A stretch of DNA of 64,000 nt from NCBI RefSeq assembly GCF_014284235.1, contig NZ_JACOGD010000006.1:281207-345206 (forward strand), written 5' to 3'. Source of the stretch: Cognatundibacterium curvum. GTDB taxonomy: Bacteria; Pseudomonadota; Gammaproteobacteria; Burkholderiales; Burkholderiaceae_D. Within the stretch, counting starts at the first letter, position 1. Each line of letters opens with the position of its first letter. A program made the translations under genes and the position numbers. Below, one piece after another: positions 1 to 64,000 of this stretch. The notes beneath the pieces were generated by a model. It searched no databases, was not told where the DNA came from, and saw only the letters and a list, made by a program, of their open reading frames with translations.

Positions 1-160
1 GCAAAAACGAACCCGTGCTGTGTAAAAACACAACATGAAATATGGGATGTGGCTTGACTGGGTCGCTGGCTAGATGGATACTTGATTTACCAGATCAGTA
101 TTCAAAGTAGTTGCAGCGACACAGCCGCCTCATTTCAATGGATGATGGCGGTTTTGTTTT

Positions 161-535
161 TTACATATCGGCCTCCGCAATTTCCAGCCCGGATACAAAT
201 TTTTCCAGGCCCATGTCCGTAGTACTCAATAATTTTCCGATATCTTTGATATTGACTACCATTAAAAGCATTTTTCCTCCGCTCAGAGGCGCCCTGAATA
301 TAGAGTTTGTCGGTTTATAACTGACGCTTGCTTCAGCCTGGTCAATTTCTGCTTTTTCTAAAACCAGTACTTCATAAATGGCGTGCCGAATGGATTTTTT
401 TGGGGCAGGTCGTGCACCGAGTTCGATGCGACTCAAATAACTCAAGTCAATGTCAGCACGTGAAGCGACATCTTGCAGGCGCATTTTTTTCTTCTTACGA
501 AGCGAGCGAAGGAGTTCTCCGAAACTGTTTTGCAT
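161..535 (-). CDS. XRE-family transcriptional regulator of the adjacent R-M system
   Basis: A 124-residue DNA-binding protein. The N-terminal half is a Cro/C1-type helix-turn-helix (about residues 5-60), recognisable by the pattern LLRSLRKKKK, LQDVASRADI and LSYLSRIELG. The C-terminal half matches no domain I recognise. I chose the ATG at 535; the reading frame extends to a TTG at 589, but the HTH family normally begins a few residues before its first helix, as it does from this ATG. The gene is divergent from the methyltransferase gene at 909, so it is probably the controller of that system, acting on the palindrome over the methyltransferase promoter. That role is inference; the HTH call is firm. 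Confidence 0.8.
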   Translation of the reverse strand: MQNSFGELLRSLRKKKKMRLQDVASRADIDLSYLSRIELGARPAPKKSIRHAIYEVLVLEKAEIDQAEASVSYKPTNSIFRAPLSGGKMLLMVVNIKDIGKLLSTTDMGLEKFVSGLEIAEADM

Positions 536-849
536 TTGACCCCCAAAGATAATTTTGGACAGTGTTTGCCAAAATTTGAAATGGGTCAAGAACGTGAAAA
601 TGTGGAAGAAAGTTGAAAAAGCACGATGACAGAAATTTGAAAGTGAGTGTTGATGCGGGTCTTGGAAGGGTGTTTTTTGTATTGTTATATAGATACGAAA
701 ATAATATGAATTGTTGAAATCGAAAAGAAATTTTAATCAGTTGTAAGTTAACAACGGATGGGTGATTTTTTGATTTTTTAGTGACAGTCGGAGTGCGGTG
801 TAAATTATGGGTAGGAGAGTGTCAATGTCGCTCGTGATGATTCACTTCC

Positions 850-880
850 CTGTATGGACATACAGCTATGCTGCTATAAT
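850..880 (+). promoter_or_regulatory. Methyltransferase promoter with overlapping operator palindrome
   Basis: A perfect 16-bp palindrome, CTGTATG-GA-CATACAG, lies at 850-865. A consensus -10 element, TATAAT, is at 875-880 with a weak -35 (GTATGG) at 852-857, spaced 17. The palindrome covers the -35, so a bound dimer would block transcription of the methyltransferase gene, which starts 28 bp downstream of the -10. The likely ligand is the divergently encoded XRE protein. Confidence 0.6.
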
Positions 881-908
881 CGCGAGCTAATAAGCAACGG
901 AGAAAGAT

Positions 909-2114
909 ATGCAAATTGAGCAAATAGAAGCGTTCGACTTGGACGTCTTAAATCCGTTCGGCTTTTATGAATTTTTTGCTGGCGGAGGGATGGCAAGGCT
1001 TGGCCTTGGGGCGGCGTGGCAATGTTTATTCGCGAATGATTTCGACGAAAAAAAAGTTGCATCGTATAGGCAAAATTTCTCTTCGGATAATGAAATGCAT
1101 CACGAAGACGTTGCCAAAATCGCTTTACATCAAATGCCGGATGTTCCAACTCTTGCCTGGGCTTCATTTCCTTGTCAAGACTTGAGTCTTGCAGGAAATG
1201 GGAAAGGTCTTGCAGGTGACCGATCTGGTGTGTTTTGGGCATTTTGGAAATTGATGCAGGGTCTCGGCCAGGAAGGACGCCGTCCGCCGATCATTGCACT
1301 AGAAAACGTTTCAGGACTAATTACGTCTCATGGCGGCAAAGATCTGACAAACCTGATTACGGCTCTTTCGACAGACGGTTATCGTATTGGTGCAATGTTG
1401 GTAGACGGCGCATTATTTGTCGCGCAATCTCGTCCGAGATTGTTTCTCATTGCTGTCGCTCGGGGCGTTTCGATACCCAAAGGATTGACCGCGAAAGTGC
1501 CGAATCCGTGCTGGCACCCCACTTCGTTGCAAAACGTTGTGGAAGCGCTCCCTTCGGAGATAAAGAAAAGCTGGTTATGGTGGCAGTTACCATTACCAAC
1601 GAATGAGGCACCTCACCTCTCTGAAATAATTGAGTCGGAACCTATTGGTGTGGAGTGGCACAGTGGCGCAGAAACAAAAAAATTGTTGAGTATGATGACG
1701 CCTGCCAACTTGAATAAAGTCGAAGAAGCAAAGAAATCGGGACAATTCCAGGTCGGAACCATTTATAAGCGTACACGTGATGGCATACAGCGTGCTGAAA
1801 TTCGTTTTGATGGAGTCAGCGGTTGTCTACGCACGCCATCGGGAGGTTCAAGCCGTCAAATCGTTATGATTGTAGATGGAAACACAGTTCGTTCGCGGCT
1901 TATTTCCCCACGAGAAACAGCGCGTTTGATGGGTTTGCCGGAAACTTACATTTTACCGAATCGATATAACGACGCATATCATCTGACCGGCGACGGTGTT
2001 GTTGTGCCGGCTGTCAGCTGGATTGAGCAACATATTTTGCGTCCAGTAGGATTGTCGGCGCAGAAATCGCTTAAGAAAAGAACTCGAGGTCAGTTGGCTC
2101 TCGAGACCGCTTAA
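909..2114 (+). CDS. DNA (cytosine-5) methyltransferase, type II R-M
   Basis: A 401-residue C5-cytosine methyltransferase that would protect host DNA from the cognate nuclease. The motifs come in the usual order: motif I FFAGGGMARLGLG near the N-terminus (SAM binding), motif IV SFPCQDLSLAG with the catalytic Pro-Cys-Gln, ENV (motif VI), QSRPRLFLIA (motif VIII), a target-recognition region around residues 230-300, and RLMGLPETY / GDGVVVPAV (motifs IX-X) at the end. GGAG at 899-902 sits 6 nt before the ATG. The following vsr and DUF4928 genes on the same strand make it the modification arm of a type II system; the association with Vsr suggests that the methylated cytosine can deaminate to a T:G mismatch. 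The recognition sequence cannot be read from the protein. Confidence 0.95.
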   Translation: MQIEQIEAFDLDVLNPFGFYEFFAGGGMARLGLGAAWQCLFANDFDEKKVASYRQNFSSDNEMHHEDVAKIALHQMPDVPTLAWASFPCQDLSLAGNGKGLAGDRSGVFWAFWKLMQGLGQEGRRPPIIALENVSGLITSHGGKDLTNLITALSTDGYRIGAMLVDGALFVAQSRPRLFLIAVARGVSIPKGLTAKVPNPCWHPTSLQNVVEALPSEIKKSWLWWQLPLPTNEAPHLSEIIESEPIGVEWHSGAETKKLLSMMTPANLNKVEEAKKSGQFQVGTIYKRTRDGIQRAEIRFDGVSGCLRTPSGGSSRQIVMIVDGNTVRSRLISPRETARLMGLPETYILPNRYNDAYHLTGDGVVVPAVSWIEQHILRPVGLSAQKSLKKRTRGQLALETA

Positions 2115-2138
2115 ACAAGATTAGGTTGGTTAAGCAAC

Positions 2139-2552
2139 GTGGATACTCTGACTCCAGAGCAAAGACGTAGGGCGATGGCTGCAGTTAAGAGTCGTGATAC
2201 CAAACCTGAACTCGTAGTGCGCCGACTTCTTCATGGCGCTGGATACAGATTTCGACTTCAGCGGAAAGACTTGCCAGGTAAGCCAGATATTGTTTTAACA
2301 CGTTTTAATGCCGTTATTTTTGTTCATGGCTGCTTTTGGCATCAACATTCCGGTTGTAAACGTGCTTTGCGGCCGACAACTCGGCGCGAGTATTGGGAGT
2401 CCAAGCTCGATCGCAACATCGAGAGAGATGCTAAGACAAAATTAGAACTGGAGCGACTTGGGTGGCGAGTACATATTGTTTGGGAGTGCGAAACTCAAAA
2501 TATTGATTTTCTTCGCCGACAACTTGTTCAATTCCTGCAGGTAGAAAAGTAA
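2139..2552 (+). CDS. vsr: Very short patch repair endonuclease Vsr
   Basis: A 137-residue Vsr endonuclease that nicks 5' of T:G mismatches arising by deamination of 5-methylcytosine. The start is a GTG giving MDTLTPEQRRRAMAAVKSRD, the near-invariant opening of the family; the product is full length. The metal-binding and catalytic region is visible as GKPDIVLTRFNAVIFVHGCFWH, split by the conserved Asp, followed by the zinc-site His/Cys residues and the C-terminal LGWRVHIVWECE. It lies 24 bp after the methyltransferase stop and probably shares its transcript, so it likely repairs mismatches at that enzyme's own sites. Confidence 0.95.
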   Translation: MDTLTPEQRRRAMAAVKSRDTKPELVVRRLLHGAGYRFRLQRKDLPGKPDIVLTRFNAVIFVHGCFWHQHSGCKRALRPTTRREYWESKLDRNIERDAKTKLELERLGWRVHIVWECETQNIDFLRRQLVQFLQVEK

Positions 2553-2728
2553 ATTTAGTTGGTCACGATAATATCTATGTCGGTTAGACCCGACTATGAA
2601 GAGAATGCGGGTGCTGCATTTCGGAGATACCGAACTTGTTGTAAGCAGTTCGGCATGTAAAAATTACTTCAACATAAATCCTAATCTTGTCTAACATTGC
2701 TTTTAGCCAGACTTTTAGAAAAAACTGA

Positions 2729-3661
2729 ATGAAATCTAATCTTGAGACATTTGCACGCGATAATAAATTTACTGGTAAAGGACCGCTGAGCGTTGCTCTT
2801 GTCATTACAGAACGAGTAAAAAATAAAACATTTCCACTGGATTCAAATGATTTTCTTGCGGAAAGTGGAACGCAAGTGGCTGGTCTTGGCTTAGCTTCAG
2901 TGCAGGCCATTTTAACGCGCAACGGCATTAGTCGAGTACTGGCTAAAGAGGGGGGGCGCACCAGCCGAGGTAGTGTGCCAAATATGATCAGCTATATTCA
3001 ATTTTTAAATCAAATGCATGCTGAAAATGTATTGGATCTTGAAATCGCTGAAAAATTTTGGATTGGTCGGGTTGAGGCATTCTTCGCGGGAAAACCGTTC
3101 ACTCTGCGACTTGATCCGCAATTAGGATTGAGAGCAGTTGTGCGCAATTTAATGGATCAGGCGTCCCTGCGCCAAAAAGCCGATACCGGTACGATGTTCC
3201 TGGGAACTGTTATGCAGCATTTGGTTGGCGCTAAGCTCGATATTGTTCTAAAAGGAGAAAGCAGCATCGAGCACCACAATGCGAATCAAAATGATCAAAA
3301 GGAAGGTAGAACCGGAGATTTTGATATTGGCGACGTTTCAATTCACGTCTCAACAGCTCCCAGTGAAGCTCTTATTCAGAAATGCGTTGAAAATCTCTCT
3401 ATCGGCCAAAAGCCTATGATTATCACCGGACGGAAGGGGGCGGTCGTTGCAGAAGGATTAGCTGAAAATGCGCACATTTTAGACCGTATTGATATTATCG
3501 AATTCGAACAATTCATTGCTACCAACATACATGAGCTGGGAAGATTCTCGCTTGAACAGCGAAGGGTCAAGGTCGAGGAAATAATTGAGCGTTACAATCA
3601 AATCATTAATGAGGTTGAGACGGACCCGAGCCTGATGATTGAGCTTGCACACGGGCGATAA
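2729..3661 (+). CDS. DUF4928-family protein, probable restriction endonuclease
   Basis: A 310-residue protein resembling the DUF4928 family, whose members are repeatedly encoded beside C5-methyltransferases. The N-terminal part (MKSNLETFARDNKFTGKGPL onward) and the C-terminal EERRV-like helix are typical of it. The central segment GDFDIGDVSIHVSTAPSE, followed about 30 residues later by KPMIITGRKG, could be a PD-(D/E)XK-type active-site arrangement; I infer this from pattern and have not aligned it. Its position third in a methyltransferase-vsr-X order supports the restriction role. It is 176 bp from vsr, so it may have its own promoter. Codon use is AT-rich, as in the rest of this part of the island. 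Confidence 0.65.
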   Translation: MKSNLETFARDNKFTGKGPLSVALVITERVKNKTFPLDSNDFLAESGTQVAGLGLASVQAILTRNGISRVLAKEGGRTSRGSVPNMISYIQFLNQMHAENVLDLEIAEKFWIGRVEAFFAGKPFTLRLDPQLGLRAVVRNLMDQASLRQKADTGTMFLGTVMQHLVGAKLDIVLKGESSIEHHNANQNDQKEGRTGDFDIGDVSIHVSTAPSEALIQKCVENLSIGQKPMIITGRKGAVVAEGLAENAHILDRIDIIEFEQFIATNIHELGRFSLEQRRVKVEEIIERYNQIINEVETDPSLMIELAHGR

Positions 3662-3733
3662 ACTTTTCATCAGAGCAAGCACTAAAAATTAGAAATAGTG
3701 TTTGTACTGCTGAAACCTCAATACCATAAATAT

Positions 3734-3763
3734 TTGTTAAAAATGAATGCTAAGATGTAAAAT
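3734..3763 (+). promoter_or_regulatory. Candidate promoter of the TIR-caspase operon
   Basis: TTGTTA at 3734-3739 and TAAAAT at 3758-3763 with an 18-bp spacer, in the AT-rich gap between the DUF4928 gene and the SLATT/TIR/caspase genes. The match to the sigma-70 consensus is moderate, and AT-rich DNA produces chance matches. Confidence 0.35.
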
Positions 3764-3793
3764 ACATTCAACTTAGCAACATTATTTCTTGAT

Positions 3794-3901
3794 ATGGCGA
3801 CCTCTCCAAACATTCCTCAGCCAACACCTCATCCAGGTACGCAACAGAGAGGACATGTTCCTCGTCCAACACAACATCCGCCTCGACCGCCTTCTAAATG
3901 A
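3794..3901 (+). CDS. Proline-rich 35-residue upstream ORF, in frame with the SLATT gene
   Basis: ATG at 3794 opens 35 codons of an unusual Pro/His/Gln/Arg-rich peptide (MATSPNIPQPTPHPG and similar, ending PRPPSK) that stops at TGA 3899-3901. The same frame then runs IWN straight into the ATG of the membrane protein at 3911. It is either a small leader-type ORF or, equally likely, the true N-terminal tail of the SLATT-like protein cut off by one nonsense mutation or base error. I see no strong ribosome-binding site before 3794. Biased proline content in only this frame argues against pure chance. Confidence 0.4.
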   Translation: MATSPNIPQPTPHPGTQQRGHVPRPTQHPPRPPSK

Positions 3902-3910
3902 ATTTGGAAT

Positions 3911-4414
3911 ATGGATACTCTTGCAGATCATTTATGGCAAAGACGTTGTGGTCTTAAGCTACGGGCGCTGACAAACCGTTTTTATTACCAAGAACGACAG
4001 AGGATATTTGAATCTCGTGAAGGCATGGTCAAAATCATTTCCATCCTCGGCGGCACGGTGGCGTTTACCAAACTGATGGATCCATTGAGTATTCAGATAT
4101 GTGCGTCCTTGATTACCGTTTCCAGTGTGATGTCCCTTGTTTTTGGTTTTGGAAATAAGGCAAGGGATAGTGCAAAACGCAGTGCTGAATGGGCACGCTT
4201 GGATCATGATATCGAACTCGGCGGCGAAACCAATTTTGTTGAGACAGATATTAATCAATGGGCTGCGCGTTGCAGTGAAATTGAATCGAGCGAGCCCGCA
4301 CAACATCCTGGATTGTTTGAACGCAGCTATTTGAGAGCTTGCGAGGCACTGGGAAGTACTCCGCATGAATCTAGGTTTTGGCGCAGGATTCGGCCGGTCA
4401 TTTTGCTTCATTGA
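3911..4414 (+). CDS. SLATT-like two-helix membrane protein of the TIR-caspase operon
   Basis: A 167-residue protein with a basic, amphipathic N-terminus (residues 7-37, RRCGLKLRALTNRFYYQERQ), two transmembrane helices (about 38-56 and 60-82) and a cytoplasmic C-terminal half of charged helices (NKARDSAKRSAEWARLDHDIEL). This layout is that of SLATT domains, two-helix putative pore-forming effectors or sensors found in nucleotide-signalling defence operons. It lies 41 bp upstream of the TIR gene on the same strand. The start is uncertain because the frame continues upstream across a single TGA. Family assignment is by architecture rather than by a diagnostic motif. Confidence 0.65.
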   Translation: MDTLADHLWQRRCGLKLRALTNRFYYQERQRIFESREGMVKIISILGGTVAFTKLMDPLSIQICASLITVSSVMSLVFGFGNKARDSAKRSAEWARLDHDIELGGETNFVETDINQWAARCSEIESSEPAQHPGLFERSYLRACEALGSTPHESRFWRRIRPVILLH

Positions 4415-4455
4415 AATTGGTGATATTTTTGATTTGACGTGTGATTGGATTTCAA

Positions 4456-4872
4456 ATGAGTAATACATACAATCTTTTTATTAGCCATTCTTGGGCATAT
4501 GGTGACGCATACGATCGACTAATTGAGTTATTGGATACACGTCCATATTTTTTTTACAAAAACTATTCTGTCCCCAAGAATGATCCACTTCATACACGTG
4601 GTACTGATAAAGACTTGCATGCGGCGATAAAGCGTCAAATTGCTCCATGTCATTGCGTTTTGATTTTTGCAGGCGTTTACTCAACTTATAGTAAATGGAT
4701 TAATAAAGAAATCGCCATATGTGCAACTGAATTCGGGACGAAAAAACCAATCATTGCGATTCAACCTTGGGGTGCAGAGCGGACTTCGAAGATCGTGAAA
4801 GAAAATGCTGATGCGATTGTCGGTTGGAACACCGAATCGATTGTCAAAGCTATCCGCGAAGTGTCAGCATGA
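4456..4872 (+). CDS. ThsB-type TIR domain protein (DUF1863), Thoeris signal generator
   Basis: A 138-residue stand-alone TIR-like domain. It opens MSNTYNLFISHSWAYGDAYD, the beta-A/first-loop signature of the DUF1863/ThsB family. The conserved WINKEI at 81-86 places Glu85 where TIR NADases have their catalytic glutamate, and beta-D/E-like strands follow (KKPIIAIQPWG). ThsB proteins sense phage and convert NAD+ into cyclic ADP-ribose isomers. Thirty-three bp downstream is a caspase-like protease, the partner known from type IV Thoeris, in which the TIR product N7-cADPR switches on the caspase. The frame reads back to a GTG at 4441, but the ATG at 4456 gives the canonical family start. Confidence 0.9.
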   Translation: MSNTYNLFISHSWAYGDAYDRLIELLDTRPYFFYKNYSVPKNDPLHTRGTDKDLHAAIKRQIAPCHCVLIFAGVYSTYSKWINKEIAICATEFGTKKPIIAIQPWGAERTSKIVKENADAIVGWNTESIVKAIREVSA

Positions 4873-4905
4873 AAAATCAATCGACCAAGTAGGGAATCAG
4901 AGAAT

Positions 4906-5859
4906 ATGAGGAAGGCGTTAGTTGTAGGAATTAATTACTACGATAATATTTCTGGTTTGTTTGGGTGCGTAAATGACGCATATGCGGTGAAGAATGGATT
5001 GGAGCGACATAGTGACGGGTCTATTAACTTCTCAGTCCGCCTCAAAGTGGCAACAGCTCAAAATGACAAAATTACTCGCACTGAACTTAAAAGCGCGGTT
5101 CGAGAGTTGTTTGCAGACGATAGTGAAATTGCGCTTTTTTACTTTGCGGGTCATGGATATATAGAGGACTTAGGCGGATATTTGTGCGCAAGCGACTGTG
5201 AGAGCGGTGATGATGGATTGTCATTGGCGGATGTCGTTAATATTGCAAATCAATCTAAGGCCCACAATAAAATTATTGTATTGGACAGTTGTCATTCAGG
5301 GGTAGCCGGCAATACTTCACCCTCAAGGCAATTGGCAGAAATGACAGAAGGACTAACCATTCTTACCGCCTCTACAGATCAGCAATATGCGAGTGAGGAG
5401 AATGGAGCCGGAGTTTTTACGACCTTATTTGTCGACGCACTTAACGGGGCAGCAGGCAACTTGGTTGGAGACGTGACGCCAGGTAGCGTATACGCGCATA
5501 TTGATCAATCTCTGGGGCCCTGGGATCAGCGTCCCGTCTTTAAAACAAATGTGAAAAGCTTTGTTTCGTTGAGAACTGTTCAGGCACCCATTAGCTTGCA
5601 AGAGCTGCAGAGAATAACAGATTTTTTTCCTGAGCCTGGTATTGAGTTTAAATTGGACCCTTCATACGAGCCAGAGAGTGAACACCCGAACACTGATAAA
5701 ACTTCAATATTCTCAATATTGCAAAAATACAATCGAACCAATCTCTTGGTACCGGTTGATGCACCGCATATGTATCATGCGGCAATGAACAATAAAGCTT
5801 GTAAATTAACTGTTCTTGGCGAACATTATCGCCGGCTGGTCGCGAGAAAATTAATATAG
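4906..5859 (+). CDS. Caspase-like protease (C14), effector of a type IV-like Thoeris system
   Basis: A 317-residue bacterial caspase homologue. The p20-like core is intact: [12 protein letters not shown], the catalytic His in FYFAGHG (His83) and the catalytic Cys in VLDSCHSG (Cys129). A second subunit-like segment ([27 protein letters not shown]) completes the fold by about residue 222. Residues 225-317 form an extra C-terminal domain, including [15 protein letters not shown] and [14 protein letters not shown], which I cannot name; in TIR-caspase systems a domain of this kind would bind the TIR-made signal. It is the last gene of the operon. Activated caspases of type IV Thoeris degrade host proteins and stop phage growth; applying that here is inference from architecture and order. 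Confidence 0.9.
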
Positions 5860-5930
5860 TTTTCGTCGCGATGCCGGCGTGAAATGTTTGCGTTATATAG
5901 ATTGCAGCCTGCTTAATGTTAAACAGGCTT

Positions 5931-8246
5931 CTAGGGCAGATATGCTCCGGCACGAGTTAATTTGATTTCGTTCCCAGATTTTTGATAGACGCGAAACAAT
6001 GCAAGATTGCTTGTTGTTGGAAAAAAATCCTCCTCGCGGAATGTAACGTAAATTCCTATTTTCGCGGCATAACTTTCGATTGATTTTAATTCTACGATGA
6101 CCCAGTCGCCGACGCGTGCGCTTCGGAGTGCGGTGAATGGCATCGCAACTGAAAACATCGAGAGAGCTTGCTGTTCGAAAGTTAAAATTGCAGCTTGCAA
6201 TCTATTTTTCAATTCAGTCGCACGTCTGGCAATGGTCGCAATTTTTCCTTCAAGATCCAGAATCTGATTATGCAGGTTGCTAATATAAAGATCACTTTGT
6301 TTAAGTTGAGGTCGAATATCTTTTAAGGCATTCCATGCTTTGAATGCCTGCACAATCGCGATTACTCCCATAATTGCTGCGAGAACCCGCACCGGGGTAG
6401 ACGGAACCCAAGGTAATACACAAATCCACGAAATTCCAGTAATACCTATCGCTAATTTTTGAAAAATGCTTTGTTTTTTTTCTTTATCCATCAATAAAGA
6501 ATGGGCTTCATTTTGTTTTGCAAGTGAGTTTCTATAGTTTTTTTCTTCCACGCGATGTTGGTAAGCAGATGCTGAGGCAGAACATGGCGTCCAAGTCAGT
6601 ATTTGATCCATAGCTGTAAAAGCTCCACCATGTATTTTTGAGACATTTAAAATTTCCAAGGTGGTGGGGGCTTTCCAAATATGAGTCATTGACGAATTAG
6701 ACAAACGATATTTAAGCACCGGTTGGCCAGCAGAAATAACGTCGCCAACACGCGGATATGTAATAATTTCGAGCGTATTTCTTCCGTTTAACGTGAGTTT
6801 TCCAGCATCTAATACGTATGTGGAATTTGGGGTCGGTGATATTGAATTTAACTTAGATGCGTTAAGAAATTCGCATGCATGAACATGTATCTCTCGAAAT
6901 TGGCGTTGGATTGATCGTCTGCATGAAAATATTCTTCTTGAAACAATGGGGTTGGTGATCATGCTTCGATCGTTAGTCGAATCGATGCCAAAAATTTCTG
7001 CTATTGTATTTTCTGAAGCACAAATGTTTTTTGCAGGGGTGTCGATTTTGGATTGAATATCCTTTATGAAGGTACTGAGACCATCCTTGTGAGCTTCAAA
7101 CGCGGGATCGCACAAGATATTGTCTAGTACAAGTGGATGGCAATAAAACGCCTGTCTCAATGACTCCAAGGACCCCGGTAGTTTGTCTGCATATGCGCGC
7201 TGACGTGCAAGCTCCAAATGAGTTTGTGCGTACCACCCGGCTTGCTCAACAGCGTTCTCTGCATAAATTTGCGCTTGTTCTCGATCGACACCTGCTACGG
7301 CGCGAGCAGCAAGAATTAACGATGCCGCTGCCCTTAATGGTTGGTCAGTCTTTCCGTAAATTCGAGCCGCTCTGTCAGCAAATAAAGTTGCTTCTTGAGC
7401 GGCCTTAACTCGTCCTTTACTCAAAAGGACCCGGGCCAGCCATTCGTTGGCAACAGGATCAAGTGGCCGAAGTAAGGACGCTTCTCTTAAATGTTTCTCG
7501 GCGATGCCTCTCTCACCTATTTGCAGAGCAAGCTGCGCTTCACGAAGTTGTTCATCTGCGGCAAAAGCTCGCTGGTTCCTGGCTATTTCCAGAGCTGATT
7601 CTGCTGATGGTGATTTTAATAACAATGCTAATTCAGAGATCGGTTCTGCGTGCATTGTATTCAGTTTCATCAATTCGGCATCAGGGATTCCAGCAACTTC
7701 ATCTCCGATTTCCCAGTCCGCACTTGAATCCTGACCATTCTCTTGAAAACGGATTTCCCAAACGGTTCTAATTATTGCGCCAACGACGCTATCTATTAGT
7801 GATTGCCATTCTTCAACACAAGTTGGACGGTCATACATTGCTGCACGCTGGTTGCGCATCACTTCTTGTTTGAATTCTTCAAGACTGGAATTCGATTGCA
7901 AAATTTGATCGTTGGTCTGTGGAGAAGTAATAAAAAAAGGTAAAACACGTGTTTCGCAATCGTCCTCTATCGCCGTACGATATTCAATGTGTGTGCAGCT
8001 TAATTCTGTGCCGTGAATTTTTGGGCCATATGTATCGCCAACCAAAAGCACCATAAGTTCTGAACGCTTTACCCAACTCATACAAAGGGCAGACGGCGAT
8101 TCCGTGTCTGCACCATTGTCATTTAGTTCTACCGCGTGTATCGGCACATGTGGGAAGTCATTCAATTTTTGCGCGATCATTTTGCGGAAATCGCTGAACT
8201 CTGAAAAACGAGACGAGATAAATATTGCAATTTTCTGAACTGACAA
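5931..8246 (-). CDS. DUF4062-TPR-coiled-coil membrane protein, putative defence sensor
   Basis: A 771-residue multi-domain protein. Residues 1-100 are a DUF4062 domain (MSVQKIAIFISSRFSEF, ELMVLLVGDTYGP, CTHIEYRTA), a TIR/SLOG-like fold common in conflict systems. Residues about 200-390 are alpha-solenoid, TPR-like repeats rich in Ala and Leu. A beta-rich segment of about 100 residues follows. A coiled coil is then interrupted by two adjacent membrane helices (GITGISWICVLPW and VRVLAAIMGVIAIV), and the protein ends in a small beta domain. The start is a TTG preceded by a strong Shine-Dalgarno sequence, AGGAG, 7-8 nt away, so the unusual start codon is well supported. It is convergent with the caspase gene, 71 bp apart. 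I do not know a function for this architecture. Confidence 0.75.
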   Translation of the reverse strand: MSVQKIAIFISSRFSEFSDFRKMIAQKLNDFPHVPIHAVELNDNGADTESPSALCMSWVKRSELMVLLVGDTYGPKIHGTELSCTHIEYRTAIEDDCETRVLPFFITSPQTNDQILQSNSSLEEFKQEVMRNQRAAMYDRPTCVEEWQSLIDSVVGAIIRTVWEIRFQENGQDSSADWEIGDEVAGIPDAELMKLNTMHAEPISELALLLKSPSAESALEIARNQRAFAADEQLREAQLALQIGERGIAEKHLREASLLRPLDPVANEWLARVLLSKGRVKAAQEATLFADRAARIYGKTDQPLRAAASLILAARAVAGVDREQAQIYAENAVEQAGWYAQTHLELARQRAYADKLPGSLESLRQAFYCHPLVLDNILCDPAFEAHKDGLSTFIKDIQSKIDTPAKNICASENTIAEIFGIDSTNDRSMITNPIVSRRIFSCRRSIQRQFREIHVHACEFLNASKLNSISPTPNSTYVLDAGKLTLNGRNTLEIITYPRVGDVISAGQPVLKYRLSNSSMTHIWKAPTTLEILNVSKIHGGAFTAMDQILTWTPCSASASAYQHRVEEKNYRNSLAKQNEAHSLLMDKEKKQSIFQKLAIGITGISWICVLPWVPSTPVRVLAAIMGVIAIVQAFKAWNALKDIRPQLKQSDLYISNLHNQILDLEGKIATIARRATELKNRLQAAILTFEQQALSMFSVAMPFTALRSARVGDWVIVELKSIESYAAKIGIYVTFREEDFFPTTSNLALFRVYQKSGNEIKLTRAGAYLP

Positions 8247-8416
8247 GTAATTTCTCCTGATGCAAAAAATTACTATTTTGACATATTGGAAATGCTTGTA
8301 GCTTTGAAGGTTAATTGTTTGTAAACAACCATTCCAAAATTTTTAGTTATTTTGAGTCGCAAAGAGCCATGAAAATGTAATTGATGATTTTCCGATTATG
8401 CCTGGTTCAAACAAGG

Positions 8417-9106
8417 TTACAGATCAACAAGTTCGATTTTCGCTGGCGACTTGTAGAGCACTGAACGCCCCACTCGCCCTTTGAATTTCAGTTTTTCTTT
8501 GAAATAGTACGTAAACGCATCGACCAGCTCCTTGGGAGCCCGAGGGTCAAGAAGGATGTTATCGATGAGCTTATGCGGATTGACTGGTACTGCGATTCCC
8601 TTTGGGACTTGAAGTCGCTCTACATCTGGACAGTAGATCGTGGCGCGCCATTCGGACTCATGAGTAAAAGCCTCTCGCTTGTAGTACAAGATTTTCGCTG
8701 CAGTTGATAAGTCAAATTCATTCTCTAGTGCCGAGGCGATCTCGCGAACCTTGAGGTTCAGATTGTGCTGGCTTAGATATTCCACCTTTCCAGTTGTGCA
8801 ATGATAGCCGCCAGCCTTGCTCGCAGTCCTAACAGCATGAGAAAGCTTCTTGGTGGAAGTAGACAGCCGAACGCCCATATGCGTCGGCGAATAGATTCTC
8901 CACATTGCATCAGACACGCCCAATTGCCCCCAGCATTGCGCGAACAACGCGTGACTTACCTGATGCGAGATCCGCGTTTCGTATGGATCATCCCAGGCGC
9001 TTGGATGTGCGAAGTGGAGGCTTTCACTCTCAAAAATCTGAACCGCACGGCTGAAATCCAAAATACGATAAAGCCGACCAGCACTCATCCCAGATGCATT
9101 CGTCAT
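8417..9106 (-). CDS. DUF2971 domain protein
   Basis: A 229-residue protein with the DUF2971 pattern: LYRILDF near the start, the LHFAHPSAWDDPYE motif, a CWGQLGVSDAMWRIYS segment followed by GVRLSTS, and HESEWRAT about two thirds along. DUF2971 proteins are frequent in defence islands and on phages; no reaction is firmly established that I can cite, though the arrangement of a short N-terminal motif and a late E-x-E/W motif has been likened to ADP-ribosyltransferases. It is a single gene, divergent from the operon at 9263 and higher in GC than the genes to its left, so it belongs compositionally to the second half of the island. Confidence 0.7.
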   Translation of the reverse strand: MTNASGMSAGRLYRILDFSRAVQIFESESLHFAHPSAWDDPYETRISHQVSHALFAQCWGQLGVSDAMWRIYSPTHMGVRLSTSTKKLSHAVRTASKAGGYHCTTGKVEYLSQHNLNLKVREIASALENEFDLSTAAKILYYKREAFTHESEWRATIYCPDVERLQVPKGIAVPVNPHKLIDNILLDPRAPKELVDAFTYYFKEKLKFKGRVGRSVLYKSPAKIELVDL

Positions 9107-9191
9107 TCCTATACCCCAGCCCGTTGTTGATCAATTAGTCGAATTTCCATTTTGCAACTATAGTATATATTGATTTGATAACGAATCTCGC

Positions 9192-9228
9192 TTGACCTGG
9201 ATATATATACAGTGTACGATTTTCGTAC
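9192..9228 (+). promoter_or_regulatory. Promoter and operator of the 9263-12396 operon
   Basis: TTGACC at 9192-9197 and TACGAT at 9215-9220 are spaced 17 bp. An inverted repeat, GTACGA-TTT-TCGTAC (9214-9228), lies over the -10 and the start point. A repressor bound there would shut the operon; the XRE protein encoded second in the operon is the obvious candidate. Confidence 0.5.
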
Positions 9229-9262
9229 TAGGACGGTTTGAAAACTATACAGGGAGGATGGC

Positions 9263-9532
9263 GTGACGGAAATGGAATCCAAGATCCGGGAAATCCTAGA
9301 CACATTTTGGGAAGATAGGGCGATCCCAACCGAGGATGGCGGGAGCATCGTTGATGCCCTGGTCGCACCAGTTGAATCCCTGACGGCCGTTGAGGTGTTA
9401 GTCGATCTTGACAAAATCACCGGGGAGAAAATTCCCAACACGGTCATCCAGGCTGGTGGATACATGACCAAGGATGAATTTCTAGACAAGCTTACCGCTT
9501 CAGTTTTGAAGCACTTAACGAGCAAGTCATGA
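9263..9532 (+). CDS. Small acidic protein of unknown function, first gene of operon
   Basis: An 89-residue acidic protein (MTEMESKIREILDTFW, PVESLTAVEVLVDLDKITG). It begins at a GTG with GGGAGG 5 nt before it, a strong start; the overlapping ATG at 9258 leads to an immediate stop. It resembles, in length and in the motif DSLTAVEVL-like, an acyl-carrier-protein-type helical bundle (one conserved Ser in VESLTAVEVL), but similarity is slight and I do not claim that function. Its stop overlaps the start of the XRE gene by four bases (ATGA), so the two are translationally coupled. Confidence 0.7.
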   Translation: MTEMESKIREILDTFWEDRAIPTEDGGSIVDALVAPVESLTAVEVLVDLDKITGEKIPNTVIQAGGYMTKDEFLDKLTASVLKHLTSKS

Positions 9533-9897
9533 GCCGCGAACAACTTGACCAAGATACCCAGCAGCGGGTCGAGCTGGGTGCACGTATCCGACAAGCCCGC
9601 GAATATGTGGGGATGTCGCAAGATGATGTCGCAACCACACTAGGTATATCTAGGCCGGCGGTCACCAATATCGAATCCGGCGCACGGAAAGTCGAAGCCT
9701 TAGAACTAAGCAAGCTTGCGAGCTTGTTCGGGGTTACCACCGAAGAGTTACTCTCCGGGCATCAAAATATCGATCGTGAGCGTGTCGCCTTTTTGGCCCG
9801 TGCGACCCAAGGACTTTCTGACTCCGATCTTGATCAGCTGTACCGCTTTACTGAATATCTACGTAATTCGTCGAAACCGGGCCGCCGAGGTAAGTGA
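9529..9897 (+). CDS. XRE-family transcriptional regulator
   Basis: A 122-residue Cro/C1-type regulator: the helix-turn-helix lies at about residues 17-70 (RIRQAREYVGMSQDDVATTL, ISRPAVTNIESGARKVEALE, LSKLASLFGVTTEELL). The C-terminal helix probably dimerises. It is immediately followed by an ImmA/IrrE metallopeptidase; such pairs act as repressor and derepressor, with the peptidase cleaving the XRE protein on a stress signal. Overlaps are four bases upstream and one base downstream. The inverted repeat at 9214-9228 is its likely operator. Confidence 0.85.
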   Translation: MSREQLDQDTQQRVELGARIRQAREYVGMSQDDVATTLGISRPAVTNIESGARKVEALELSKLASLFGVTTEELLSGHQNIDRERVAFLARATQGLSDSDLDQLYRFTEYLRNSSKPGRRGK

Positions 9898-10934
9898 TGT
9901 CTACACGTGATGACCTGCTCAATGCCGCACGCAGAGCAAATGAAGTGCTGGATGAATTTGAAGTCCGCAAACGCATCGAGCTGGGATACACCCGCATCGA
10001 TCCGGTTCGCATTGCTGAAAACGCAGATGTTCCGGTCATGTTTCAGCCACTGAACAAACTACTGGGGGCCTACTTGAACGAGGGGCGCCCCGGCATCATG
10101 GTCAACATCAACCGTGGCCCGGGCCTAGTCCACATGACTTGCGCCCATGAATTGGGGCATTTTTTCCTGGGCCACCAACCTCAGACAGATCTGTTAGTCG
10201 AGTATGGTGACCTGGCCAACATCGTTGAGCGACAAGCCGACCAGTTCGCATTTTCGCTCCTGCTACCAAGGTGGTTAGTCAAAGAGATCATGAGCCGTAA
10301 GGAATGGACTTCACTTGCAGATCCAGTCGTGTTGTACCAACTATCCTTGCGCCTTGGTACCAGCTACACATCGACCATCTGGACGCTGCAGCGCATGCAC
10401 GTCATTAGCCCTGCGAGAGCGAATGAATTGGCTCATGTCACGCCAAAGACGATCAAAGAGCACCTTACTGGCGGCGAAGTACCAGATGATAAAGGCGATG
10501 TTTGGTTGGTTGATCAACATGATCGCAATTCCATCCTTGAACCACACAAGTCGGACTACTTTGTTTTCGACCTGCCCAGCAAAGCCGGTGCCGGCTATGT
10601 CTGGTCTCTGGACGATGTCGTTGCAAAAGGATACGCGGTGGAGCCGTTACAAAACGATGTACGGGAAACGCCCGTGGAGCAGCATTTTGGCCAAAATCCG
10701 GAGTTTGGTCCTGTCAACACCCGGCGGTTCGTGGCCATTCCGGCAGCTGGCGATGACGTAAAGCCCGGCACTTCGGAAGCGTTTTCGATGTATCAACGTC
10801 GCCCCTGGGAGAATCGTCCTCTGGCGGGAACTGACAATCAGTGTACGTTCAACACCGAATTTGAGTTTATTACGAATGGTCTCGACCCAAAGGAACGCAT
10901 GCGTCGCGTTGAGGAAGTGAAGGCGACGGCATGA
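9897..10934 (+). CDS. ImmA/IrrE-family metallo-endopeptidase
   Basis: A 345-residue zinc metallopeptidase of the M78 family. The HELGH motif (His84, Glu85, His88) stands in HMTCAHELGHFFLGH, and a downstream acidic helix, IVERQADQFAFSLLLP, gives the third zinc ligand and the family's characteristic ERxAxxFA pattern. The last 120 residues extend beyond the peptidase domain and are of unknown role. Start: the GTG at 9894 is possible, but the ATG at 9897 gives the TGATG coupling typical of operons. Family members cleave XRE repressors (ImmA, PezT-like and radiation-response IrrE); here the substrate is probably the product of the preceding gene. Confidence 0.9.
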   Translation: MSTRDDLLNAARRANEVLDEFEVRKRIELGYTRIDPVRIAENADVPVMFQPLNKLLGAYLNEGRPGIMVNINRGPGLVHMTCAHELGHFFLGHQPQTDLLVEYGDLANIVERQADQFAFSLLLPRWLVKEIMSRKEWTSLADPVVLYQLSLRLGTSYTSTIWTLQRMHVISPARANELAHVTPKTIKEHLTGGEVPDDKGDVWLVDQHDRNSILEPHKSDYFVFDLPSKAGAGYVWSLDDVVAKGYAVEPLQNDVRETPVEQHFGQNPEFGPVNTRRFVAIPAAGDDVKPGTSEAFSMYQRRPWENRPLAGTDNQCTFNTEFEFITNGLDPKERMRRVEEVKATA

Positions 10935-11566
10935 TCGAATCTTTGATTGACTTCTCTGCGGTGCTGGGACCAGCCCGCGATCAAGATATGCGCGGAATGT
11001 GCTTGGCTTTCGCTTCCTCTGACCTCAATCAGCGGATCAACGGGCTGTCTGATTATCTCAGTGTTGAATACCTAGCTCACCACGCCGCTAAAGCTATGCC
11101 TGGTTGGACACCGGTCCACGGCCTCAATTTTGAGGTCGTAGTGAAAGCATTGGCGACGCCTGGCCAGCCGCTTGAAAGCGGCTATCCATATGTTCCGTCG
11201 AAAGACGACCAGCCATTGGCTGCTCCGCCATCCAATGTGGGAAAGCTTTACATGTGTACTGCAAACCAGAACGGCAAGGTCGAATCAACCGTACTTGCCG
11301 CGTTACAGGCGAAGAAGCCGGTTTGCCTTGGCATGGCAATTAATGACGAATGGTTCACCCCTCAGCACGGAGTCATCAAATATCTGACGACCTACACCAA
11401 TGACAGGCATGCGGTCCTTGCTGTGGGTCTGGGCATCGACCATTCAGCAGGTGAGCGCTTTATCCTGGTACGCAATAGCTGGGGCCCCAACTGGGGCAAC
11501 AGGGGACACGCTTGGCTCCCTGAGCGTTATTTAAAAACCCACCTTCTTCAGTCCTTGATCGGTTAA
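10931..11566 (+). CDS. Papain-like (C1 family) cysteine protease
   Basis: A 211-residue papain-fold protease with the whole catalytic set visible: oxyanion Gln18 six residues before Cys24 (in DMRGMCLAFA), His160 in RHAVLAVGLG and Asn182 in VRNSWGPNWG. The last is followed by the typical RGHAWLP strand. There is no signal peptide or propeptide, so it should act in the cytoplasm as made, unlike most secreted C1 enzymes. The start overlaps the metallopeptidase stop by four bases. A cytoplasmic papain homologue next to a metallopeptidase and a repressor suggests a proteolytic effector or processing step. Confidence 0.85.
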   Translation: MIESLIDFSAVLGPARDQDMRGMCLAFASSDLNQRINGLSDYLSVEYLAHHAAKAMPGWTPVHGLNFEVVVKALATPGQPLESGYPYVPSKDDQPLAAPPSNVGKLYMCTANQNGKVESTVLAALQAKKPVCLGMAINDEWFTPQHGVIKYLTTYTNDRHAVLAVGLGIDHSAGERFILVRNSWGPNWGNRGHAWLPERYLKTHLLQSLIG

Positions 11567-11568
11567 CT

Positions 11569-12396
11569 ATGGCTAAAATCTTTGACGGCACTACTGGGAA
11601 TCGTATTGTCCCGATTTGGCATGCGGCGGCAACGCATTTGCTGCATGCCCATGAACGAACTGACATGAATCTCGTTCTCGAGATTATTGATCCAATGACG
11701 GTGACCGAAGAAGACAAAAAACTGATGCGTCAGATTGACGTGGCGCTGAAGTCTCCCGGCTGCGACCTCACCCTGGACACTGTCGCGTCCACCATTTTCC
11801 CCTACCGCATGTATGAACGACATGGCCGACCGGCCATGTACAAGAAATACTTCAGCGCGCTGGATCGTGGAAAGAAGAGCGGTACTTGGGGCACTTACGC
11901 CGAGCGAATTATGTCTCATCCTGCCAAAGATGGGATCAACACCATCAATCCCTTGAATATGCTGGTTGAAAAGCTTCGTACGAACGGCAAAGCCCGCCAA
12001 AGCTTCAAGTCTGCGTATGAATTGAACTTGAGTGATCCCGAGGCGGATCTGGCGCCAATCCTGGATTTGTTCGGCGATGGCGGAGATATCCCTACCTACA
12101 AAGCCGTGCTCGATGCCAAGGCGACTCGCAATCGCCCATGCTTAAGTCATGTGAGCTTTAAGCTCGTCGACACCGATAAAGTGAACCTGACCGCCATTTA
12201 TCGTTCGCACCACTATTGTGCTCGCGCGCTGGGAAATCTGGTGGGCTTGGCCCGGTTACTTAACTTTGTCGCGAAGGAAGCGGAGCTCGAAGTCGGACAG
12301 TTGACCTGCATCTCTACGTTCGCCACCCTCGATACCAGCACCTGGGGCGGCGTAACTAAAACGAGGAAGCTGCTGGGTTCCTATAAACCTGATTAA
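11569..12396 (+). CDS. Thymidylate-synthase-fold protein, divergent
   Basis: A 275-residue protein whose C-terminal half follows thymidylate synthase/dCMP hydroxymethylase: RPCLSHVSFKLVD carries a Cys (191) where ThyA has its nucleophile in PCH, then AIYRSHHYCARALGNLVGLARLL matches the YQRSxDxxLGxPFN...YALL helix, and KEAELEVGQLT matches the LEVGDF strand. WGTYAER at about 107-113 recalls the WGxYG segment. The His after the nucleophile and the PFN Asn are not conserved, so it may act on another nucleotide or not methylate dUMP. It starts 2 bp after the protease stop, and its stop overlaps the convergent glycosylase stop by four bases. The assignment rests on these motifs alone. Confidence 0.6.
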   Translation: MAKIFDGTTGNRIVPIWHAAATHLLHAHERTDMNLVLEIIDPMTVTEEDKKLMRQIDVALKSPGCDLTLDTVASTIFPYRMYERHGRPAMYKKYFSALDRGKKSGTWGTYAERIMSHPAKDGINTINPLNMLVEKLRTNGKARQSFKSAYELNLSDPEADLAPILDLFGDGGDIPTYKAVLDAKATRNRPCLSHVSFKLVDTDKVNLTAIYRSHHYCARALGNLVGLARLLNFVAKEAELEVGQLTCISTFATLDTSTWGGVTKTRKLLGSYKPD

Positions 12397-13061
12397 AACA
12401 AATCAGCCTGTGTTGATGCTACATTCTTCAGAACCGGCCCGTAAAGGCGCTCAATGCCTGCTCTGAAGTCACTCACGCCACCATAGCTCGGGTGGCGAAT
12501 ACATTCGACTTCCACGCCAAAAGAACTGGCGTACTTGGACGCATCCTGCCCGATGCAGATAATACGCTTGATGTTCAGCCAGCTCACCAGTTCACGGTTC
12601 AACGCATCAACTAACTTCAGCTCGTGAGACGTGAAGCGACGGTTTGTCATTTCGTCGTCCTGCACATGGGGGTGGAATGGGAAGACATTCCAAAGCAGAG
12701 GAGGTTGTGGCAACGCGCAAATGGCGGCCCAGATCTCGGTAGCAGTGCGCTCTGCGACCAACGGACCGCGGGTCGCACGCTTAGGAGCGCTGCCAGGATA
12801 GCGCGCAGCAAATTGGGTCAAATGCGACTCGTCGGTCAGAGCCAAGCCCGTGCGTCGCCCTCCACGATAGCCCAAATCGCGCCCCATCCAGATGGTGTCG
12901 ACGGCCAACTCCTCAACCGCCTGCAGATAGGACCTCAAATTCTTACGTCGGACTGTCGCAGCATTGTCCAGGTCGCAGGCATCGCATTGATCTGCATACG
13001 GGTTAAAGACATTGGGTAGACTGATTTCTGCCAGCGCAGCAACAAATTTCTTAGCGTTCAC
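12393..13061 (-). CDS. Uracil-DNA-glycosylase-superfamily protein
   Basis: A 222-residue protein with the UDG-fold motifs: motif I region IWMGRDLGYRGGRRTG (from residue 57), a LLWNVFPFHPH strand (about 122-132) and the motif III loop RHPSYGG (His190). A CxxC pair at 26-29 could bind a metal. Motif I is GRDLGY where relatives usually have GEAPGY, so the catalytic position is changed, though the Asp sits as in GQDPY of family 1. The start is a GTG overlapping the stop of the MazG gene (GTGA). UDG-fold enzymes remove uracil or modified pyrimidines from DNA; beside a TS-fold protein and MazG domains it suggests a shared pyrimidine-based chemistry. Confidence 0.75.
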   Translation of the reverse strand: MNAKKFVAALAEISLPNVFNPYADQCDACDLDNAATVRRKNLRSYLQAVEELAVDTIWMGRDLGYRGGRRTGLALTDESHLTQFAARYPGSAPKRATRGPLVAERTATEIWAAICALPQPPLLWNVFPFHPHVQDDEMTNRRFTSHELKLVDALNRELVSWLNIKRIICIGQDASKYASSFGVEVECIRHPSYGGVSDFRAGIERLYGPVLKNVASTQADLF

Positions 13062-14269
13062 GATTGGGCTTTCTGAGGAACATAGGTGATCGTGTGATCA
13101 TGCATATTGACCTTAACAATACCGCAACGATCTTTACGCAGTAGGCGGAAGACCTGGAAGCCATCTAGAATTGCACGCTCCCACTGCCACAAGGGGCAGT
13201 TGTCAACCTCATACCCGGCAACCATGCTTTGGACTTGCTTGAGGAGGGCGTATTCTAACTTACCTTCCTTAACGTCCTTGAAGAATTCGCCCTTGTCGCG
13301 CGCGTGGTTAAAAATCCAGGTCGCAATTCCCTCTTCGATAATCATCGCGCGAGCTCCGTCTTCATTCTCGTCGACCGTCGAGCGACTCTTGCGCTTGAGC
13401 TTCAGCAAGCCACGGATAACTGGCGACCAACCTAAATGAGCCACATATGCCAGGTGAAACACGTCATGAAAACGATAGTCGTCTTGCTCAAGACGATTAT
13501 CAGTCAGTGGATCCCCAATGTTCACGCCACGCCAGCGCTGAACAACGAAGAGCCGCCCATTCACAGTACGCTCAATAAACTCAATTTCCAACTCGCGCGG
13601 CAATTGCTCGTGCTCGAGGTCGTCTTCATCAAAGTACGGCCCATAGGGAGCGTCATCGCGCCGCCAGCGCGATTCGATTTTCTGCAGGTTGGCAGTCGAC
13701 ACTGATGTCATTTTCAATCCATTGCTGGCGGCAACCAATGCCAGCAATTCTAGAAGCTTGGCATACAGTTCGACATTGGCGTCGCTGCTAAGTTCCTCTG
13801 ACGCTGCACTGAAGTTCTCGAACAGACCACTGGTACTTTCAGCCAACTCGTAAAGCAGTTTCCCGAAATCATCGGTCATATGATCAATCTGGAAGGCGAT
13901 GAGACCGTCAATCTGACTAAATCGAATGCCCTTGCCAAATCGCTCCACTTTCGAGATACCCAAGCGCTTCTGAAGATGTAGCAATGCCATTTCGCCGACC
14001 TTATCAAGGCCCACGCCAATCCGTCGGGTAAAGGCGGCCAAATACCAAAGGGCGTCGCCAATTTCCTCCAGCGCGATTTCCTGCTTCGAGACTGACAGCG
14101 GCGTCTCACGATGGAATTTCTTCACCGCGGAGAGCAGGCCACCGGCTTCGCCGAAGAAACCGTAGCGCATCTGACTAAGTGCTTCAACGTTCTCACCAAA
14201 CTGGTCTGAATAGGCCGATTGAGTTTGGTATTCCACCAGCAGCATATCTACGTCAGAAGTGCAATCCAT
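13058..14269 (-). CDS. MazG-like pyrophosphohydrolase fused to a conserved helical domain
   Basis: A 403-residue protein. Residues 1-105 are an all-alpha NTP pyrophosphatase: Glu41 in GEAGGLLSAVKK and Glu68/Glu69/Asp72 in EEIGDALWYL are the magnesium ligands. Residues 120-205 look like a second, degenerate copy of the same helical fold. Residues 225-403 form a separate domain with the signatures DDYRFHDVFHLAY, GWSPVIRGLLK and EDGARAMIIEEG, rich in acidic and His residues as in a metal site. The same C-terminal domain occurs in the gene at 14975. MazG enzymes hydrolyse (d)NTPs to monophosphates. It lies 9 bp after the DUF4031 gene and overlaps the glycosylase gene by four bases. Confidence 0.75.
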   Translation of the reverse strand: MDCTSDVDMLLVEYQTQSAYSDQFGENVEALSQMRYGFFGEAGGLLSAVKKFHRETPLSVSKQEIALEEIGDALWYLAAFTRRIGVGLDKVGEMALLHLQKRLGISKVERFGKGIRFSQIDGLIAFQIDHMTDDFGKLLYELAESTSGLFENFSAASEELSSDANVELYAKLLELLALVAASNGLKMTSVSTANLQKIESRWRRDDAPYGPYFDEDDLEHEQLPRELEIEFIERTVNGRLFVVQRWRGVNIGDPLTDNRLEQDDYRFHDVFHLAYVAHLGWSPVIRGLLKLKRKSRSTVDENEDGARAMIIEEGIATWIFNHARDKGEFFKDVKEGKLEYALLKQVQSMVAGYEVDNCPLWQWERAILDGFQVFRLLRKDRCGIVKVNMHDHTITYVPQKAQS

Positions 14270-14278
14270 AGACTTTCC

Positions 14279-14587
14279 TTAGACAGTAAGGAGCAGTGAA
14301 AGTTGCTGTGCCGGCTCAGCCTGTTGTGCGGTAATTTGTCGCTTCAATTCGCGCGCGCACGCAATCAGCACTTCACGGTCGGCCAAAATAGCGCCCATCT
14401 GAAGCGCCTTGGCACGAACGGACAATGTCACGTCGTAATGTGGGTAAATCGATTGGCTTTGAAACCATGCTCGCTTCAGCCCAACCTTGGCCGCAAACCT
14501 ATGCAGTTCATCTGGAGTATCGGCAACCATATGGCACCAGATCCTGCCGCGCCATTCGATGCACTCGTCGTCGATATACACGGCCAT
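14279..14587 (-). CDS. DUF4031 protein
   Basis: A 102-residue protein that opens MAVYIDDECIEWRGRIWCHM, the start of the DUF4031 family, and carries the other family landmarks: ELHRFAAKVGLKRAWFQ, HYDVTLSVRAKALQMGA. The biochemical role is unknown; the conserved His/Asp residues (HM..D, HYD) could hold a metal or a nucleotide. It is the first gene of the minus-strand block DUF4031-MazG-glycosylase. A palindrome 12 bp upstream of its start probably controls it together with the divergent XRE gene. Confidence 0.85.
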   Translation of the reverse strand: MAVYIDDECIEWRGRIWCHMVADTPDELHRFAAKVGLKRAWFQSQSIYPHYDVTLSVRAKALQMGAILADREVLIACARELKRQITAQQAEPAQQLSLLLTV

Positions 14588-14598
14588 TCAACACCCAT

Positions 14599-14614
14599 AA
14601 TATTTGCAAATATT
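14599..14614. promoter_or_regulatory. Palindromic operator between DUF4031 and XRE genes
   Basis: A perfect 16-bp palindrome, AATATTTGCAAATATT, in the 47-bp divergent gap. A -10-like GATATAAT follows at 14617-14624 for the plus-strand gene. TTTGCAAA is the core; the same core recurs inside the XRE gene at about 14807-14835. Confidence 0.6.
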
Positions 14615-14634
14615 TCGATATAATATGCAAACCT

Positions 14635-14955
14635 ATGAGGAAACACAAGCCAGTTGAGCCACACATTGCAACCATTTTTGGAGGCGAACTTAAGCGCGCC
14701 AGGGAGCGTCGTAAGCTAACGCTTGTCGACATCTCATCAAAGATTGATGTCCACTACGGACAGCTCTCAAGGTTCGAATCTGGCGACTTCAAAGTACTCT
14801 CTCCAAATTTGCAAAAATTTGCAAAATATTTGCATGTTCGCCTCACCGAACCAGTCCTTGATTTGTCAGTTCGATTCGAACGATTGGCTTCCAGATCACC
14901 ACGTCACCTGGCCGCATGTAAGCGCCTAATCGAAGCACTTGAAAAATTGGAATAA
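14635..14955 (+). CDS. XRE-family regulator with clustered binding-site-like repeats
   Basis: A 106-residue Cro/C1-type DNA-binding protein: helices FGGELKRARERRKLTLVDIS and IDVHYGQLSRFESGDFKVL (about 15-60), then a C-terminal helical segment. It is divergent from the DUF4031-MazG-glycosylase block and convergent with the second MazG gene, 19 bp away. Within its own coding sequence, codons for NLQKFAKYLH contain three close copies of TTTGCA(A/T), the core of the operator upstream of the gene; they may be secondary operators. The open frame extends upstream to 14425, but only the ATG at 14635 gives the normal family N-terminus and lies after the promoter. Confidence 0.8.
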   Translation: MRKHKPVEPHIATIFGGELKRARERRKLTLVDISSKIDVHYGQLSRFESGDFKVLSPNLQKFAKYLHVRLTEPVLDLSVRFERLASRSPRHLAACKRLIEALEKLE

Positions 14956-14974
14956 GGAGCGCAGCGCCGCTGTA

Positions 14975-15901
14975 TCAACTTTGGCGCGATGCTCCCTGGC
15001 GTCGCCGGCGTGGTGCCGGCCGATACGTAAGCGATTGGTGGTCCAAGTCGACGGTAATGATTCCACCGCAGTTATTCTTCAACTGCTCAAAGGCCACGTA
15101 ACCCTGATGAATCGCGTCCTGCCATTGTTTCGCAGTACATGCACGCACCTCCAGTCCATCCACGATGCGGCGAATTGTCTTCAGAAGACCAATGTCAATC
15201 GAGGATTTCTCCAAGTACCATCCACGTTGCTGTGCCTGGTTGAAGACCAGGATGGACACAGCTTCCTCAACAATAACTGCCCTGGCTCCGTCTTCAACTT
15301 CATCCACTTTGTCGTCCGATTTCCGCTTTCTTTTCAGAAGGGAGCGCGTTACCGGTGACCAGCCCAATACGGCCGCATACGCCAAATGAAAAACATCATG
15401 AAAACGATAGCCGTCATCTGTATGGGCGTTGTCCGTAAGCGCATCGCCAATGGCAACATCGTTGATTGAAATGCGTACCTGGATACCGTTCTTTAAAGGT
15501 TTTTCGAGGAAACTAACTTCGAACTTTCGCGGAATTCGCTCATCCAAAGGATAGCTGAGGTCAAAGACAGCTACTTTGCCCTTGGAATAAAGCGACTCCG
15601 CTTTCTCTGCATTCGTTTGAACGATTTCCCTGAGTGGAATCTTGTAGAGCGAAGCCAAGCTCGTTAAGTACCACAGGATGTCGCCGAACTCTTCGCGCAG
15701 TTCCTGTTGAAACAGGGGGTTGTCCCGTTGCAGAACCAGCTTCTTAATCATGCTATGGAGATCGCCAATTTCGCCGACTAAGCCCAATAGCGACACTATA
15801 CGAGTCTTGCGCTCATCCGTGCGCTCAACCATGGCCTGATACTCGTCAAATGTCTTGATTTGAACGAGTGTATTTTGTTTTCTTTGAGAACGTGTGGCCA
15901 T
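14975..15901 (-). CDS. Second MazG-like protein sharing the C-terminal domain of the first
   Basis: A 308-residue paralogue of the protein encoded at 13058. MazG ligands: Glu44 in GEIGDLHSMIKK, and Glu70/Glu71/Asp74 in EEFGDILWYL. The degenerate middle repeat is absent. The C-terminal domain repeats the same signatures, DDGYRFHDVFHLAY, GWSPVTRSLLKRKRKS and VEDGARAVIVEEA, then IITVDLDHQSLTYRP matching the partner's VNMHDHTITYVP ending. A short Arg-rich tail closes the protein. It is a single gene at the end of the island, next to gyrB. Two different MazG domains with one conserved partner domain suggest heteromeric or substrate-split function. Confidence 0.75.
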   Translation of the reverse strand: MATRSQRKQNTLVQIKTFDEYQAMVERTDERKTRIVSLLGLVGEIGDLHSMIKKLVLQRDNPLFQQELREEFGDILWYLTSLASLYKIPLREIVQTNAEKAESLYSKGKVAVFDLSYPLDERIPRKFEVSFLEKPLKNGIQVRISINDVAIGDALTDNAHTDDGYRFHDVFHLAYAAVLGWSPVTRSLLKRKRKSDDKVDEVEDGARAVIVEEAVSILVFNQAQQRGWYLEKSSIDIGLLKTIRRIVDGLEVRACTAKQWQDAIHQGYVAFEQLKNNCGGIITVDLDHQSLTYRPAPRRRRQGASRQS

Positions 15902-16214
15902 ATGCGTCCTTACACAATAAAACGATAAGAACTACTCATATGGCGATATTGCCAATAAAATTAACTAAATGCAATTAATAGTTATGACTGCCCGTCAGTT
16001 CCTTATTCTTGAGGAATTGCATATAACTGGCATAACCCGAATAACTCCGCGGCCTTGACGCCGCGGTCGGGATAGACGAAATCCATGTGAGGAAGCCGAA
16101 TTACGTACGCCGTCCTTTTAGGGGCACGAGGCAGATTGCAATAACTTCGACTTTTTGATTGCAAAAAATGAGCTGTGATTGCACTAACTTTGACTGCCTC
16201 CGTCATCCGACAAA
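15902..16214. other. Island-gyrB junction, no recognisable gene
   Basis: A 313-bp gap. It is AT-rich on the left (the probable promoter of the minus-strand MazG gene). A GC hairpin is formed by CCGCGG at 16047-16052 and 16061-16066. An open frame across 16003-16218 has no convincing start or family and reads like remnant coding sequence. No att-site repeat was found by eye. Confidence 0.5.
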
Positions 16215-19015
<2,801 letters not shown>

Positions 19016-20122
19016 TTAAATTCGCATAGGCATGACGACGTATTTGAAGTCAGTGTTGTCTGGAATGGTGATCAGTGCGGACGAATTGGAATCGCCCAGC
19101 GAGATACTGACCTGGTCGCATTTCAGGTTGTTCAATACATCCAGCAGATAGCTGACATTGAAGCCGATATCGACGTTATCACCGCCGTAATCGATTTCGA
19201 TTTCTTCCGCTGCTTCTTCCTGATCCGCATTGGTGGACAGGATTTGCATGCTGCCCGGTGTGATCACACAGCGCACACCTTTGAACTTGTCCGAGGTCAT
19301 GATCGCAGCGCGTTGCAGCGAGCGCAGCAGCTGTTCGCGGCCCAGCGTAAAGCTGTTTTTATAGCCCTTAGGGATCACGCGGTTGAAGTCTGGGAATTTG
19401 CCTTCGACCAGCTTGGAGATCAGTTCGATGTCGGCAAAAGTCAGCTTCACCTGATTGTTAGCGATGTCCAGCTGCACCGGATCATCTTTATCTTCCAGCA
19501 GGCGCTGCAATTCAATGATGGTTTTGCGTGGGATGATCACTTCGTGGCGTGGGAATTCCTGTTCCACTTCCACCTGGCAGAAGGCCAGACGGTGACCGTC
19601 AGTCGCAACCGCTATCACGTTTTTACCATCAACCACCAGCAGCAAGCCGTTCAGGTAGTAACGGATATCCTGTTGCGCCATGGAGAAATGCACCATGTTG
19701 AACAGGTGTTTCAGGGTCTTTTGCGGCAAGCTCACGCTGGCATTGAAATGCTCGGCTTGGGCCACAGTCGGGAATTCTTCTGCCGCCAGGGTTTGCAGCG
19801 AAAAGCGGGATTTGCCGGACTGTACGCTCATGCGTTTGTTGTCGAGCTTGAGCACGACATCATTGTCGTCTGGCAGTGCGCGCAGAATATCCAGCAATTT
19901 ACGTGCAGCCACGGTGGTGGCGATGCTGTCACCACCGGAGCCGATTTCGGCCTTGGTCGTGATCTGCACTTCAATATCGGTCGAGAGGAACGACACTTGC
20001 TCACCATCTTTGCGTATGAGGATATTGGCCAAAATCGGCAATGTGTGCCGACGCTCGACAATACCACTCACAATTTGCAAAGGCCGGAGCAGTGTGTCCC
20101 GGTGGGTTTTTACCAATTGCAT
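19016..20122 (-). CDS. dnaN: DNA polymerase III subunit beta (sliding clamp)
   Basis: The 368-residue sliding clamp, which encircles DNA and tethers polymerase III and other clamp-binding proteins. It starts MQLVKTHRDTLLRPLQIVSG and ends with the family's YVVMPMRI. All three clamp domains are present at normal length (LPILANILIR, AEEFPTVAQ, VRCVITPGSMQI). It lies between dnaA (292 bp upstream) and gyrB. Confidence 0.98.
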   Translation of the reverse strand: MQLVKTHRDTLLRPLQIVSGIVERRHTLPILANILIRKDGEQVSFLSTDIEVQITTKAEIGSGGDSIATTVAARKLLDILRALPDDNDVVLKLDNKRMSVQSGKSRFSLQTLAAEEFPTVAQAEHFNASVSLPQKTLKHLFNMVHFSMAQQDIRYYLNGLLLVVDGKNVIAVATDGHRLAFCQVEVEQEFPRHEVIIPRKTIIELQRLLEDKDDPVQLDIANNQVKLTFADIELISKLVEGKFPDFNRVIPKGYKNSFTLGREQLLRSLQRAAIMTSDKFKGVRCVITPGSMQILSTNADQEEAAEEIEIDYGGDNVDIGFNVSYLLDVLNNLKCDQVSISLGDSNSSALITIPDNTDFKYVVMPMRI

Positions 20123-20414
20123 TTGAAATCCTCGCTAATTGTGGTTGTTTGGGTTGAAATAACTGACATCCCTGCTATACATAATTGTCACGTATACCGT
20201 CTGTTCTGTCAGATGTTTTGCCATCTGTTGTGCATTTCTTGCATGCTGCCTGCAACAATTTCCTGTCGGAAATCTTGCAAAATTTATGCCCGGCAAGATT
20301 GGTGGCGTTCGCAGCTTAATCCCTTGTTGTTGCCCCCTGATGACGCGCCGCTGCGCAGTGTTGTCCGGCAGGGTGCTAAGGTGGGCAGCATCGCGGCTTA
20401 CCTGCTGTCGCGCA

Positions 20415-21809
20415 TCAGCCTTTCAGGGTTTGCTCCAGCACGTGTAATTCGTGATTGCATTCCGGATTTTTAGCCCGGTCAGCGGTGATTTTACGTACCG
20501 CATGCAAGACCGTGGTGTGGTCGCGTCCGCCGAACAGTTCGCCGATTTCCGGCAAGCTCTTCTGAGTGAGTTCTTTCGCGAGGTACATCGCAATCTGACG
20601 CGGCCGCGCAATATTGGCCGGACGTTTTTTCGAATACATGTCGGCGACCTTGATATTGAAAAAGTCAGCCACGGTTTTCTGGATGTTTTCCACAGAAATC
20701 TGACGGTTCTGCACCGACAGCAAATCTTTGAGCGCTTCTTTGACCACATCTATCGTGATGTCTTTGCCGTGGAAGCGTGAATAGGCCAGAATCTTACGCA
20801 ATGCGCCTTCGAGTTCACGCACATTCGAGCGCAGATGCTTCGCCACAAAGAACGCCACGTCGTCAGAGAAATTGACGCCTTCCGAATGCGCTTTTTTGAG
20901 CAAAATCGCGACCCGCATTTCCAGTTCAGGCGGTTCTATCGCTACCGTGAGGCCGGAATCAAAACGCGAGATCAGGCGATCATCCATGCCGGTGATTTCT
21001 TTTGGATAGGTATCACTGGTGATGATGATTTGCTTCTTCGCGGCGATCAGCGCCTCGAACGCATAGAAAAACTCTTCCTGGGTACGGCTTTTACCGCCAA
21101 AGAATTGAATATCATCGATCAGCAACAGATCGAGCGAATGGTAATAGCGTTTGAATTCGTCAAAGCCTTTGCGCTGGTAAGCGGTCACCACATCACGTAC
21201 ATATTGTTCAGCGTGGATGTAGCGTATCTTGGCATTCGGGTTATCGACCAGAATCTGGTTACCGATTGCGTGGATCAAATGCGTTTTACCCAGACCAACG
21301 CCACCATACAAGAACAGCGGGTTATACGAGACGCCGGGATTATTCGCGACCTGAATGGCTGCGGCACGTGCCAGCTGGTTGGCCTTACCGGTCACGAAGC
21401 TGTCAAAGGTCAGATCAGAATTGATGCGGCTTTGCTCGCGGCGCGGCGAGGTTTCTGGTGCTGCAGCCGGTTCCTGAATAATTTCCACACTCAGCGTGCC
21501 CTTGTCCTGATCGCTGCCAGCACGCGTAGGCGCAGGCGCGGACGATGCCGCGACCGGCTTCTTGCCACCGCGTGGATCGAGCACGAACTGGACTTCGACC
21601 GCGTCATCCCAGTACTGATTCGCCAGCTCAGAGATACGATTCGCGAACTGGGCTTTAACCCAGTCCAGCTTGAACCGGTTAGGCGCAGCGATGCGCAGCT
21701 TACCGTCCTCGAAATCGAGCGGTACCAGCGGTTTGATCCAGGCACTGTACTGTTGCGGAGGAAGCTCTTGCTCAAGTTGGGAAGAACAGGCTTGCCAGAA
21801 ATTTTCCAT
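20415..21809 (-). CDS. dnaA: Chromosomal replication initiator protein DnaA
   Basis: The 464-residue initiator that binds DnaA boxes in oriC and melts the origin. Domain I is at the N-terminus ([20 protein letters not shown]), a Pro/Ala-rich linker covers about residues 85-130, and the AAA+ domain has Walker [11 protein letters not shown] and Walker [14 protein letters not shown]. The C-terminal DNA-binding domain shows [15 protein letters not shown] and [15 protein letters not shown]. The length is normal. A MITE-like repeat lies 28 bp upstream of the start codon, in the promoter region. Confidence 0.98.
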
Positions 21810-21836
21810 GAATAACTTTACTGTATTAGGACTTGC

Positions 21837-21929
21837 GCAAAACTGCCCCAGCGGCGTTATGGCTCCTTGCCGTACAAATGTACTGTCTGCGTCGCCAAGC
21901 CTTGCCGGGACAATTTTGCGTAAGTCCTA
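21837..21929. repeat. MITE-like palindromic repeat, copy 1 (upstream of dnaA)
   Basis: A 93-bp element with terminal inverted repeats TAGGACTTGCGCAAAA and TTTTGCGTAAGTCCTA. The inside is shared with the copies at 30771 and 53885 (CGCCCCAGC-type, GCGTTATGGCTCCTT, TGCGTCGCCA, GGGACAATTTT); a variable GTAC-containing stretch sits in the middle. It has no coding capacity. It starts 28 bp from the dnaA start codon and so lies inside the leader or promoter of dnaA. Confidence 0.85.
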
Positions 21930-22237
21930 GGTATTAAATGCAAATGCGCGGATGCCGCTTTATCGGAGGAATGTGCGGAATGTCAGCCAGTCATACCTGA
22001 TTGCTGCGCAATCCACGGTGCATAACTCGCCAGTCTTCCACAGCTGACTCAGGGACTTTTACCAGTGAAATCAAGGATATCCGGGTAAAAGTTGTCTTAC
22101 AGACATAAATCGGTGCCGCGCTAATCCTCTATTTTACCCCCGACTGCGGTAGTTATCCACAGCCTGATGATTAAATTTATTCTTTGCACTGCAGCACTGG
22201 GGGTAAACCCGTTTTGATTAATTTTTGTGCTAAGTGA
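21930..22237. other. Candidate replication origin (oriC)
   Basis: The non-coding dnaA-rpmH gap. It holds one perfect DnaA box, TTATCCACA, at 22153-22161, a degenerate one, TCTTCCACA, at 22034-22042, and the AT-rich stretch TGATTAAATTTATTCTTT right after the perfect box. Position beside dnaA and the flip in gene direction (dnaA leftwards, rpmH rightwards) support an origin. The box number is low, so it may be only part of the origin. GC skew was not computed. Confidence 0.5.
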
Positions 22238-22267
22238 TTGACACGTAAGCCAAAAATGGTGTCTAAT
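22238..22267 (+). promoter_or_regulatory. rpmH promoter
   Basis: A perfect -35 TTGACA (22238-22243) and a -10 TCTAAT (22262-22267), 18 bp apart, 185 bp before rpmH. It faces away from dnaA. Confidence 0.6.
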
Positions 22268-22452
22268 TCAGGGTTCCCTACCCTCTTTTATTGGATGGTG
22301 CATTGTTTGTACTAATATGCAGCAAGCCATGAGCAGCGGTTTTGGGGCAGTAAAGGCGAAAGGCCTGACGTTATGCGCGAGCCGAAGTCGTATGCACGAC
22401 AGCCTTTATCCGTAATTCCGATTTTTTTTATTGCTCAAATAGCGAGACCAAC

Positions 22453-22587
22453 ATGAAACGTACTTACCAACCTTCCGTCGTTCGCCGCAAGCGCACCCAC
22501 GGTTTCCGCGCACGTATGGCAACCCGCGGTGGCCGCGCTGTTCTGAACGCGCGCCGCGCTAAAGGCCGTAAACGCCTGGCAGCCTGA
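22453..22587 (+). CDS. rpmH: 50S ribosomal protein L34
   Basis: The 44-residue, very basic L34 of the large ribosomal subunit. It opens [18 protein letters not shown] and ends [10 protein letters not shown], the universal family ends. It is followed 55 bp later by rnpA, the normal pairing, and probably shares its transcript. Confidence 0.98.
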
Positions 22588-22642
22588 GATCTGGCAGCTT
22601 GATTGTAAATAATTGGTCTGCGCCAGCCCCGGCTGATATCGC

Positions 22643-23053
22643 ATGATCAATCATTTAGCTGACCCGGTTCTGGCAAATGCAGGCAATGCAGATTTTGCCC
22701 GCGTACGCCGCATCGTTAAAACGGATGAATTTTCATCCGTTTTTCGTTTGCGGCCCGTGTATAAAACTGCGCACTTTGTGCTCTATGCCAGAACCAATGA
22801 ACTGACACATGCCCGTTTGGGGGTGGTGGCTGCCAAGCGCTTTGCGCCGCGCGCCGTGACCCGCAACACGATCAAACGCGTCACGCGTGAGATTTTCAGA
22901 TGCTCTGCTTTGCAGTCTGTGGATTGCATCGTGCGTCTGTCGCGGCCTGTGAACGGCAAAGATGGTCCTGCTACCACTGCCCAGCTTAAACGTGAGCTGC
23001 GGGCGGAATTGCTACGTCTGTTCGCTGCACCGGCTTGCAAACTGACGGGCTGA
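22643..23053 (+). CDS. rnpA: Ribonuclease P protein component
   Basis: The 136-residue protein subunit of RNase P, which with the M1 RNA matures tRNA 5' ends. The RNR signature is present as [13 protein letters not shown], preceded by [16 protein letters not shown]. The N-terminus carries about 20 extra residues before [16 protein letters not shown], so a later start is possible. The stop is one base before the yidD start. Confidence 0.95.
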
Positions 23054-23054
23054 C

Positions 23055-23363
23055 ATGAAAACGCTGCTGCTCCTGTTGCTACGCTTTTATAAGTACGCAA
23101 TCAGTCCTATGCTGGGGCAGAACTGTCGCTTTTATCCCAGCTGCTCTGAATACGCAGCCGAAGCCATACAGCTGCATGGCGCTGCCAAAGGAAGCTGGCT
23201 GGCGGGCAAACGCCTGTGCAAATGCCATCCCTGGCATCCGGGCGGTGTCGATCACGTGCCGGCCGCAGGTGAAAAAAAAGCAAACGCCCCCATATCCGTC
23301 CAATGCTGTCCTGCCCACGCTGAGCAGACTGACAGCAAGGGTCATTCTTCTCACCTTTCCTGA
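23055..23363 (+). CDS. yidD: Membrane protein insertion efficiency factor YidD
   Basis: A 102-residue member of the YidD family, a small inner-membrane-associated protein that helps YidC-dependent insertion. The N-terminal helix is followed by [20 protein letters not shown] and the Cys/Trp-rich [15 protein letters not shown]. The last 25 residues are a poorly conserved tail. It sits between rnpA and yidC, as in most bacteria. Confidence 0.95.
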
Positions 23364-23371
23364 CATACAAA

Positions 23372-25102
23372 ATGGATATCAAACGTACCGTCCTGTGGAT
23401 TATCTTCTCCATGTCACTGTTGCTGCTTTGGGATAACTGGGCCCGCCATACTGGCAAGGCTTCGATGTTCTTCCCTAGCGCGAATCAACAGGCACAACAG
23501 AATACGAAAGCCAGCGCTGCTGCCAGTGCCTCTGCCAATGCAGGGACTTTACCGGCTGCGAACATTGCGGCTGCCGCAGCTTCCAATGCGGTGCCAGGCG
23601 CGCCTGAAATCAAGCGTGAAGTGATCACCATCACGACCGACGTATTCAAAGCAGATATTGATACTCAGGGTGGTGAGCTGAAGCGTCTGGAACTGTTGCA
23701 GTTCAAGGCAGCCGTGCATCACGATCACTGGTATGAGCCTTTCCTGGAACTGTTCAGCAGCAAAAAAGCAGCCCAGCCTAGTCTGAATATCGTGCTGTTT
23801 GATCAAAGTGCAAAACGTACTTATCTGGCGCAATCCGGTCTGATCGGTGGTAATTTCCCTAACCATAAATCTGCCTTTGTGGCTAAGCCAGGTGTGCGCA
23901 CACTCACTGACGGCGCCAAGCAGGTTCAACTGGTGCTGGAATCGGAAGTCGGCGGTGTGAAGCTGACCAAGACTCTGACTTTCAAACGTGGTGACTACAT
24001 CATCGACGTGCGTCATGAAGTCACCAATAACACGACAGCGGCGATCACGCCTTCGGTCTACATGCAGTTGCTGCATGACGGCACCAAGCCTGAATCCGGC
24101 GGCATGTTCTCTGCGACCGGCGAATTCTATGCACCGGCTGTGTACAGCGAAGCAGAAAAATTCCAGAAACTGGATTTCGAAAAAATCGAGAAAAATACTG
24201 CCAGCCATGCGATGAAGGCTGACAGTGGCTGGGTCGCCATGCTGCAGCATTTCTTTGTCTCTGCCGTGATTCCTGCTGACAAAGCACAGCGTGATATCTT
24301 CACCAAGAAAGTCGATACCAATCTGTATGCAGTCGGTAATATCCTGCCAGTTGGCAGCGTGGCACCGGGTGCGACTGTGGCGAATGACCTGCGTCTGTAT
24401 TCCGGTCCGCAATCCACCGCCAGCCTGGAAAAAATCGCACCTGGTCTGGATCTGGTCAAAGACTACGGCATGCTGGCTTTCATCGCCAAGCCGCTGTTCT
24501 GGCTGATGGAACTGATCCACAACGTGATCGGTAACTGGGGCTGGACTATCGTAGTCTTCACCATCGCGATCAAACTGGCGCTGTTCCCTTTGTCTGCTGC
24601 CGGTTACCGCAGTATGGCGAAAATGAAAGTTGTCACACCTAAGATGCAGGCTGTGCGTGAGCGTTATAAAAACGATCCGCAAAAAATGAATCAGGCCATG
24701 ATGGATCTGTACAAAACAGAGAAAATCAATCCTCTGGGCGGCTGCTTCCCTATCCTGATCCAGATGCCGATTTTCCTGGCACTGTACTGGGTATTGCAAG
24801 CGAGTGTGGAAATGCGCGGCGCGCCGTGGATGGGCTGGATCACCGATCTGACCTCGCCAGATCCGCTGTTCATTCTGCCTGTGATTTACGCGATTTCTAT
24901 GTTTATCACGACCAAGCTCAATCCTGCACCGGCTGATCCGGTACAGGCGAAGATGATGATGTTCATGCCTTTGATTTTCTCGGTCATGTTCTTCTTCTTC
25001 CCATCGGGTCTGGTGTTGTACTGGGTAGTCAATAACATCCTGTCTATTGGTCAGCAGTGGGTGATCAATAACAAGATGATCCCGCCAGAGCACAAGGCCT
25101 AA
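23372..25102 (+). CDS. yidC: Membrane protein insertase YidC
   Basis: The 576-residue inner-membrane insertase (Gram-negative form). The first transmembrane helix is at 6-24, a long periplasmic beta domain spans about 75-360, and the conserved insertase core with five helices follows (NWGWTIVVFTIAIKLALFPL with the hydrophilic-groove region, GGCFPILIQMPIFLALYW, GLVLYWVVNNILSI). An Ala/Asn/Gln-rich linker follows the first helix. The gene ends in a strong terminator. Confidence 0.97.
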   Translation: MDIKRTVLWIIFSMSLLLLWDNWARHTGKASMFFPSANQQAQQNTKASAAASASANAGTLPAANIAAAAASNAVPGAPEIKREVITITTDVFKADIDTQGGELKRLELLQFKAAVHHDHWYEPFLELFSSKKAAQPSLNIVLFDQSAKRTYLAQSGLIGGNFPNHKSAFVAKPGVRTLTDGAKQVQLVLESEVGGVKLTKTLTFKRGDYIIDVRHEVTNNTTAAITPSVYMQLLHDGTKPESGGMFSATGEFYAPAVYSEAEKFQKLDFEKIEKNTASHAMKADSGWVAMLQHFFVSAVIPADKAQRDIFTKKVDTNLYAVGNILPVGSVAPGATVANDLRLYSGPQSTASLEKIAPGLDLVKDYGMLAFIAKPLFWLMELIHNVIGNWGWTIVVFTIAIKLALFPLSAAGYRSMAKMKVVTPKMQAVRERYKNDPQKMNQAMMDLYKTEKINPLGGCFPILIQMPIFLALYWVLQASVEMRGAPWMGWITDLTSPDPLFILPVIYAISMFITTKLNPAPADPVQAKMMMFMPLIFSVMFFFFPSGLVLYWVVNNILSIGQQWVINNKMIPPEHKA

Positions 25103-25109
25103 TGCACAC

Positions 25110-25140
25110 AACAAGCCCGCAGATGCGGGCTTGTTTTTTG
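25110..25140 (+). terminator. Rho-independent terminator after yidC
   Basis: An 11-bp perfect stem, AACAAGCCCGC / GCGGGCTTGTT, with a 4-base loop (AGAT) and a run of T. It closes the rpmH-rnpA-yidD-yidC unit. Confidence 0.9.
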
Positions 25141-25169
25141 GGTGGGTTTGTTTTGTTTTGTTGTTGGGC

Positions 25170-25745
25170 CAGGCTTCGTGGGGGCTTTGCTTAAGCTTTG
25201 TCTAAGCTTTGACTAAGCGTTGCCTAAGCGTTGCCGGGGGTGGCCCGGCGGCCACTTACTTTTTCTTGCTTCGCCAAGAAAAAGTAAGCAAAAAGAAGGC
25301 GACCGCAATGTCACTGCCCCTGCGGGGTTCCCTTTGCTGCGAGCCAAAAAATGGGAAAGCTTCGAAACTCGCTGCGCTCAGACAACGAAGCTTTCTTATT
25401 CCATTTTTTAACTCGCATCAAAGGCAGTGCCTGAGCGGATAGTGCCGCACTCCCGCGCGCAACGATCGCCCGTAGTCGGAAGGTGATCCGCTTGAGACGA
25501 TGCAATTGATGTGGGCTGGAAAATGGATCAGAAATGACCGCTGTCTGAGCGCAGCGAGTTGCGGTCATTTCCCATTTTACTGAGCACATCAATTGTGCTG
25601 TAGCGTAGCGTAAGCACCCGAAGGGCGAGTCTTGCGGTCGTCTTTCTTTTGCTTCCTTTTCTTTGACGAAGCAAAGAAAAGGGAGTGGCCGCCGGGCCAC
25701 ACCCGGCAAAGCTTAGCCAAAGCTTAGCCAAAGCATCCACGAAGC
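25170..25745. repeat. Large nested inverted-repeat element
   Basis: About 575 bp with mirror-image ends. The left arm has repeated CTAAGCTTTG-like units, then GGTGGCCCGGCGGCCACTTA and a Lys/Phe-codon-like AAGAAAAAGTAAGC block; the right arm is the same in reverse, ending in repeated AAAGCTTAGCC units. Two large hairpins stand inside: 25346-25409 (arms GGAAAGCTTCG and CGAAGCTTTC) and 25503-25595 (arms CAATTGATGTG and CACATCAATTG). Both hairpin loops carry the same CTCGCTGCGCTCAGACA core, in opposite orientations. Frames through it encode only spurious proteins. Confidence 0.75.
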
Positions 25746-25848
25746 CAAATAACTAAGCCCGCAAACTTTGTCGCATTTCCGTCACACAATACACATCGAA
25801 AACACAAGCTTACTGGGTGCCAACTCAGAGCACAGATAGAATTTACTT

Positions 25849-27255
25849 ATGATTTATGAACCTATCCCTATCGCCGCTATTGCAACCGCGCCCGGACGCG
25901 GTGGTATCGGCGTTGTCCGTATTTCGGGCAAAGACCTGAGCCCGGTGATACGGGCTTTGTTTAACGACACCCAGTTCAAACCGCGCCATGCAACGTATTT
26001 GCCGTTCACGCAAGCCGATGGCAGTGTGATCGATCAGGGGATCGCGATTTATTTCAAGGCACCGCATTCCTACACTGGTGAAGACGTGTTGGAGCTGCAA
26101 GGCCATGGCGGCCCGGTAGTGATGCAGATGTTACTGAGCCGTTGTCTGGAAGCGGGTCAGGCCGCTGGGTTGCGGCTGGCCGAGCCGGGTGAGTTTACGC
26201 AGCGTGCCTTCCTCAACGACAAGCTCGATCTGGCGCAGGCGGAAGCGGTGTCTGATCTGATCGAAGCCTCGACCGAGGCCGCTGCTAAATCGGCGTCCCA
26301 ATCCTTATCCGGCGCTTTCTCACGTGTGATCCATGAGCTGGTCGATAAGGTGGTGAATTTACGTATGCTGGTGGAAGCGACGCTGGACTTTCCTGAAGAA
26401 GAAATCGACTTCCTGGAAAAATCCAATGCACGCGGTCAGCTCAGTACCATACAGGCAGCTTTGCAAAAAGTATTTGAACAGGCCGCACAGGGTGCTTTAT
26501 TGCGCCAGGGTCTGAACGTGGTGCTGGCCGGGCAGCCGAATGTGGGCAAATCTTCTTTGCTCAACGCATTGGCCGGAGATGATGTCGCCATCGTCACACC
26601 TATCGCCGGAACTACGCGCGATAAAGTCACCGAGACTATTCACATCGAAGGCATCCCGCTCAATATCATCGACACCGCCGGTATCCGGCATGAGCATGAT
26701 GATACAGAGCCGGGCGGCATCGTGAATGCGATTGATGCGGTCGAACGCATAGGCATAGAACGCACCTGGGCCGAAGTGGAAAAAGCTGATGTGATTCTGC
26801 ATTTGCTGGATGCCAGCCGCGGCCCTACCCGCGCCGATGAAGCCATCGTGGCACGTTTTCCGGATGGCGTGCCTGTCATCCGTGTGTGGAACAAAATTGA
26901 CTTATCCGGCCATCATGCCAGTGTCGATCCTATGGAAGATGCGACCCACATCTATCTGTCGGCACAGGACCATGTAGGGATAGATTTATTACGTCAGGAA
27001 TTGCTGCGTATCGCAGGCTGGGAGCAAACCGGTGAGTCTCTGTATCTGGCACGTGAACGTCATCTGATCGCCCTCAAACACGCACATGAACATCTGCAGC
27101 AAGCGGCGGAGTATGCGGCGCAAAACGATCAGTTACTCGATTTATTCGCCGAAGAATTACGCCTGACGCAGGACAGACTTAACAGCATCACCGGTGAATT
27201 CACCAGCGATGATTTGCTGGGCGTGATTTTCTCGCGTTTTTGTATCGGTAAATAA
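25849..27255 (+). CDS. mnmE: tRNA modification GTPase MnmE (TrmE)
   Basis: The 468-residue GTPase that, with MnmG, forms 5-carboxymethylaminomethyluridine at tRNA wobble U34. The N-terminal formyl-THF-binding domain begins [20 protein letters not shown], the G domain is inserted in the helical domain with P-loop [12 protein letters not shown] and DTAGIR, and the protein ends FSRFCIGK with the essential Cys. The length is normal for the family. It follows the repeat element that separates it from yidC. Confidence 0.98.
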
Positions 27256-27302
27256 GCGACTGGCAGCGCTGCTTGCAGCGTCCTGCCAGTATTGCGCATC
27301 TG

Positions 27303-27647
27303 TCAGGCGTGCTGTACGCCGCCAGATGCTGATAGCTGTTCCTTATCCAGTAAGGCCAGCACCGCAGGGCGCAAGGTACGCAGGTAGAGATAATCAGCCA
27401 GAAATTGCAGCAAGAAACTCAGCGTTACCATAGTCAGCGCTCCAAACGTTTTTGAATCATACATAAACGCTACAAAGGCCAGGATGTAGATCGCACCGCT
27501 GGCAACTGCCCACCAGTGACGGCGCTGGCTGTTGAAAGCCGTTTGCTGAGCGGCTTCCAATAATGCCGGATAGCGTGCTGGCGCGACTTCAGCCAGTTCT
27601 GGGATAGCTCTGAGAATAGAGTCGTATAAGTAGCCGTGATAAATCAT
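27303..27647 (-). CDS. Small hypothetical membrane protein
   Basis: A 114-residue protein with two hydrophobic helices (AVASGAIYILAFVAFMY and FGALTMVTLSFLLQFLADYLYL) after a soluble N-terminus of about 45 residues. I recognise no family. It is a single gene, convergent with mnmE. Confidence 0.6.
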   Translation of the reverse strand: MIYHGYLYDSILRAIPELAEVAPARYPALLEAAQQTAFNSQRRHWWAVASGAIYILAFVAFMYDSKTFGALTMVTLSFLLQFLADYLYLRTLRPAVLALLDKEQLSASGGVQHA

Positions 27648-27797
27648 TTCCCCTCCATCTACATTGCTTAATTAATTGCCAATATAGCACAGCAAGTTCG
27701 GTACTTGGCAAGGATTTACGTGTTCTGCGCAGCCCGGAGCGCAATAGCCAGCTGGCTTATGTTAAGGTAGATCGTGTGAACATTTAAACTCTGCATC

Positions 27798-28580
27798 ATG
27801 TGTCAATTACTAGGAATGAATTGCAATACCCCGACCGATATCGTGTTCAGCTTTACCGGTTTTGCGACGCGCGGCGGCCTGACCGATGAGCATAAGGATG
27901 GCTGGGGCATCGCTTTTTTTGAAGGCAATGGCGTGCGCCTGTTTGTCGATCATCAGCCAGCGATGAGTTCGCCGGTGGCAGAGCTGATCAAACGCTATCC
28001 GATCAAATCCGAAAATGTGATTGCGCATATCCGCAAAGCGACGCAGGGCGAAGTCACGCTGGAAAACTGCCATCCGTTTGTACGTGAATGCTGGGGCAAA
28101 TACTGGGTGTTTGCCCATAATGGCGATCTGAAAAATTTTGCGCCTGAACTCGATGGCAGCTTTCTGCCGGTCGGCAGCACCGATAGCGAAATGGCGTTTT
28201 GTTATCTGCTACAGCGCATGCGTGAACGCTTCGGAGAGCAAAGTCCGGACTTGCCCGCATTGAGCCGCTTCATGCAAGACATCTGCCGTGAAATCGCGGC
28301 CTATGGCACTTTCAATCTGATGCTGTCGAATGGAGAAGCTTTGTTCACCCATTGTTCGACCAAGCTGCACTACATCGTGCGTCAGTATCCTTTCCCTACC
28401 GCTAGCCTGTCGGATGAGCAAATGAGTGTGGATTTTTCTGAAGTGACCACGCCACGCGACAAAGTGGCGGTGATCGTGACTGAGCCTCTGACCCATAATG
28501 AACACTGGACCCAGTACCAGCCCGGTGAGATGAAGGTCTTCGTGGATGGCGATGTCTGGCTGGCAGGAGACGCCGCATGA
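27798..28580 (+). CDS. Class II glutamine amidotransferase (YafJ-like)
   Basis: A 260-residue glutaminase-type protein with the N-terminal nucleophile Cys2 (MCQLLGMNCN) and the family motifs DGWGIAF, AHIRKATQGEV, NCHPFVRE and FAHNGDL. This is the stand-alone YafJ type, which hydrolyses glutamine to deliver ammonia; the acceptor is unknown. Its stop overlaps the LysR start by four bases (ATGA), so the two are co-expressed. Confidence 0.9.
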   Translation: MCQLLGMNCNTPTDIVFSFTGFATRGGLTDEHKDGWGIAFFEGNGVRLFVDHQPAMSSPVAELIKRYPIKSENVIAHIRKATQGEVTLENCHPFVRECWGKYWVFAHNGDLKNFAPELDGSFLPVGSTDSEMAFCYLLQRMRERFGEQSPDLPALSRFMQDICREIAAYGTFNLMLSNGEALFTHCSTKLHYIVRQYPFPTASLSDEQMSVDFSEVTTPRDKVAVIVTEPLTHNEHWTQYQPGEMKVFVDGDVWLAGDAA

Positions 28581-29503
28581 ACCCGCGTCTGGTCGATCAG
28601 CTCGATACCAATTTACTGCGCGTGCTGCATACCTTGCTGACTGAGCGCAGTGTGACCCGCACCGCGATGAAGCTGGGACAGTCACAGCCAGCGATCAGCA
28701 ATATGCTCAAACGTCTGCGCGATATCACTGGCGATGCGATTCTGGTGCGCGGTAAAAACGGCATGACACCGACCGAGCGTGGTCAGGAATTACTGCAACT
28801 GGCGCAGCAGGGACTGAAGGTGATGGAGAGTATTGCCAGTCCCGCGCCCGCCTTTGTCGCGGCGACTACCCAACGCGTATTTCATCTGGGCGCACCGGAT
28901 TATCTGAGTGTGTTACTGCTGCCGCTGGTGATGGAAAAAGTACGGGAACTGGCACCAAACGCAGGCCTGGTGATTCATGCGCTGAATGCCGGTTTTGATT
29001 ATGCGACTGCACTGGAAAACGGCGAACTCGATTGCGTAATCGGGAACTGGCCGGATCTGCCGCCGCAATTACATATCGCTCAGTTATTTGAAGATGAGCT
29101 GGTCTGCATGGTGAACCGCAAGCATCCGGTGGTCAGCAAAGGACTGTCGCTGCGCTACTATCTGGATATGCCACATCTGGCACCGACGCCGTATATGGCA
29201 GGACACCGCAGCATCATCGACACGGCCTTGGCTGAGCTGGGGCATAAGCGCAAAATTCAGATGACCCTGCCTTACTTCGGCATGGTGCCGTATGTCTTGT
29301 CACGCACCGATTTGCTCTTCACCACCAGCCGCAGCTTTGCGGTGCAATGTGCGAAAGATTGGCCGATAGAAGTGCTGCCGGTACCGGTTCCTATGCCTAA
29401 GATGAAATTCTTCATGCTCTGGCATGAACGTGTGCATGCGGCGGCGGAAGTGCAATGGTTACGCAAAATCATTGCCGAGTCAGCGCAACAGGTGTGCGCT
29501 TAG
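28577..29503 (+). CDS. LysR-family transcriptional regulator
   Basis: A 308-residue LysR regulator. The winged HTH is at about residues 8-65 (LLRVLHTLLTERSVTRTAMK, LGQSQPAISNMLKRLRDIT); a periplasmic-binding-protein-like effector domain follows. The sequence resembles the NahR/NodD-like branch with an aromatic or small acidic ligand (GAPDYLSVLLLPLVM, FGMVPYVLSRTDLLFTTSR). The target is unknown. It is coupled to the amidotransferase gene and ends before a bidirectional terminator. Confidence 0.9.
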   Translation: MNPRLVDQLDTNLLRVLHTLLTERSVTRTAMKLGQSQPAISNMLKRLRDITGDAILVRGKNGMTPTERGQELLQLAQQGLKVMESIASPAPAFVAATTQRVFHLGAPDYLSVLLLPLVMEKVRELAPNAGLVIHALNAGFDYATALENGELDCVIGNWPDLPPQLHIAQLFEDELVCMVNRKHPVVSKGLSLRYYLDMPHLAPTPYMAGHRSIIDTALAELGHKRKIQMTLPYFGMVPYVLSRTDLLFTTSRSFAVQCAKDWPIEVLPVPVPMPKMKFFMLWHERVHAAAEVQWLRKIIAESAQQVCA

Positions 29504-29509
29504 CCATAA

Positions 29510-29543
29510 AAAAACGCGGCTCACTGCTGAGCCGCGTTTTTAT
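29510..29543. terminator. Bidirectional terminator between LysR and BMP genes
   Basis: A 10-bp stem ACGCGGCTCA / TGAGCCGCGT around CTGC, with A-run on the left and T-run on the right, serving both convergent genes. Confidence 0.85.
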
Positions 29544-29589
29544 TTAGGTCAGTCTAATTAAGCTGAGCTCAGCTTAGATCAACCTGGTA

Positions 29590-30732
29590 TTAGCCCGGAA
29601 CCTTACCGTCCACGCCTTCCACATAGAACTTCACTTCATGCAGGAATTTGTCGTCTGCCACGGCATCTTTGCCCAGCACTTCTTTACCGGTATTATCCTT
29701 GATCGGACCTTTCCAGATGGGTGCTGTGCCATCAATCACACCCTGACGACGTTCTGCGATGAGTTTTTTGACTTCATCAGACAGCGTGGCATTGAAAGCC
29801 TTGAGGTCTATCATGTTTTCTTTCAGGCCCCACCAGGTGGTGTCTGATTTCCATTTACCTTCCAGCACTTCGCCTACGCGTTTGTTGTAGTACACGCTCC
29901 AGTCTATGGTGGAGGCGGCTACGTGGGCTTTCGGACCGAACTTAGTCATGTCGCTGTCCCAGCCAAATGCGAGTACGCCTTTTTCTTCTGCAGTCTGCAC
30001 CACTGCTGCGGAATCGGTATTTTGCATCAGCACATCCACGCCCTGACCGATCAGGGTAGTCGCTGCTTCGCGTTCTTTGCCCGGATCAAACCACTTATTG
30101 ACCCACACGACTTTGGTGGTGGCATTCGGATTCACAGAGCGTGCGCCCAGTGTGAAGGAGTTGATATTACGCAGCACTTCAGGAATCGGTACCGAAGCAA
30201 CCACACCCAGTTTGCCGGATTTGCTCAGCTTACCGGCAGCGACACCGGCCAGATACGCGCCTTCATAAGTACGCACATCGTATTGCGCCATATTGGCTGC
30301 GGTTTTGAAGCCAGTCGCATGTTCGAATTTCACATCCGGGAAATCCTTGGCGACTTTGACCATCGCTTCCATATAGCCGAAAGTGGTGCCGAAGATCAGC
30401 TTATTGCCCTGGCTGGCCAGATCACGGATCACGCGTTCTGCATCGGCTGCGCTTTCGGGGACGTTTTCGACGAAAGTGGTTTTCACTTTTTCGCCATACT
30501 GTGCCTCGACTTGCTTACGGGCCGCATCATGCGCGTAAGTCCAGCCTGCATCGCCGACCGGGCCCACGTAAATGAAGGCGACTTTTAGTGCTTCTGCGCT
30601 GTTGGCAGCGGTGGCACCGGATGCTGCAGAAGCAGCTGGCTGCGCTTCGTCTTTCTTGCCGCAGGCGGCCAGTCCGAGTACGGCAAACGAGATCGCAGCG
30701 ACCAGGGTTTTTCTACGGGAGATTGTCATCAT
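29590..30732 (-). CDS. BMP-family substrate-binding lipoprotein, nucleoside/purine ABC importer
   Basis: A 380-residue Bmp/Med-type binding protein. It has an N-terminal signal with lipobox LAAC (Cys about residue 24, in GLAACGKKDE) and an Ala-rich linker, then the fold seen in BmpA/PnrA: VAFIYVGPVGDAGWTYAHDA, FGTTFGYMEAM, ASVPIPEVLRNINSFTLGAR, FGWDSDM. Two ATG codons in a row (30732, 30729) follow AAGGA; either could be used. It probably collects nucleosides or other purine bases for the permease/ATPase genes at 30905-34457, from which it is separated by a repeat. Confidence 0.9.
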   Translation of the reverse strand: MMTISRRKTLVAAISFAVLGLAACGKKDEAQPAASAASGATAANSAEALKVAFIYVGPVGDAGWTYAHDAARKQVEAQYGEKVKTTFVENVPESAADAERVIRDLASQGNKLIFGTTFGYMEAMVKVAKDFPDVKFEHATGFKTAANMAQYDVRTYEGAYLAGVAAGKLSKSGKLGVVASVPIPEVLRNINSFTLGARSVNPNATTKVVWVNKWFDPGKEREAATTLIGQGVDVLMQNTDSAAVVQTAEEKGVLAFGWDSDMTKFGPKAHVAASTIDWSVYYNKRVGEVLEGKWKSDTTWWGLKENMIDLKAFNATLSDEVKKLIAERRQGVIDGTAPIWKGPIKDNTGKEVLGKDAVADDKFLHEVKFYVEGVDGKVPG

Positions 30733-30770
30733 GGACTTCCTTAAGTGAACAAAACAGTAAATTCATTACA

Positions 30771-30882
30771 TAGGACTTACACAAAACCGCCCCAGCGGCG
30801 TTATGGCTCCTTTTTGTACAGCTCGTGCAGCTCGTACTGCCTGCGTCGCCATGCCTTGCCGGGACAATTTTGTGTCAGTCCT
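30771..30882. repeat. MITE-like palindromic repeat, copy 2
   Basis: About 111 bp with ends TAGGACTTACACAAAA and TTTTGTGTCAGTCCT, the longest of the three copies because its middle has an extra GCTCGTGCAGCTCGTAC-type insertion. It sits inside the ABC transporter gene set, between the binding protein and the permease. Confidence 0.85.
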
Positions 30883-30904
30883 CACAAAATCAGCAGTCCC
30901 GTCT

Positions 30905-31816
30905 TTACGGACGGAAGGGCTTACCCAGCGAGGCTGGCATATTCAGGCGTATCCAGTCAGGATTGCGCGAGATCAGGACCAGCACCACGATGGTGGCAAC
31001 ATAAGGTAGCATAGACAGGATTTGCGATGGAATCGCTATCCCTATCGCCTGAAAATGAAATTGCAGGATAGTCACGCTGCCGAACAGTAAAGCACCGAGC
31101 AAGACCCGTGCCGGACGCCAGGTGGCGAAGGTGGTCAGCGCCAGTGCAATCCAGCCGCGACCCGCGACCAAGCCTTCCACCCACATTGGCGTATAGATAA
31201 TCGACAGATAGGCACCGGCGATACCGCAGCAGGCACCGCTGAACAGCAAGGCCAGAAAGCGGATACGCAATACCGGATAACCAAGCGCATGGGCCGATTC
31301 CGGCGATTCGCCAACTGCACGCAATACCAGTCCGGCACGGCTGCGGTACAGGAACCAGATCAGTCCTGCGCATAACAGCAGGCTGAAATACACCGCCAGA
31401 TGCTGATCAAATAAGGCTTTACCGACAAAGGGCAATTGATTCAGTACTGGAATGCCGTGGCTGCCTGCAGGCAGCGATTGCCCCACAAAAGACTGACCAA
31501 TGAAAGCCGATAAGCCGGTGCCGAAAATAGACAAGGCCAGCCCGGTCGCGACCTGATTGGTTGCCAGTGACAAGGCCAGCCACGCAAACAGCGTCGCCAT
31601 CAGCATGCCGGCGACTGCACCTGCGGCAAAGCCCAGCCAGGGATTGTGAGTCTGGTGCGCGACTGCGAAACCGACGATGGCCGCCACCAGCATCATGCCT
31701 TCTGCACCCAGATTCAGCACACCTGCACGTTCATTGATCAGCAGACCGAGTGCGGCAATCAGCAAAGGGGTGCCGGAATTGATGGAGGCGGCAATTAAAG
31801 AAGCAAAGTTTTCCAT
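30905..31816 (-). CDS. ABC transporter permease (BPD_transp_2), second subunit
   Basis: A 303-residue permease with about eight to nine hydrophobic helices and the LivH/M-type loop GESPESAHALGYPVLRIRF. The first residues (MENFASLIAASINSGTPLL, LINERAGVLNLGAEGMML) are those of the YufQ/NupQ-type permeases that partner BMP proteins. It starts 3 bp after the other permease gene. Confidence 0.9.
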   Translation of the reverse strand: MENFASLIAASINSGTPLLIAALGLLINERAGVLNLGAEGMMLVAAIVGFAVAHQTHNPWLGFAAGAVAGMLMATLFAWLALSLATNQVATGLALSIFGTGLSAFIGQSFVGQSLPAGSHGIPVLNQLPFVGKALFDQHLAVYFSLLLCAGLIWFLYRSRAGLVLRAVGESPESAHALGYPVLRIRFLALLFSGACCGIAGAYLSIIYTPMWVEGLVAGRGWIALALTTFATWRPARVLLGALLFGSVTILQFHFQAIGIAIPSQILSMLPYVATIVVLVLISRNPDWIRLNMPASLGKPFRP

Positions 31817-31819
31817 GAA

Positions 31820-32884
31820 TTATTTTTTCCAGCGCAGACGGTAGTGGATGAGCGTGTCACAGGCCAGCAGCATGAATAGCAGCATGCCCTGGAACAAACC
31901 GGTGATGGCCGATGGCAGACCCAGACGCGATTGCGCCAATTCTCCACCCAGATAAAACAGCGATAACACCAGACCGCCAAAGATGGTGCCAATAGGATTG
32001 AGGCGGCCAATAAACGCCACGATAATCGCGGCAAAGCCATACCCCGGCGAGATCGACGGCAGTACCTGACCGATAGGGCCAGTCACTTCAAACGCACCGG
32101 CCAGTCCGGCGAAACCACCGGAAATCAGCAGCGAAGTCCAAAGTGCATTGCGGCTGGAAAAACCGGCATATCGTGCCGCCAGCGGCGCCAGTCCACCCAC
32201 CGTCAGGCGGTAACCGGCGAAGCTGCGATACACGAACACCGCCATCGCTGCCGTCGCTGCCAGCATCACGATAAAGCCTACATGCAGACGGCTGCCGGAA
32301 AACAGATGCGGCAGCAGATATTCGCTGGAAAAGACTTTGGATTGCGGGAAGTTCATGCCATTCGGGTCTTTCAGCGGGCCATTCACCGCATACATCAGGA
32401 ATAACTGCGCGATGTAAGTCAGCATCAGCGACACCAGAATTTCATTGGCATGAAAACGGTCGCGTAACAGCGCTGTGATACTGGCCCAGCAGGCACCACC
32501 GGCGACGCCTGCCGTTGAAGCAGTAAGTAAAACCAGCCAGGGGCTGGCTCCACTGCCCTGATCAAAAAACAGTACGGTGGCACCGGCGGCCAGACCGCCA
32601 GCGATCAATTGCCCTTCCGCACCGATATTCCATACATTGGCGCGGTAACAGACCGATAAACCGAGTGCGCACAGCACCAGCGGTGTAGTTTTCAACAGCA
32701 GTTCTGAGATTGCTGACAGATTGCGCAGCGGTTCGAGTAAAAATACTTGCAGGCCGGTGACAGGATTTTTGCCTAATGCGATGAACAGCAGAGCGCCACA
32801 GAATATGGTCAGCGCCACCGCCAGCAGCGGTGAGCAATACGCCATCAGGCGCGATGAGCCAGGTCGTAATTCCAGTTTAAACAC
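31820..32884 (-). CDS. ABC transporter permease (BPD_transp_2), first subunit
   Basis: A 354-residue polytopic permease (YufP/NupP-type; NVWNIGAEGQLIAGGL and PSISPGYGFAAIIVAFIGRL). I place the start at the GTG at 32884 because GGAGG stands 6 nt before it; the ATG at 32914 lies deep in the ATPase gene and has no such site. With this start the gene overlaps the ATPase by 8 nt. Confidence 0.9.
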   Translation of the reverse strand: MFKLELRPGSSRLMAYCSPLLAVALTIFCGALLFIALGKNPVTGLQVFLLEPLRNLSAISELLLKTTPLVLCALGLSVCYRANVWNIGAEGQLIAGGLAAGATVLFFDQGSGASPWLVLLTASTAGVAGGACWASITALLRDRFHANEILVSLMLTYIAQLFLMYAVNGPLKDPNGMNFPQSKVFSSEYLLPHLFSGSRLHVGFIVMLAATAAMAVFVYRSFAGYRLTVGGLAPLAARYAGFSSRNALWTSLLISGGFAGLAGAFEVTGPIGQVLPSISPGYGFAAIIVAFIGRLNPIGTIFGGLVLSLFYLGGELAQSRLGLPSAITGLFQGMLLFMLLACDTLIHYRLRWKK

Positions 32885-34457
32885 GTTCAGCCTCCTGTGC
32901 CGGCTGCACCGCATTCACGCTATTCCCACCATCTTCACTATTCCACAAACCACTCATCCATAATCCTATCTGTTCGCGGCTGGCTGCTGCGCTATCAATT
33001 GAGGGCGACAGCCGGCCTTTGGCGATCACATGTATGCGATCGCATAAGCTGAATAATTCATCCAGTTCTTCCGAAATCACCAGTACCGCACAACCTGCGG
33101 CGCGCAGCTTGCGGATCTCGCTGTGTATCTGGGCGGCGGCACCGATGTCCACACCCCAGGTCGGTTGCGCCACGATGAACACTTCCGGTTCACGCGTGAT
33201 TTCGCGCCCTACGATGAATTTCTGCAGATTGCCACCCGATAAACTGCGTGCCAGTGCGGCCGGTCCTGAAGCCTTGACGCGGAAACGCGCAATAATCGCA
33301 GCGGCTGCATCGATGGTGTGGGCAAACTGGATCATGCCGTGCCGCACGAATGGTGCGCGCTGATGCGATAACAGCATATTGTCGGTCAGGCTCAGTTCAG
33401 GCACCGCGCCACGGCCGAGTCTTTCTTCCGGCACCAGGCTTTGCTTTAAGGCGCGCCGCGCAGCCGGGCCGCGATTACCGACCGCTTTATCCTGCAGCCG
33501 TATCATGTCGGCTTTGGCACGCCGGTCTTCGCCCGATAAGGCGGCCAGTAATTCTTGCTGTCCATTGCCGGACACCCCGGCTATACCGACGATTTCACCG
33601 GCATGGACGGCAAACGAAATATCGTCCAGCGCGGTGGCAAACGCATGGGATTTGGGCAGACTCAGCCCCTGCACGACCAGCTTGGCCGCACCGGTGGTTT
33701 GCGGGCCGTGATCGGCATGGCTGACTTCGGTATCACCTATCATCAGACGCGACAGACTGGCTGCGGTTTCCTGGCGCGGATCGCAATGGCCAGTGACTTT
33801 ACCCATACGCATGACGGTTGCGGAATGGCAGAGTTCACGGATTTCATCGAGTTTGTGACTGATGTACAGAATACTGCAGCCTTCAGATGCGATCTTGCGT
33901 AAGGTCACAAACAGCTTCTGTACTGCCTGTGGCGTCAGCACCGAGGTGGGTTCATCCAGGATCAGTAATTGCGGTTTGGTCAGCAAGGCGCGTACGATTT
34001 CCACCCTTTGCCGTTCACCCACGCTCAGGGTATGCACATGACGGTGTGGTTCCAGCTCCAGACCATAATTCTGACCAGTCTGGCGTATTTGCTCTGCCAA
34101 TTGCGCCATATCGATGCCGGGTTCCAGCCCGAGTGCGATGTTTTCGGTGACGGTCAGCGTATCAAACAGCGAGAAATGCTGGAACACCATGGAGACGCCG
34201 AGTTTGCGCGCGGCCTGCGGCGAACTGATTTGTACAGTTTGCCCATTCCAGCGCATCTGACCGGAATCCGGTTTGACTGCGCCGAAGATGATTTTCATCA
34301 GGGTAGATTTGCCCGCGCCGTTTTCGCCCAGCACGGCATGAATTTCGCCCGGCGCCACGCGCAGGCAGATGTGGTCATTCGCGACCACGGAGGGATAGCT
34401 TTTGCAGATGTCAACGAGTTCCAGCCGGGAACCGGTGATTGCAGCGGTTGAGGTCAC
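32877..34457 (-). CDS. ABC transporter ATPase, nucleoside/sugar type (two ATP-binding domains)
   Basis: A 526-residue protein with two fused ATPase domains. The first has Walker A GENGAGKST, signature LSVGERQRVEIVRAL and Walker B LLILDEPTS; the second has a degenerate Walker A (GVSGNGQQELL) and signature SLSGGNLQKFIVGREI. This is the RbsA/NupO layout that partners the BMP-type binding protein. The start is set at a GTG with AAAGGA before it; an ATG at 34496 would add 13 residues but lacks a good site. Confidence 0.9.
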   Translation of the reverse strand: MTSTAAITGSRLELVDICKSYPSVVANDHICLRVAPGEIHAVLGENGAGKSTLMKIIFGAVKPDSGQMRWNGQTVQISSPQAARKLGVSMVFQHFSLFDTLTVTENIALGLEPGIDMAQLAEQIRQTGQNYGLELEPHRHVHTLSVGERQRVEIVRALLTKPQLLILDEPTSVLTPQAVQKLFVTLRKIASEGCSILYISHKLDEIRELCHSATVMRMGKVTGHCDPRQETAASLSRLMIGDTEVSHADHGPQTTGAAKLVVQGLSLPKSHAFATALDDISFAVHAGEIVGIAGVSGNGQQELLAALSGEDRRAKADMIRLQDKAVGNRGPAARRALKQSLVPEERLGRGAVPELSLTDNMLLSHQRAPFVRHGMIQFAHTIDAAAAIIARFRVKASGPAALARSLSGGNLQKFIVGREITREPEVFIVAQPTWGVDIGAAAQIHSEIRKLRAAGCAVLVISEELDELFSLCDRIHVIAKGRLSPSIDSAAASREQIGLWMSGLWNSEDGGNSVNAVQPAQEAERV

Positions 34458-34684
34458 ATTATCCTTTCCAACCAGGAAAACTGGTACTGGCCACATGCCT
34501 GAACAGACCGGAACAGGTATCCGGTCATCAGGGTGTCAGCAGAAAATTCAGCAGAAAGCCGGAATGCCGGCATGAAATTCAACAACAACAGCGTTTTCAG
34601 GGTAGAGATGCGGCATGCGCTACATCATCATAAAAATCACATGTTCTGTATTCGGGCAGCATTATAAATGCCAGCGGCCTGCTT

Positions 34685-35953
34685 TCACACAATCAAAATC
34701 GCTCTGAAATCATTGACATTGGTACGGGTCGGGCCAGTGATGATCAAATCATTAACAAATGAAAAAAAATGATAGGCATCGTTGTTTTCTAACATCGCCC
34801 GGCCAGACAGTTGCAACGCGCTGGCCCGGGCTAAGGTTTCTGGGCCGTAATACGCCCCCGCATTGTCTTCGGTACCATCGATGCCATCGGTATCGCAGGC
34901 CAGTGCATGGATGCGCGGATGGCCCGCACAGGCCAGTGCAAAACTCAGCAAAAACTGGGCATTGCGGCCACCACGCCCCTGACCACGTACCGTGACACTG
35001 GTTTCCCCGCCCGATAACAGCACGCAAGGCGTCTGGAATGGCTGGCCATGTTGTGCGACCTGACGCGCCAATGCCGCATGCATCAGACCGATATCGGCTG
35101 CCTCGCCTTCGATTTCATCGGACAGGATATAAGCCGCGACACCAGCTTCACGGGCCTTGGCTGCCGCCGCCTGCAGCGATTGTTGTGCCGTGCTGATGAT
35201 GTGATGCGTATGCCCGTGGAAGCGCGGATCGCCGGGCTTGGGGGTTTCAGCTGCGCCGCTGTGCCAGTCTGCCAATACGCTGTCAGGCAGCGCGATCTGG
35301 TATTTTTGCATGATGGCCAGTGCCTGTGCACAGGTGCCGGGATCGGGCAGGGTGGGGCCACTGGCAATCACGTGCGCTTCGTCGCCGGGCACATCGGAAA
35401 TCAACAGCGTCACCACGCGTGCCGGTCCGCACGCGAGTGCCAGGCGACCACCTTTGATGGCAGACAGATGTTTGCGCACGCAATTCATTTCACTGATGCT
35501 GGCTCCGCTGCGCAACAGCGCTTTATTGATCGCCTGTTTTTCTTGCAGCGTGATGCCGGGTGCCGGTAAGGCCAGCAAGGCTGAACCGCCACCGGAAATC
35601 AGGCATAGCACCAGATCCTCCGCAGTCAGCCCCTGTACCTGTTGCAATATGCGTTGTGCGGCCTGCTGTCCGGCTGCATCGGGTACCGGATGGGCGGCTT
35701 CGATGACTTCGATCTGCTGACATGGCGCACCATGCCCATAACGTGTCACCACCAGCCCGGACAGCGGTCCTTGCCAGTGCTGCTCTACCGCCAGCGCCAT
35801 GGCTGCTGCGGCTTTCCCGGCACCGATCACGACCGTGCGGCCCTGCGTCGGCGGGCTGGGCAAGAAGGCAGGCAGACGCTGGCTGGCGCTGGCGGCAGCG
35901 ACGGCGCAGTCGAACAGGGAATGCAGAAATTGGCGTGGGGACGAAATAGTCAT
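34685..35953 (-). CDS. Glycerate 2-kinase (MOFRL/DUF4147 family)
   Basis: A 422-residue kinase of the glycerate 2-kinase (GckA/TtuD) family, which phosphorylates glycerate to 2-phosphoglycerate. Motifs: GAGKAAAAMALAVE near residue 45, the LCLISGGGSALL glycine-rich loop, NCVRKHLSAIKGGRLA, DVPGDEAHVIASGPT, and the C-terminal MOFRL-like GRGGRNAQFLLSFAL and ACDTDGIDGTEDNAGA. Its role may be to feed glycerate derived from glyoxylate (made by the purine pathway at 47-54 kb) into glycolysis; the link is inference. Confidence 0.9.
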   Translation of the reverse strand: MTISSPRQFLHSLFDCAVAAASASQRLPAFLPSPPTQGRTVVIGAGKAAAAMALAVEQHWQGPLSGLVVTRYGHGAPCQQIEVIEAAHPVPDAAGQQAAQRILQQVQGLTAEDLVLCLISGGGSALLALPAPGITLQEKQAINKALLRSGASISEMNCVRKHLSAIKGGRLALACGPARVVTLLISDVPGDEAHVIASGPTLPDPGTCAQALAIMQKYQIALPDSVLADWHSGAAETPKPGDPRFHGHTHHIISTAQQSLQAAAAKAREAGVAAYILSDEIEGEAADIGLMHAALARQVAQHGQPFQTPCVLLSGGETSVTVRGQGRGGRNAQFLLSFALACAGHPRIHALACDTDGIDGTEDNAGAYYGPETLARASALQLSGRAMLENNDAYHFFSFVNDLIITGPTRTNVNDFRAILIV

Positions 35954-35994
35954 GGCGTAGAGGAGTAAGATGACGGTTTTGCGCGAAACTGCGC

Positions 35995-37191
35995 ATGACT
36001 CATCTTAAACCTATGTCTTACGATTTTGCTCAAGTCAATGCAACGATGCAAAAGTATGTGGACCGCCAGATACTGGCGGGTGTCTCCACTGCGGTGCTGA
36101 AAGCTCAGGATCTGGTGCATCTGCATTGCGCCGGGTGGGCTGACAAGGAACACGACATCCCGCTACGCGAAGATCATTTGTTCCGGATTTTTTCTAATAC
36201 CAAGCTGATCACCTCGATGGCGATCCTGCTGCTGGTGGAAGATGGCAAACTGGGACTGGATGATCCGGTCGACCCTTATATTCCGCAGTTGGCTAAGCGC
36301 CGCGTATTGCGGCCCGATGCGCGCAGTCTGGACGATACTGAAGCGGCGCACTCAGCGATCACAATACGCCAGTTACTGAACCATACTTCCGGCCTCGGCT
36401 ATGGCTTGCTCGATCATGGCAGCCTGCTCTACAAAGCCTATAACGAAAGACGGGTACTGAATGCATTTCAGACCCTGGCGGAGATGATCACTTTACTGGA
36501 AGACTTGCCATTGAATTTTCATCCCGGCAGTGCCTGGCAATATTCGATTGCGACCGATGTCTTATCGCGCGTCGTCGAAGTGGTCAGTGGCAGGGATTTC
36601 GATCAGTTCCTGCGTTTGCGCATCTTTAATCCGCTCGGAATGGATGATACCGGCTTCTATGTGCCGCAAGCCCAGCTCGGTCGCCTGACTGCGTATTACA
36701 GTGGCGCCGATCCGCAGAATATCCTGCAGCGTGGTTTGCGCAGGCTGGATAAATCGCCGTATCCGGGTGCTTTTACCCAGCCGGTCGCGCGCTTGTCGGG
36801 TGGCGGTGGCCTGGTCTCCAGCATGCACGATATGCTGGCGCTGATGCGCACTTTCCTGCCGGGTGGCGATGCGATCCTGAAGCCGGAAAGCATGGCCCTG
36901 ATGATGCAAAACCAGCTGCCAGCCGGGACAGGGATCAGTTTTCCCGGCATCGGCAATGTACCGAATAAGGGCTTTGGTCTGGGCGGTGCCGTCACGCTGC
37001 AGCCCGATGTGAATGATCCGCCTGCTTCAGCGGGTGAATTTGAATGGGGTGGTATCGCGGGTACGCATTGGTGGATCTCGCCGCGTCATCAGATCGCCGG
37101 TGTACTGATGACACAGAAGCTGATGAGCTTCTGGCATCCGTTTTCATTTGATTTTAAACGGCTGGCTTATCAGGCCGTCGGTGCTAAATAA
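35995..37191 (+). CDS. Serine hydrolase, class C beta-lactamase family (S12)
   Basis: A 398-residue serine hydrolase. The SxxK motif is SNTK at 67-70; the Tyr motif is probably the YSIA segment after GSAWQ; the C-terminal GGIAGTHWWISP replaces KTG as in many esterase-like relatives. It has no signal peptide, so a cytoplasmic esterase or peptidase is more likely than resistance. The start is uncertain: the ATG at 36013 (MSYDFAQ) is equally possible and neither has a clear binding site. Confidence 0.85.
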   Translation: MTHLKPMSYDFAQVNATMQKYVDRQILAGVSTAVLKAQDLVHLHCAGWADKEHDIPLREDHLFRIFSNTKLITSMAILLLVEDGKLGLDDPVDPYIPQLAKRRVLRPDARSLDDTEAAHSAITIRQLLNHTSGLGYGLLDHGSLLYKAYNERRVLNAFQTLAEMITLLEDLPLNFHPGSAWQYSIATDVLSRVVEVVSGRDFDQFLRLRIFNPLGMDDTGFYVPQAQLGRLTAYYSGADPQNILQRGLRRLDKSPYPGAFTQPVARLSGGGGLVSSMHDMLALMRTFLPGGDAILKPESMALMMQNQLPAGTGISFPGIGNVPNKGFGLGGAVTLQPDVNDPPASAGEFEWGGIAGTHWWISPRHQIAGVLMTQKLMSFWHPFSFDFKRLAYQAVGAK

Positions 37192-37200
37192 GGATTGCAT

Positions 37201-38667
37201 ATGCAAAAACTGAATCAGCAAAAACTGAGTAAGCAAACAAACAGCAGGCGCGTGCTGCTGCCAGCACTGATACCCGCGCTGATGTTGATCCTGAGCGCAT
37301 GCTCCGGCTTGCAGCAAGCACCTCAGGTAGACAATACGCAAGCTGCTGCTGTGCAAAGCCGCTGGGTGGTGTTGGGTGAACAGGGCCAGCCAATTGCGCG
37401 TGCTGTGACCAGCGCGGCCAGTTGTCCCGACATCGTGCAGGATGGTCAGACGAGCGCCATGCAATTACGTGCTGGCGCTGAAACCATCGCGCAGCGTAAA
37501 ACTGCGAGCAAGCCGGAAGATTCCAAGCCCTCCGCGTTTCCGGTACTGACTTGCGAAGCAGTGCTGAAGCCTGGCGTGCAAAGCGCCAGCATCGCAGGTC
37601 AGGCGCTGCCTTTACCTAAACCGGTGGCGCAGAAAATTTTAGTCATCGGCGATACCGGTTGTCGTTTGAAAACCGCAGACAATTATTTTCAGTCCTGTAA
37701 TGACAGCGATAAATGGGCATTCCGCCAGATGGTGACAGCCGCAGCCCGCCTGCAACCGGATCTGGTGGTGCATGTGGGGGATTACCATTACCGCGAAAAC
37801 GCCTGCCCGGAAGGCAACCCTGAATGCGCAGGCAGCCCCTGGGGCTATGGCTGGGATACCTGGCAGGCTGATTTCTTTGCACCGGCTCAGGCTTTGCTGA
37901 AGGCAGCACCGTGGGTCATGGTGCGCGGTAACCACGAGACTTGCGTACGGGCCGGACAAGGCTGGTGGCGCTTGCTCGATCCACGTCCTTTGCAGGCTGG
38001 GCGCGATTGCAATCTGGCTGCGAATGACAGCCAGGGTGATTACAGTCCGCCGTACGCGGTACCGCTGGGTCGTCTGAATGGCCAGCAGGCGCAGCTGATC
38101 GTATTCGATTCATCTAAAGTGCCGTACAAAGTATTGGCCAAAGACGATCCTGTGTATGCCACGTACATGCAGCAATTCAAGCAAGTTGATCAACTGGCTG
38201 AGCAGGCCGACTTTAACTTCTTCATCAACCACCATCCCATCCTGGCGTTTGCGGTGGAGCGCGGCAAGAGCGGTGATTTGAAAATCTGGCCCGGTGCGCT
38301 GGCTTTGCAGGATGTGATGCAGCAGATCCATCCGGTACGCCTGTTCCCGGAAAAAGTGCAGGCCACGCTGGCGGGCCATGTGCATTTGTTCGAAGCCTTA
38401 ACTTTCAGCACCGGGCAGCCGACCCAGTTTGTGTCCGGTAATGGCGGCTCCTCGCTGGATTTTCCTTTGCCCATGCCTTTGCAGCCGGGCGCCACGCCGC
38501 TGGCTGGTGCGACTGTGGATTTCTTCACGAATTCCAATGATGTCGGTTACATGCTGATGGAACGCAAGGGGCAACGCTGGATTATCCAGGCCTGGAATCT
38601 GGCTGGCCGTTTGCTGGCGGAGTGCGACATGCACAATCAGCGTACACAATGCCGTGTCCCATCCTGA
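37201..38667 (+). CDS. Metallophosphoesterase lipoprotein
   Basis: A 488-residue calcineurin-type phosphoesterase. The N-terminus is a lipoprotein signal (LMLILSACSG) and a low-complexity linker of about 120 residues. The metal motifs come in order: ILVIGDTGC, VVHVGDYHY, VMVRGNHE, INHHP and AGHVHLFE. Substrate unknown. It begins 9 bp after the serine hydrolase and probably shares its transcript; the annotated frame extends 6 bp upstream to a TTG, but the ATG at 37201 follows AAGGA. Confidence 0.9.
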   Translation: MQKLNQQKLSKQTNSRRVLLPALIPALMLILSACSGLQQAPQVDNTQAAAVQSRWVVLGEQGQPIARAVTSAASCPDIVQDGQTSAMQLRAGAETIAQRKTASKPEDSKPSAFPVLTCEAVLKPGVQSASIAGQALPLPKPVAQKILVIGDTGCRLKTADNYFQSCNDSDKWAFRQMVTAAARLQPDLVVHVGDYHYRENACPEGNPECAGSPWGYGWDTWQADFFAPAQALLKAAPWVMVRGNHETCVRAGQGWWRLLDPRPLQAGRDCNLAANDSQGDYSPPYAVPLGRLNGQQAQLIVFDSSKVPYKVLAKDDPVYATYMQQFKQVDQLAEQADFNFFINHHPILAFAVERGKSGDLKIWPGALALQDVMQQIHPVRLFPEKVQATLAGHVHLFEALTFSTGQPTQFVSGNGGSSLDFPLPMPLQPGATPLAGATVDFFTNSNDVGYMLMERKGQRWIIQAWNLAGRLLAECDMHNQRTQCRVPS

Positions 38668-38677
38668 GTGGAATCCC

Positions 38678-38709
38678 GGCTATATGATGCCTCAGCGCAT
38701 CATATAGCC
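38678..38709. terminator. Hairpin after the phosphoesterase gene
   Basis: A perfect 13-bp stem (GGCTATATGATGC and its complement) with a 6-base loop, 10 bp after the stop. No T-run follows, so it may be an attenuator or an mRNA-end stabiliser rather than an intrinsic terminator. Confidence 0.5.
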
Positions 38710-39095
38710 AGCCTCCAGCCTCCGATTTCTCAATTCTTCATTGCAATTGCTTTGCTTTTTCATCTGCTTCAGCTGACAGGCTGGGTCAGTTGCGGATGAT
38801 ATGCGCCGAAAATGGGAGCTCAGGCTTTTTTTGGGGCATTTTTGTAGACATTTCACCACGAAAATGTCAGAAATGGTGAAATCCTCTGGCTCCCTTGCGT
38901 GCCATCCATTAACTTGAATAAAGGAAATCTTTCGGTGTGACAACGTGGTTTCCATAGGGAAATTTTGGCAAGTTCATCGTTTTTCATCATTGCTTCATAT
39001 TCCAGTCTTACTATTCAGAAACAATATTTTAGAATTTTGGTTCTATTGGGAAATATTTTCAGAAGATAAAATGAAATCACTTTCAAGGAGATAGT
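38710..39095. other. Non-coding region before the porin gene
   Basis: 386 bp with no credible gene; an 87-codon minus-strand frame here lacks a start site and any family resemblance. AAGGAG stands just before the porin start, and AT-rich DNA in the last 100 bp probably holds its promoter. Confidence 0.5.
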
Positions 39096-40292
39096 ATGAA
39101 GTTGAAACCTGTTGTCGCTATGATAGCGATGTCTGTGGTGGCCTCTGGCGCCTGGGCAGACGAAAATTCGAATTTCACCCTGAGTGGCTTCGGTACCGCC
39201 GCATTGACCCGTAGTAATACTGACGATGCTGAATTTGCACGTCTTGGTCAACTGGCAGGGGTCAAAACCTCTGCAAAAACCGGCGTGGACTCCAACTTTG
39301 GTTTGCAGGCGACGTACAAAGCCAATGACTGGATATCTTTGACTGCGCAAGGTCTGGTCAGCAAGCATATTACCGACGAATATGGTGCAGAACTGACTTG
39401 GGCATTTGCCAAATTCAAGGCGACTGACAAGCTGAATATCCGCGTAGGTCGTATGGGTCTGCCGGTCTACATGATTTCTGACTATCTGAACGTCGGTTAT
39501 TCCAATACTTTCCTGCGTCCGCCGGTTGAAATGTATAGCCAGGTGAATCTGCAGACGGTGGATGGCGTGGATGCAATTTACCAGACAGACTTTGGTGATA
39601 CTACGCTGACCAGCCAGTTCGCGTTGGGTAAATCGGAATCCAAAGGTACCGCCAACAGCTACACTGCGAAGTTCAGTCAGGTAGCAGGTATCAATCTGGT
39701 ACTGGAAAACGGCCCATTTACCGTGCGTTTCGGCCATATCACGACTAAATTCAGTGTGGAAGATTCTGCTTCTCTGAATGCGGTACTGGGTGGTCTGGAA
39801 AAATTCGGTTTCACCTCTGCTGCGAACGATTTGCGCCTGAAAGATAACAAAGCCTCATTCACTTCGCTGGGTCTGGGGGTGAACTGGAAAAATATCATCG
39901 TTCAGTCTGAGTATGGCGTTCGTAAATCGGAAAGCCGCAGCCTGCCGGACACCACATCCTGGTATACCCTGCTCGGCTACCGCTACGGTGCATTCACGCC
40001 TTACTATGTCCATTCTGAAGTGAAGCAAGATACCCCTCGCACGATGGCAGGCTTGCCAACGACAGGTCCTTTGGCGGGATTGACTGCCGGTGCAAACAAT
40101 TTTGCTTCCCTGACTGCGGTGCAATCCAGTAACAGCATCGGCCTGCGCTGGGATTTCCATAAGGCTGCGGCCTTGAAAGTGCAGTATGACCGTCTGACTC
40201 CTAAAGATGGCGCCGGTACCTTTGTCAATCCTAAGCCAGGCTTTAAAGGTCCGGTGAATGTGATTGCAGCAGGCATCGACTTCGTATTCTGA
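39096..40292 (+). CDS. Outer-membrane porin-like protein
   Basis: A 398-residue beta-barrel protein. The signal peptide ends about residue 21 (VVASGAWA), the mature part starts DENSNFTLSGFGTAALTR and alternates beta strands with charged loops, and the last residue is Phe (AAGIDFVF), the outer-membrane assembly signal. The family looks like the general or DcaP-type porins rather than the Porin_4 group at 54026. The next gene, 7 bp away, encodes a PstS-like protein, so the pair may handle an anion. Confidence 0.8.
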   Translation: MKLKPVVAMIAMSVVASGAWADENSNFTLSGFGTAALTRSNTDDAEFARLGQLAGVKTSAKTGVDSNFGLQATYKANDWISLTAQGLVSKHITDEYGAELTWAFAKFKATDKLNIRVGRMGLPVYMISDYLNVGYSNTFLRPPVEMYSQVNLQTVDGVDAIYQTDFGDTTLTSQFALGKSESKGTANSYTAKFSQVAGINLVLENGPFTVRFGHITTKFSVEDSASLNAVLGGLEKFGFTSAANDLRLKDNKASFTSLGLGVNWKNIIVQSEYGVRKSESRSLPDTTSWYTLLGYRYGAFTPYYVHSEVKQDTPRTMAGLPTTGPLAGLTAGANNFASLTAVQSSNSIGLRWDFHKAAALKVQYDRLTPKDGAGTFVNPKPGFKGPVNVIAAGIDFVF

Positions 40293-40299
40293 GGAGGCA

Positions 40300-40716
40300 A
40301 TGATGAAATTTATTTTGAATAAAGCGACTGCTGCTTTAGCTCTGATGGCAGCTTCAGGCCTGGTCCAAGCTGGTGAAATCGTGGTGATTGTGAATCCTGC
40401 GAATCCTGCGACTTCGATGACCGCGACTCAGGCATCCCAGTTTTTCCTGGGTAAATCGGCCATGTTCACACCGGTTGATCAATCTGAAAGTTCAGCAATC
40501 CGCGCCGAATTTTATAAAAAAGTCTGCGACAAAGATCTGGCTGAAGTCAAGGGTATCTGGTCCAAGCTGGTGTTTACCGGTAAAGCCGCTGCACCGAAAG
40601 AGTACAGCTCTAACGCTGAGGTGAAAAAAGCAATTGCTGCTAATCCGACCGGCATTGGTTACATTGATAAGTCTGCCGTCGATTCCACGGTCAAAGTTAT
40701 TACGACTTTGCAGTAA
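40300..40716 (+). CDS. PstS-like periplasmic phosphate-binding protein
   Basis: A 138-residue secreted protein with signal peptide (LMAASGLVQA) and a short PBP-like domain (IVVIVNPANPATSMTATQAS, FFLGKSAMF, IGYIDKSAVDSTVKVI). It is much shorter than PstS (about 320 residues), so it is a minimal phosphate-ABC-type binding domain. GGAGG precedes it, 7 bp after the porin stop. Confidence 0.85.
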   Translation: MMKFILNKATAALALMAASGLVQAGEIVVIVNPANPATSMTATQASQFFLGKSAMFTPVDQSESSAIRAEFYKKVCDKDLAEVKGIWSKLVFTGKAAAPKEYSSNAEVKKAIAANPTGIGYIDKSAVDSTVKVITTLQ

Positions 40717-40931
40717 TTGGTTTGTGTTAGGCTGGCTGTGCCTGTCTGTACAGCCAGCTTCGTATACAGAAGGAAAGTCAAAACCGCTTTGCTTTCCTTT
40801 TTGTATTTTTAATGTGCAGCACCTAAGCTGGAGGAAGCTGTGGCTTGTTAAGCGTTTTAATCGCTCAGCCTGAAAAATCTGATTTATCCGTTTTAAGCAA
40901 TCTTGATGGCCTTACTTTTTTGGGGAATACC

Positions 40932-42521
40932 ATGAAGTTGTTTTACGATCTGCGCATTGCATCCAAACTCTATGCCGGTTTTTTTTCCTTACTGTTGCTG
41001 ACTGGCATACTCGGCGCTTTTTCCATTTATCAGTTGTCTGCAGTGAATCAGACTACGGTTGATCTGGGTGGTAACTGGATGCCGAGTGTGAATGCAGCGA
41101 TGGGCGTTAAAGAGCGTATGTCGCGCCTGAGAACCCAGGAAATGCAAATCGTGTTATCAGCGGGTGATATTAAAAATATCGACAAATATAAAAAGCGCTT
41201 TGATGAATATTCCGCCGAATTGCACAACTATGAAAACGCTTATGAAAAACTGATTACCGTTGAAGCAGACCGTAAGCTGTTTGCGGAATATAAGCAGAAG
41301 TGGAGTCAGTATCTGCTCGAAAATGCGAAGCTTGTCGACTTGTCAAGGCAAAATGACAGAGATGCCGCACTGGCTGTATTGAGGGGTACCTCATCGACTC
41401 TGAATGCAGACATCCTTGCCTTGGCCGACAAAATGGTCCAACTCAATGTGGATGGCGGTCAGGCGTCTTATGATGACAGTGCGCGTATCTACAACTCGTC
41501 GCGTAACTGGATATTGGTGGCAATGGCAATCAGTGTCGCCATTGGCATCAGCCTGGCATATTGGATCGCCCGGATAGTCGCTACACCCTTACAACATGCG
41601 GTGAAACTGGCGAAAACGGTAGCAGCGGGTGATCTGACCAGCCGTTTCGAAAGTCACTCCAAAGATGAAACAGGACAATTACTGGATGCATTGAAGGAGA
41701 TGAATGCCAGTTTGTTGACTGTGGTGAGCCAGGTAAGAAGCGGCACTGACACCATCGCCATTGCTTCGTCAGAGATAGCGACAGGCAATATGGATTTATC
41801 CTCACGTACTGAAAGTCAGGCTGGCTCGCTGGAAGAAACGGCCTCTTCGATGGAAGAACTGACCTCTACCGTTAAACATAATCACGATAATGCGCGCCAG
41901 GCCAGCCAGCTTGCGCATTCTGCCAGTGAAGTGGCGCAGCGTGGCGGCAAAGTAGTGTCCGATGTAGTTTCCACCATGGATTCCATTAATACATCTTCCA
42001 AGCAGATTGTGGACATCATTTCTGTGATAGATGGGATCGCTTTTCAGACCAATATTCTGGCACTCAATGCAGCTGTCGAGGCTGCGCGTGCGGGTGAACA
42101 GGGACGCGGTTTTGCGGTGGTCGCTTCTGAGGTGCGCAGTCTGGCACAACGCTCAGCTGATGCGGCGCGCCAGATCAAGACACTCATTACCAGTTCGGTG
42201 GAACAGGTGGAGCAAGGCAACCGTCTGGTCAGTGATGCCGGTAAAACCATGCAGGAAGTGGTCGACAGCGTGCGGCGCGTGAGCGACATCATCAGTGAAA
42301 TCACCGCAGCCAGCAGCGAACAGAGTGCCGGTATCGAGCAGGTTAACACGGCGGTTATACATATCGATCAAATGACGCAGGAAAACGCAGCGCTGGTCGA
42401 ACAGGCTGCAGCAGCGGCCAGTTCTTTGCAAGAGCAGGCTGCAAAATTAAGCAAAGTAGTCAGTGTATTCAGGCTGGAACCGGCTGAGCGCCAGTTTTCA
42501 ACTGCGGCACTTAGCCGATAG
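40932..42521 (+). CDS. Methyl-accepting chemotaxis protein
   Basis: A 529-residue chemoreceptor: transmembrane helix 1 at about 11-31, a four-helix-bundle periplasmic domain (VNAAMGVKERMSRLRTQEM), helix 2 about 198-218, a HAMP segment and the signalling hairpin with EAARAGEQGRGFAVVA. The ATG at 40932 has GGGGA upstream; the frame is open to 40845 but that part reads like leader. It is paralogous to the next gene and lacks the CheR-tether tail. Confidence 0.9.
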   Translation: MKLFYDLRIASKLYAGFFSLLLLTGILGAFSIYQLSAVNQTTVDLGGNWMPSVNAAMGVKERMSRLRTQEMQIVLSAGDIKNIDKYKKRFDEYSAELHNYENAYEKLITVEADRKLFAEYKQKWSQYLLENAKLVDLSRQNDRDAALAVLRGTSSTLNADILALADKMVQLNVDGGQASYDDSARIYNSSRNWILVAMAISVAIGISLAYWIARIVATPLQHAVKLAKTVAAGDLTSRFESHSKDETGQLLDALKEMNASLLTVVSQVRSGTDTIAIASSEIATGNMDLSSRTESQAGSLEETASSMEELTSTVKHNHDNARQASQLAHSASEVAQRGGKVVSDVVSTMDSINTSSKQIVDIISVIDGIAFQTNILALNAAVEAARAGEQGRGFAVVASEVRSLAQRSADAARQIKTLITSSVEQVEQGNRLVSDAGKTMQEVVDSVRRVSDIISEITAASSEQSAGIEQVNTAVIHIDQMTQENAALVEQAAAAASSLQEQAAKLSKVVSVFRLEPAERQFSTAALSR

Positions 42522-42583
42522 CAATAGCCATGCTGGTTCCTGGATGAAACAGGAGCCGTTCAGAATTTTATGTGGAGTTCAAA

Positions 42584-44329
42584 ATGATGTTTTTTAATAA
42601 CCTGAAAATTAGCGCCAAATTACTGACGGGCTTTATCGCACTGTTGGTATTGACGGCTTTAATCGGTGTTTTTTCTATCTATGAATTAGCGCGCGTCAAT
42701 CAGTCAGCGACGGATTTGGGAACCAACTGGATGCCCAGCGTTAAAGCGGCGATGGGTGTGAAAGAGCGCTTGTCGCGCTTGCGTGCGCAAGAGGCGCAGA
42801 TGGTATTTGCTGAAAATCCGGAAGAGGTGGCGAAATACATCAAACGCTCAAAAGAAGCGATCACTGGCTTGAAAGAAAATGAGCAGGATTACAGCCGTCT
42901 GATCAGTGAAGCGGAGGAGCGTAAAGCGTTTGAGGAATACAGCAAGCTGGCAGCGGAATATCTGGCAATCTCCGAGAAAATGATGAGTCTGGCGTCTGCC
43001 GGTAATGGGGCAGAGGCGGTGGCAATATTACGCAGTGAGTCGTCGAAAACCAATGCAAAATTGCGCGATCAGGTCGATAAACTGGTGGAATTGAATGCCA
43101 ATGGCGGTATCAAAGCCTACAAAGACAGTATTGCAGTCTATGAGCGCTCGCGCGTGCTGATACTGATTGCATTGGCAGTCAGTATCGTGATTGGTCTGAC
43201 ACTCGCATTTTGGATCGCAGGTATTGTGTCGCGTCCGCTCAGCTATGCAGTGCAGGTGGCGCAGACGGTGGCAGCCGGTGACCTGACCAGCCAGATCGAA
43301 GTGCGTAGCAGTGACGAAACCGGTTTGTTGCTGAATGCTTTGCGTGAGATGAATGACAGTCTGAAAAAAGTGGTGACAGAAGTGCGCCACGGTACCGATG
43401 AAATTAGCCATGCTGCATCTGAAATCGCTCATGGCAATATGGATTTGTCTAACCGTACTGAATCTCAGGCCAGCTCACTGGAAGAAACGGCATCGTCGAT
43501 GGAAGAGATTACTTCAACCATACAGCACAATGCCGATAATGCGCGTCAGGCGAATCAGTTATCCCATTCCGCATCGGAAGTCGCAGAGCGTGGTGGTCAG
43601 GTGGTGTCTGAGGTGGTGCATACCATGGGCTCTATCAATGAATCGTCCAAGAAGATTGTTGACATCATTGCGGTGATTGATGGTATCGCGTTCCAGACCA
43701 ATATTCTGGCGCTGAATGCAGCGGTTGAGGCTGCCCGAGCGGGTGAACAGGGGCGTGGTTTTGCGGTGGTCGCTTCTGAGGTTCGTAATCTGGCACAGCG
43801 TTCGGCCAATGCTGCGAAAGAAATCAAGGAACTGATTAACGACTCAGTTGAGAAAGTGGAGCAGGGTACGCGTTTAGTCGATCAGGCCGGCAGCACTATG
43901 AGCGAGGTGGTCGACAGCGTGAAGCGGGTCAGTGACATTATCAGTGAAATTACTGCAGCGGGCCTGGAGCAAAGCGCAGGTATTTCCCAGATCAATGATG
44001 CCGTATCTAACATGGATACCCTGACTCAGCAAAATGCGGCATTGGTTGAGGAGGCTGCCGCATCCGCCGCCGAACTCAATGAACAGACCAATCGCCTGAG
44101 TGCAGTCGTCAGTGTGTTTAAGCTGGACGCCTACAGCGCACCGGCAAGCAGCCGCCCTGTGGTTGCGGCTGCCAAGCCAGCATCGAAGTCTGCCTCCAAA
44201 CACAGCGCTAAACCAGCGCAGACCAGGTCGTTACCGCGCCCGGCTCCGGCAGCACGTAAGCCAGCCCCAGCCACGCAACGTGCAGCAGCGCCGGCCAAAC
44301 AGGATGAAGATGGCTGGGAAGAATTCTGA
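42584..44329 (+). CDS. Methyl-accepting chemotaxis protein with C-terminal WEEF tether
   Basis: A 581-residue chemoreceptor closely related to the preceding one (same VKAAMGVKERLSRLRAQEAQ ligand-domain helix, HAMP and hairpin tip). Its Ala/Pro/Lys-rich tail of about 75 residues ends DGWEEF, a CheR/CheB-docking-type pentapeptide that the neighbour lacks. The two probably arose by duplication and one could serve as the methylation hub of the pair. The GTG at 42572 is possible, but ATG 42584 has GGAG 6 nt before it. Confidence 0.9.
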   Translation: MMFFNNLKISAKLLTGFIALLVLTALIGVFSIYELARVNQSATDLGTNWMPSVKAAMGVKERLSRLRAQEAQMVFAENPEEVAKYIKRSKEAITGLKENEQDYSRLISEAEERKAFEEYSKLAAEYLAISEKMMSLASAGNGAEAVAILRSESSKTNAKLRDQVDKLVELNANGGIKAYKDSIAVYERSRVLILIALAVSIVIGLTLAFWIAGIVSRPLSYAVQVAQTVAAGDLTSQIEVRSSDETGLLLNALREMNDSLKKVVTEVRHGTDEISHAASEIAHGNMDLSNRTESQASSLEETASSMEEITSTIQHNADNARQANQLSHSASEVAERGGQVVSEVVHTMGSINESSKKIVDIIAVIDGIAFQTNILALNAAVEAARAGEQGRGFAVVASEVRNLAQRSANAAKEIKELINDSVEKVEQGTRLVDQAGSTMSEVVDSVKRVSDIISEITAAGLEQSAGISQINDAVSNMDTLTQQNAALVEEAAASAAELNEQTNRLSAVVSVFKLDAYSAPASSRPVVAAAKPASKSASKHSAKPAQTRSLPRPAPAARKPAPATQRAAAPAKQDEDGWEEF

Positions 44330-44349
44330 TCCTGTACTTTAAATAAACA

Positions 44350-44383
44350 TAAAAAATGGCAGAGTTAACTCTGCCATTTTTTT
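44350..44383. terminator. Bidirectional terminator
   Basis: A perfect 30-bp palindrome, AAAAATGGCAGAGTT and its complement, with T-run on the plus side and A-run on the left, between the chemoreceptor and the convergent ClpP-type gene. Confidence 0.85.
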
Positions 44384-44404
44384 GAGTCTCGTATGGAGGC
44401 TCGC

Positions 44405-44983
44405 TTAGTTCAGCTCGCCCTGGCGTACGATAGTGCGCGAAATCAGGCCGTATTCTTTGGCTTCTTCTGCACTCATCCAGTAATCGCGGTCGATGTCACT
44501 GGTCACACGTTCCAGAGACTGGCCGGATTCGCGTGCGATCAATGCAGAAATGCGTTCCCGCACTTTGACGATTTCACGCGCCTGTATCGCGATATCAGTA
44601 GCCTGACCACCGCAACCACCGCTAGGCTGGTGGATCAGGAAACGGGTATTTGGCAAGCAGACGCGGCGTTCTTTCGGTACCGACAGGAACACGCTGACTG
44701 CGGCGCTGCCGACCCAGCCAGTGCCGACCATATTGACCGGTACATCGATGAATTTCACCATATCATGGATCACATCGCCGGATTCCACATGGCCACCCGG
44801 GGAAGACACTAACATGGTGATAGGATCTTTGGATTCTGCAGCCAGTGCGATCAGACGCTTGCTGACTTCTGCCGCCAGTTTATCGTTGATGGTGCCAAAC
44901 ACCAGCACAGTACGGGACTGGAAGGCTTTTTCTTCGAGGAAGCTGCTGCGTTGCGCTTCGTTAGATTCTTTTTCGTCTGCCAT
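44405..44983 (-). CDS. ClpP-family serine protease
   Basis: A 192-residue ClpP-like protease. Ser93 in GSAAVS, His118 in RFLIHQPSGG and Asp167 in IDRDYWMSA occupy the catalytic positions, and the spacing from Ser to the CLPN strand matches ClpP. The rest follows ClpP closely (GQATDIAIQAREI, MSAEEAKEYGLI). No tig or clpX neighbours it, so it is probably an accessory paralogue rather than the housekeeping ClpP. The ATG at 44983 gives MADEKESNEAQ; the frame extends upstream, without a better start. Confidence 0.85.
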   Translation of the reverse strand: MADEKESNEAQRSSFLEEKAFQSRTVLVFGTINDKLAAEVSKRLIALAAESKDPITMLVSSPGGHVESGDVIHDMVKFIDVPVNMVGTGWVGSAAVSVFLSVPKERRVCLPNTRFLIHQPSGGCGGQATDIAIQAREIVKVRERISALIARESGQSLERVTSDIDRDYWMSAEEAKEYGLISRTIVRQGELN

Positions 44984-45027
44984 GTTATTGCGCTTTCTAG
45001 TTGAATTCAGAGGGGGAATATGAGGGT

Positions 45028-46224
45028 TCAGGCGGATTTTTTCAAGTAGCTCTCTGCCAGTCTGACCCAATAGGTCGCACCGACAGGCAGCAGTTCATCA
45101 TTAAAATCGTAACTCGGATTATGCAGATTACACGGGCCTAAGCCATGACCTGCATCGCGGTGTGATCCTTCGCCATTCCCGAGGAAGACATAGCAACCGG
45201 GTTTGGCTTGCAGCATAAACGCAAAATCCTCTGCACCCATAGTGGGTTCAGTATGCGCATCGACTTTATCTGCACCTACCACAGCGCGCATTACCTCAGT
45301 CGCAAAGGCGGTTTCAGCCGCATGATTGATCAGCGGTGGATAATTACGTTTAAAGCTGAATTCAACTTCCGCATCAAATGCGGCAGCCGTATGTTGAGCG
45401 ATGGTCTGCATACGTCGTTCGATCAGATCGATCATCTCAGTGCTGAAGGCGCGCACGGTGCCGATCAGCGTCGCTTCATCCGGGATCACATTGGTCGCAC
45501 TGCCGGAGTGAATCTGCGTCACTGACAATACAGCCGATTCCAGCGGGCTGGCATTGCGACTGACAATGGTTTGCCAGCTTTGCGCAATCTGTATCGCAGT
45601 CATGATCGGGTCTATGCCCTTATGCGGTTGCGCAGCATGCGCACCTTTGCCGCGTACCGTCACATAAAATTCATTGGAGGAAGCCATCATAGGCCCGGGC
45701 GTGACGGCGAAATGGCCACTCGCAATGCCCGGCCAGTTATGCATGCCGAACACCGCCTCCATAGGATATTGCTCGAACAAGCCATCCTGCATCATGGCAC
45801 GCGCACCGCCACCGCCTTCTTCTGCTGGCTGGAAAATCAGATACACGGTGCCGTCAAAGTCGCGGTGTTGCGCCAGATATTTAGCTGCGCCCAATAACAT
45901 CGCGGTATGCCCGTCATGACCGCAGGCATGCATTTTCCCGGCATGGCGTGAGGTATGGGCAAAGGTATTGAGTTCCTGCATAGGCAAGGCATCCATGTCG
46001 GCGCGCAGACCAATCGCACGCGGGCTGTCGCCGTTGCGGATGATGCCCAGTACCCCGGTTTTACCCAGTCCGCGGACTACCGGTATGCCCCATTGCGTGA
46101 GCTGGTTTGCGACGACTTCGGCAGTCCGGTGTTCTTCATAGCAGAGTTCCGGATGCGCATGGATGTCGCGCCGTATTTCTTGTATCTCTGATTGAAATTG
46201 CAATATAGGATCGATCAGTTTCAT
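45028..46224 (-). CDS. M20-family amidohydrolase (hippurate-hydrolase type)
   Basis: A 398-residue zinc amidohydrolase of the M20D group. Motifs: RRDIHAHPELCYEE, the metal-binding ACGHDGHTAML, PAEEGGGGARAM, GKGAHAAQPHKG (dimerisation domain) and PTMGAEDFAFML. It hydrolyses N-acyl amino acids or related amides. The start at 46224 is preceded by GGGAG; the open frame extends 24 codons further. It lies 44 bp upstream of the ClpP-type gene on the same strand. Confidence 0.9.
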   Translation of the reverse strand: MKLIDPILQFQSEIQEIRRDIHAHPELCYEEHRTAEVVANQLTQWGIPVVRGLGKTGVLGIIRNGDSPRAIGLRADMDALPMQELNTFAHTSRHAGKMHACGHDGHTAMLLGAAKYLAQHRDFDGTVYLIFQPAEEGGGGARAMMQDGLFEQYPMEAVFGMHNWPGIASGHFAVTPGPMMASSNEFYVTVRGKGAHAAQPHKGIDPIMTAIQIAQSWQTIVSRNASPLESAVLSVTQIHSGSATNVIPDEATLIGTVRAFSTEMIDLIERRMQTIAQHTAAAFDAEVEFSFKRNYPPLINHAAETAFATEVMRAVVGADKVDAHTEPTMGAEDFAFMLQAKPGCYVFLGNGEGSHRDAGHGLGPCNLHNPSYDFNDELLPVGATYWVRLAESYLKKSA

Positions 46225-46450
46225 GTTGTCTCCCTCGCAGCGCACCCAGGCTTCGTGAAAATGCACGGTCTGACCAGTCTGCATGTTGCCAGTCATTCGC
46301 TCAGCAGATATTTGGGGGTGGCTGATTTGATATGGGGTCTACGATACCAGATTCTTTGTCGACCTACATGCCTGGATGCAATAGCAGGCAGGAACACAGC
46401 GAAGTTCGTGTTATGGAATTGGGTGATGACGGGTATACGAATAATAAAGC

Positions 46451-46553
46451 AGACAGTTATGCTGCACTGCCATATAGTTACACCTGTCTCCTCCAACACC
46501 TCCTAAGGTTTGGATTTAGCCCGCAAGCGTCTCGCTCGCGGGCTTTTTTTTTG
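46451..46553 (+). ncRNA. Candidate sRNA, copy 1, with promoter and terminator
   Basis: A -35 CAGACA (46451-46456), 17-bp spacer and -10 TATAGT (46474-46479) lead into a transcript of about 65-70 nt beginning near 46485. The body contains CTCCTCC and CACCTCCTAAGG (anti-Shine-Dalgarno-like) and ends in the hairpin AGCCCGC...GCGGGCT with an 8-9-base T-run. No ORF. The same body recurs twice downstream. Confidence 0.7.
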
Positions 46554-46750
46554 CTCTTTTTTCGAATCCGCTGAGACCATTGAGATATCGCTATTTAAAC
46601 TCGGTTATCGATGATTTCTGTGCTAATCGGGAAAATTAGCAGCATAATTTCCTTGTGGAAATGAAAAGTATTTTTGTTATGTTGACGCCGTTGAGTACTG
46701 AGCGTCAGCGGATATTCGATTTGTGAATGTTTGATATGCAAAAAATTCAG

Positions 46751-46846
46751 TTGGTGAATTTGGTGCGCTGCGATATAGTTACACCTGTCTCCTCCAACAC
46801 CTCCTAAGGTTTGGATTTTAGCCCGCCACTAGCGGGCTATTTTTTT
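46751..46846 (+). ncRNA. Candidate sRNA, copy 2, with promoter and terminator
   Basis: -35 TTGGTG (46751-46756), 17-bp spacer, -10 TATAGT (46774-46779). The body from TATAGTTACACCTGTC to AAGGTTTGGATTTTA matches copies 1 and 3 base for base; the terminator is TAGCCCGC-CACTA-GCGGGCTA plus T7. Its upstream region differs from that of copies 1 and 3, so promoter sequence diverged while the transcript was kept. Confidence 0.7.
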
Positions 46847-47156
46847 ATCTGTACGCTTTTCAGCGTGCATTCTTCTTTTCACGATGTGTGAACTACCCAT
46901 TGCTGCGTTTCTGCAATTGAGACCGGCGATGTAGCGATGAACTCAATGTCTGCGTGTTTCCAACCCGAATTGGCGCGTAACCCCGATTCGGAGCCGAAAC
47001 GGGATGCTACCAGGTATTTTTTGCAATCCTGTTCTTGTATCTTCACTGAGTATGGGCAGAGACCAGAGTAGCAGTCAGTTCAGTTTGTGCACTGCAGCCC
47101 ATGCAGGCAAACCTCAGGTATAAGTATGGCGAATAGCTGGTATACGAATAATAAAG

Positions 47157-47252
47157 CAGACAGCTATGCTGCACTGCCATATAGTTACACCTGTCTCCTC
47201 CAACACCTCCTAAGGTTTGGATTTTAGCCCGCAGCTAGCGGGCTATTTTTTT
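47157..47252 (+). ncRNA. Candidate sRNA, copy 3, with promoter and terminator
   Basis: -35 CAGACA (47157-47162), 17-bp spacer, -10 TATAGT (47180-47185), the same CCUCC-rich body and the terminator TAGCCCGC-AGCTA-GCGGGCTA plus T7. The upstream 40 bp match copy 1 (TATACGAATAATAAAGCAGA), so these two were duplicated together with their promoter. Confidence 0.7.
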
Positions 47253-47276
47253 ATCTGCACGAAAAACCTTACTGCC

Positions 47277-48119
47277 TTAATCCGGTATGTGTATGTCCTG
47301 CTTAATATGCTTGAGGTTGGCAATGATGGTGAAACTCATGATGACCAGCAGGCTCCACGAGCTCCATTTGCTGACATGAACGGCAGACCATGCACCGATC
47401 TGATTCGGATAGCGCCAAATACCAAAAAAAGTCCCCAGGTTTTCTGCCAGCCAGATGAAAAAACCGATCAGGATGAATGCCAGGAACAGGGGCATGCTAC
47501 GGGTGGTGTGCCAGGTGCGGAATTGCACGGTAGCGCGTGCATACAAGCCCAGCGCACAGGCTGCCAGATACCAGCGGTAATCGCCTATGTAATGATGGCT
47601 GAAAAAATTTACATAGATCAGGATGGCGATCAGTGTCGCCATCCAATAGCTGGGGTGGTGGCGTATGCGCAGATCAAACAGGCGCCATGCCTGAATGATA
47701 TAGCTGCCTACGCTGGCATACATGAAACCGCTGAACAAGGGGACGCCCCAGAATTTTGTATAGGCGGCGTCCGGATAGGCCCAGGATTGAATACTGCCCG
47801 AGACCTTGAATACTTCCAGTGCAAATCCCGCCACATGAAACAAGGCGACGGCTTTCAGTTCATCCAGCGTTTCCAGCTTACTCCACAGCATACCCAGCTG
47901 TATGGCGATGGCGATCAGGAACAATAAATCATATCTCGCTATCCCCAGCCAGCCTGATTTGGGTACCAGTAACACAGAAGCGAAAAACAGGCCGGCAAAC
48001 AGGCAGGCACGCGCTTCTTTGATGCCGAAATACAGAAACTCCAGACAGCCGTGCGCCCAGCCCTGTAAATTGGCTGGCGGCGGTTGATGCAGATAGCGGT
48101 CTATAGAACTCAGTGGCAT
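47277..48119 (-). CDS. DUF817 integral membrane protein
   Basis: A 280-residue protein of the DUF817 (YoaT-like) family, with about eight hydrophobic helices and the family's GIKEARACLFAGLFF, LFHVAGFALEVFKVSGSIQSW-type segment and ENLGTFFGIWRYPNQ. Function unknown. It follows allA by 53 bp on the same strand, so it may be read through from the urate-degradation operon. Confidence 0.85.
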   Translation of the reverse strand: MPLSSIDRYLHQPPPANLQGWAHGCLEFLYFGIKEARACLFAGLFFASVLLVPKSGWLGIARYDLLFLIAIAIQLGMLWSKLETLDELKAVALFHVAGFALEVFKVSGSIQSWAYPDAAYTKFWGVPLFSGFMYASVGSYIIQAWRLFDLRIRHHPSYWMATLIAILIYVNFFSHHYIGDYRWYLAACALGLYARATVQFRTWHTTRSMPLFLAFILIGFFIWLAENLGTFFGIWRYPNQIGAWSAVHVSKWSSWSLLVIMSFTIIANLKHIKQDIHIPD

Positions 48120-48172
48120 AGCGGCAGGTAAGTGTGGATAGAGAAGGATAGCGGTTGGCAGGCGAGCCGCTA

Positions 48173-48667
48173 TTATCCCAGCATCCAGCTGCCATCCAAT
48201 GTAATTTCATCGCAATTACTGCCCTGACCTATCCTGTCCATCACCAGAAAATCGCTGACGCTGTTTAGTGCGATCAAAGGATGATGCCAGACGCCTTTGC
48301 CATAATTCACACCTTGCCAGCCGCGTGCGATAAAGGCACGCATTTGCTGAGGACCGAATTCTCCTGCAGGCGCAACCACGATCAGATAGGTGTGCTCAGG
48401 GTCTGTGCTCAGCGGCACAAAGGCCTGGCTGCCGAGCGGATGGCGTTCCATGATTTCGATGGCAAGCGGCAGGCTGCGCGGCTGAGCGCGGAACAGGCTC
48501 AGTATGGTTTGTCCGCCTTCGCTCTGGGTATCGGCACAGGCGAGCGCATGATAGCGTTCGGTGGTGCCCTGGTTGATCGGATAGTGGCGCGCACCTTCCA
48601 GCATAATGACTTCGCCAAACGGGGCAAAGGCTGCGCGGCTCAGGGGTTCGGGGATGAGTTGTGGCAT
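48173..48667 (-). CDS. allA: Ureidoglycolate lyase
   Basis: A 164-residue ureidoglycolate lyase, splitting ureidoglycolate into glyoxylate and urea. It has the family's start [14 protein letters not shown] and core motifs [46 protein letters not shown]. It is the last step of the purine ring pathway in this cluster, 70 bp after the allantoicase gene. Confidence 0.95.
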
Positions 48668-48737
48668 AGCGTGCTCCGCTTAGTTTTGACGCCGGGCAGC
48701 TCGCATGAGAACGCTGCTGCCCGCTGCGCAGCTGGTG

Positions 48738-49763
48738 TTATTCAGCCTTGAGTTGGGCCAGTTTGCCGAGCAGGCGCAAACGTGACACGCCGCCATCCGG
48801 GAAAATATTCAGTCGTATGTGGGTGATCACGCCAAGTGACTGCACTTCACTGCTGTAGACATGCTGATGATCCATTTGCAGTTTTTGCGGTGCCAGCAAT
48901 TCGGGCCAGAACATAGACTGGGTGATCAGCGATGTTTCTGTGCCACCTTGCATGGCGGCGGCCTGGATAGAGCAGCGGTCCGGGTAGTTACCTTTGAAAT
49001 GGCAGGTATCGACCTCTATTTGTTCAATCACGCCAGGATGCGCAAGTGCGATGATGCACCAGTCATTGCCCGGTTCACGACGGCGCCGGGTTTCCCAGCC
49101 ATCGCCCATATTGACGCCACGGCCAGGCATCAGCAGATTGGATGCGAGTCCAAAATGCTGATTATTGCTGGCCACTACATAGCCACCATTTTCCATCGCG
49201 ATCAGATCATGCAGCGCATTTGGATCTGCCGCAGACCAGTTGTTGTCCGGTTGCGCATACACACGCAGACGCGCAACGCCGCCATCCGGATAGATATTGA
49301 GGCGGATATGGCTGTAAGTATGCTCTGCTTCTATCGCATGATAGTGGTGGCTGTTGCCTTGCAAATTCACTGAGGGTAAAACCTCATGCCACACCGTGTT
49401 GGCGTCCGGCTCACCATCGGCCACCAGGCAAGCTTGCAGAGAAGCCGCAGGCGGATAATTGCCGGTAAAGTGGCTGGTGTCGATGTCTACACCTTTGAGT
49501 ATGCCGGGACGCGCCAGTCGTACCACGCACCAGTCATAGCCATTGACGCGCTTGCGGCGGGATTCCCAGCCATCCATCCATTTGCCGTTAGTATCGTATT
49601 TGCCAGGGATGAAGACAGCAGGTTCCGGGTTCAGCATGCGCGCCATTTCGGCGAAAAAATCATCGCTGCAATTCAGTGCACGTGCGCCCAGGCGTGCATC
49701 AGCCAGATTCGGATAGCGACGGGAAAATTCCGGTGCATTCGGGTCCAGGGTAATAATAGCCAT
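48738..49763 (-). CDS. alc: Allantoicase
   Basis: A 341-residue allantoicase, converting allantoate to ureidoglycolate and urea. Two repeats of the family fold are seen, each with a DGWE(S/T)RR(K/R)R and a GNYPP or GNYPD segment (first near residue 60, second near 225). The ATG at 49763 has AAGGA before it; a longer frame to 49814 is unlikely. It begins 10 bp after puuD. Confidence 0.95.
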
Positions 49764-49773
49764 CAGAAGTTCC

Positions 49774-50982
49774 TTAAGGTTGCGTTGCAGGCCGTTGCTC
49801 TGCCCAGTTGGCAATCAGCGCGCGTTCTTGTTCAGTGATTTGGGTGAGATTACCGAGCGGCATCAGTTTTTGCTGTACCACCTGTTGGTAAATCAGCTGC
49901 GCTTTGGCTTGTATTTGTTCCGGCGTTTCCAGCAGCAAGCCTTTGGCCGGGCTATCCATCATAGTCGGGTGGCTGGAATGACATTGCACGCAGCGCGCCT
50001 GAATCACGCCCTGCACCTGAGCCAGCGTGACTGTAGTTGTTGCATTCTCAGGTGTGGCTGCAGCCGGAGCGCTGACGGGACGCGGTGCGATCCAGGCCGC
50101 AATCGCTGCCAGCAGCACGATCGCGATCAGCGGATAAGCCAGCTGATTCTTTCCTTTGTGGCGCAGTATGAAATACTGACGCACCAGCACGCCCGCCAGC
50201 ATGATGACGACCAATACCAGCCAGTTGTGCTGCGCGCTGTAAGTCATGCTGTAATGATTCGACAGCATGGCGAACAACACCGGCAAGGTGAAATAGGTAT
50301 TGTGCACACTGCGCTGTTTGCCACGTTGTCCGTGTACCGGATCGACAGGGTCACCGGCGCGCATGGCAGCTACCACTTTGCGCTGGCCGGGAATAATCCA
50401 GAAAAACACATTGGCGCTCATGATGCTGGCCATCATGGCACCGACGATCAGAAATGCCGCACGTCCGGAAAACAGATGGCAGGCGCTCCAGGCGGCCAGT
50501 ACCACCAGTGCCACGATCAGTATCGACAGTAATTGCTCTTTTTTTGCCAGCAAACGGCATAGCGCGTCATACACCAGCCAGCCCACCACCAGAAAAGCGA
50601 AGGCCGCCGTGATCGCCACTGCCGGGCTCAGTTGCGCCACCGCAGGATCGATCAGATAGCTGCGCGCATTAAAGATATAGACCAGCAGGAACAGCGAAAA
50701 ACCGGACAACCAGGTGCTGTAAGATTCCCAGTAAAACCAGTGCAGCTGCTCCGGCAGACGCGGTGGCGCGCCCAGATATTTTTGCGGATTATAAAAACCA
50801 CCGCCATGCACGGCCCACAATTCACCGCCCACGCCTTTGTCTTTCAGCTGCGGATCTTGCGGGGCAGTCAGATGATTATCCAGCCACACAAAATAAAACG
50901 AGGAGCCTATCCACGCAATGGCAACGATGACATGCAGCCAGCGCAGCAAGAGATTGGCCCAATCTAACAAATATGCTTCCAT
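49774..50982 (-). CDS. puuD: Urate hydroxylase PuuD (membrane urate oxidase)
   Basis: A 402-residue inner-membrane enzyme oxidising urate to 5-hydroxyisourate. It has eight to nine hydrophobic segments in the N-terminal three quarters ([54 protein letters not shown]) and a C-terminal cytochrome c domain with the haem motif CVQCH. The electron route is therefore to a c-type haem, unlike soluble uricases. It lies 39 bp after uraH. Confidence 0.95.
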
Positions 50983-51021
50983 GAAACGTCCTTAAGGGTC
51001 GGGGCGGGCAGCAGCTCGGAT

Positions 51022-51387
51022 TTAGCTGCCGCGATAGGTCGAGTAAGACCAGGGGGTGCAGACCAGAGGCACGTGGTAATGCGCGTTGGCGTCGGCAATC
51101 GCAAAGCGTAGCGTGACGATGTTCAGAAAAGCCGGTTCCGGCAAGTCCGTGCCCAGTGCGGCGAAATAACTGCCGATATCAAAGTCCAGCTCATAGGTGC
51201 CGCTTTCCATCGCATCTGCTTCCAGCAAGGGCTGGTCGCAACGTCCGTCGGCATTGGTCAGGCGGCTGCAGATCAGCGTTCTGCCATGCGCATGGGGACG
51301 GTATAAGTGCACGCTGATACCGCGTCCCGGCTTGCCATGGGCGGTATCAAGCACATGCGTGGTCAGCCGTCCGGTGTGTGATCCCAT
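51022..51387 (-). CDS. uraH: 5-Hydroxyisourate hydrolase
   Basis: A 121-residue transthyretin-like enzyme that hydrolyses 5-hydroxyisourate to OHCU. It has LTTHVLDTAHGKPG at the N-terminus, HYHVPLVCTPWSYSTY near the end and the diagnostic C-terminal YRGS. The ATG at 51387 follows GGAAGGAAG. It is the first gene of the minus-strand urate operon, downstream of the operator at 51471. Confidence 0.95.
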   Translation of the reverse strand: MGSHTGRLTTHVLDTAHGKPGRGISVHLYRPHAHGRTLICSRLTNADGRCDQPLLEADAMESGTYELDFDIGSYFAALGTDLPEPAFLNIVTLRFAIADANAHYHVPLVCTPWSYSTYRGS

Positions 51388-51470
51388 TTGCTTCCTTCCT
51401 GAAATGAGGTGAGTCACCAGCCTGCCACTGTGCTGAATGCTGATGCTGCGGCAGATCTGGTCGGTCTTTG

Positions 51471-51487
51471 AAAAATTGTCGACAATC
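51471..51487. promoter_or_regulatory. Urate-cluster operator 1
   Basis: AAAAATTGTCGACAATC, with the perfect core palindrome ATTGTCGACAAT at 51475-51486. It lies 84 bp before the uraH start. The identical 17 bp recurs at 51587, so it is a specific site, most likely for the GntR regulator encoded at 51640. Confidence 0.8.
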
Positions 51488-51586
51488 TTAAGCTTTTGAA
51501 TTTAAGCATGTCAAACGAAACCCTTAAATACAGTGGTTTAGAGCAGTTTTACCACAGAGTTTGAAATTTATCAGGTCTATGTATAT

Positions 51587-51603
51587 AAAAATTGTCGACA
51601 ATC
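51587..51603. promoter_or_regulatory. Urate-cluster operator 2
   Basis: The same 17 bp as operator 1, core ATTGTCGACAAT at 51591-51602, 37 bp before the GntR start codon. It should autoregulate the GntR-puuE-uraD transcript. Confidence 0.8.
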
Positions 51604-51639
51604 GTGATTAAATAAGCGCAAATTCTGACTTTGAAAATT

Positions 51640-52365
51640 ATGTCTGCTACTAAAACTATTTCCAGGCTCAGCGTCGTCACCGAAAGCGGCAACGACAAAG
51701 AGCAACGCATGTATCGCGATATCTATGACGCCATCATGGATCATCGCCTGCCTGCGCGTACTAAGCTCACGGAGCAATCTCTGAGCCAGATTTATGACAT
51801 GGCCAGACATGGCGTGCGCAAGGTGCTGGGCCAGCTTGCGCATGATGGACTGGTCGATCTGGAGCCCAACCGTGGTGCGTTTATTGCCAGTCCGGATGAA
51901 AAAGAGGCGCAGGATATGTTTGAGTTGCGTCAGTCGCTGGAGCAGCTGGCGCTGGAAAAAGCCTTTCAGCATGCGTCGGCTGAAGCTATCCGGCAATTGC
52001 GGCAGATGGTGGAGCGCGAGCGCCTGGCCTATGAGCAGGGAGATCGCCCGCTCTGGATACGCTTATCGGCCGACTTTCATATCGAGCTGGCGCGCCTGTC
52101 CGGCAATGATTTGCTGGTCGATATGCTGCGTCGCCTGGTCTCACGTACCACGCTCTTGATTTCCAGCCAGGAAGTGCCGGCTACCCGTCCCTGCTCTTTT
52201 GACGAGCATTTGCGGGTGGTGGAAGCACTGGAGAAAAAAGATAAAAAAACTGCCCTGTCAGAAATGGCACAACATTTGCATCAATGCGCATGTCGTACCC
52301 CGAAAAATGCTGGCAAGGGTTTTGATCTGAAAGCCGCACTGAAACCCCGGAAAATCCAGAAATGA
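51640..52365 (+). CDS. GntR-family (FCD domain) regulator of urate degradation
   Basis: A 241-residue regulator. The winged HTH (about 25-90) reads YRDIYDAIMDHRLPARTKLT ... YDMARHGVRKVLGQL ... GRGAFI-type; the C-terminal FCD domain has FHIELARLSGNDLLVDML and FDEHLRVVEALEKKD. FCD domains bind carboxylates; an intermediate such as allantoate or glyoxylate could be the inducer. It overlaps puuE by four bases (ATGA). The start is the ATG at 51640; a TTG nine bases upstream is also open. Confidence 0.9.
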   Translation: MSATKTISRLSVVTESGNDKEQRMYRDIYDAIMDHRLPARTKLTEQSLSQIYDMARHGVRKVLGQLAHDGLVDLEPNRGAFIASPDEKEAQDMFELRQSLEQLALEKAFQHASAEAIRQLRQMVERERLAYEQGDRPLWIRLSADFHIELARLSGNDLLVDMLRRLVSRTTLLISSQEVPATRPCSFDEHLRVVEALEKKDKKTALSEMAQHLHQCACRTPKNAGKGFDLKAALKPRKIQK

Positions 52366-53321
52366 AGACTACCGTCACTTATCCGCGTGATCTGATTGGT
52401 TATGGCCGCCATGTGCCGCATGCTAACTGGCCGGGACAGGCCAGAATTGCCGTTCAGTTTGTGCTGAATTACGAAGAAGGTGGTGAAAACTGTGTGCTGC
52501 ATGGTGATGCCGCTTCAGAGCAGTTTTTATCGGAAATCGTTGGTGCTGCCGCGTATGAAGCACGTCATATGTCGATGGAATCGATTTATGAATATGGCTC
52601 ACGTGCCGGGGTCTGGCGCATTTTGCGTGAATTTGAAAAGCGCCAGTTGCCGCTGACCGTGTTTGGCGTCGCGATGGCCTTGCAGCGCCATCCGGAATTG
52701 ACGCAGGCGTTTGCTGAACTCGGCCATGAAATCGCCTGCCATGGTTTGCGCTGGATACATTATCAGCACATGGACGAAACCACCGAGCGCGCCCATATGC
52801 AGCAAGCGGTGCAGATCATGCGTGAGCTGACCGGTCAGGCGCCGCTGGGCTGGTATACCGGACGCGACTCGCCAAATACCCGCAGGCTGGTGGTGGAGCA
52901 CGGCGGTTTTGCTTACGATGCTGATTATTACGGCGATGATTTGCCATTTTGGACCGAGGTTGAAACCAGTCAGGGCGAGTGCAAACCGCATCTGGTCGTG
53001 CCGTACACGCTGGACAGCAATGACATGCGCTTTGCCACGCCGCAGGGCTTCAATACCGGAGATCATTTTTTCCAGTATCTGAAAGACAGCTTTGATGTCT
53101 TGTACGCAGAAGGCGATCCGGCGGGTGACAATGCGCCCAAAATGCTTTCTATCGGTATGCATTGTCGTTTGTTAGGCAGACCCGGACGTTTCCGTGCCTT
53201 ACAACGCTTCCTCGATTATGTGCAGGCGCATGAGCAAGTCTGGATTTGCCGCCGTATCGATATCGCGCAACACTGGATGCAACAGCATCCGTATTCGTCT
53301 GACAAGGGTAATCAAGCATGA
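52362..53321 (+). CDS. puuE: Allantoinase PuuE (polysaccharide-deacetylase fold)
   Basis: A 319-residue NodB-like enzyme hydrolysing allantoin to allantoate, of the PuuE type rather than the amidohydrolase AllB. It begins YPRDLIGYGRHVPHANWP and has VQFVLNYEEGGE, HEIACHGLRWIHY and DSPNTRRLVVEHGGFAYDAD. It is translationally coupled on both sides (four-base overlaps with the GntR and uraD genes). Confidence 0.95.
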   Translation: MKTTVTYPRDLIGYGRHVPHANWPGQARIAVQFVLNYEEGGENCVLHGDAASEQFLSEIVGAAAYEARHMSMESIYEYGSRAGVWRILREFEKRQLPLTVFGVAMALQRHPELTQAFAELGHEIACHGLRWIHYQHMDETTERAHMQQAVQIMRELTGQAPLGWYTGRDSPNTRRLVVEHGGFAYDADYYGDDLPFWTEVETSQGECKPHLVVPYTLDSNDMRFATPQGFNTGDHFFQYLKDSFDVLYAEGDPAGDNAPKMLSIGMHCRLLGRPGRFRALQRFLDYVQAHEQVWICRRIDIAQHWMQQHPYSSDKGNQA

Positions 53322-53845
53322 ATCAAGCTCAAACCTTAAGCCTGCAAGCGCTGAATCAAGCTGAAGCGGCAGAATTTGTGCATATTCTGGGCGGCATTTT
53401 TGAACATTCACCCTGGGTCGCGGAAGCGGTGCTGCCACAACGTCCATTTGCCAGTGTGAGGGATTTACATGCAGCGATGGCGGCTGCGGTCCGCGCTGCC
53501 AGCGAAACCGCGCGCCTGACCCTGATACAGGCCCATCCTGAACTGGCTGGCAAAGCTGCTATTTGTGGCGAGCTGACCGCTGAGTCGACGCGGGAACAAA
53601 GTGGTGCGGGCTTGAATCAATGCAGTCCGGAAGAGTTCGCGCAATTGCAGCAACTGAATGCCGATTACAACAAAAAATTCGGTTTTCCTTTCATTATTGC
53701 TGTACGCGGGCATGACAGACAAAGTATCATCCGGCATTTTTCGCAGCGCATACAGGCTCCACGTGAGCAGGAAATGCAGGAATGTATAGAGCAGATCGCC
53801 AGGATCGCCGCTTTCCGGCTGGCTGACCTGATACCGGCCGACTGA
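53318..53845 (+). CDS. uraD: OHCU decarboxylase
   Basis: A 175-residue enzyme making S-allantoin from 2-oxo-4-hydroxy-4-carboxy-5-ureidoimidazoline. Motifs: FVHILGGIFEHSPWVAE, IQAHPELAGKA and the catalytic-loop GFPFIIAVRGH. It overlaps puuE by four bases. Together with uraH, puuD and puuE it completes urate to allantoate. Confidence 0.95.
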   Translation: MNQAQTLSLQALNQAEAAEFVHILGGIFEHSPWVAEAVLPQRPFASVRDLHAAMAAAVRAASETARLTLIQAHPELAGKAAICGELTAESTREQSGAGLNQCSPEEFAQLQQLNADYNKKFGFPFIIAVRGHDRQSIIRHFSQRIQAPREQEMQECIEQIARIAAFRLADLIPAD

Positions 53846-53884
53846 GTCTGGTCTGATACCGGAGCCGGGCTGCACAGAATTTTT

Positions 53885-53988
53885 TAGGACTTACGCAAAA
53901 CCGCCCCAGCTGCGTTATGGCTCCTTGTCGTACACTGCGTACTGCCTGCGTCGCCATGCCTTGTTGGGACAATTTTGCGTAAGTCCTA
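53885..53988. repeat. MITE-like palindromic repeat, copy 3
   Basis: 104 bp with the most perfect ends of the family: TAGGACTTACGCAAAA and TTTTGCGTAAGTCCTA. Core shared with the copies at 21837 and 30771. It sits between uraD and the porin gene. Confidence 0.9.
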
Positions 53989-54025
53989 TTTTTAACTTCT
54001 GTTTTCACTCTTTAAAGGAAAACCT

Positions 54026-55117
54026 ATGCAATTTTCAAAAAAATCTCTGGTGTTGGCAATCGGCTCCTGCCTGCTGGCTGGCAGCGCAATGGCGCAATCC
54101 AATGTGACGGTACAAGGTCTGGTCGATGTGTATGCCGGCTCGGTCAAATTCAGTGGCGATAACGGTGCGCGCAGCTCGGTCAACAGTGGCGGTATGACCA
54201 CATCCTGGCTGGGTTTCAAAGGCGTGGAAGATCTGGGTGGTGGCCTCAAGGCGGAATTTGCGCTGACCAGTTTCCTGCAAGCCGATACCGGCGCATCTGG
54301 CCGCTTCTTTGGCGACACCATGTTTTCACGTGATGCGAATGTGGCTTTGTCCGGTTCTTTTGGCCGCGTTTCTATCGGTCGCGATCTGGCACCTAATTTC
54401 CTGCCTACCGTGATTTTCAATCCTTTCGGCGATTCCTTCAGCTTCTCGCCACTGGTACTGCATACCTGGGTTCCTAGCGGTGATTTCGGCAAACGTACTT
54501 GGGCGAACAGCGCCGCAGGTGATTCTGGCTGGAGTAATGAAATCATTTATTCGACGCCTGACATCAATGGTCTGAGCGCAAACTTCCATTACCAATTTGG
54601 TGAAAAAGCTGGCGATACTGGCAGCAAAAATCTGGGTTTCAATGCGATGTATTTCAGCGGTCCGCTGGCCCTGAGTACCTATTACCATCAGGTACAAGTC
54701 GGCAATCCTACACCGGGTGCTATCGTTGATGCGACCGCTGCACCAGTGAATTTCGCGGCGATCAATAATCAGAAAAGTTTTTTTGTTGGTGCCAGCTATG
54801 ACCTGACAGTCGCTAAGCTGTACGCGACTTATTCTAAAAATAAAAACGACACAGCCGTGGCGAAAAGCATGGATGACAAAACCTATACACTGGGCGCAAA
54901 AATCCCGGCTGGCGGCGGCGACATCCTGGCCAGTTTTGCCAGCACCAAGCGCAGTGGCGACCTGGTCGGTGCTGAGCTGAAACGCGATACCTTCAGCGCT
55001 GGCTATGACTACAATCTGTCCAAACGTACTGATGTCTATGCGTTGGTGATGAGCGATAAACTCAGCACTGCTGATCGTGCTAACAGCGTGGCAGCAGGTA
55101 TCCGTCACAAGTTCTGA
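54026..55117 (+). CDS. Gram-negative porin (Porin_4 family)
   Basis: A 363-residue trimeric general porin typical of Burkholderiales. A signal peptide ends near AMAQ (about 23), the mature protein opens NVTVQGLVDVYAG, and the family's TSWLGFKGVEDLGGGLKAEF, FGRVSIGRDLAPNF and C-terminal SVAAGIRHKF (terminal Phe) are present. A repeat element precedes it by 37 bp. Confidence 0.95.
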   Translation: MQFSKKSLVLAIGSCLLAGSAMAQSNVTVQGLVDVYAGSVKFSGDNGARSSVNSGGMTTSWLGFKGVEDLGGGLKAEFALTSFLQADTGASGRFFGDTMFSRDANVALSGSFGRVSIGRDLAPNFLPTVIFNPFGDSFSFSPLVLHTWVPSGDFGKRTWANSAAGDSGWSNEIIYSTPDINGLSANFHYQFGEKAGDTGSKNLGFNAMYFSGPLALSTYYHQVQVGNPTPGAIVDATAAPVNFAAINNQKSFFVGASYDLTVAKLYATYSKNKNDTAVAKSMDDKTYTLGAKIPAGGGDILASFASTKRSGDLVGAELKRDTFSAGYDYNLSKRTDVYALVMSDKLSTADRANSVAAGIRHKF

Positions 55118-55167
55118 TCGCGACAGGCAGTCTTGTGTCATGCAGCTGCCTGTAATTCAGAATGATG

Positions 55168-55198
55168 GAAAAGGCCGTGATAGTTCCCGGCCTTTTTG
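55168..55198 (+). terminator. Rho-independent terminator after the porin
   Basis: A stem AAAGGCCG / CGGCCTTT with a 10-base loop and T-run, 50 bp after the stop. Confidence 0.8.
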
Positions 55199-55267
55199 TT
55201 GTCCTTGCTGCTCAGCCCCTATGGTACAGTGATGGAAAAATCCAACTGATTACCCTGCGCAGCCAGC

Positions 55268-56116
55268 ATGAAGCCTTTTCCGTCTGTCAATGTCGACATG
55301 GCTACAAAACTGATCCGTCCTTATTCCCGGCGTTTGCTGCGGCAAGGATGTCTGCTGTTATGCAGTGCTGTATTGCTGCAGTCCCGGGCTGCATTGGCTG
55401 CCGAACCATTACGTCTGTCTTTTTGCTACGACTCTGCGGTCACCCAACTCTGGCTGACACATAACGGCAGAGGTGTACTCAATCGCTTGCTTGGTATTGC
55501 GCAGGAAAAGTTGAATCTGCGTATACAACTTGATCCTTTGCCATGGAAGCGTTGTCTGCGTGACGTCAGTATGGGGCTGCGCTCCGGTGCGGTCGACGGC
55601 AGCTACAGTGAGGAGCGTGCTGCCTACGCGTATTATCCTGGTACGCCCCAGGGAAAGCTCGATGTTAGCCGGCGTCTGCGTTACGGAACTTATGCCTTAT
55701 ACCGTGTGCGTGGTACGGATGTGGATTGGGATGGCAAACATTTCTTCAATCTGAATGGACCTGTGGTCGCGCAGATAGGCTATTCTGTCATCAAGGATCT
55801 GAGTAATCTGGGCGTCGCGACGGATGAAACACCGGGTACGGTGGACGTGGTCATGCGTAAGCTGCTGGCGGGGCGTGCACAGGTGGCCGCAGTATTTGCC
55901 GAAGAAGGCGATCGTCTGTTGAAAGGCCCACCCTATGCGGGGGCAATAGAACGCCTGCCCATCCCACTGATAGAAAAACCCTATTTCCTGTTAGTGAATA
56001 AAGAGGTCTATCACACGCATCCTGAACGCATAGAACAACTGTGGACGACGCTGGCGCAGCTGCGTGAAGAGCTGGAAAATCAGACTGCGCCAAAAAAGAA
56101 AAACGGCAGGCCCTAG
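55268..56116 (+). CDS. Periplasmic substrate-binding protein (SBP_bac_3-like)
   Basis: A 282-residue secreted solute-binding-protein-like product. A signal sequence (GCLLLCSAVLLQSRAALAAEP) precedes the domain; DPLPWKRCLRDVSMGLRSGAVDG and the RYGTYALYRVRG strand are typical of amino-acid-type family 3 proteins that are often encoded singly in betaproteobacteria. No transporter genes accompany it. An ATG at 55298 is an alternative start. Confidence 0.8.
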   Translation: MKPFPSVNVDMATKLIRPYSRRLLRQGCLLLCSAVLLQSRAALAAEPLRLSFCYDSAVTQLWLTHNGRGVLNRLLGIAQEKLNLRIQLDPLPWKRCLRDVSMGLRSGAVDGSYSEERAAYAYYPGTPQGKLDVSRRLRYGTYALYRVRGTDVDWDGKHFFNLNGPVVAQIGYSVIKDLSNLGVATDETPGTVDVVMRKLLAGRAQVAAVFAEEGDRLLKGPPYAGAIERLPIPLIEKPYFLLVNKEVYHTHPERIEQLWTTLAQLREELENQTAPKKKNGRP

Positions 56117-56643
56117 CCGCGGCTTTGGTACAACACCTTATCCAGCTCAGGCAAGCCATACACATCGGCATAGCTCAGGAAGTCATCAAAAGGGCCGACT
56201 TTGCTGATCTGCTGGCCGTTTTTGAAGACCAGTTGTAAGCCTTCTTCTTCATTCCAGTCGCAGTCACATTCAAACAGCACATACACTGCCTGATCGCCAG
56301 TCTGACGACGGCATACCAGCGCTTCCCAGCCAGGCTGGATGTGCTGCCATACGTCTTGTGGTGCTGCGATCTCTACGCAGTGCAGGCCATCTGCTTTGGC
56401 CAGCCGTGAGCAATCAAGGTAGTAATGGAAAATCGCATCCTGTGCGGCCTTGAGCGCGGACTGATCCAGGCTCAGGAAATTCTGGATGGCACTCACAAAC
56501 TCAGCCTGTTGAGAGTCAGTCTCATAGCCCTCCAGCAGGAATTCGCAATCGACCTGATCAAACAGTGGCAGAGCCAGCGGCGGACTGATCAGCCAGTCAT
56601 TTTCTTCGTCTTTGATGAAGTTGCCAAATGGAGCGATATGCAT
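56113..56643 (-). CDS. Hypothetical protein (DUF6985-like)
   Basis: A 176-residue soluble, acidic protein (MHIAPFGNFIKDEENDWLIS, FECDCDWNEEEGLQLVFKNG, QISKVGPFDDFLSYADVYG). The sequence reads like the DUF6985 group, of unknown function. The ATG at 56643 has GGGAAAA upstream and a longer frame to 56715 lacks a site. It ends inside the overlapping convergent end of the preceding gene by 4 bp. Confidence 0.6.
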   Translation of the reverse strand: MHIAPFGNFIKDEENDWLISPPLALPLFDQVDCEFLLEGYETDSQQAEFVSAIQNFLSLDQSALKAAQDAIFHYYLDCSRLAKADGLHCVEIAAPQDVWQHIQPGWEALVCRRQTGDQAVYVLFECDCDWNEEEGLQLVFKNGQQISKVGPFDDFLSYADVYGLPELDKVLYQSRG

Positions 56644-56833
56644 AGTGATTTTCCCGGTAGTCTGCAGCAGCCGCGAAGCACAGATGCCCGCGGAACGCCG
56701 CATTCTACCAAGCATGAGCAGGCTTGGGGACTATCCTGCACCTTTTGTTAAGCGGTATTAAGCTGTATTAGTCAATTCAGGCGCCAGTGTGAGTGCTGGC
56801 TGCCGTTGTTGCCTGCCGCTGCGCTATGCCTGC

Positions 56834-57871
56834 TTAAATAGTGGCCTGTGTGGCTTGATAGGCATCGAGTTCTGCATACCAGCTTTGCTTCTGTTGTTCA
56901 CTCACGAAGGCCGCTTCAAAGCCATTGCGTGCGATCTGCAGCAGCTCAGCGCGGCTCAGATCCAGCGCATCGGCGGTAGCGATGAAATTGTCATTCATAT
57001 AGCCGCCGAAGTAAGACGGATCGTCAGAGTTAATCGTGACGCACAAGCCGGCGCGCAACATACGGGCCAGATTGTGATCGCGCAAATCCTTGACCACGCA
57101 TAGCTTCAGATTGGATAAAGGGCAAACCGTCAGCGGCATGCGGCTGGCTGCCAGTTGCTGCATCAAAGCTGGGTCTTCTTCTGCGCGTACGCCGTGATCG
57201 ATACGTTCTACCTGCAGCACATCCAAAGCGTCGTGGATGTAGGCGGGTGGGCCTTCTTCACCCGCATGCGCAACCACGTGTAAGCCCATGGCCTGAGCGA
57301 TGGTGAACACATGGGCAAATTTTTCCGGTGGATTGCCAACTTCGGATGAATCCAGTCCTACCCCTATCCAGACATCGGCATACGCGTCGCGCAGCGGCAG
57401 TGCAGATTCCAGCGTGGACATGGCATCTTCCTCACTCAGATGGCGCAGGAAGCACAGTATCATGCTGCCGGAAAAACCATGCTGTGTCTTGGCATCGCGT
57501 AAGGCTGAGGCGATGCCTGCAAACACGGTCTCAATCGCGATGCCGCGCGCGGTATGGGTTTGCGGATCGAAAAACAATTCGACATGGCGTACGTTGTCTG
57601 CAAGGGCACGCTGGATGTAGGCCGCGGTCAGATCATAAAAATCCTGTTCTGTCTGCAGTACTGCAGCGCCTGCATAATACAGGTCGAGAAAGGATTGCAG
57701 ATCGCTGAACTGATACGCCGCACGCACTTCGGCGACCGAGGCATAAGGCAGCTTGACGCCATTTTTCTGGGCCAGTGCAAACATCATTTCCGGCTCCAGT
57801 GAGCCTTCTATGTGTAAATGCAGTTCGGCTTTGGGCAAGCCACGGATAAATTGGTGGAGTTCTGTACTCAT
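56834..57871 (-). CDS. Adenine deaminase (adenosine-deaminase superfamily)
   Basis: A 345-residue zinc deaminase converting adenine to hypoxanthine. Zinc ligands are at AELHLHIEG (His18, His20); VVAHAGEEG is the next ligand/catalytic strand. TVCPLSNLKLCVV and NSDDPSYFGGY are markers of the adenine rather than the adenosine branch. Its start codon overlaps the xdhC stop by four bases, so it is translated as part of the xdhC unit. It may feed xanthine dehydrogenase and so the urate pathway. Confidence 0.85.
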   Translation of the reverse strand: MSTELHQFIRGLPKAELHLHIEGSLEPEMMFALAQKNGVKLPYASVAEVRAAYQFSDLQSFLDLYYAGAAVLQTEQDFYDLTAAYIQRALADNVRHVELFFDPQTHTARGIAIETVFAGIASALRDAKTQHGFSGSMILCFLRHLSEEDAMSTLESALPLRDAYADVWIGVGLDSSEVGNPPEKFAHVFTIAQAMGLHVVAHAGEEGPPAYIHDALDVLQVERIDHGVRAEEDPALMQQLAASRMPLTVCPLSNLKLCVVKDLRDHNLARMLRAGLCVTINSDDPSYFGGYMNDNFIATADALDLSRAELLQIARNGFEAAFVSEQQKQSWYAELDAYQATQATI

Positions 57872-58746
57872 CGTGCGTCCTGAATCAGCTGAGGGGTGAA
57901 GGGCGAGAGTGTAGGGCGCGCGGCCCAGACTTGCAATAACTGTGCAGCAACAGCCACGGCAATCACGCCTGGCTCTTTGCCTTTGATACCGGGCAATCCG
58001 ACAGGACAAACCATGCGTGTTAAGTCTTGCTTTGCGATGCCGCGTTCGATTAAACGGTGTTCGAAACGCGCACGTTTAGTTTGCGAACCGATCAGGCCGA
58101 ACCAGCCTGCATCCACACGCTTTAAGATGTGCTCAGTCAGCAGTAAATCCAGTCCGTGATGGTGAGTCATGACCAGAAAGCTGGCACCCGGCTGCGCGGC
58201 TGCAATCACTGCTTCCGGCGTATCAGTCGCTTCGCATATCACCTGTGGTGGCAGGTTCGCCGGGAACAAATGATCACGTTCATCGACCCAGGTAATCTGG
58301 CAGGGCGTGGCTTGTAAAATATTGACCAGCGCCTGACCGACGTGGCCAGCGCCGAACAGATACAGCTGGGGCAAAGCTGCACGTTCGCGCTGCATGCTGG
58401 TTGTCTGTTGCTGCCATTCGGCTTGACTCCAGCCGTCAGTTCTTTCCAGTTTCAGGCTCAGTGCGCCGCCACAACACTGACCCAGACTGGGGCCTAGTGC
58501 CAGATGTAATTCGCGGGCCGGTCCTGGTGCGCCCGCCTCGGCCAGCCATAGCCGGGCGGTGGCGATAGCTTTCCATTCCAGATGGCCGCCGCCTATGGTA
58601 TCGAACTGTGTCGCCGCAGTGACTAACATGCGGGTTCCGCTAATGCGCGGGGTGGAGCCCTTGGCGTCAGTGATGGTGATCAGCACGGCTTTATCTGCCG
58701 GAGTCAGTCGTTGCAAGGCTTGCAGATAATCGGGGGCGCTGTGCAT
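57868..58746 (-). CDS. xdhC: Xanthine dehydrogenase accessory protein XdhC
   Basis: A 292-residue XdhC, which loads the sulphurated molybdenum cofactor into xanthine dehydrogenase. It has ITDAKGSTPRISGTRMLV, TIGGGHLEWKA, GQCCGGALSL with the Cys-Cys pair, and the Rossmann segment LYLFGAGHVGQALVNIL. The xdhAB genes are not in the window. The linkage to an adenine deaminase supports a purine-catabolic operon. Confidence 0.95.
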   Translation of the reverse strand: MHSAPDYLQALQRLTPADKAVLITITDAKGSTPRISGTRMLVTAATQFDTIGGGHLEWKAIATARLWLAEAGAPGPARELHLALGPSLGQCCGGALSLKLERTDGWSQAEWQQQTTSMQRERAALPQLYLFGAGHVGQALVNILQATPCQITWVDERDHLFPANLPPQVICEATDTPEAVIAAAQPGASFLVMTHHHGLDLLLTEHILKRVDAGWFGLIGSQTKRARFEHRLIERGIAKQDLTRMVCPVGLPGIKGKEPGVIAVAVAAQLLQVWAARPTLSPFTPQLIQDAR

Positions 58747-58961
58747 CAGGTTTACTCCATCCGGCTGTGGTAAGGCGCTCAGGTTGTAGCGTATGACAAA
58801 GTGACAGACACAATGACAGACACAGTAACTGACAAAGCGTGAAACAAGGCCTGGCAGTTACAGTGAGCATCAGTCTCTACAACAGTGTAGAGAAACACGA
58901 TAGCAGTTTGCCGGAAGTTAAGTATATAGCCAGCGTGATGCTGGCTATAGCGGGTAGGATA

Positions 58962-59219
58962 TCAGTGCAAATAGACGTTTTGTGTGACCAGACCATGGTA
59001 CTGACCGAGGAAGTCATCCACTTCTTCCATGCTGGGTTCACCGGCAATCAGTTCGGTCACATCATTGCGGAAATTCAGTGCCGACGGGCCGCCGATAAAC
59101 CATTCACGTTTTACAGTTTTGTCTGTAATTTCAAAGCCACCAAAGCGTAGTGCTTCATGATCTGCATCGGCACCGTATTCAATGACACTGAAGTTGTCGC
59201 TGTTATAAATGAGATTCAT
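58962..59219 (-). CDS. DUF3567 protein
   Basis: An 85-residue member of the DUF3567 family, confined largely to betaproteobacteria: MNLIYNSDNFSVIEYG, LRFGGFEITDK, FIGGPSALNFR, EVDDFLGQYHGLV. Function unknown. The ATG at 59219 has AAAGGA 8 nt before it; another ATG at 59228 is too close to it. A perfect inverted repeat (TATAGCCAGC / GCTGGCTATA, 58924-58949) lies just past its stop. Confidence 0.85.
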   Translation of the reverse strand: MNLIYNSDNFSVIEYGADADHEALRFGGFEITDKTVKREWFIGGPSALNFRNDVTELIAGEPSMEEVDDFLGQYHGLVTQNVYLH

Positions 59220-59426
59220 TATTGGCATCCTTTCTGGCTGTGGAGGCTGGACCTCCTGGTTAACCGGACATGGTGCTGATTACGGCGATTTTCAAGCGAT
59301 AAGGGCAGACTGTAAGGCGATAGTGCAAAACCTGAACCTTACATTTGCAGTGTATGAATATTTTGCGCACTGCGCCAGTGTTTGCTGAGTGTTGGCAACA
59401 ATGTGCAACAATTTCTTATAGCCCCA

Positions 59427-59831
59427 CTATGGCCCGGCATCCAGTCCGAGCAGCCTGGGCGCTGTAAACCAGTTGTCATACGGTGGCTGTGTCAGTGTTA
59501 GCTGTATGTTATCCAGATGCGTGCTGCTGGCGACTGCCAGATAGAGGTGGGAGAGTGGCTGCCGCAGCAAGCGGTTCAGCGTGACTTTCATGGTCAGATT
59601 GCCGATACAGCAAAAACAACCCGGCGCAATTCTGTGTACCAGCAAGCGACCAGAGCTCTGCAACAAAAAGTCACCTGCAGGCAAGCCTTCGAGTACCACT
59701 GCGATGCAGGATGATGGTGCGGCTGATGGTGCAACTGATGCTGCGTCAGTCTCACAGAGTTCTGCTATCGCCTGCTCACGCTGAGCATAGCTGCCACCGG
59801 CAACCAGCGTCAGCGCTATCGCAGGCGGCAT
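59427..59831 (-). CDS. Small CobW/G3E-like protein, degenerate
   Basis: A 134-residue protein that begins 1 bp after the response-regulator stop. The segment GCFCCIGNLTMKVTLNRLLRQ resembles the Cys-motif and following helix of CobW-type (G3E) GTPases, and VAGGSYAQREQAIAEL could be a vestige of the P-loop region, but the GKT/S residues are missing. It therefore looks like a truncated, non-nucleotide-binding derivative. Function unknown. Confidence 0.5.
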   Translation of the reverse strand: MPPAIALTLVAGGSYAQREQAIAELCETDAASVAPSAAPSSCIAVVLEGLPAGDFLLQSSGRLLVHRIAPGCFCCIGNLTMKVTLNRLLRQPLSHLYLAVASSTHLDNIQLTLTQPPYDNWFTAPRLLGLDAGP

Positions 59832-59832
59832 A

Positions 59833-60528
59833 TTATTCGCCGCGTTTGGCGAACTTGACGGACTCCACGCCTAACTGTTTCAGTTTGCGATACAGATGGG
59901 TACGTTCCAGCCCGGTTTTTTCGGCCACCCGTGTCATGCTGCCGCTTTCACGATGCAGATGGTATTCGAAATAAATACGTTCAAACGCATCGCGCGCTTC
60001 ACGTAAAGGCAGATCGAAAGACAGGCTGGCGAACTGATTCACCGGTGCCGCCGGTGTTGCCGCCGCCGCATTGAAGCCGCGGTTTTCAAAGTTGTTTGCC
60101 GCTGTGTTGACCGGTTCCGCATTCATCACACGCATGGCAGGTGCGGCAGGCCTTACCGGTTCCGGTGTCCGGGTCAGACCTTGTTGTACCGCTTTGAGTA
60201 ACTTCTGCAAAGCGATAGGTTTTTCCAGGAAATTCAATGCGCCGATGCGTGTCGCTTCCACCGCGGTATCGATAGTCGCATGACCCGACATCATGATGAC
60301 CGGCATATTGAGCAAACCGTCACGCTGCCATTCCTTGAGCAAGGTGACACCGTCGGTATCCGGCATCCAGATATCGAGCAAGACTAAATCCGGTTTTGCT
60401 TCTTGTCGTGCGGCGCGCGCCTGCTGCGCATTTTCCGCGAGTTGTACTACATGTCCTTCATCCCCAAGTATCTCCGAGAGTAATTCACGGATCCCCATTT
60501 CATCATCTACGACCAGAATATTTGCCAT
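59833..60528 (-). CDS. NtrX-like response regulator without the AAA+ domain
   Basis: A 231-residue regulator. The receiver (1-120) has phospho-acceptor Asp52 in LVLLDIWMPDTDG and the conserved Lys103; a flexible linker follows; a Fis-type HTH ends the protein (SMTRVAEKTGLERTHLYRKL). The sigma-54-activating AAA+ domain found in canonical NtrX, between those two parts, is absent. It belongs with the NtrY-like kinase, 90 bp upstream. It is known in betaproteobacteria as a short form, so this is probably not a truncation artefact. Confidence 0.85.
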   Translation of the reverse strand: MANILVVDDEMGIRELLSEILGDEGHVVQLAENAQQARAARQEAKPDLVLLDIWMPDTDGVTLLKEWQRDGLLNMPVIMMSGHATIDTAVEATRIGALNFLEKPIALQKLLKAVQQGLTRTPEPVRPAAPAMRVMNAEPVNTAANNFENRGFNAAAATPAAPVNQFASLSFDLPLREARDAFERIYFEYHLHRESGSMTRVAEKTGLERTHLYRKLKQLGVESVKFAKRGE

Positions 60529-60617
60529 AAATTTACCCTATTACTGCCCCTGTGGTTTTTGATTTTTATACCTGCATTTCTCTGCTGGAAATGTCAGGTG
60601 AAGACCTGCACGCTTTT

Positions 60618-62963
60618 TTATACTGCATTTGTATCCGGTGCTAACTTTAACAGCAAAATCGCTACTTTTGCACCGTTTGTATCGCTACGATTTTGAATAT
60701 CTATTCGGCCACCATGTTCATCGATAATTTTTTTCACCATAGGCAGTCCTAAACCGGTACCGCGTGGTTTGGAGGTGGCATAAGGTTCAAACGCACGCGC
60801 CAGAATTTTGCTGGAGAATCCAGGCCCATTATCGATGATAGAGAGTTTGACGGCGGATTGCATATCATTGCCTTTGCCTGCATAACGGACCAGTTCTGTG
60901 ATCACATCGATGCGCGGCGGATAACCGGGATCAGGCTGATCCGTCACAGCATCCTGCGCATTCTGCAGCAGATTATGTATGACCTGACGCAGCTGAGTTG
61001 CATCGCCCATGATTTTAGGCAGGTCCGGTGCGAGCTGCAGACGGATGATATCGCGTCCATCGCCAGCCAGATACAGATGCACCACTTCATCGATCAGATT
61101 TCCCAGATCCAGCTGTGCCAGGACGGCGGGCGGTGTTCTGGCGTAATCACGGAAATCATCGACCATGCGCTTCATCGAACTGACCTGATTGACGATGGTT
61201 GTGGTGCTCTTATTGAGTATCGCGGCGTCAGCTTCGTTGAGTTTATCCTGCAATTTCATTTGCAGACGTTCGGCCGATAACTGGATAGGTGTGAGCGGAT
61301 TTTTGATTTCATGCGCCAAGCGGCGTGCCACTTCACCCCAGGCGATAGAGCGCTGGGCAGAAATGATATTGCTGATGTCATCGAACACGATGACATAGCC
61401 TTCGCCGGCACCAACCGGTAAATGCGAACCACGCGCCAGCAGGGTAATGCTTTGTTTTTGCTGATCAGGCATCGCATCGGCAGCTGTTTCCTGCTCAGGG
61501 TCTGCATCCGGACGCGGTACTTCTATCTGCTGTTGCCAGTGTTGTTCCTGCTGATCGCCACCAGCCGCAGTTTGTGCATGTTGTTCCGAGAATGCTTTAT
61601 CAATCGCATCGGCAAACGTCTGCATGCCAAGGATGTCGGCGAATGGCTTGCCGATTTCGCTTTCCAGCGGACGCTGCAAGATGCGCTCTACCGATTCATT
61701 ACAAGTCACCAGCTTGCCGGACTGATCGAGCACCATCACCCCCGCCGACATATTGGCGAGTACGGATTCCAGATAAGCTTTCGCGTTTTCCAGTTCAGCA
61801 CGGTTTTTTTCCACAGCTGATCTGGCGTCGAATAACTGGCGCGTCATGGTGTTAAATGACTGAGTCAGGCTGCCCAGTTCATCAGAACTGGCGACGATAG
61901 GACGCGGTGAGAAATTCCCTTCGGTGACTGCTTTGGTACCTTCCGCCAGTAACAGCAAAGGGCGCGCCAATTCACCGGAAATCAGGAAGGCACTGGTGAT
62001 CGCTGCAAAAATTGCCAGCAGCAGCGTCAAGGTCAGCGTGAAAATATACATCGTCTTCAGACTGTTACGGCCAAGTGAGCGTACCTGATATTCACTGGTG
62101 GCGTTGCGCAAGGCTTCAGCATGGCGTGCGATATTTTCCGGGACAGCTTGTATCAGTTGCAGGAAGTAAGTATCCCGATTCATGGACAAGGCCATGTCAC
62201 TGTTTTGTAGCTGGATCACGACCCGGGTGCGTAGTGTTTTGGCCGGTTCCTGTGCCAGGATAGGCCGTTTCGCACCATTGGTTTCGTTCTTATCACCACT
62301 CTCGCTAGCCAGAATTTTTTCGTCTATCGCCGCATACATACGGCTGTTTCTGGCTTGTCGTATCATGTCAGCGGTCGGTAATTCCGGCACCAGACTGGCG
62401 ACATTCTGGGTCGCACTGGTCACTACGCGGCCACGGCTGTTGACGATGGTGGCTTCCTGTACCTGAGCGCGTTCACGCAGGCGTGACAGATGGATACTGA
62501 GCGGTGTCTCGGACGGTGTGGATAATTCGCTGGCCATGTCGCGCGCTTTGGATTGCAGATCCGCCAGCAGGAAATCCATCGCGCTCAGACCCAGATTTTT
62601 TCCGGAGTCGAGTGCAGATTCGACTTTGACGTCGAACCAGGATTCAATCGAGCGCGACACAAAGGTGACGGAAACCATGTAGATCACCGAGCCTGGCAAA
62701 ATACCGACCAGCGCAAACAATAACACCAGTCTGGTCATCAGGCGTGAGCCGAATTCACGGCTGCGGAAACGACTGAACAATCGCCACAACAAGGCGACAA
62801 TCAAAGCCAGCAGCGCCAAAGCGACGACCGCATTGGATGCCAGTAACCAGCCATAATACTGTTCAAAACGCGCGGAATTTTCCGATGCGGTGGTCAGTAA
62901 AAAAAGCAGGATACTCATCAGAGCCCCGCCTATGATTAAGGCATACCGCAAAAATCGTGTCAC
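60618..62963 (-). CDS. NtrY-like sensor histidine kinase
   Basis: A 781-residue membrane kinase. Three to four transmembrane helices (ALIIGGALMSILLFLLTTA, LLASNAVVALALLALIVALL, LVLLFALVGILPGSVIYMV and one near 300) frame a periplasmic domain; HAMP, PAS (ANMSAGVMVLDQSGKLVTCN), HisKA with the phospho-accepting His in RLAHEIKNPLTP, and HATPase (NLLQNAQDAV, DNGPGFS, GTGLGLPMVKKI) follow. Its partner is the short NtrX-like regulator. It overlaps the DUF4390 gene by four bases. Confidence 0.9.
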   Translation of the reverse strand: MTRFLRYALIIGGALMSILLFLLTTASENSARFEQYYGWLLASNAVVALALLALIVALLWRLFSRFRSREFGSRLMTRLVLLFALVGILPGSVIYMVSVTFVSRSIESWFDVKVESALDSGKNLGLSAMDFLLADLQSKARDMASELSTPSETPLSIHLSRLRERAQVQEATIVNSRGRVVTSATQNVASLVPELPTADMIRQARNSRMYAAIDEKILASESGDKNETNGAKRPILAQEPAKTLRTRVVIQLQNSDMALSMNRDTYFLQLIQAVPENIARHAEALRNATSEYQVRSLGRNSLKTMYIFTLTLTLLLAIFAAITSAFLISGELARPLLLLAEGTKAVTEGNFSPRPIVASSDELGSLTQSFNTMTRQLFDARSAVEKNRAELENAKAYLESVLANMSAGVMVLDQSGKLVTCNESVERILQRPLESEIGKPFADILGMQTFADAIDKAFSEQHAQTAAGGDQQEQHWQQQIEVPRPDADPEQETAADAMPDQQKQSITLLARGSHLPVGAGEGYVIVFDDISNIISAQRSIAWGEVARRLAHEIKNPLTPIQLSAERLQMKLQDKLNEADAAILNKSTTTIVNQVSSMKRMVDDFRDYARTPPAVLAQLDLGNLIDEVVHLYLAGDGRDIIRLQLAPDLPKIMGDATQLRQVIHNLLQNAQDAVTDQPDPGYPPRIDVITELVRYAGKGNDMQSAVKLSIIDNGPGFSSKILARAFEPYATSKPRGTGLGLPMVKKIIDEHGGRIDIQNRSDTNGAKVAILLLKLAPDTNAV

Positions 62964-63547
62964 TTGTCTTCAGCCTTGAAAGTAAAGCGTTTCCAATCCG
63001 AGGAGAAGCGCCAGTCGCTGTTATTAATTGAGGTAATCAGGAAGGTCTTAGGCAGATAACTGAGATCGAGTTTCAGTTTGACTGCCACGTTGTAGACTGC
63101 ACCATTGGTCAGCGTACCCTTGTCCGCTACCACCCAGCGCCGTGGCCGCAGTACCAGCGCCATCGCTTCTTCCAGTGTGGGAAAGCTTTGCTGCAAGCCA
63201 TTGTTGATGCTGGCGGTGTATTGCCGGGTCCAGGGGTTATAACCTATACGTACGGTTTGCACGGCACGTATGGTTTTTTCATCGAACCAATACCAGCGTG
63301 GCCGGGTCAGTTCCACCTCGGTGGTGAATGAAATTGGAATTTCCTTGGAAATCGCATCGACTAGTCCATGACTGAGTTCGAATGCAAAGCTGGCCGACAG
63401 CTTATAGCCTTCGTCTGAAGTTTCTATCCGTGCCGAGGTAATTTCCACTTCCGCTGCCCGGGTCTGTGGGCAGATGAGTATAGCCGTCAGCGCTAACACG
63501 CATGTCAGCAGCAAACGGTTTAACTTATCTTTCAGACTCAGGAGCAT
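62960..63547 (-). CDS. DUF4390 protein, secreted
   Basis: A 195-residue exported protein with an N-terminal signal sequence (LLTCVLALTAILICPQTRA) and the DUF4390 beta-rich domain (EITSARIETSDEGYKLSA, WYWFDEKTI, VRIGYNPWTRQY). Function unknown. It is regularly found between rsmB and ntrY in Burkholderiales. Confidence 0.9.
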   Translation of the reverse strand: MLLSLKDKLNRLLLTCVLALTAILICPQTRAAEVEITSARIETSDEGYKLSASFAFELSHGLVDAISKEIPISFTTEVELTRPRWYWFDEKTIRAVQTVRIGYNPWTRQYTASINNGLQQSFPTLEEAMALVLRPRRWVVADKGTLTNGAVYNVAVKLKLDLSYLPKTFLITSINNSDWRFSSDWKRFTFKAEDK

Positions 63548-63601
63548 GCAAAGTGAAAAAAAATTGTGGAACTGAATAATAACTTGAAGCAGAGCAGCTC
63601 G

Positions 63602-64000
63602 TCAGTTTTGCATGGGCTTTTGGAACAAGGCATAGAATAATCCGTCATGTTCGTTGTCAGGATCGGACGGATTACCCAGACTAGGCAATAACTGACCTGG
63701 CGCAGCAAGACGGATCGCGCCATGACGTTCTGCAAATGCGGCGGCCTGCAATTCAGATTCTGCGGGCCAGACCGAGCAGGTTACCATCAGCATTTTTCCG
63801 CCTGGTGCCAGCATGCGCCACAGATTATCCAAAATACGGGTGGATAAGGCAGCCAGTTGCGCAGTATCAGTTTTGCGGCGTAACCAGCGGCTGTCAGGAT
63901 GACGCCTGACCACGCCGGATGCGGTACACGGCACATCGGCCAGGATGCGGTCGAATGGCTTTCTGCCCCACCAGCCGGAGCGACTCGCATCACCATCTTT
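63602..64000 (-). CDS. rsmB: 16S rRNA (cytosine-967-C5)-methyltransferase RsmB, 5'-truncated by window edge
   Basis: The C-terminal 132 codons of RsmB. The catalytic ADVPCTASG with the Pro-Cys motif is visible, then VVRRHPDSRW, a NOL1/NOP2 fold and the TCSVWPAES motif with the second catalytic Cys. The frame is open to the end of the window, so the N-terminal NusB-like part lies beyond it. The next gene in the operon is the DUF4390 gene, 55 bp on. Confidence 0.9.
   Translation of the reverse strand, partial: KDGDASRSGWWGRKPFDRILADVPCTASGVVRRHPDSRWLRRKTDTAQLAALSTRILDNLWRMLAPGGKMLMVTCSVWPAESELQAAAFAERHGAIRLAAPGQLLPSLGNPSDPDNEHDGLFYALFQKPMQN

Follow-up and report, generated by a model that had tools for sequence, protein, structure and literature searches.

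A conserved seven-gene unit with an acyl carrier protein, a thymidylate-synthase-fold enzyme and a putative protease switch: a candidate inducible conflict system of mobile DNA

A conserved unit of seven genes, here called g1-g7 (positions 9263-14269 of the window, the 64,000-nucleotide stretch of Cognatundibacterium curvum DNA that was analysed), may serve mobile DNA as an inducible conflict system, one that targets pyrimidine deoxynucleotides by protease-gated modification or excision, a reading of the sequence to which we give a probability of about 0.42. Its likely part in DNA conflicts is that of a weapon or shield that can be induced, its targets are probably invaders, and it is a role in defence that we infer for it. 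Ten open reading frames of the kinds listed in the original prediction all lie inside 9192..15901, with the overlaps and gaps given there: 4-bp overlaps at g1/g2, g2/g3, g3/g4, g5/g6 and g6/g7, with g4 and g5 separated by 2 bp and g7 and g8 by 9 bp. The g5 (+) and g6 (-) genes are convergent, and g6-g8 are all on the minus strand (Table 1). That inventory was correct in its ten frames but overlooked both the operator and the inhibitor domain in g3; its starting position, 9192, coincides with the start of the -35-like hexamer in the promoter-like site.

Table 1. Features of the locus, in window coordinates
Feature	Position	Strand	Basis of assignment
Promoter-like site TTGACC, 17 nt, TACGAT, for the g1-g5 operon	9192..9220	+	consensus scan only
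Palindromic operator GTACGA-TTT-TCGTAC	9214..9228	.	unique exact copy; conservation in relatives
g1, acyl carrier protein, 89 aa	9263..9532	+	family profile; PP-binding matches of relatives
g2, XRE-type repressor, CapH-like	9529..9897	+	HTH_3 51 bits; PADLOC capH 48 bits
g3, ImmA/IrrE (M78) metallopeptidase with C-terminal chagasin-type (I42) inhibitor domain	9894..10934	+	Peptidase_M78; family profile
g4, papain-like (C1) cysteine protease	10931..11566	+	Peptidase_C1 50 bits; alignment; motif census
g5, thymidylate-synthase-fold enzyme	11569..12396	+	TIGR03283 54.9 bits
g6, uracil-DNA-glycosylase superfamily protein	12393..13061	-	PF03167 in relative; motifs
g7, dUTPase/MazG-like all-alpha domain (about 9-199) and MazG_C (211-399)	13058..14269	-	MazG_C 268 bits
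g8, DUF4031 protein, beta/gamma-branch accessory	14279..14587	-	PF13223 89.6 bits; distribution
g9, second XRE-type regulator	14635..14955	+	HTH_3 33 bits; occurs with g8
g10, second MazG-MazG_C protein, local addition	14975..15901	-	MazG 26 bits and MazG_C 251 bits

The tight co-selection that had been proposed is borne out by recurrence of the g1-g7 set in most of the 98 loci that have the thymidylate-synthase-fold (TS) gene, the base set for all co-occurrence counts. An ImmA/IrrE protein is present in 96 of these loci, g1 in 91, a papain-like protease in 89 and a MazG protein in 88, so that co-occurrence, the rarity of which had been named as the outcome to speak against the prediction, is high among TS loci. 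Members of the unit span nine phylum-level groups, including one haloarchaeal plasmid, and the carriers are plasmids and genome islands of distant bacteria and one archaeon. TS matches were found in 22 plasmid records, of which 13 are predicted to be conjugative. A chance cluster of unrelated mobile genes, which the mosaic island location and the local g10 might suggest, is refuted because the g1-g7 gene order recurs in most of the 98 loci across distant taxa, and we give it next to no credence. The ten genes were, however, too many for one module. The g8 and g9 genes occur together in 15 distinct loci including the window (17 entries before two duplicates are removed), all of them from a single beta/gamma-proteobacterial group; the start of g9 is placed at the first in-frame ATG after g8, at 14635, with its stop at 14955, within a mechanical frame from 14425. 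A second intact MazG_C gene (at least 60 bits) was found in no locus except the window, which rules out g10 as a member of the unit; in two loci, L033 and L037, the MazG_C gene is split in two.

The original prediction took the proteases and repressor to be the likely trigger, and both an operator and a pairing of M78, I42 and C1 domains agree with this. Promoter-like sites are no more frequent in the region than expected (six found vs 5.9 in the consensus scan). The operator palindrome, 49 bp upstream of g1, is the sole exact copy in the 4.25-Mb genome, and palindromes of the same type, with up to three mismatches allowed, lie close to the start of the ACP gene in 38 of 90 loci, vs 4.8 expected. 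The XRE protein g2 probably binds it. As in ImmA/IrrE-XRE pairs, the XRE gene lies directly upstream of an M78 gene with an HExxH motif, and a conserved putative operator is found at the operon promoter. The g3 family profile matches the IrrE and CapP structures, the HExGH motif is present in 95 of 96 ImmA/IrrE proteins, and positions 212-315 of the profile match amoebiasin-2/chagasin in a PDB profile search (E 5.3e-12); Pfam I42 is above cut-off in L007 and L011 and below it in the window copy and L006. The g4 protein has the Gln, Cys, His and Asn catalytic motifs of a C1 protease, and the chagasin assignment of g3 combines I42 homology with a cognate C1 protease in the same unit. All 69 tested loci that have a papain-like gene carry the I42 domain, a count that leaves out the window copy as a member of the training set, and all 7 tested loci lacking that gene are without it, a pairing that amounts to one event on the tree. 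Gating of g4 by the chagasin domain is what this pairing suggests. The presence of the inhibitor exactly where the protease occurs, the overlapping genes and the plasmid location of some loci would also suit a plasmid addiction or dormancy module, with C1 as toxin, ImmA-I42 as antidote, XRE as autoregulator and the nucleotide enzymes as a second toxic arm. This is improbable, since seven loci with ImmA keep the rest of the unit without C1 and I42, and a five-kilobase, seven-gene, multi-enzyme unit is atypical for addiction modules.

What had been described as a small acidic protein, g1, is an acyl carrier protein (ACP). Neither g1 nor g6 of the window has a Pfam or NCBIfam match, whereas relatives of both do. 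The g1 family profile A2 (nine rows) matches PDB acyl carrier proteins with E 3.5e-7, which rules out an unknown acidic protein, and the PP-binding family of Pfam is above cut-off only in L009, below it in L007, L010, L011 and L013, and unmatched in L006 and the window. The phosphopantetheine (PPant) serine is Ser39, in the motif ESL, and the [DE]S motif is kept in 90 of 91 g1 proteins; PP-binding homology and this serine together mark an acyl carrier protein, with attachment itself predicted. An AcpS-type gene lies within 8 kb of the unit in 12 of the 98 loci and the haloarchaeal locus has an annotated PPTase; no ACP-loading enzyme was recognised among the annotated neighbour clusters, which are part of all clusters.

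The g5 fold groups with pyrimidine 5-hydroxylases, hydroxymethylases and ThyA. It shares with ThyA the fold and the catalytic Cys, Arg and Asn (Cys191, Arg212 and Asn223 are kept) and is without residues that ThyA uses: the position of the folate-contacting Asp, which we take to be D169 in E. coli numbering, is His215 and varies across the g5 family, and the scores lie below the family cut-offs (54.9 bits vs 174.55 for TIGR03283, 18.9 vs 24.3 for PF00303). A weak C-terminal TS-like part (E 0.0028) is seen in a metallophosphoesterase protein of L080, and a 1615-aa gene upstream of TS in L040, tried as a partner, proved to be NAD-glutamate dehydrogenase. The ACP, the PPTase and a MilA-like TS-fold enzyme could also be read as parts of a pathway like those of nucleoside antibiotic clusters, with a diffusible nucleoside as product, either an antibiotic or a signal. 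This is quite improbable, as the UDG and HMUDK_hel genes described below point to DNA, and the annotated neighbour clusters (part of all) contain no recognised adenylation, ketosynthase or transporter gene.

The theme of pyrimidine deoxynucleotides, also part of the original prediction, is upheld by the TS fold, the dUTPase/MazG-like N-terminus of g7, a uracil-DNA glycosylase (UDG) and a DCD (dCTP-deaminase-like) gene near the unit in 12 of 98 loci. Whole-model structure searches with g7 were filled with matches to its helical N-domain and yielded no named fold for MazG_C. For g6, PF03167 is above cut-off in L007, just below it in L013 and unmatched in L006 and the window copy, and the best PDB profile match has an E of only 0.4; the superfamily assignment is made on PF03167 homology in relatives and three motifs, RDLG and WNxFP in 76 of 76 proteins and HPS in 75 of 76. 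UDG and the 5-hmdU-kinase-type gene HMUDK_hel (PF18723) never occur together among the 98 loci (UDG only in 76, HMUDK_hel only in 16, neither in 6), a distribution that needs at least five changes on the TS tree. The window locus is without HMUDK_hel, and a search of its own genome matched neither HMUDK_hel nor the search controls.

The 16 loci with HMUDK_hel, the predicted conjugative plasmids, and the extra PF00303 thymidylate synthases (L046, L103, L109), tmk (L008), Nmad3 and radical SAM genes near single loci would fit hypermodification for self-marking, in which TS yields a dNMP with a 5-hydroxymethyl or similar group, the DNA base is acted on by HMUDK_hel or g6, the ACP delivers a group, and a 5-substituted pyrimidine in plasmid or host DNA escapes restriction or is flagged as self. 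It is rather unlikely, though it is the strongest of the alternatives; UDG replaces HMUDK_hel in 76 of 98 loci, and control by operator and proteases would be expected of a response to emergencies more than of marking that is always on.

The neighbourhood was scanned with PADLOC and Pfam for 149 of 255 sampled neighbour genes. The commonest Pfam families among the matches listed (best 25 of 104) are phage integrase (6) and ACPS (4), with GajA-type and SIR2 matches at two each and transposase, conjugation, TS, DCD and tmk families also among the matches listed; for PADLOC the best 25 of 258 were considered. Among these matches the flanks carry no clear defence-island signal, and as counts from the sampled neighbours alone they support no claim of defence enrichment. 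A MazG-UDG pair stands with Nmad2 and a Thoeris-type ThsB_TIR in L118, L119 and L015, adjoining a SIR2-STALD protein in L119, one locus has Nmad3, radical SAM and SIR2 downstream, and beside the window copy lie genes for DUF2971/PDC-S31, DUF4062 and caspase-domain proteins. At the island end, 73 bp of the gap before gyrB match one same-genus genome.

Under the conflict-system reading each chemical step is proposed from what is typical of the protein families. At rest, g2 on the operator would keep the g1-g5 operon low. IrrE and CapP respond to DNA damage or single-stranded DNA, and on their model the likeliest signal would be either of these during phage or plasmid invasion. Activated g3 would cleave g2 and open the operon, while its chagasin domain would hold g4 inactive until g3 is triggered, making g4 a second proteolytic step. 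The g7 N-domain may convert dUTP or another dNTP to the monophosphate, to which some loci would add the dCTP-deaminase-like gene; g5 would build or attach a substituent at C5 of dUMP or dCMP, with the phosphopantetheine arm of the ACP bearing the acyl or aminoacyl group required. The product would enter DNA or the nucleotide pool, a base-flipping enzyme (g6 here, HMUDK_hel elsewhere) would excise or further modify the base, and invader replication would be hit hardest; any common ground between UDG, which would excise, and HMUDK_hel, which would modify, is a guess. Counted for this reading are conservation over nine groups, the operator, the M78-I42/C1 pairing, the ACP serine with the AcpS-type and PPTase genes, pyrimidine genes nearby, the mutual exclusion of UDG and HMUDK_hel, the Nmad3, radical SAM and SIR2 genes of one locus, the Nmad2/TIR context, the genes beside the window copy and the DefensePredictor units; counted against it are the flanks, the lack of a recognised ACP loader among the annotated neighbour clusters, the residue losses of g5 and the single tree event behind the C1/I42 pairing. 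It is doubtful that the whole is a categorically new immune or DNA-conflict system of carrier-protein-dependent pyrimidine hypermodification, in which an ACP-borne group joins a TS-fold product, UDG and HMUDK_hel are interchangeable last steps, and a two-tier, chagasin-guarded protease switch governs the process. If the proposal is true, prokaryotic conflict biology gains acyl carrier proteins as well as papain-like proteases gated by chagasin, and bacteria own an inducible pyrimidine-modifying pathway, with chemistry best known from phages. UDG and HMUDK_hel then appear as exchangeable parts, the unit offers a route to MazG_C function, and the base or nucleotide made, the ACP cargo and the papain-like protease target become concretely testable.

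The claim that the locus had no nameable counterpart stands for seven proteins in a PADLOC-DB 2.0 scan of nine (all except g9), as g1, g4-g8 and g10 have no match at E 0.1 and only g2 and g3 match (best, capH and capP), but single parts are already in print. Among the literature matches listed, none is a paper on the full g1-g7 set; parts of this neighbourhood may be described in Iyer 2013, Burroughs 2015 or Lee 2021. DefensePredictor reports E. coli defence units, validated by experiment, that have a thymidylate synthase domain or a 5-hydroxymethyluracil kinase domain; its predicted units include ones with MazG-C, aGPT-Pplase and HTH, and UDG is named in a figure legend (PMC13092281). Its systems share single domains with the unit, some of them in predicted, unvalidated systems; "acyl carrier" and "papain" have no occurrences in its main text, a comparison of terms rather than of exact gene sets (PMC13092281). 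Thoeris (ThsA SIR2-STALD and ThsB TIR) is approached through the MazG-UDG pair of the three loci above; g1-g10 of the window match neither SIR2 nor TIR families. The order of an XRE gene then an M78 gene is that of CapH-CapP and IrrE-DdrO, from which the unit differs in the chagasin domain of its M78 protein and in the ACP-C1-TS operon under control; no CBASS cyclase is annotated in the 16 plasmid stretches inspected. Phage thymidine hypermodification operons reportedly hold a TS homologue, a 5-hmdU DNA kinase and an aGPT-Pplase. The unit resembles them in its TS-fold enzyme, in HMUDK_hel where present, and in the Nmad3, radical SAM and extra TS genes of single loci; phage carriage was seen in none of 50,697 phage records searched with g5 and in one IMG/VR locus by pattern scan (L109). 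Unlike these phage operons, the g1-g7 unit resides in bacteria and one archaeon, has UDG in place of HMUDK_hel in most loci, and joins its pyrimidine enzymes to an ACP, an XRE-ImmA-I42 switch and a papain-like protease.

It is clear that g1 to g7 form a real unit that is widely spread across genomes, and its predicted role is likely to be defence. The original prediction of ten genes of named kinds was borne out in the window, where ten matching open reading frames were found within the stretch concerned. Genes g1 to g5 run rightward, g6 to g8 are convergent on them, and g9 and g10 lie beyond, in an island that adjoins gyrB. GC content is 0.41-0.48 in the left part of the island (window 1-9000), 0.48-0.55 across g1 to g10 and 0.51-0.62 at window 16-39 kb. 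Family scans identified HTH_3 in g2 and g9, Peptidase_M78 in g3, Peptidase_C1 in g4, MazG_C in g7, DUF4031 in g8, and MazG plus MazG_C in g10; g5 resembles thymidylate synthase (TS) through TIGR03283 (54.9 bits, under the model cut-off), and the window's own g1 and g6 matched no Pfam or NCBIfam model. The MazG_C regions of g7 and g10 share a 95-bp direct repeat, 71% alike; taken with a protein identity of 38%, this points to g10 being a diverged paralogue and not a recent copy. The g10-gyrB gap has an 89% match of 73 bp in one genome of the same genus, where a 25-bp piece is also matched about 48 kb off on the same contig, and may be an attachment site.

Features of the island and of compared loci, with their positions
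Feature	Position	Remark
XRE, C5-methyltransferase, Vsr-like, small membrane and TIR-like genes	within window 161-9106	island left part; by eye
Caspase-domain gene	window 4906-5859	island left part
DUF4062 gene	window 5931-8246	island left part
DUF2971/PDC-S31 gene	window 8417-9106	island left part; DUF2971 by eye
Putative operator GTACGATTTTCGTAC	window 9214-9228	
95-bp direct repeat	window 13389-13483 and 15321-15415	in g7 and g10
TTTGCAAA-type repeats	window 14598-14631 and 14806-14834	before g9 and inside g9
Candidate attachment site	window 16130-16202	g10-gyrB gap
gyrB	window 16215-18713	named by eye from translation
MazG-UDG-Nmad2 operons	L118 5804-8685; L119 4084-8527; L015 5771-8663; L014 1619-4007	
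SIR2, radical SAM and Nmad3 genes	L051 5347-9367	Dehalococcoidia contig
Metallophosphoesterase gene	L007 8798-10981	

Searches with translated nucleotide records matched g5 in 22 of 72,556 plasmid records (every one below 60% identity) and in none of 50,697 phage records, and matched g7 in 34 of the same plasmid records. In annotated plasmids the order is a small gene, XRE, ImmA/IrrE, C1 and TS, then convergent UDG-like (uracil-DNA-glycosylase-like) and MazG genes, and it recurs on plasmids of Burkholderia glumae, two Bradyrhizobium, Sulfitobacter and Sinorhizobium. A Rhizobium plasmid copy is without the MazG gene, a Sphingomonas plasmid has only short hypothetical genes annotated in the UDG place, and a Haloarcula plasmid carries the first five genes with a phosphopantetheinyl transferase, tmk and a gene for HMUDK_hel (PF18723, of the 5-hydroxymethyluracil-kinase type). 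Scanning of GTDB-species genomes with the TS alignment yielded 85 relatives, from which 80 loci were kept, with ACP in 75, XRE in 77, ImmA in 78, C1 in 78, UDG in 68, MazG in 74, and DUF4031 and a g9-type XRE in 14 each. The final census of 98 loci combined the window, these 80, 16 plasmid loci and one IMG/VR locus. It leaves out pieces that are short or duplicates (L001-L005, L017, L018), TS-less loci (L014-L016) and unrelated ones (L107-L108). Seeded by TS and composed of loci that are not independent of one another, it counts TS in 98, ImmA in 96, ACP in 91, C1 in 89, MazG in 88, UDG in 76 and HMUDK_hel in 16; some genes are missed because the contig ends or the gene has diverged, and in two loci (L102, L103) a 103-codon gene occupies the ACP place. 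By record title or taxonomy, the unit occurs in Pseudomonadota, Acidobacteria, Planctomycetes, Chloroflexi, Myxococcales, Bacteriovoracales, Actinomycetota, Cyanobacteriota and Halobacteria. Copies are present in Methylobacillus caricis and Massilia cavernae, among others. Its distribution is rare and patchy: of 300 genomes from the host's order, 3 have the TS, the host genome counted.

The UDG-like and HMUDK_hel genes replace one another: none of the 98 loci has both, 16 have HMUDK_hel only, 76 UDG only and six neither (Fisher 8e-14, kinship not corrected for), and three of these six contigs stop at or right after TS (L026, L044, L069). A tree built quickly, and weak at its deep forks, requires at least five changes. 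That the two never co-occur suggests that they work at the same step, and their substrate is probably a DNA pyrimidine that has been modified or deaminated.

By its sequence, g1 is an acyl carrier protein. A profile of nine g1 relatives matched acyl carrier proteins in the PDB (best E 3.5e-7), and the carrier serine motif is retained in 90 of 91 loci; the PP-binding model scored over its cut-off in L009, under it in four more tested loci, and gave no match in L006 or the window g1. In 12 of 98 loci there is an AcpS-type gene no more than 8 kb away; the annotated transferase of the Haloarcula plasmid is additional to these. The window copy would need no private transferase, since the host genome has five PF01648 matches outside the unit.

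The first half of the g3 family profile matches structures of IrrE and CapP, and its positions 212-315 match amoebiasin-2, chagasin and further cysteine-protease inhibitors (best E 5.3e-12). Scored with an I42 profile made from 20 rows, all 69 of the remaining loci that have C1 reached 48.4 bits or more, and all seven that have ImmA and lack C1 stayed at or below 1.0 bit (no match in one). This correlation is clean yet rests on a single event, as the presence pattern amounts to one change on the TS tree. Simple patterns recovered the papain motifs of C1 in most of 89 loci (Gln-Cys 86, His 85, Asn 88), and we infer that the chagasin part of g3 would restrain g4.

Before g1, GTACGATTTTCGTAC, the sole exact copy in the host genome, shares bases with the -10 of a promoter-like site, of a kind no more frequent in the region than in shuffles. 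In an interval reaching 220 bp upstream and 120 bp downstream of the mechanical ACP ORF start, 38 of 90 loci have a site with at most three mismatches, where random stretches drawn from these loci predict 4.8; the other 52 have no operator-like site exceeding chance. Several variants are altered symmetrically in both half-sites (e.g. GTAAGATTTTCTTAC, GTTCGATATTCGAAC), which fits the expectation for a dimeric repressor. The A/T-rich TTTGCAAA-type repeats are possibly an operator of the second XRE protein, g9.

Genes near the relatives include a dCTP-deaminase-like DCD (12 of 98 loci), an extra PF00303 TS (L046, L103, L109; further profile matches exist, some weak) and tmk (L008). Among the matches listed (25 of 104 families) for the sampled flanking genes (149 of 255), phage integrase (6) and ACPS (4) were the most frequent Pfam families. 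On the L051 contig, the XRE-ImmA-C1-TS row is directly followed by SIR2, radical SAM and Nmad3 genes and by one for a second TS-like protein, recognised by profile only, with no Pfam match. In 7 of 98 loci (L007, L045, L047, L063, L072, L080, L106) the unit has a metallophosphoesterase protein of about 730 residues nearby; in L080 the C-terminus of this protein weakly matches the TS profile.

As far as the literature searched reaches, the whole unit is undescribed. Neither 'acyl carrier' nor 'papain' is mentioned in the DefensePredictor main text (PMC13092281), nor these or 'MazG' in PMC10853773, and no precedent was found in the literature searched for the carrier protein or for the metallopeptidase-chagasin/papain switch. 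An enzyme core of this kind had been suspected before, from nucleotide-modification genes. In the DefensePredictor report (PMC13092281), a thymidylate synthase domain and a 5-hydroxymethyluracil kinase domain feature in E. coli defence units that were validated; aGPT-Pplase, MazG and MazG-C are highlighted there in systems that are predicted and not validated, with UDG standing in the same figure's legend.

The MazG-UDG pair also exists separately from the TS unit. Relatives of g6 occur in 3 of 43 genomes of the genus, namely L118, L119 and the window's own; the order is ThsB_TIR, Nmad2, MazG, UDG in L118, L119 and L015, and Nmad2, MazG, UDG in L014. In L119 a SIR2-STALD (ThsA-like) gene adjoins this operon convergently. 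The position of the pair beside ThsB_TIR and SIR2-STALD genes ties it to Thoeris-like defence independently of TS. The four operons of the pair with Nmad2, three of them (L118, L119, L015) with the Thoeris-type TIR protein ThsB, look like a nucleotide-modifying extension of Thoeris.
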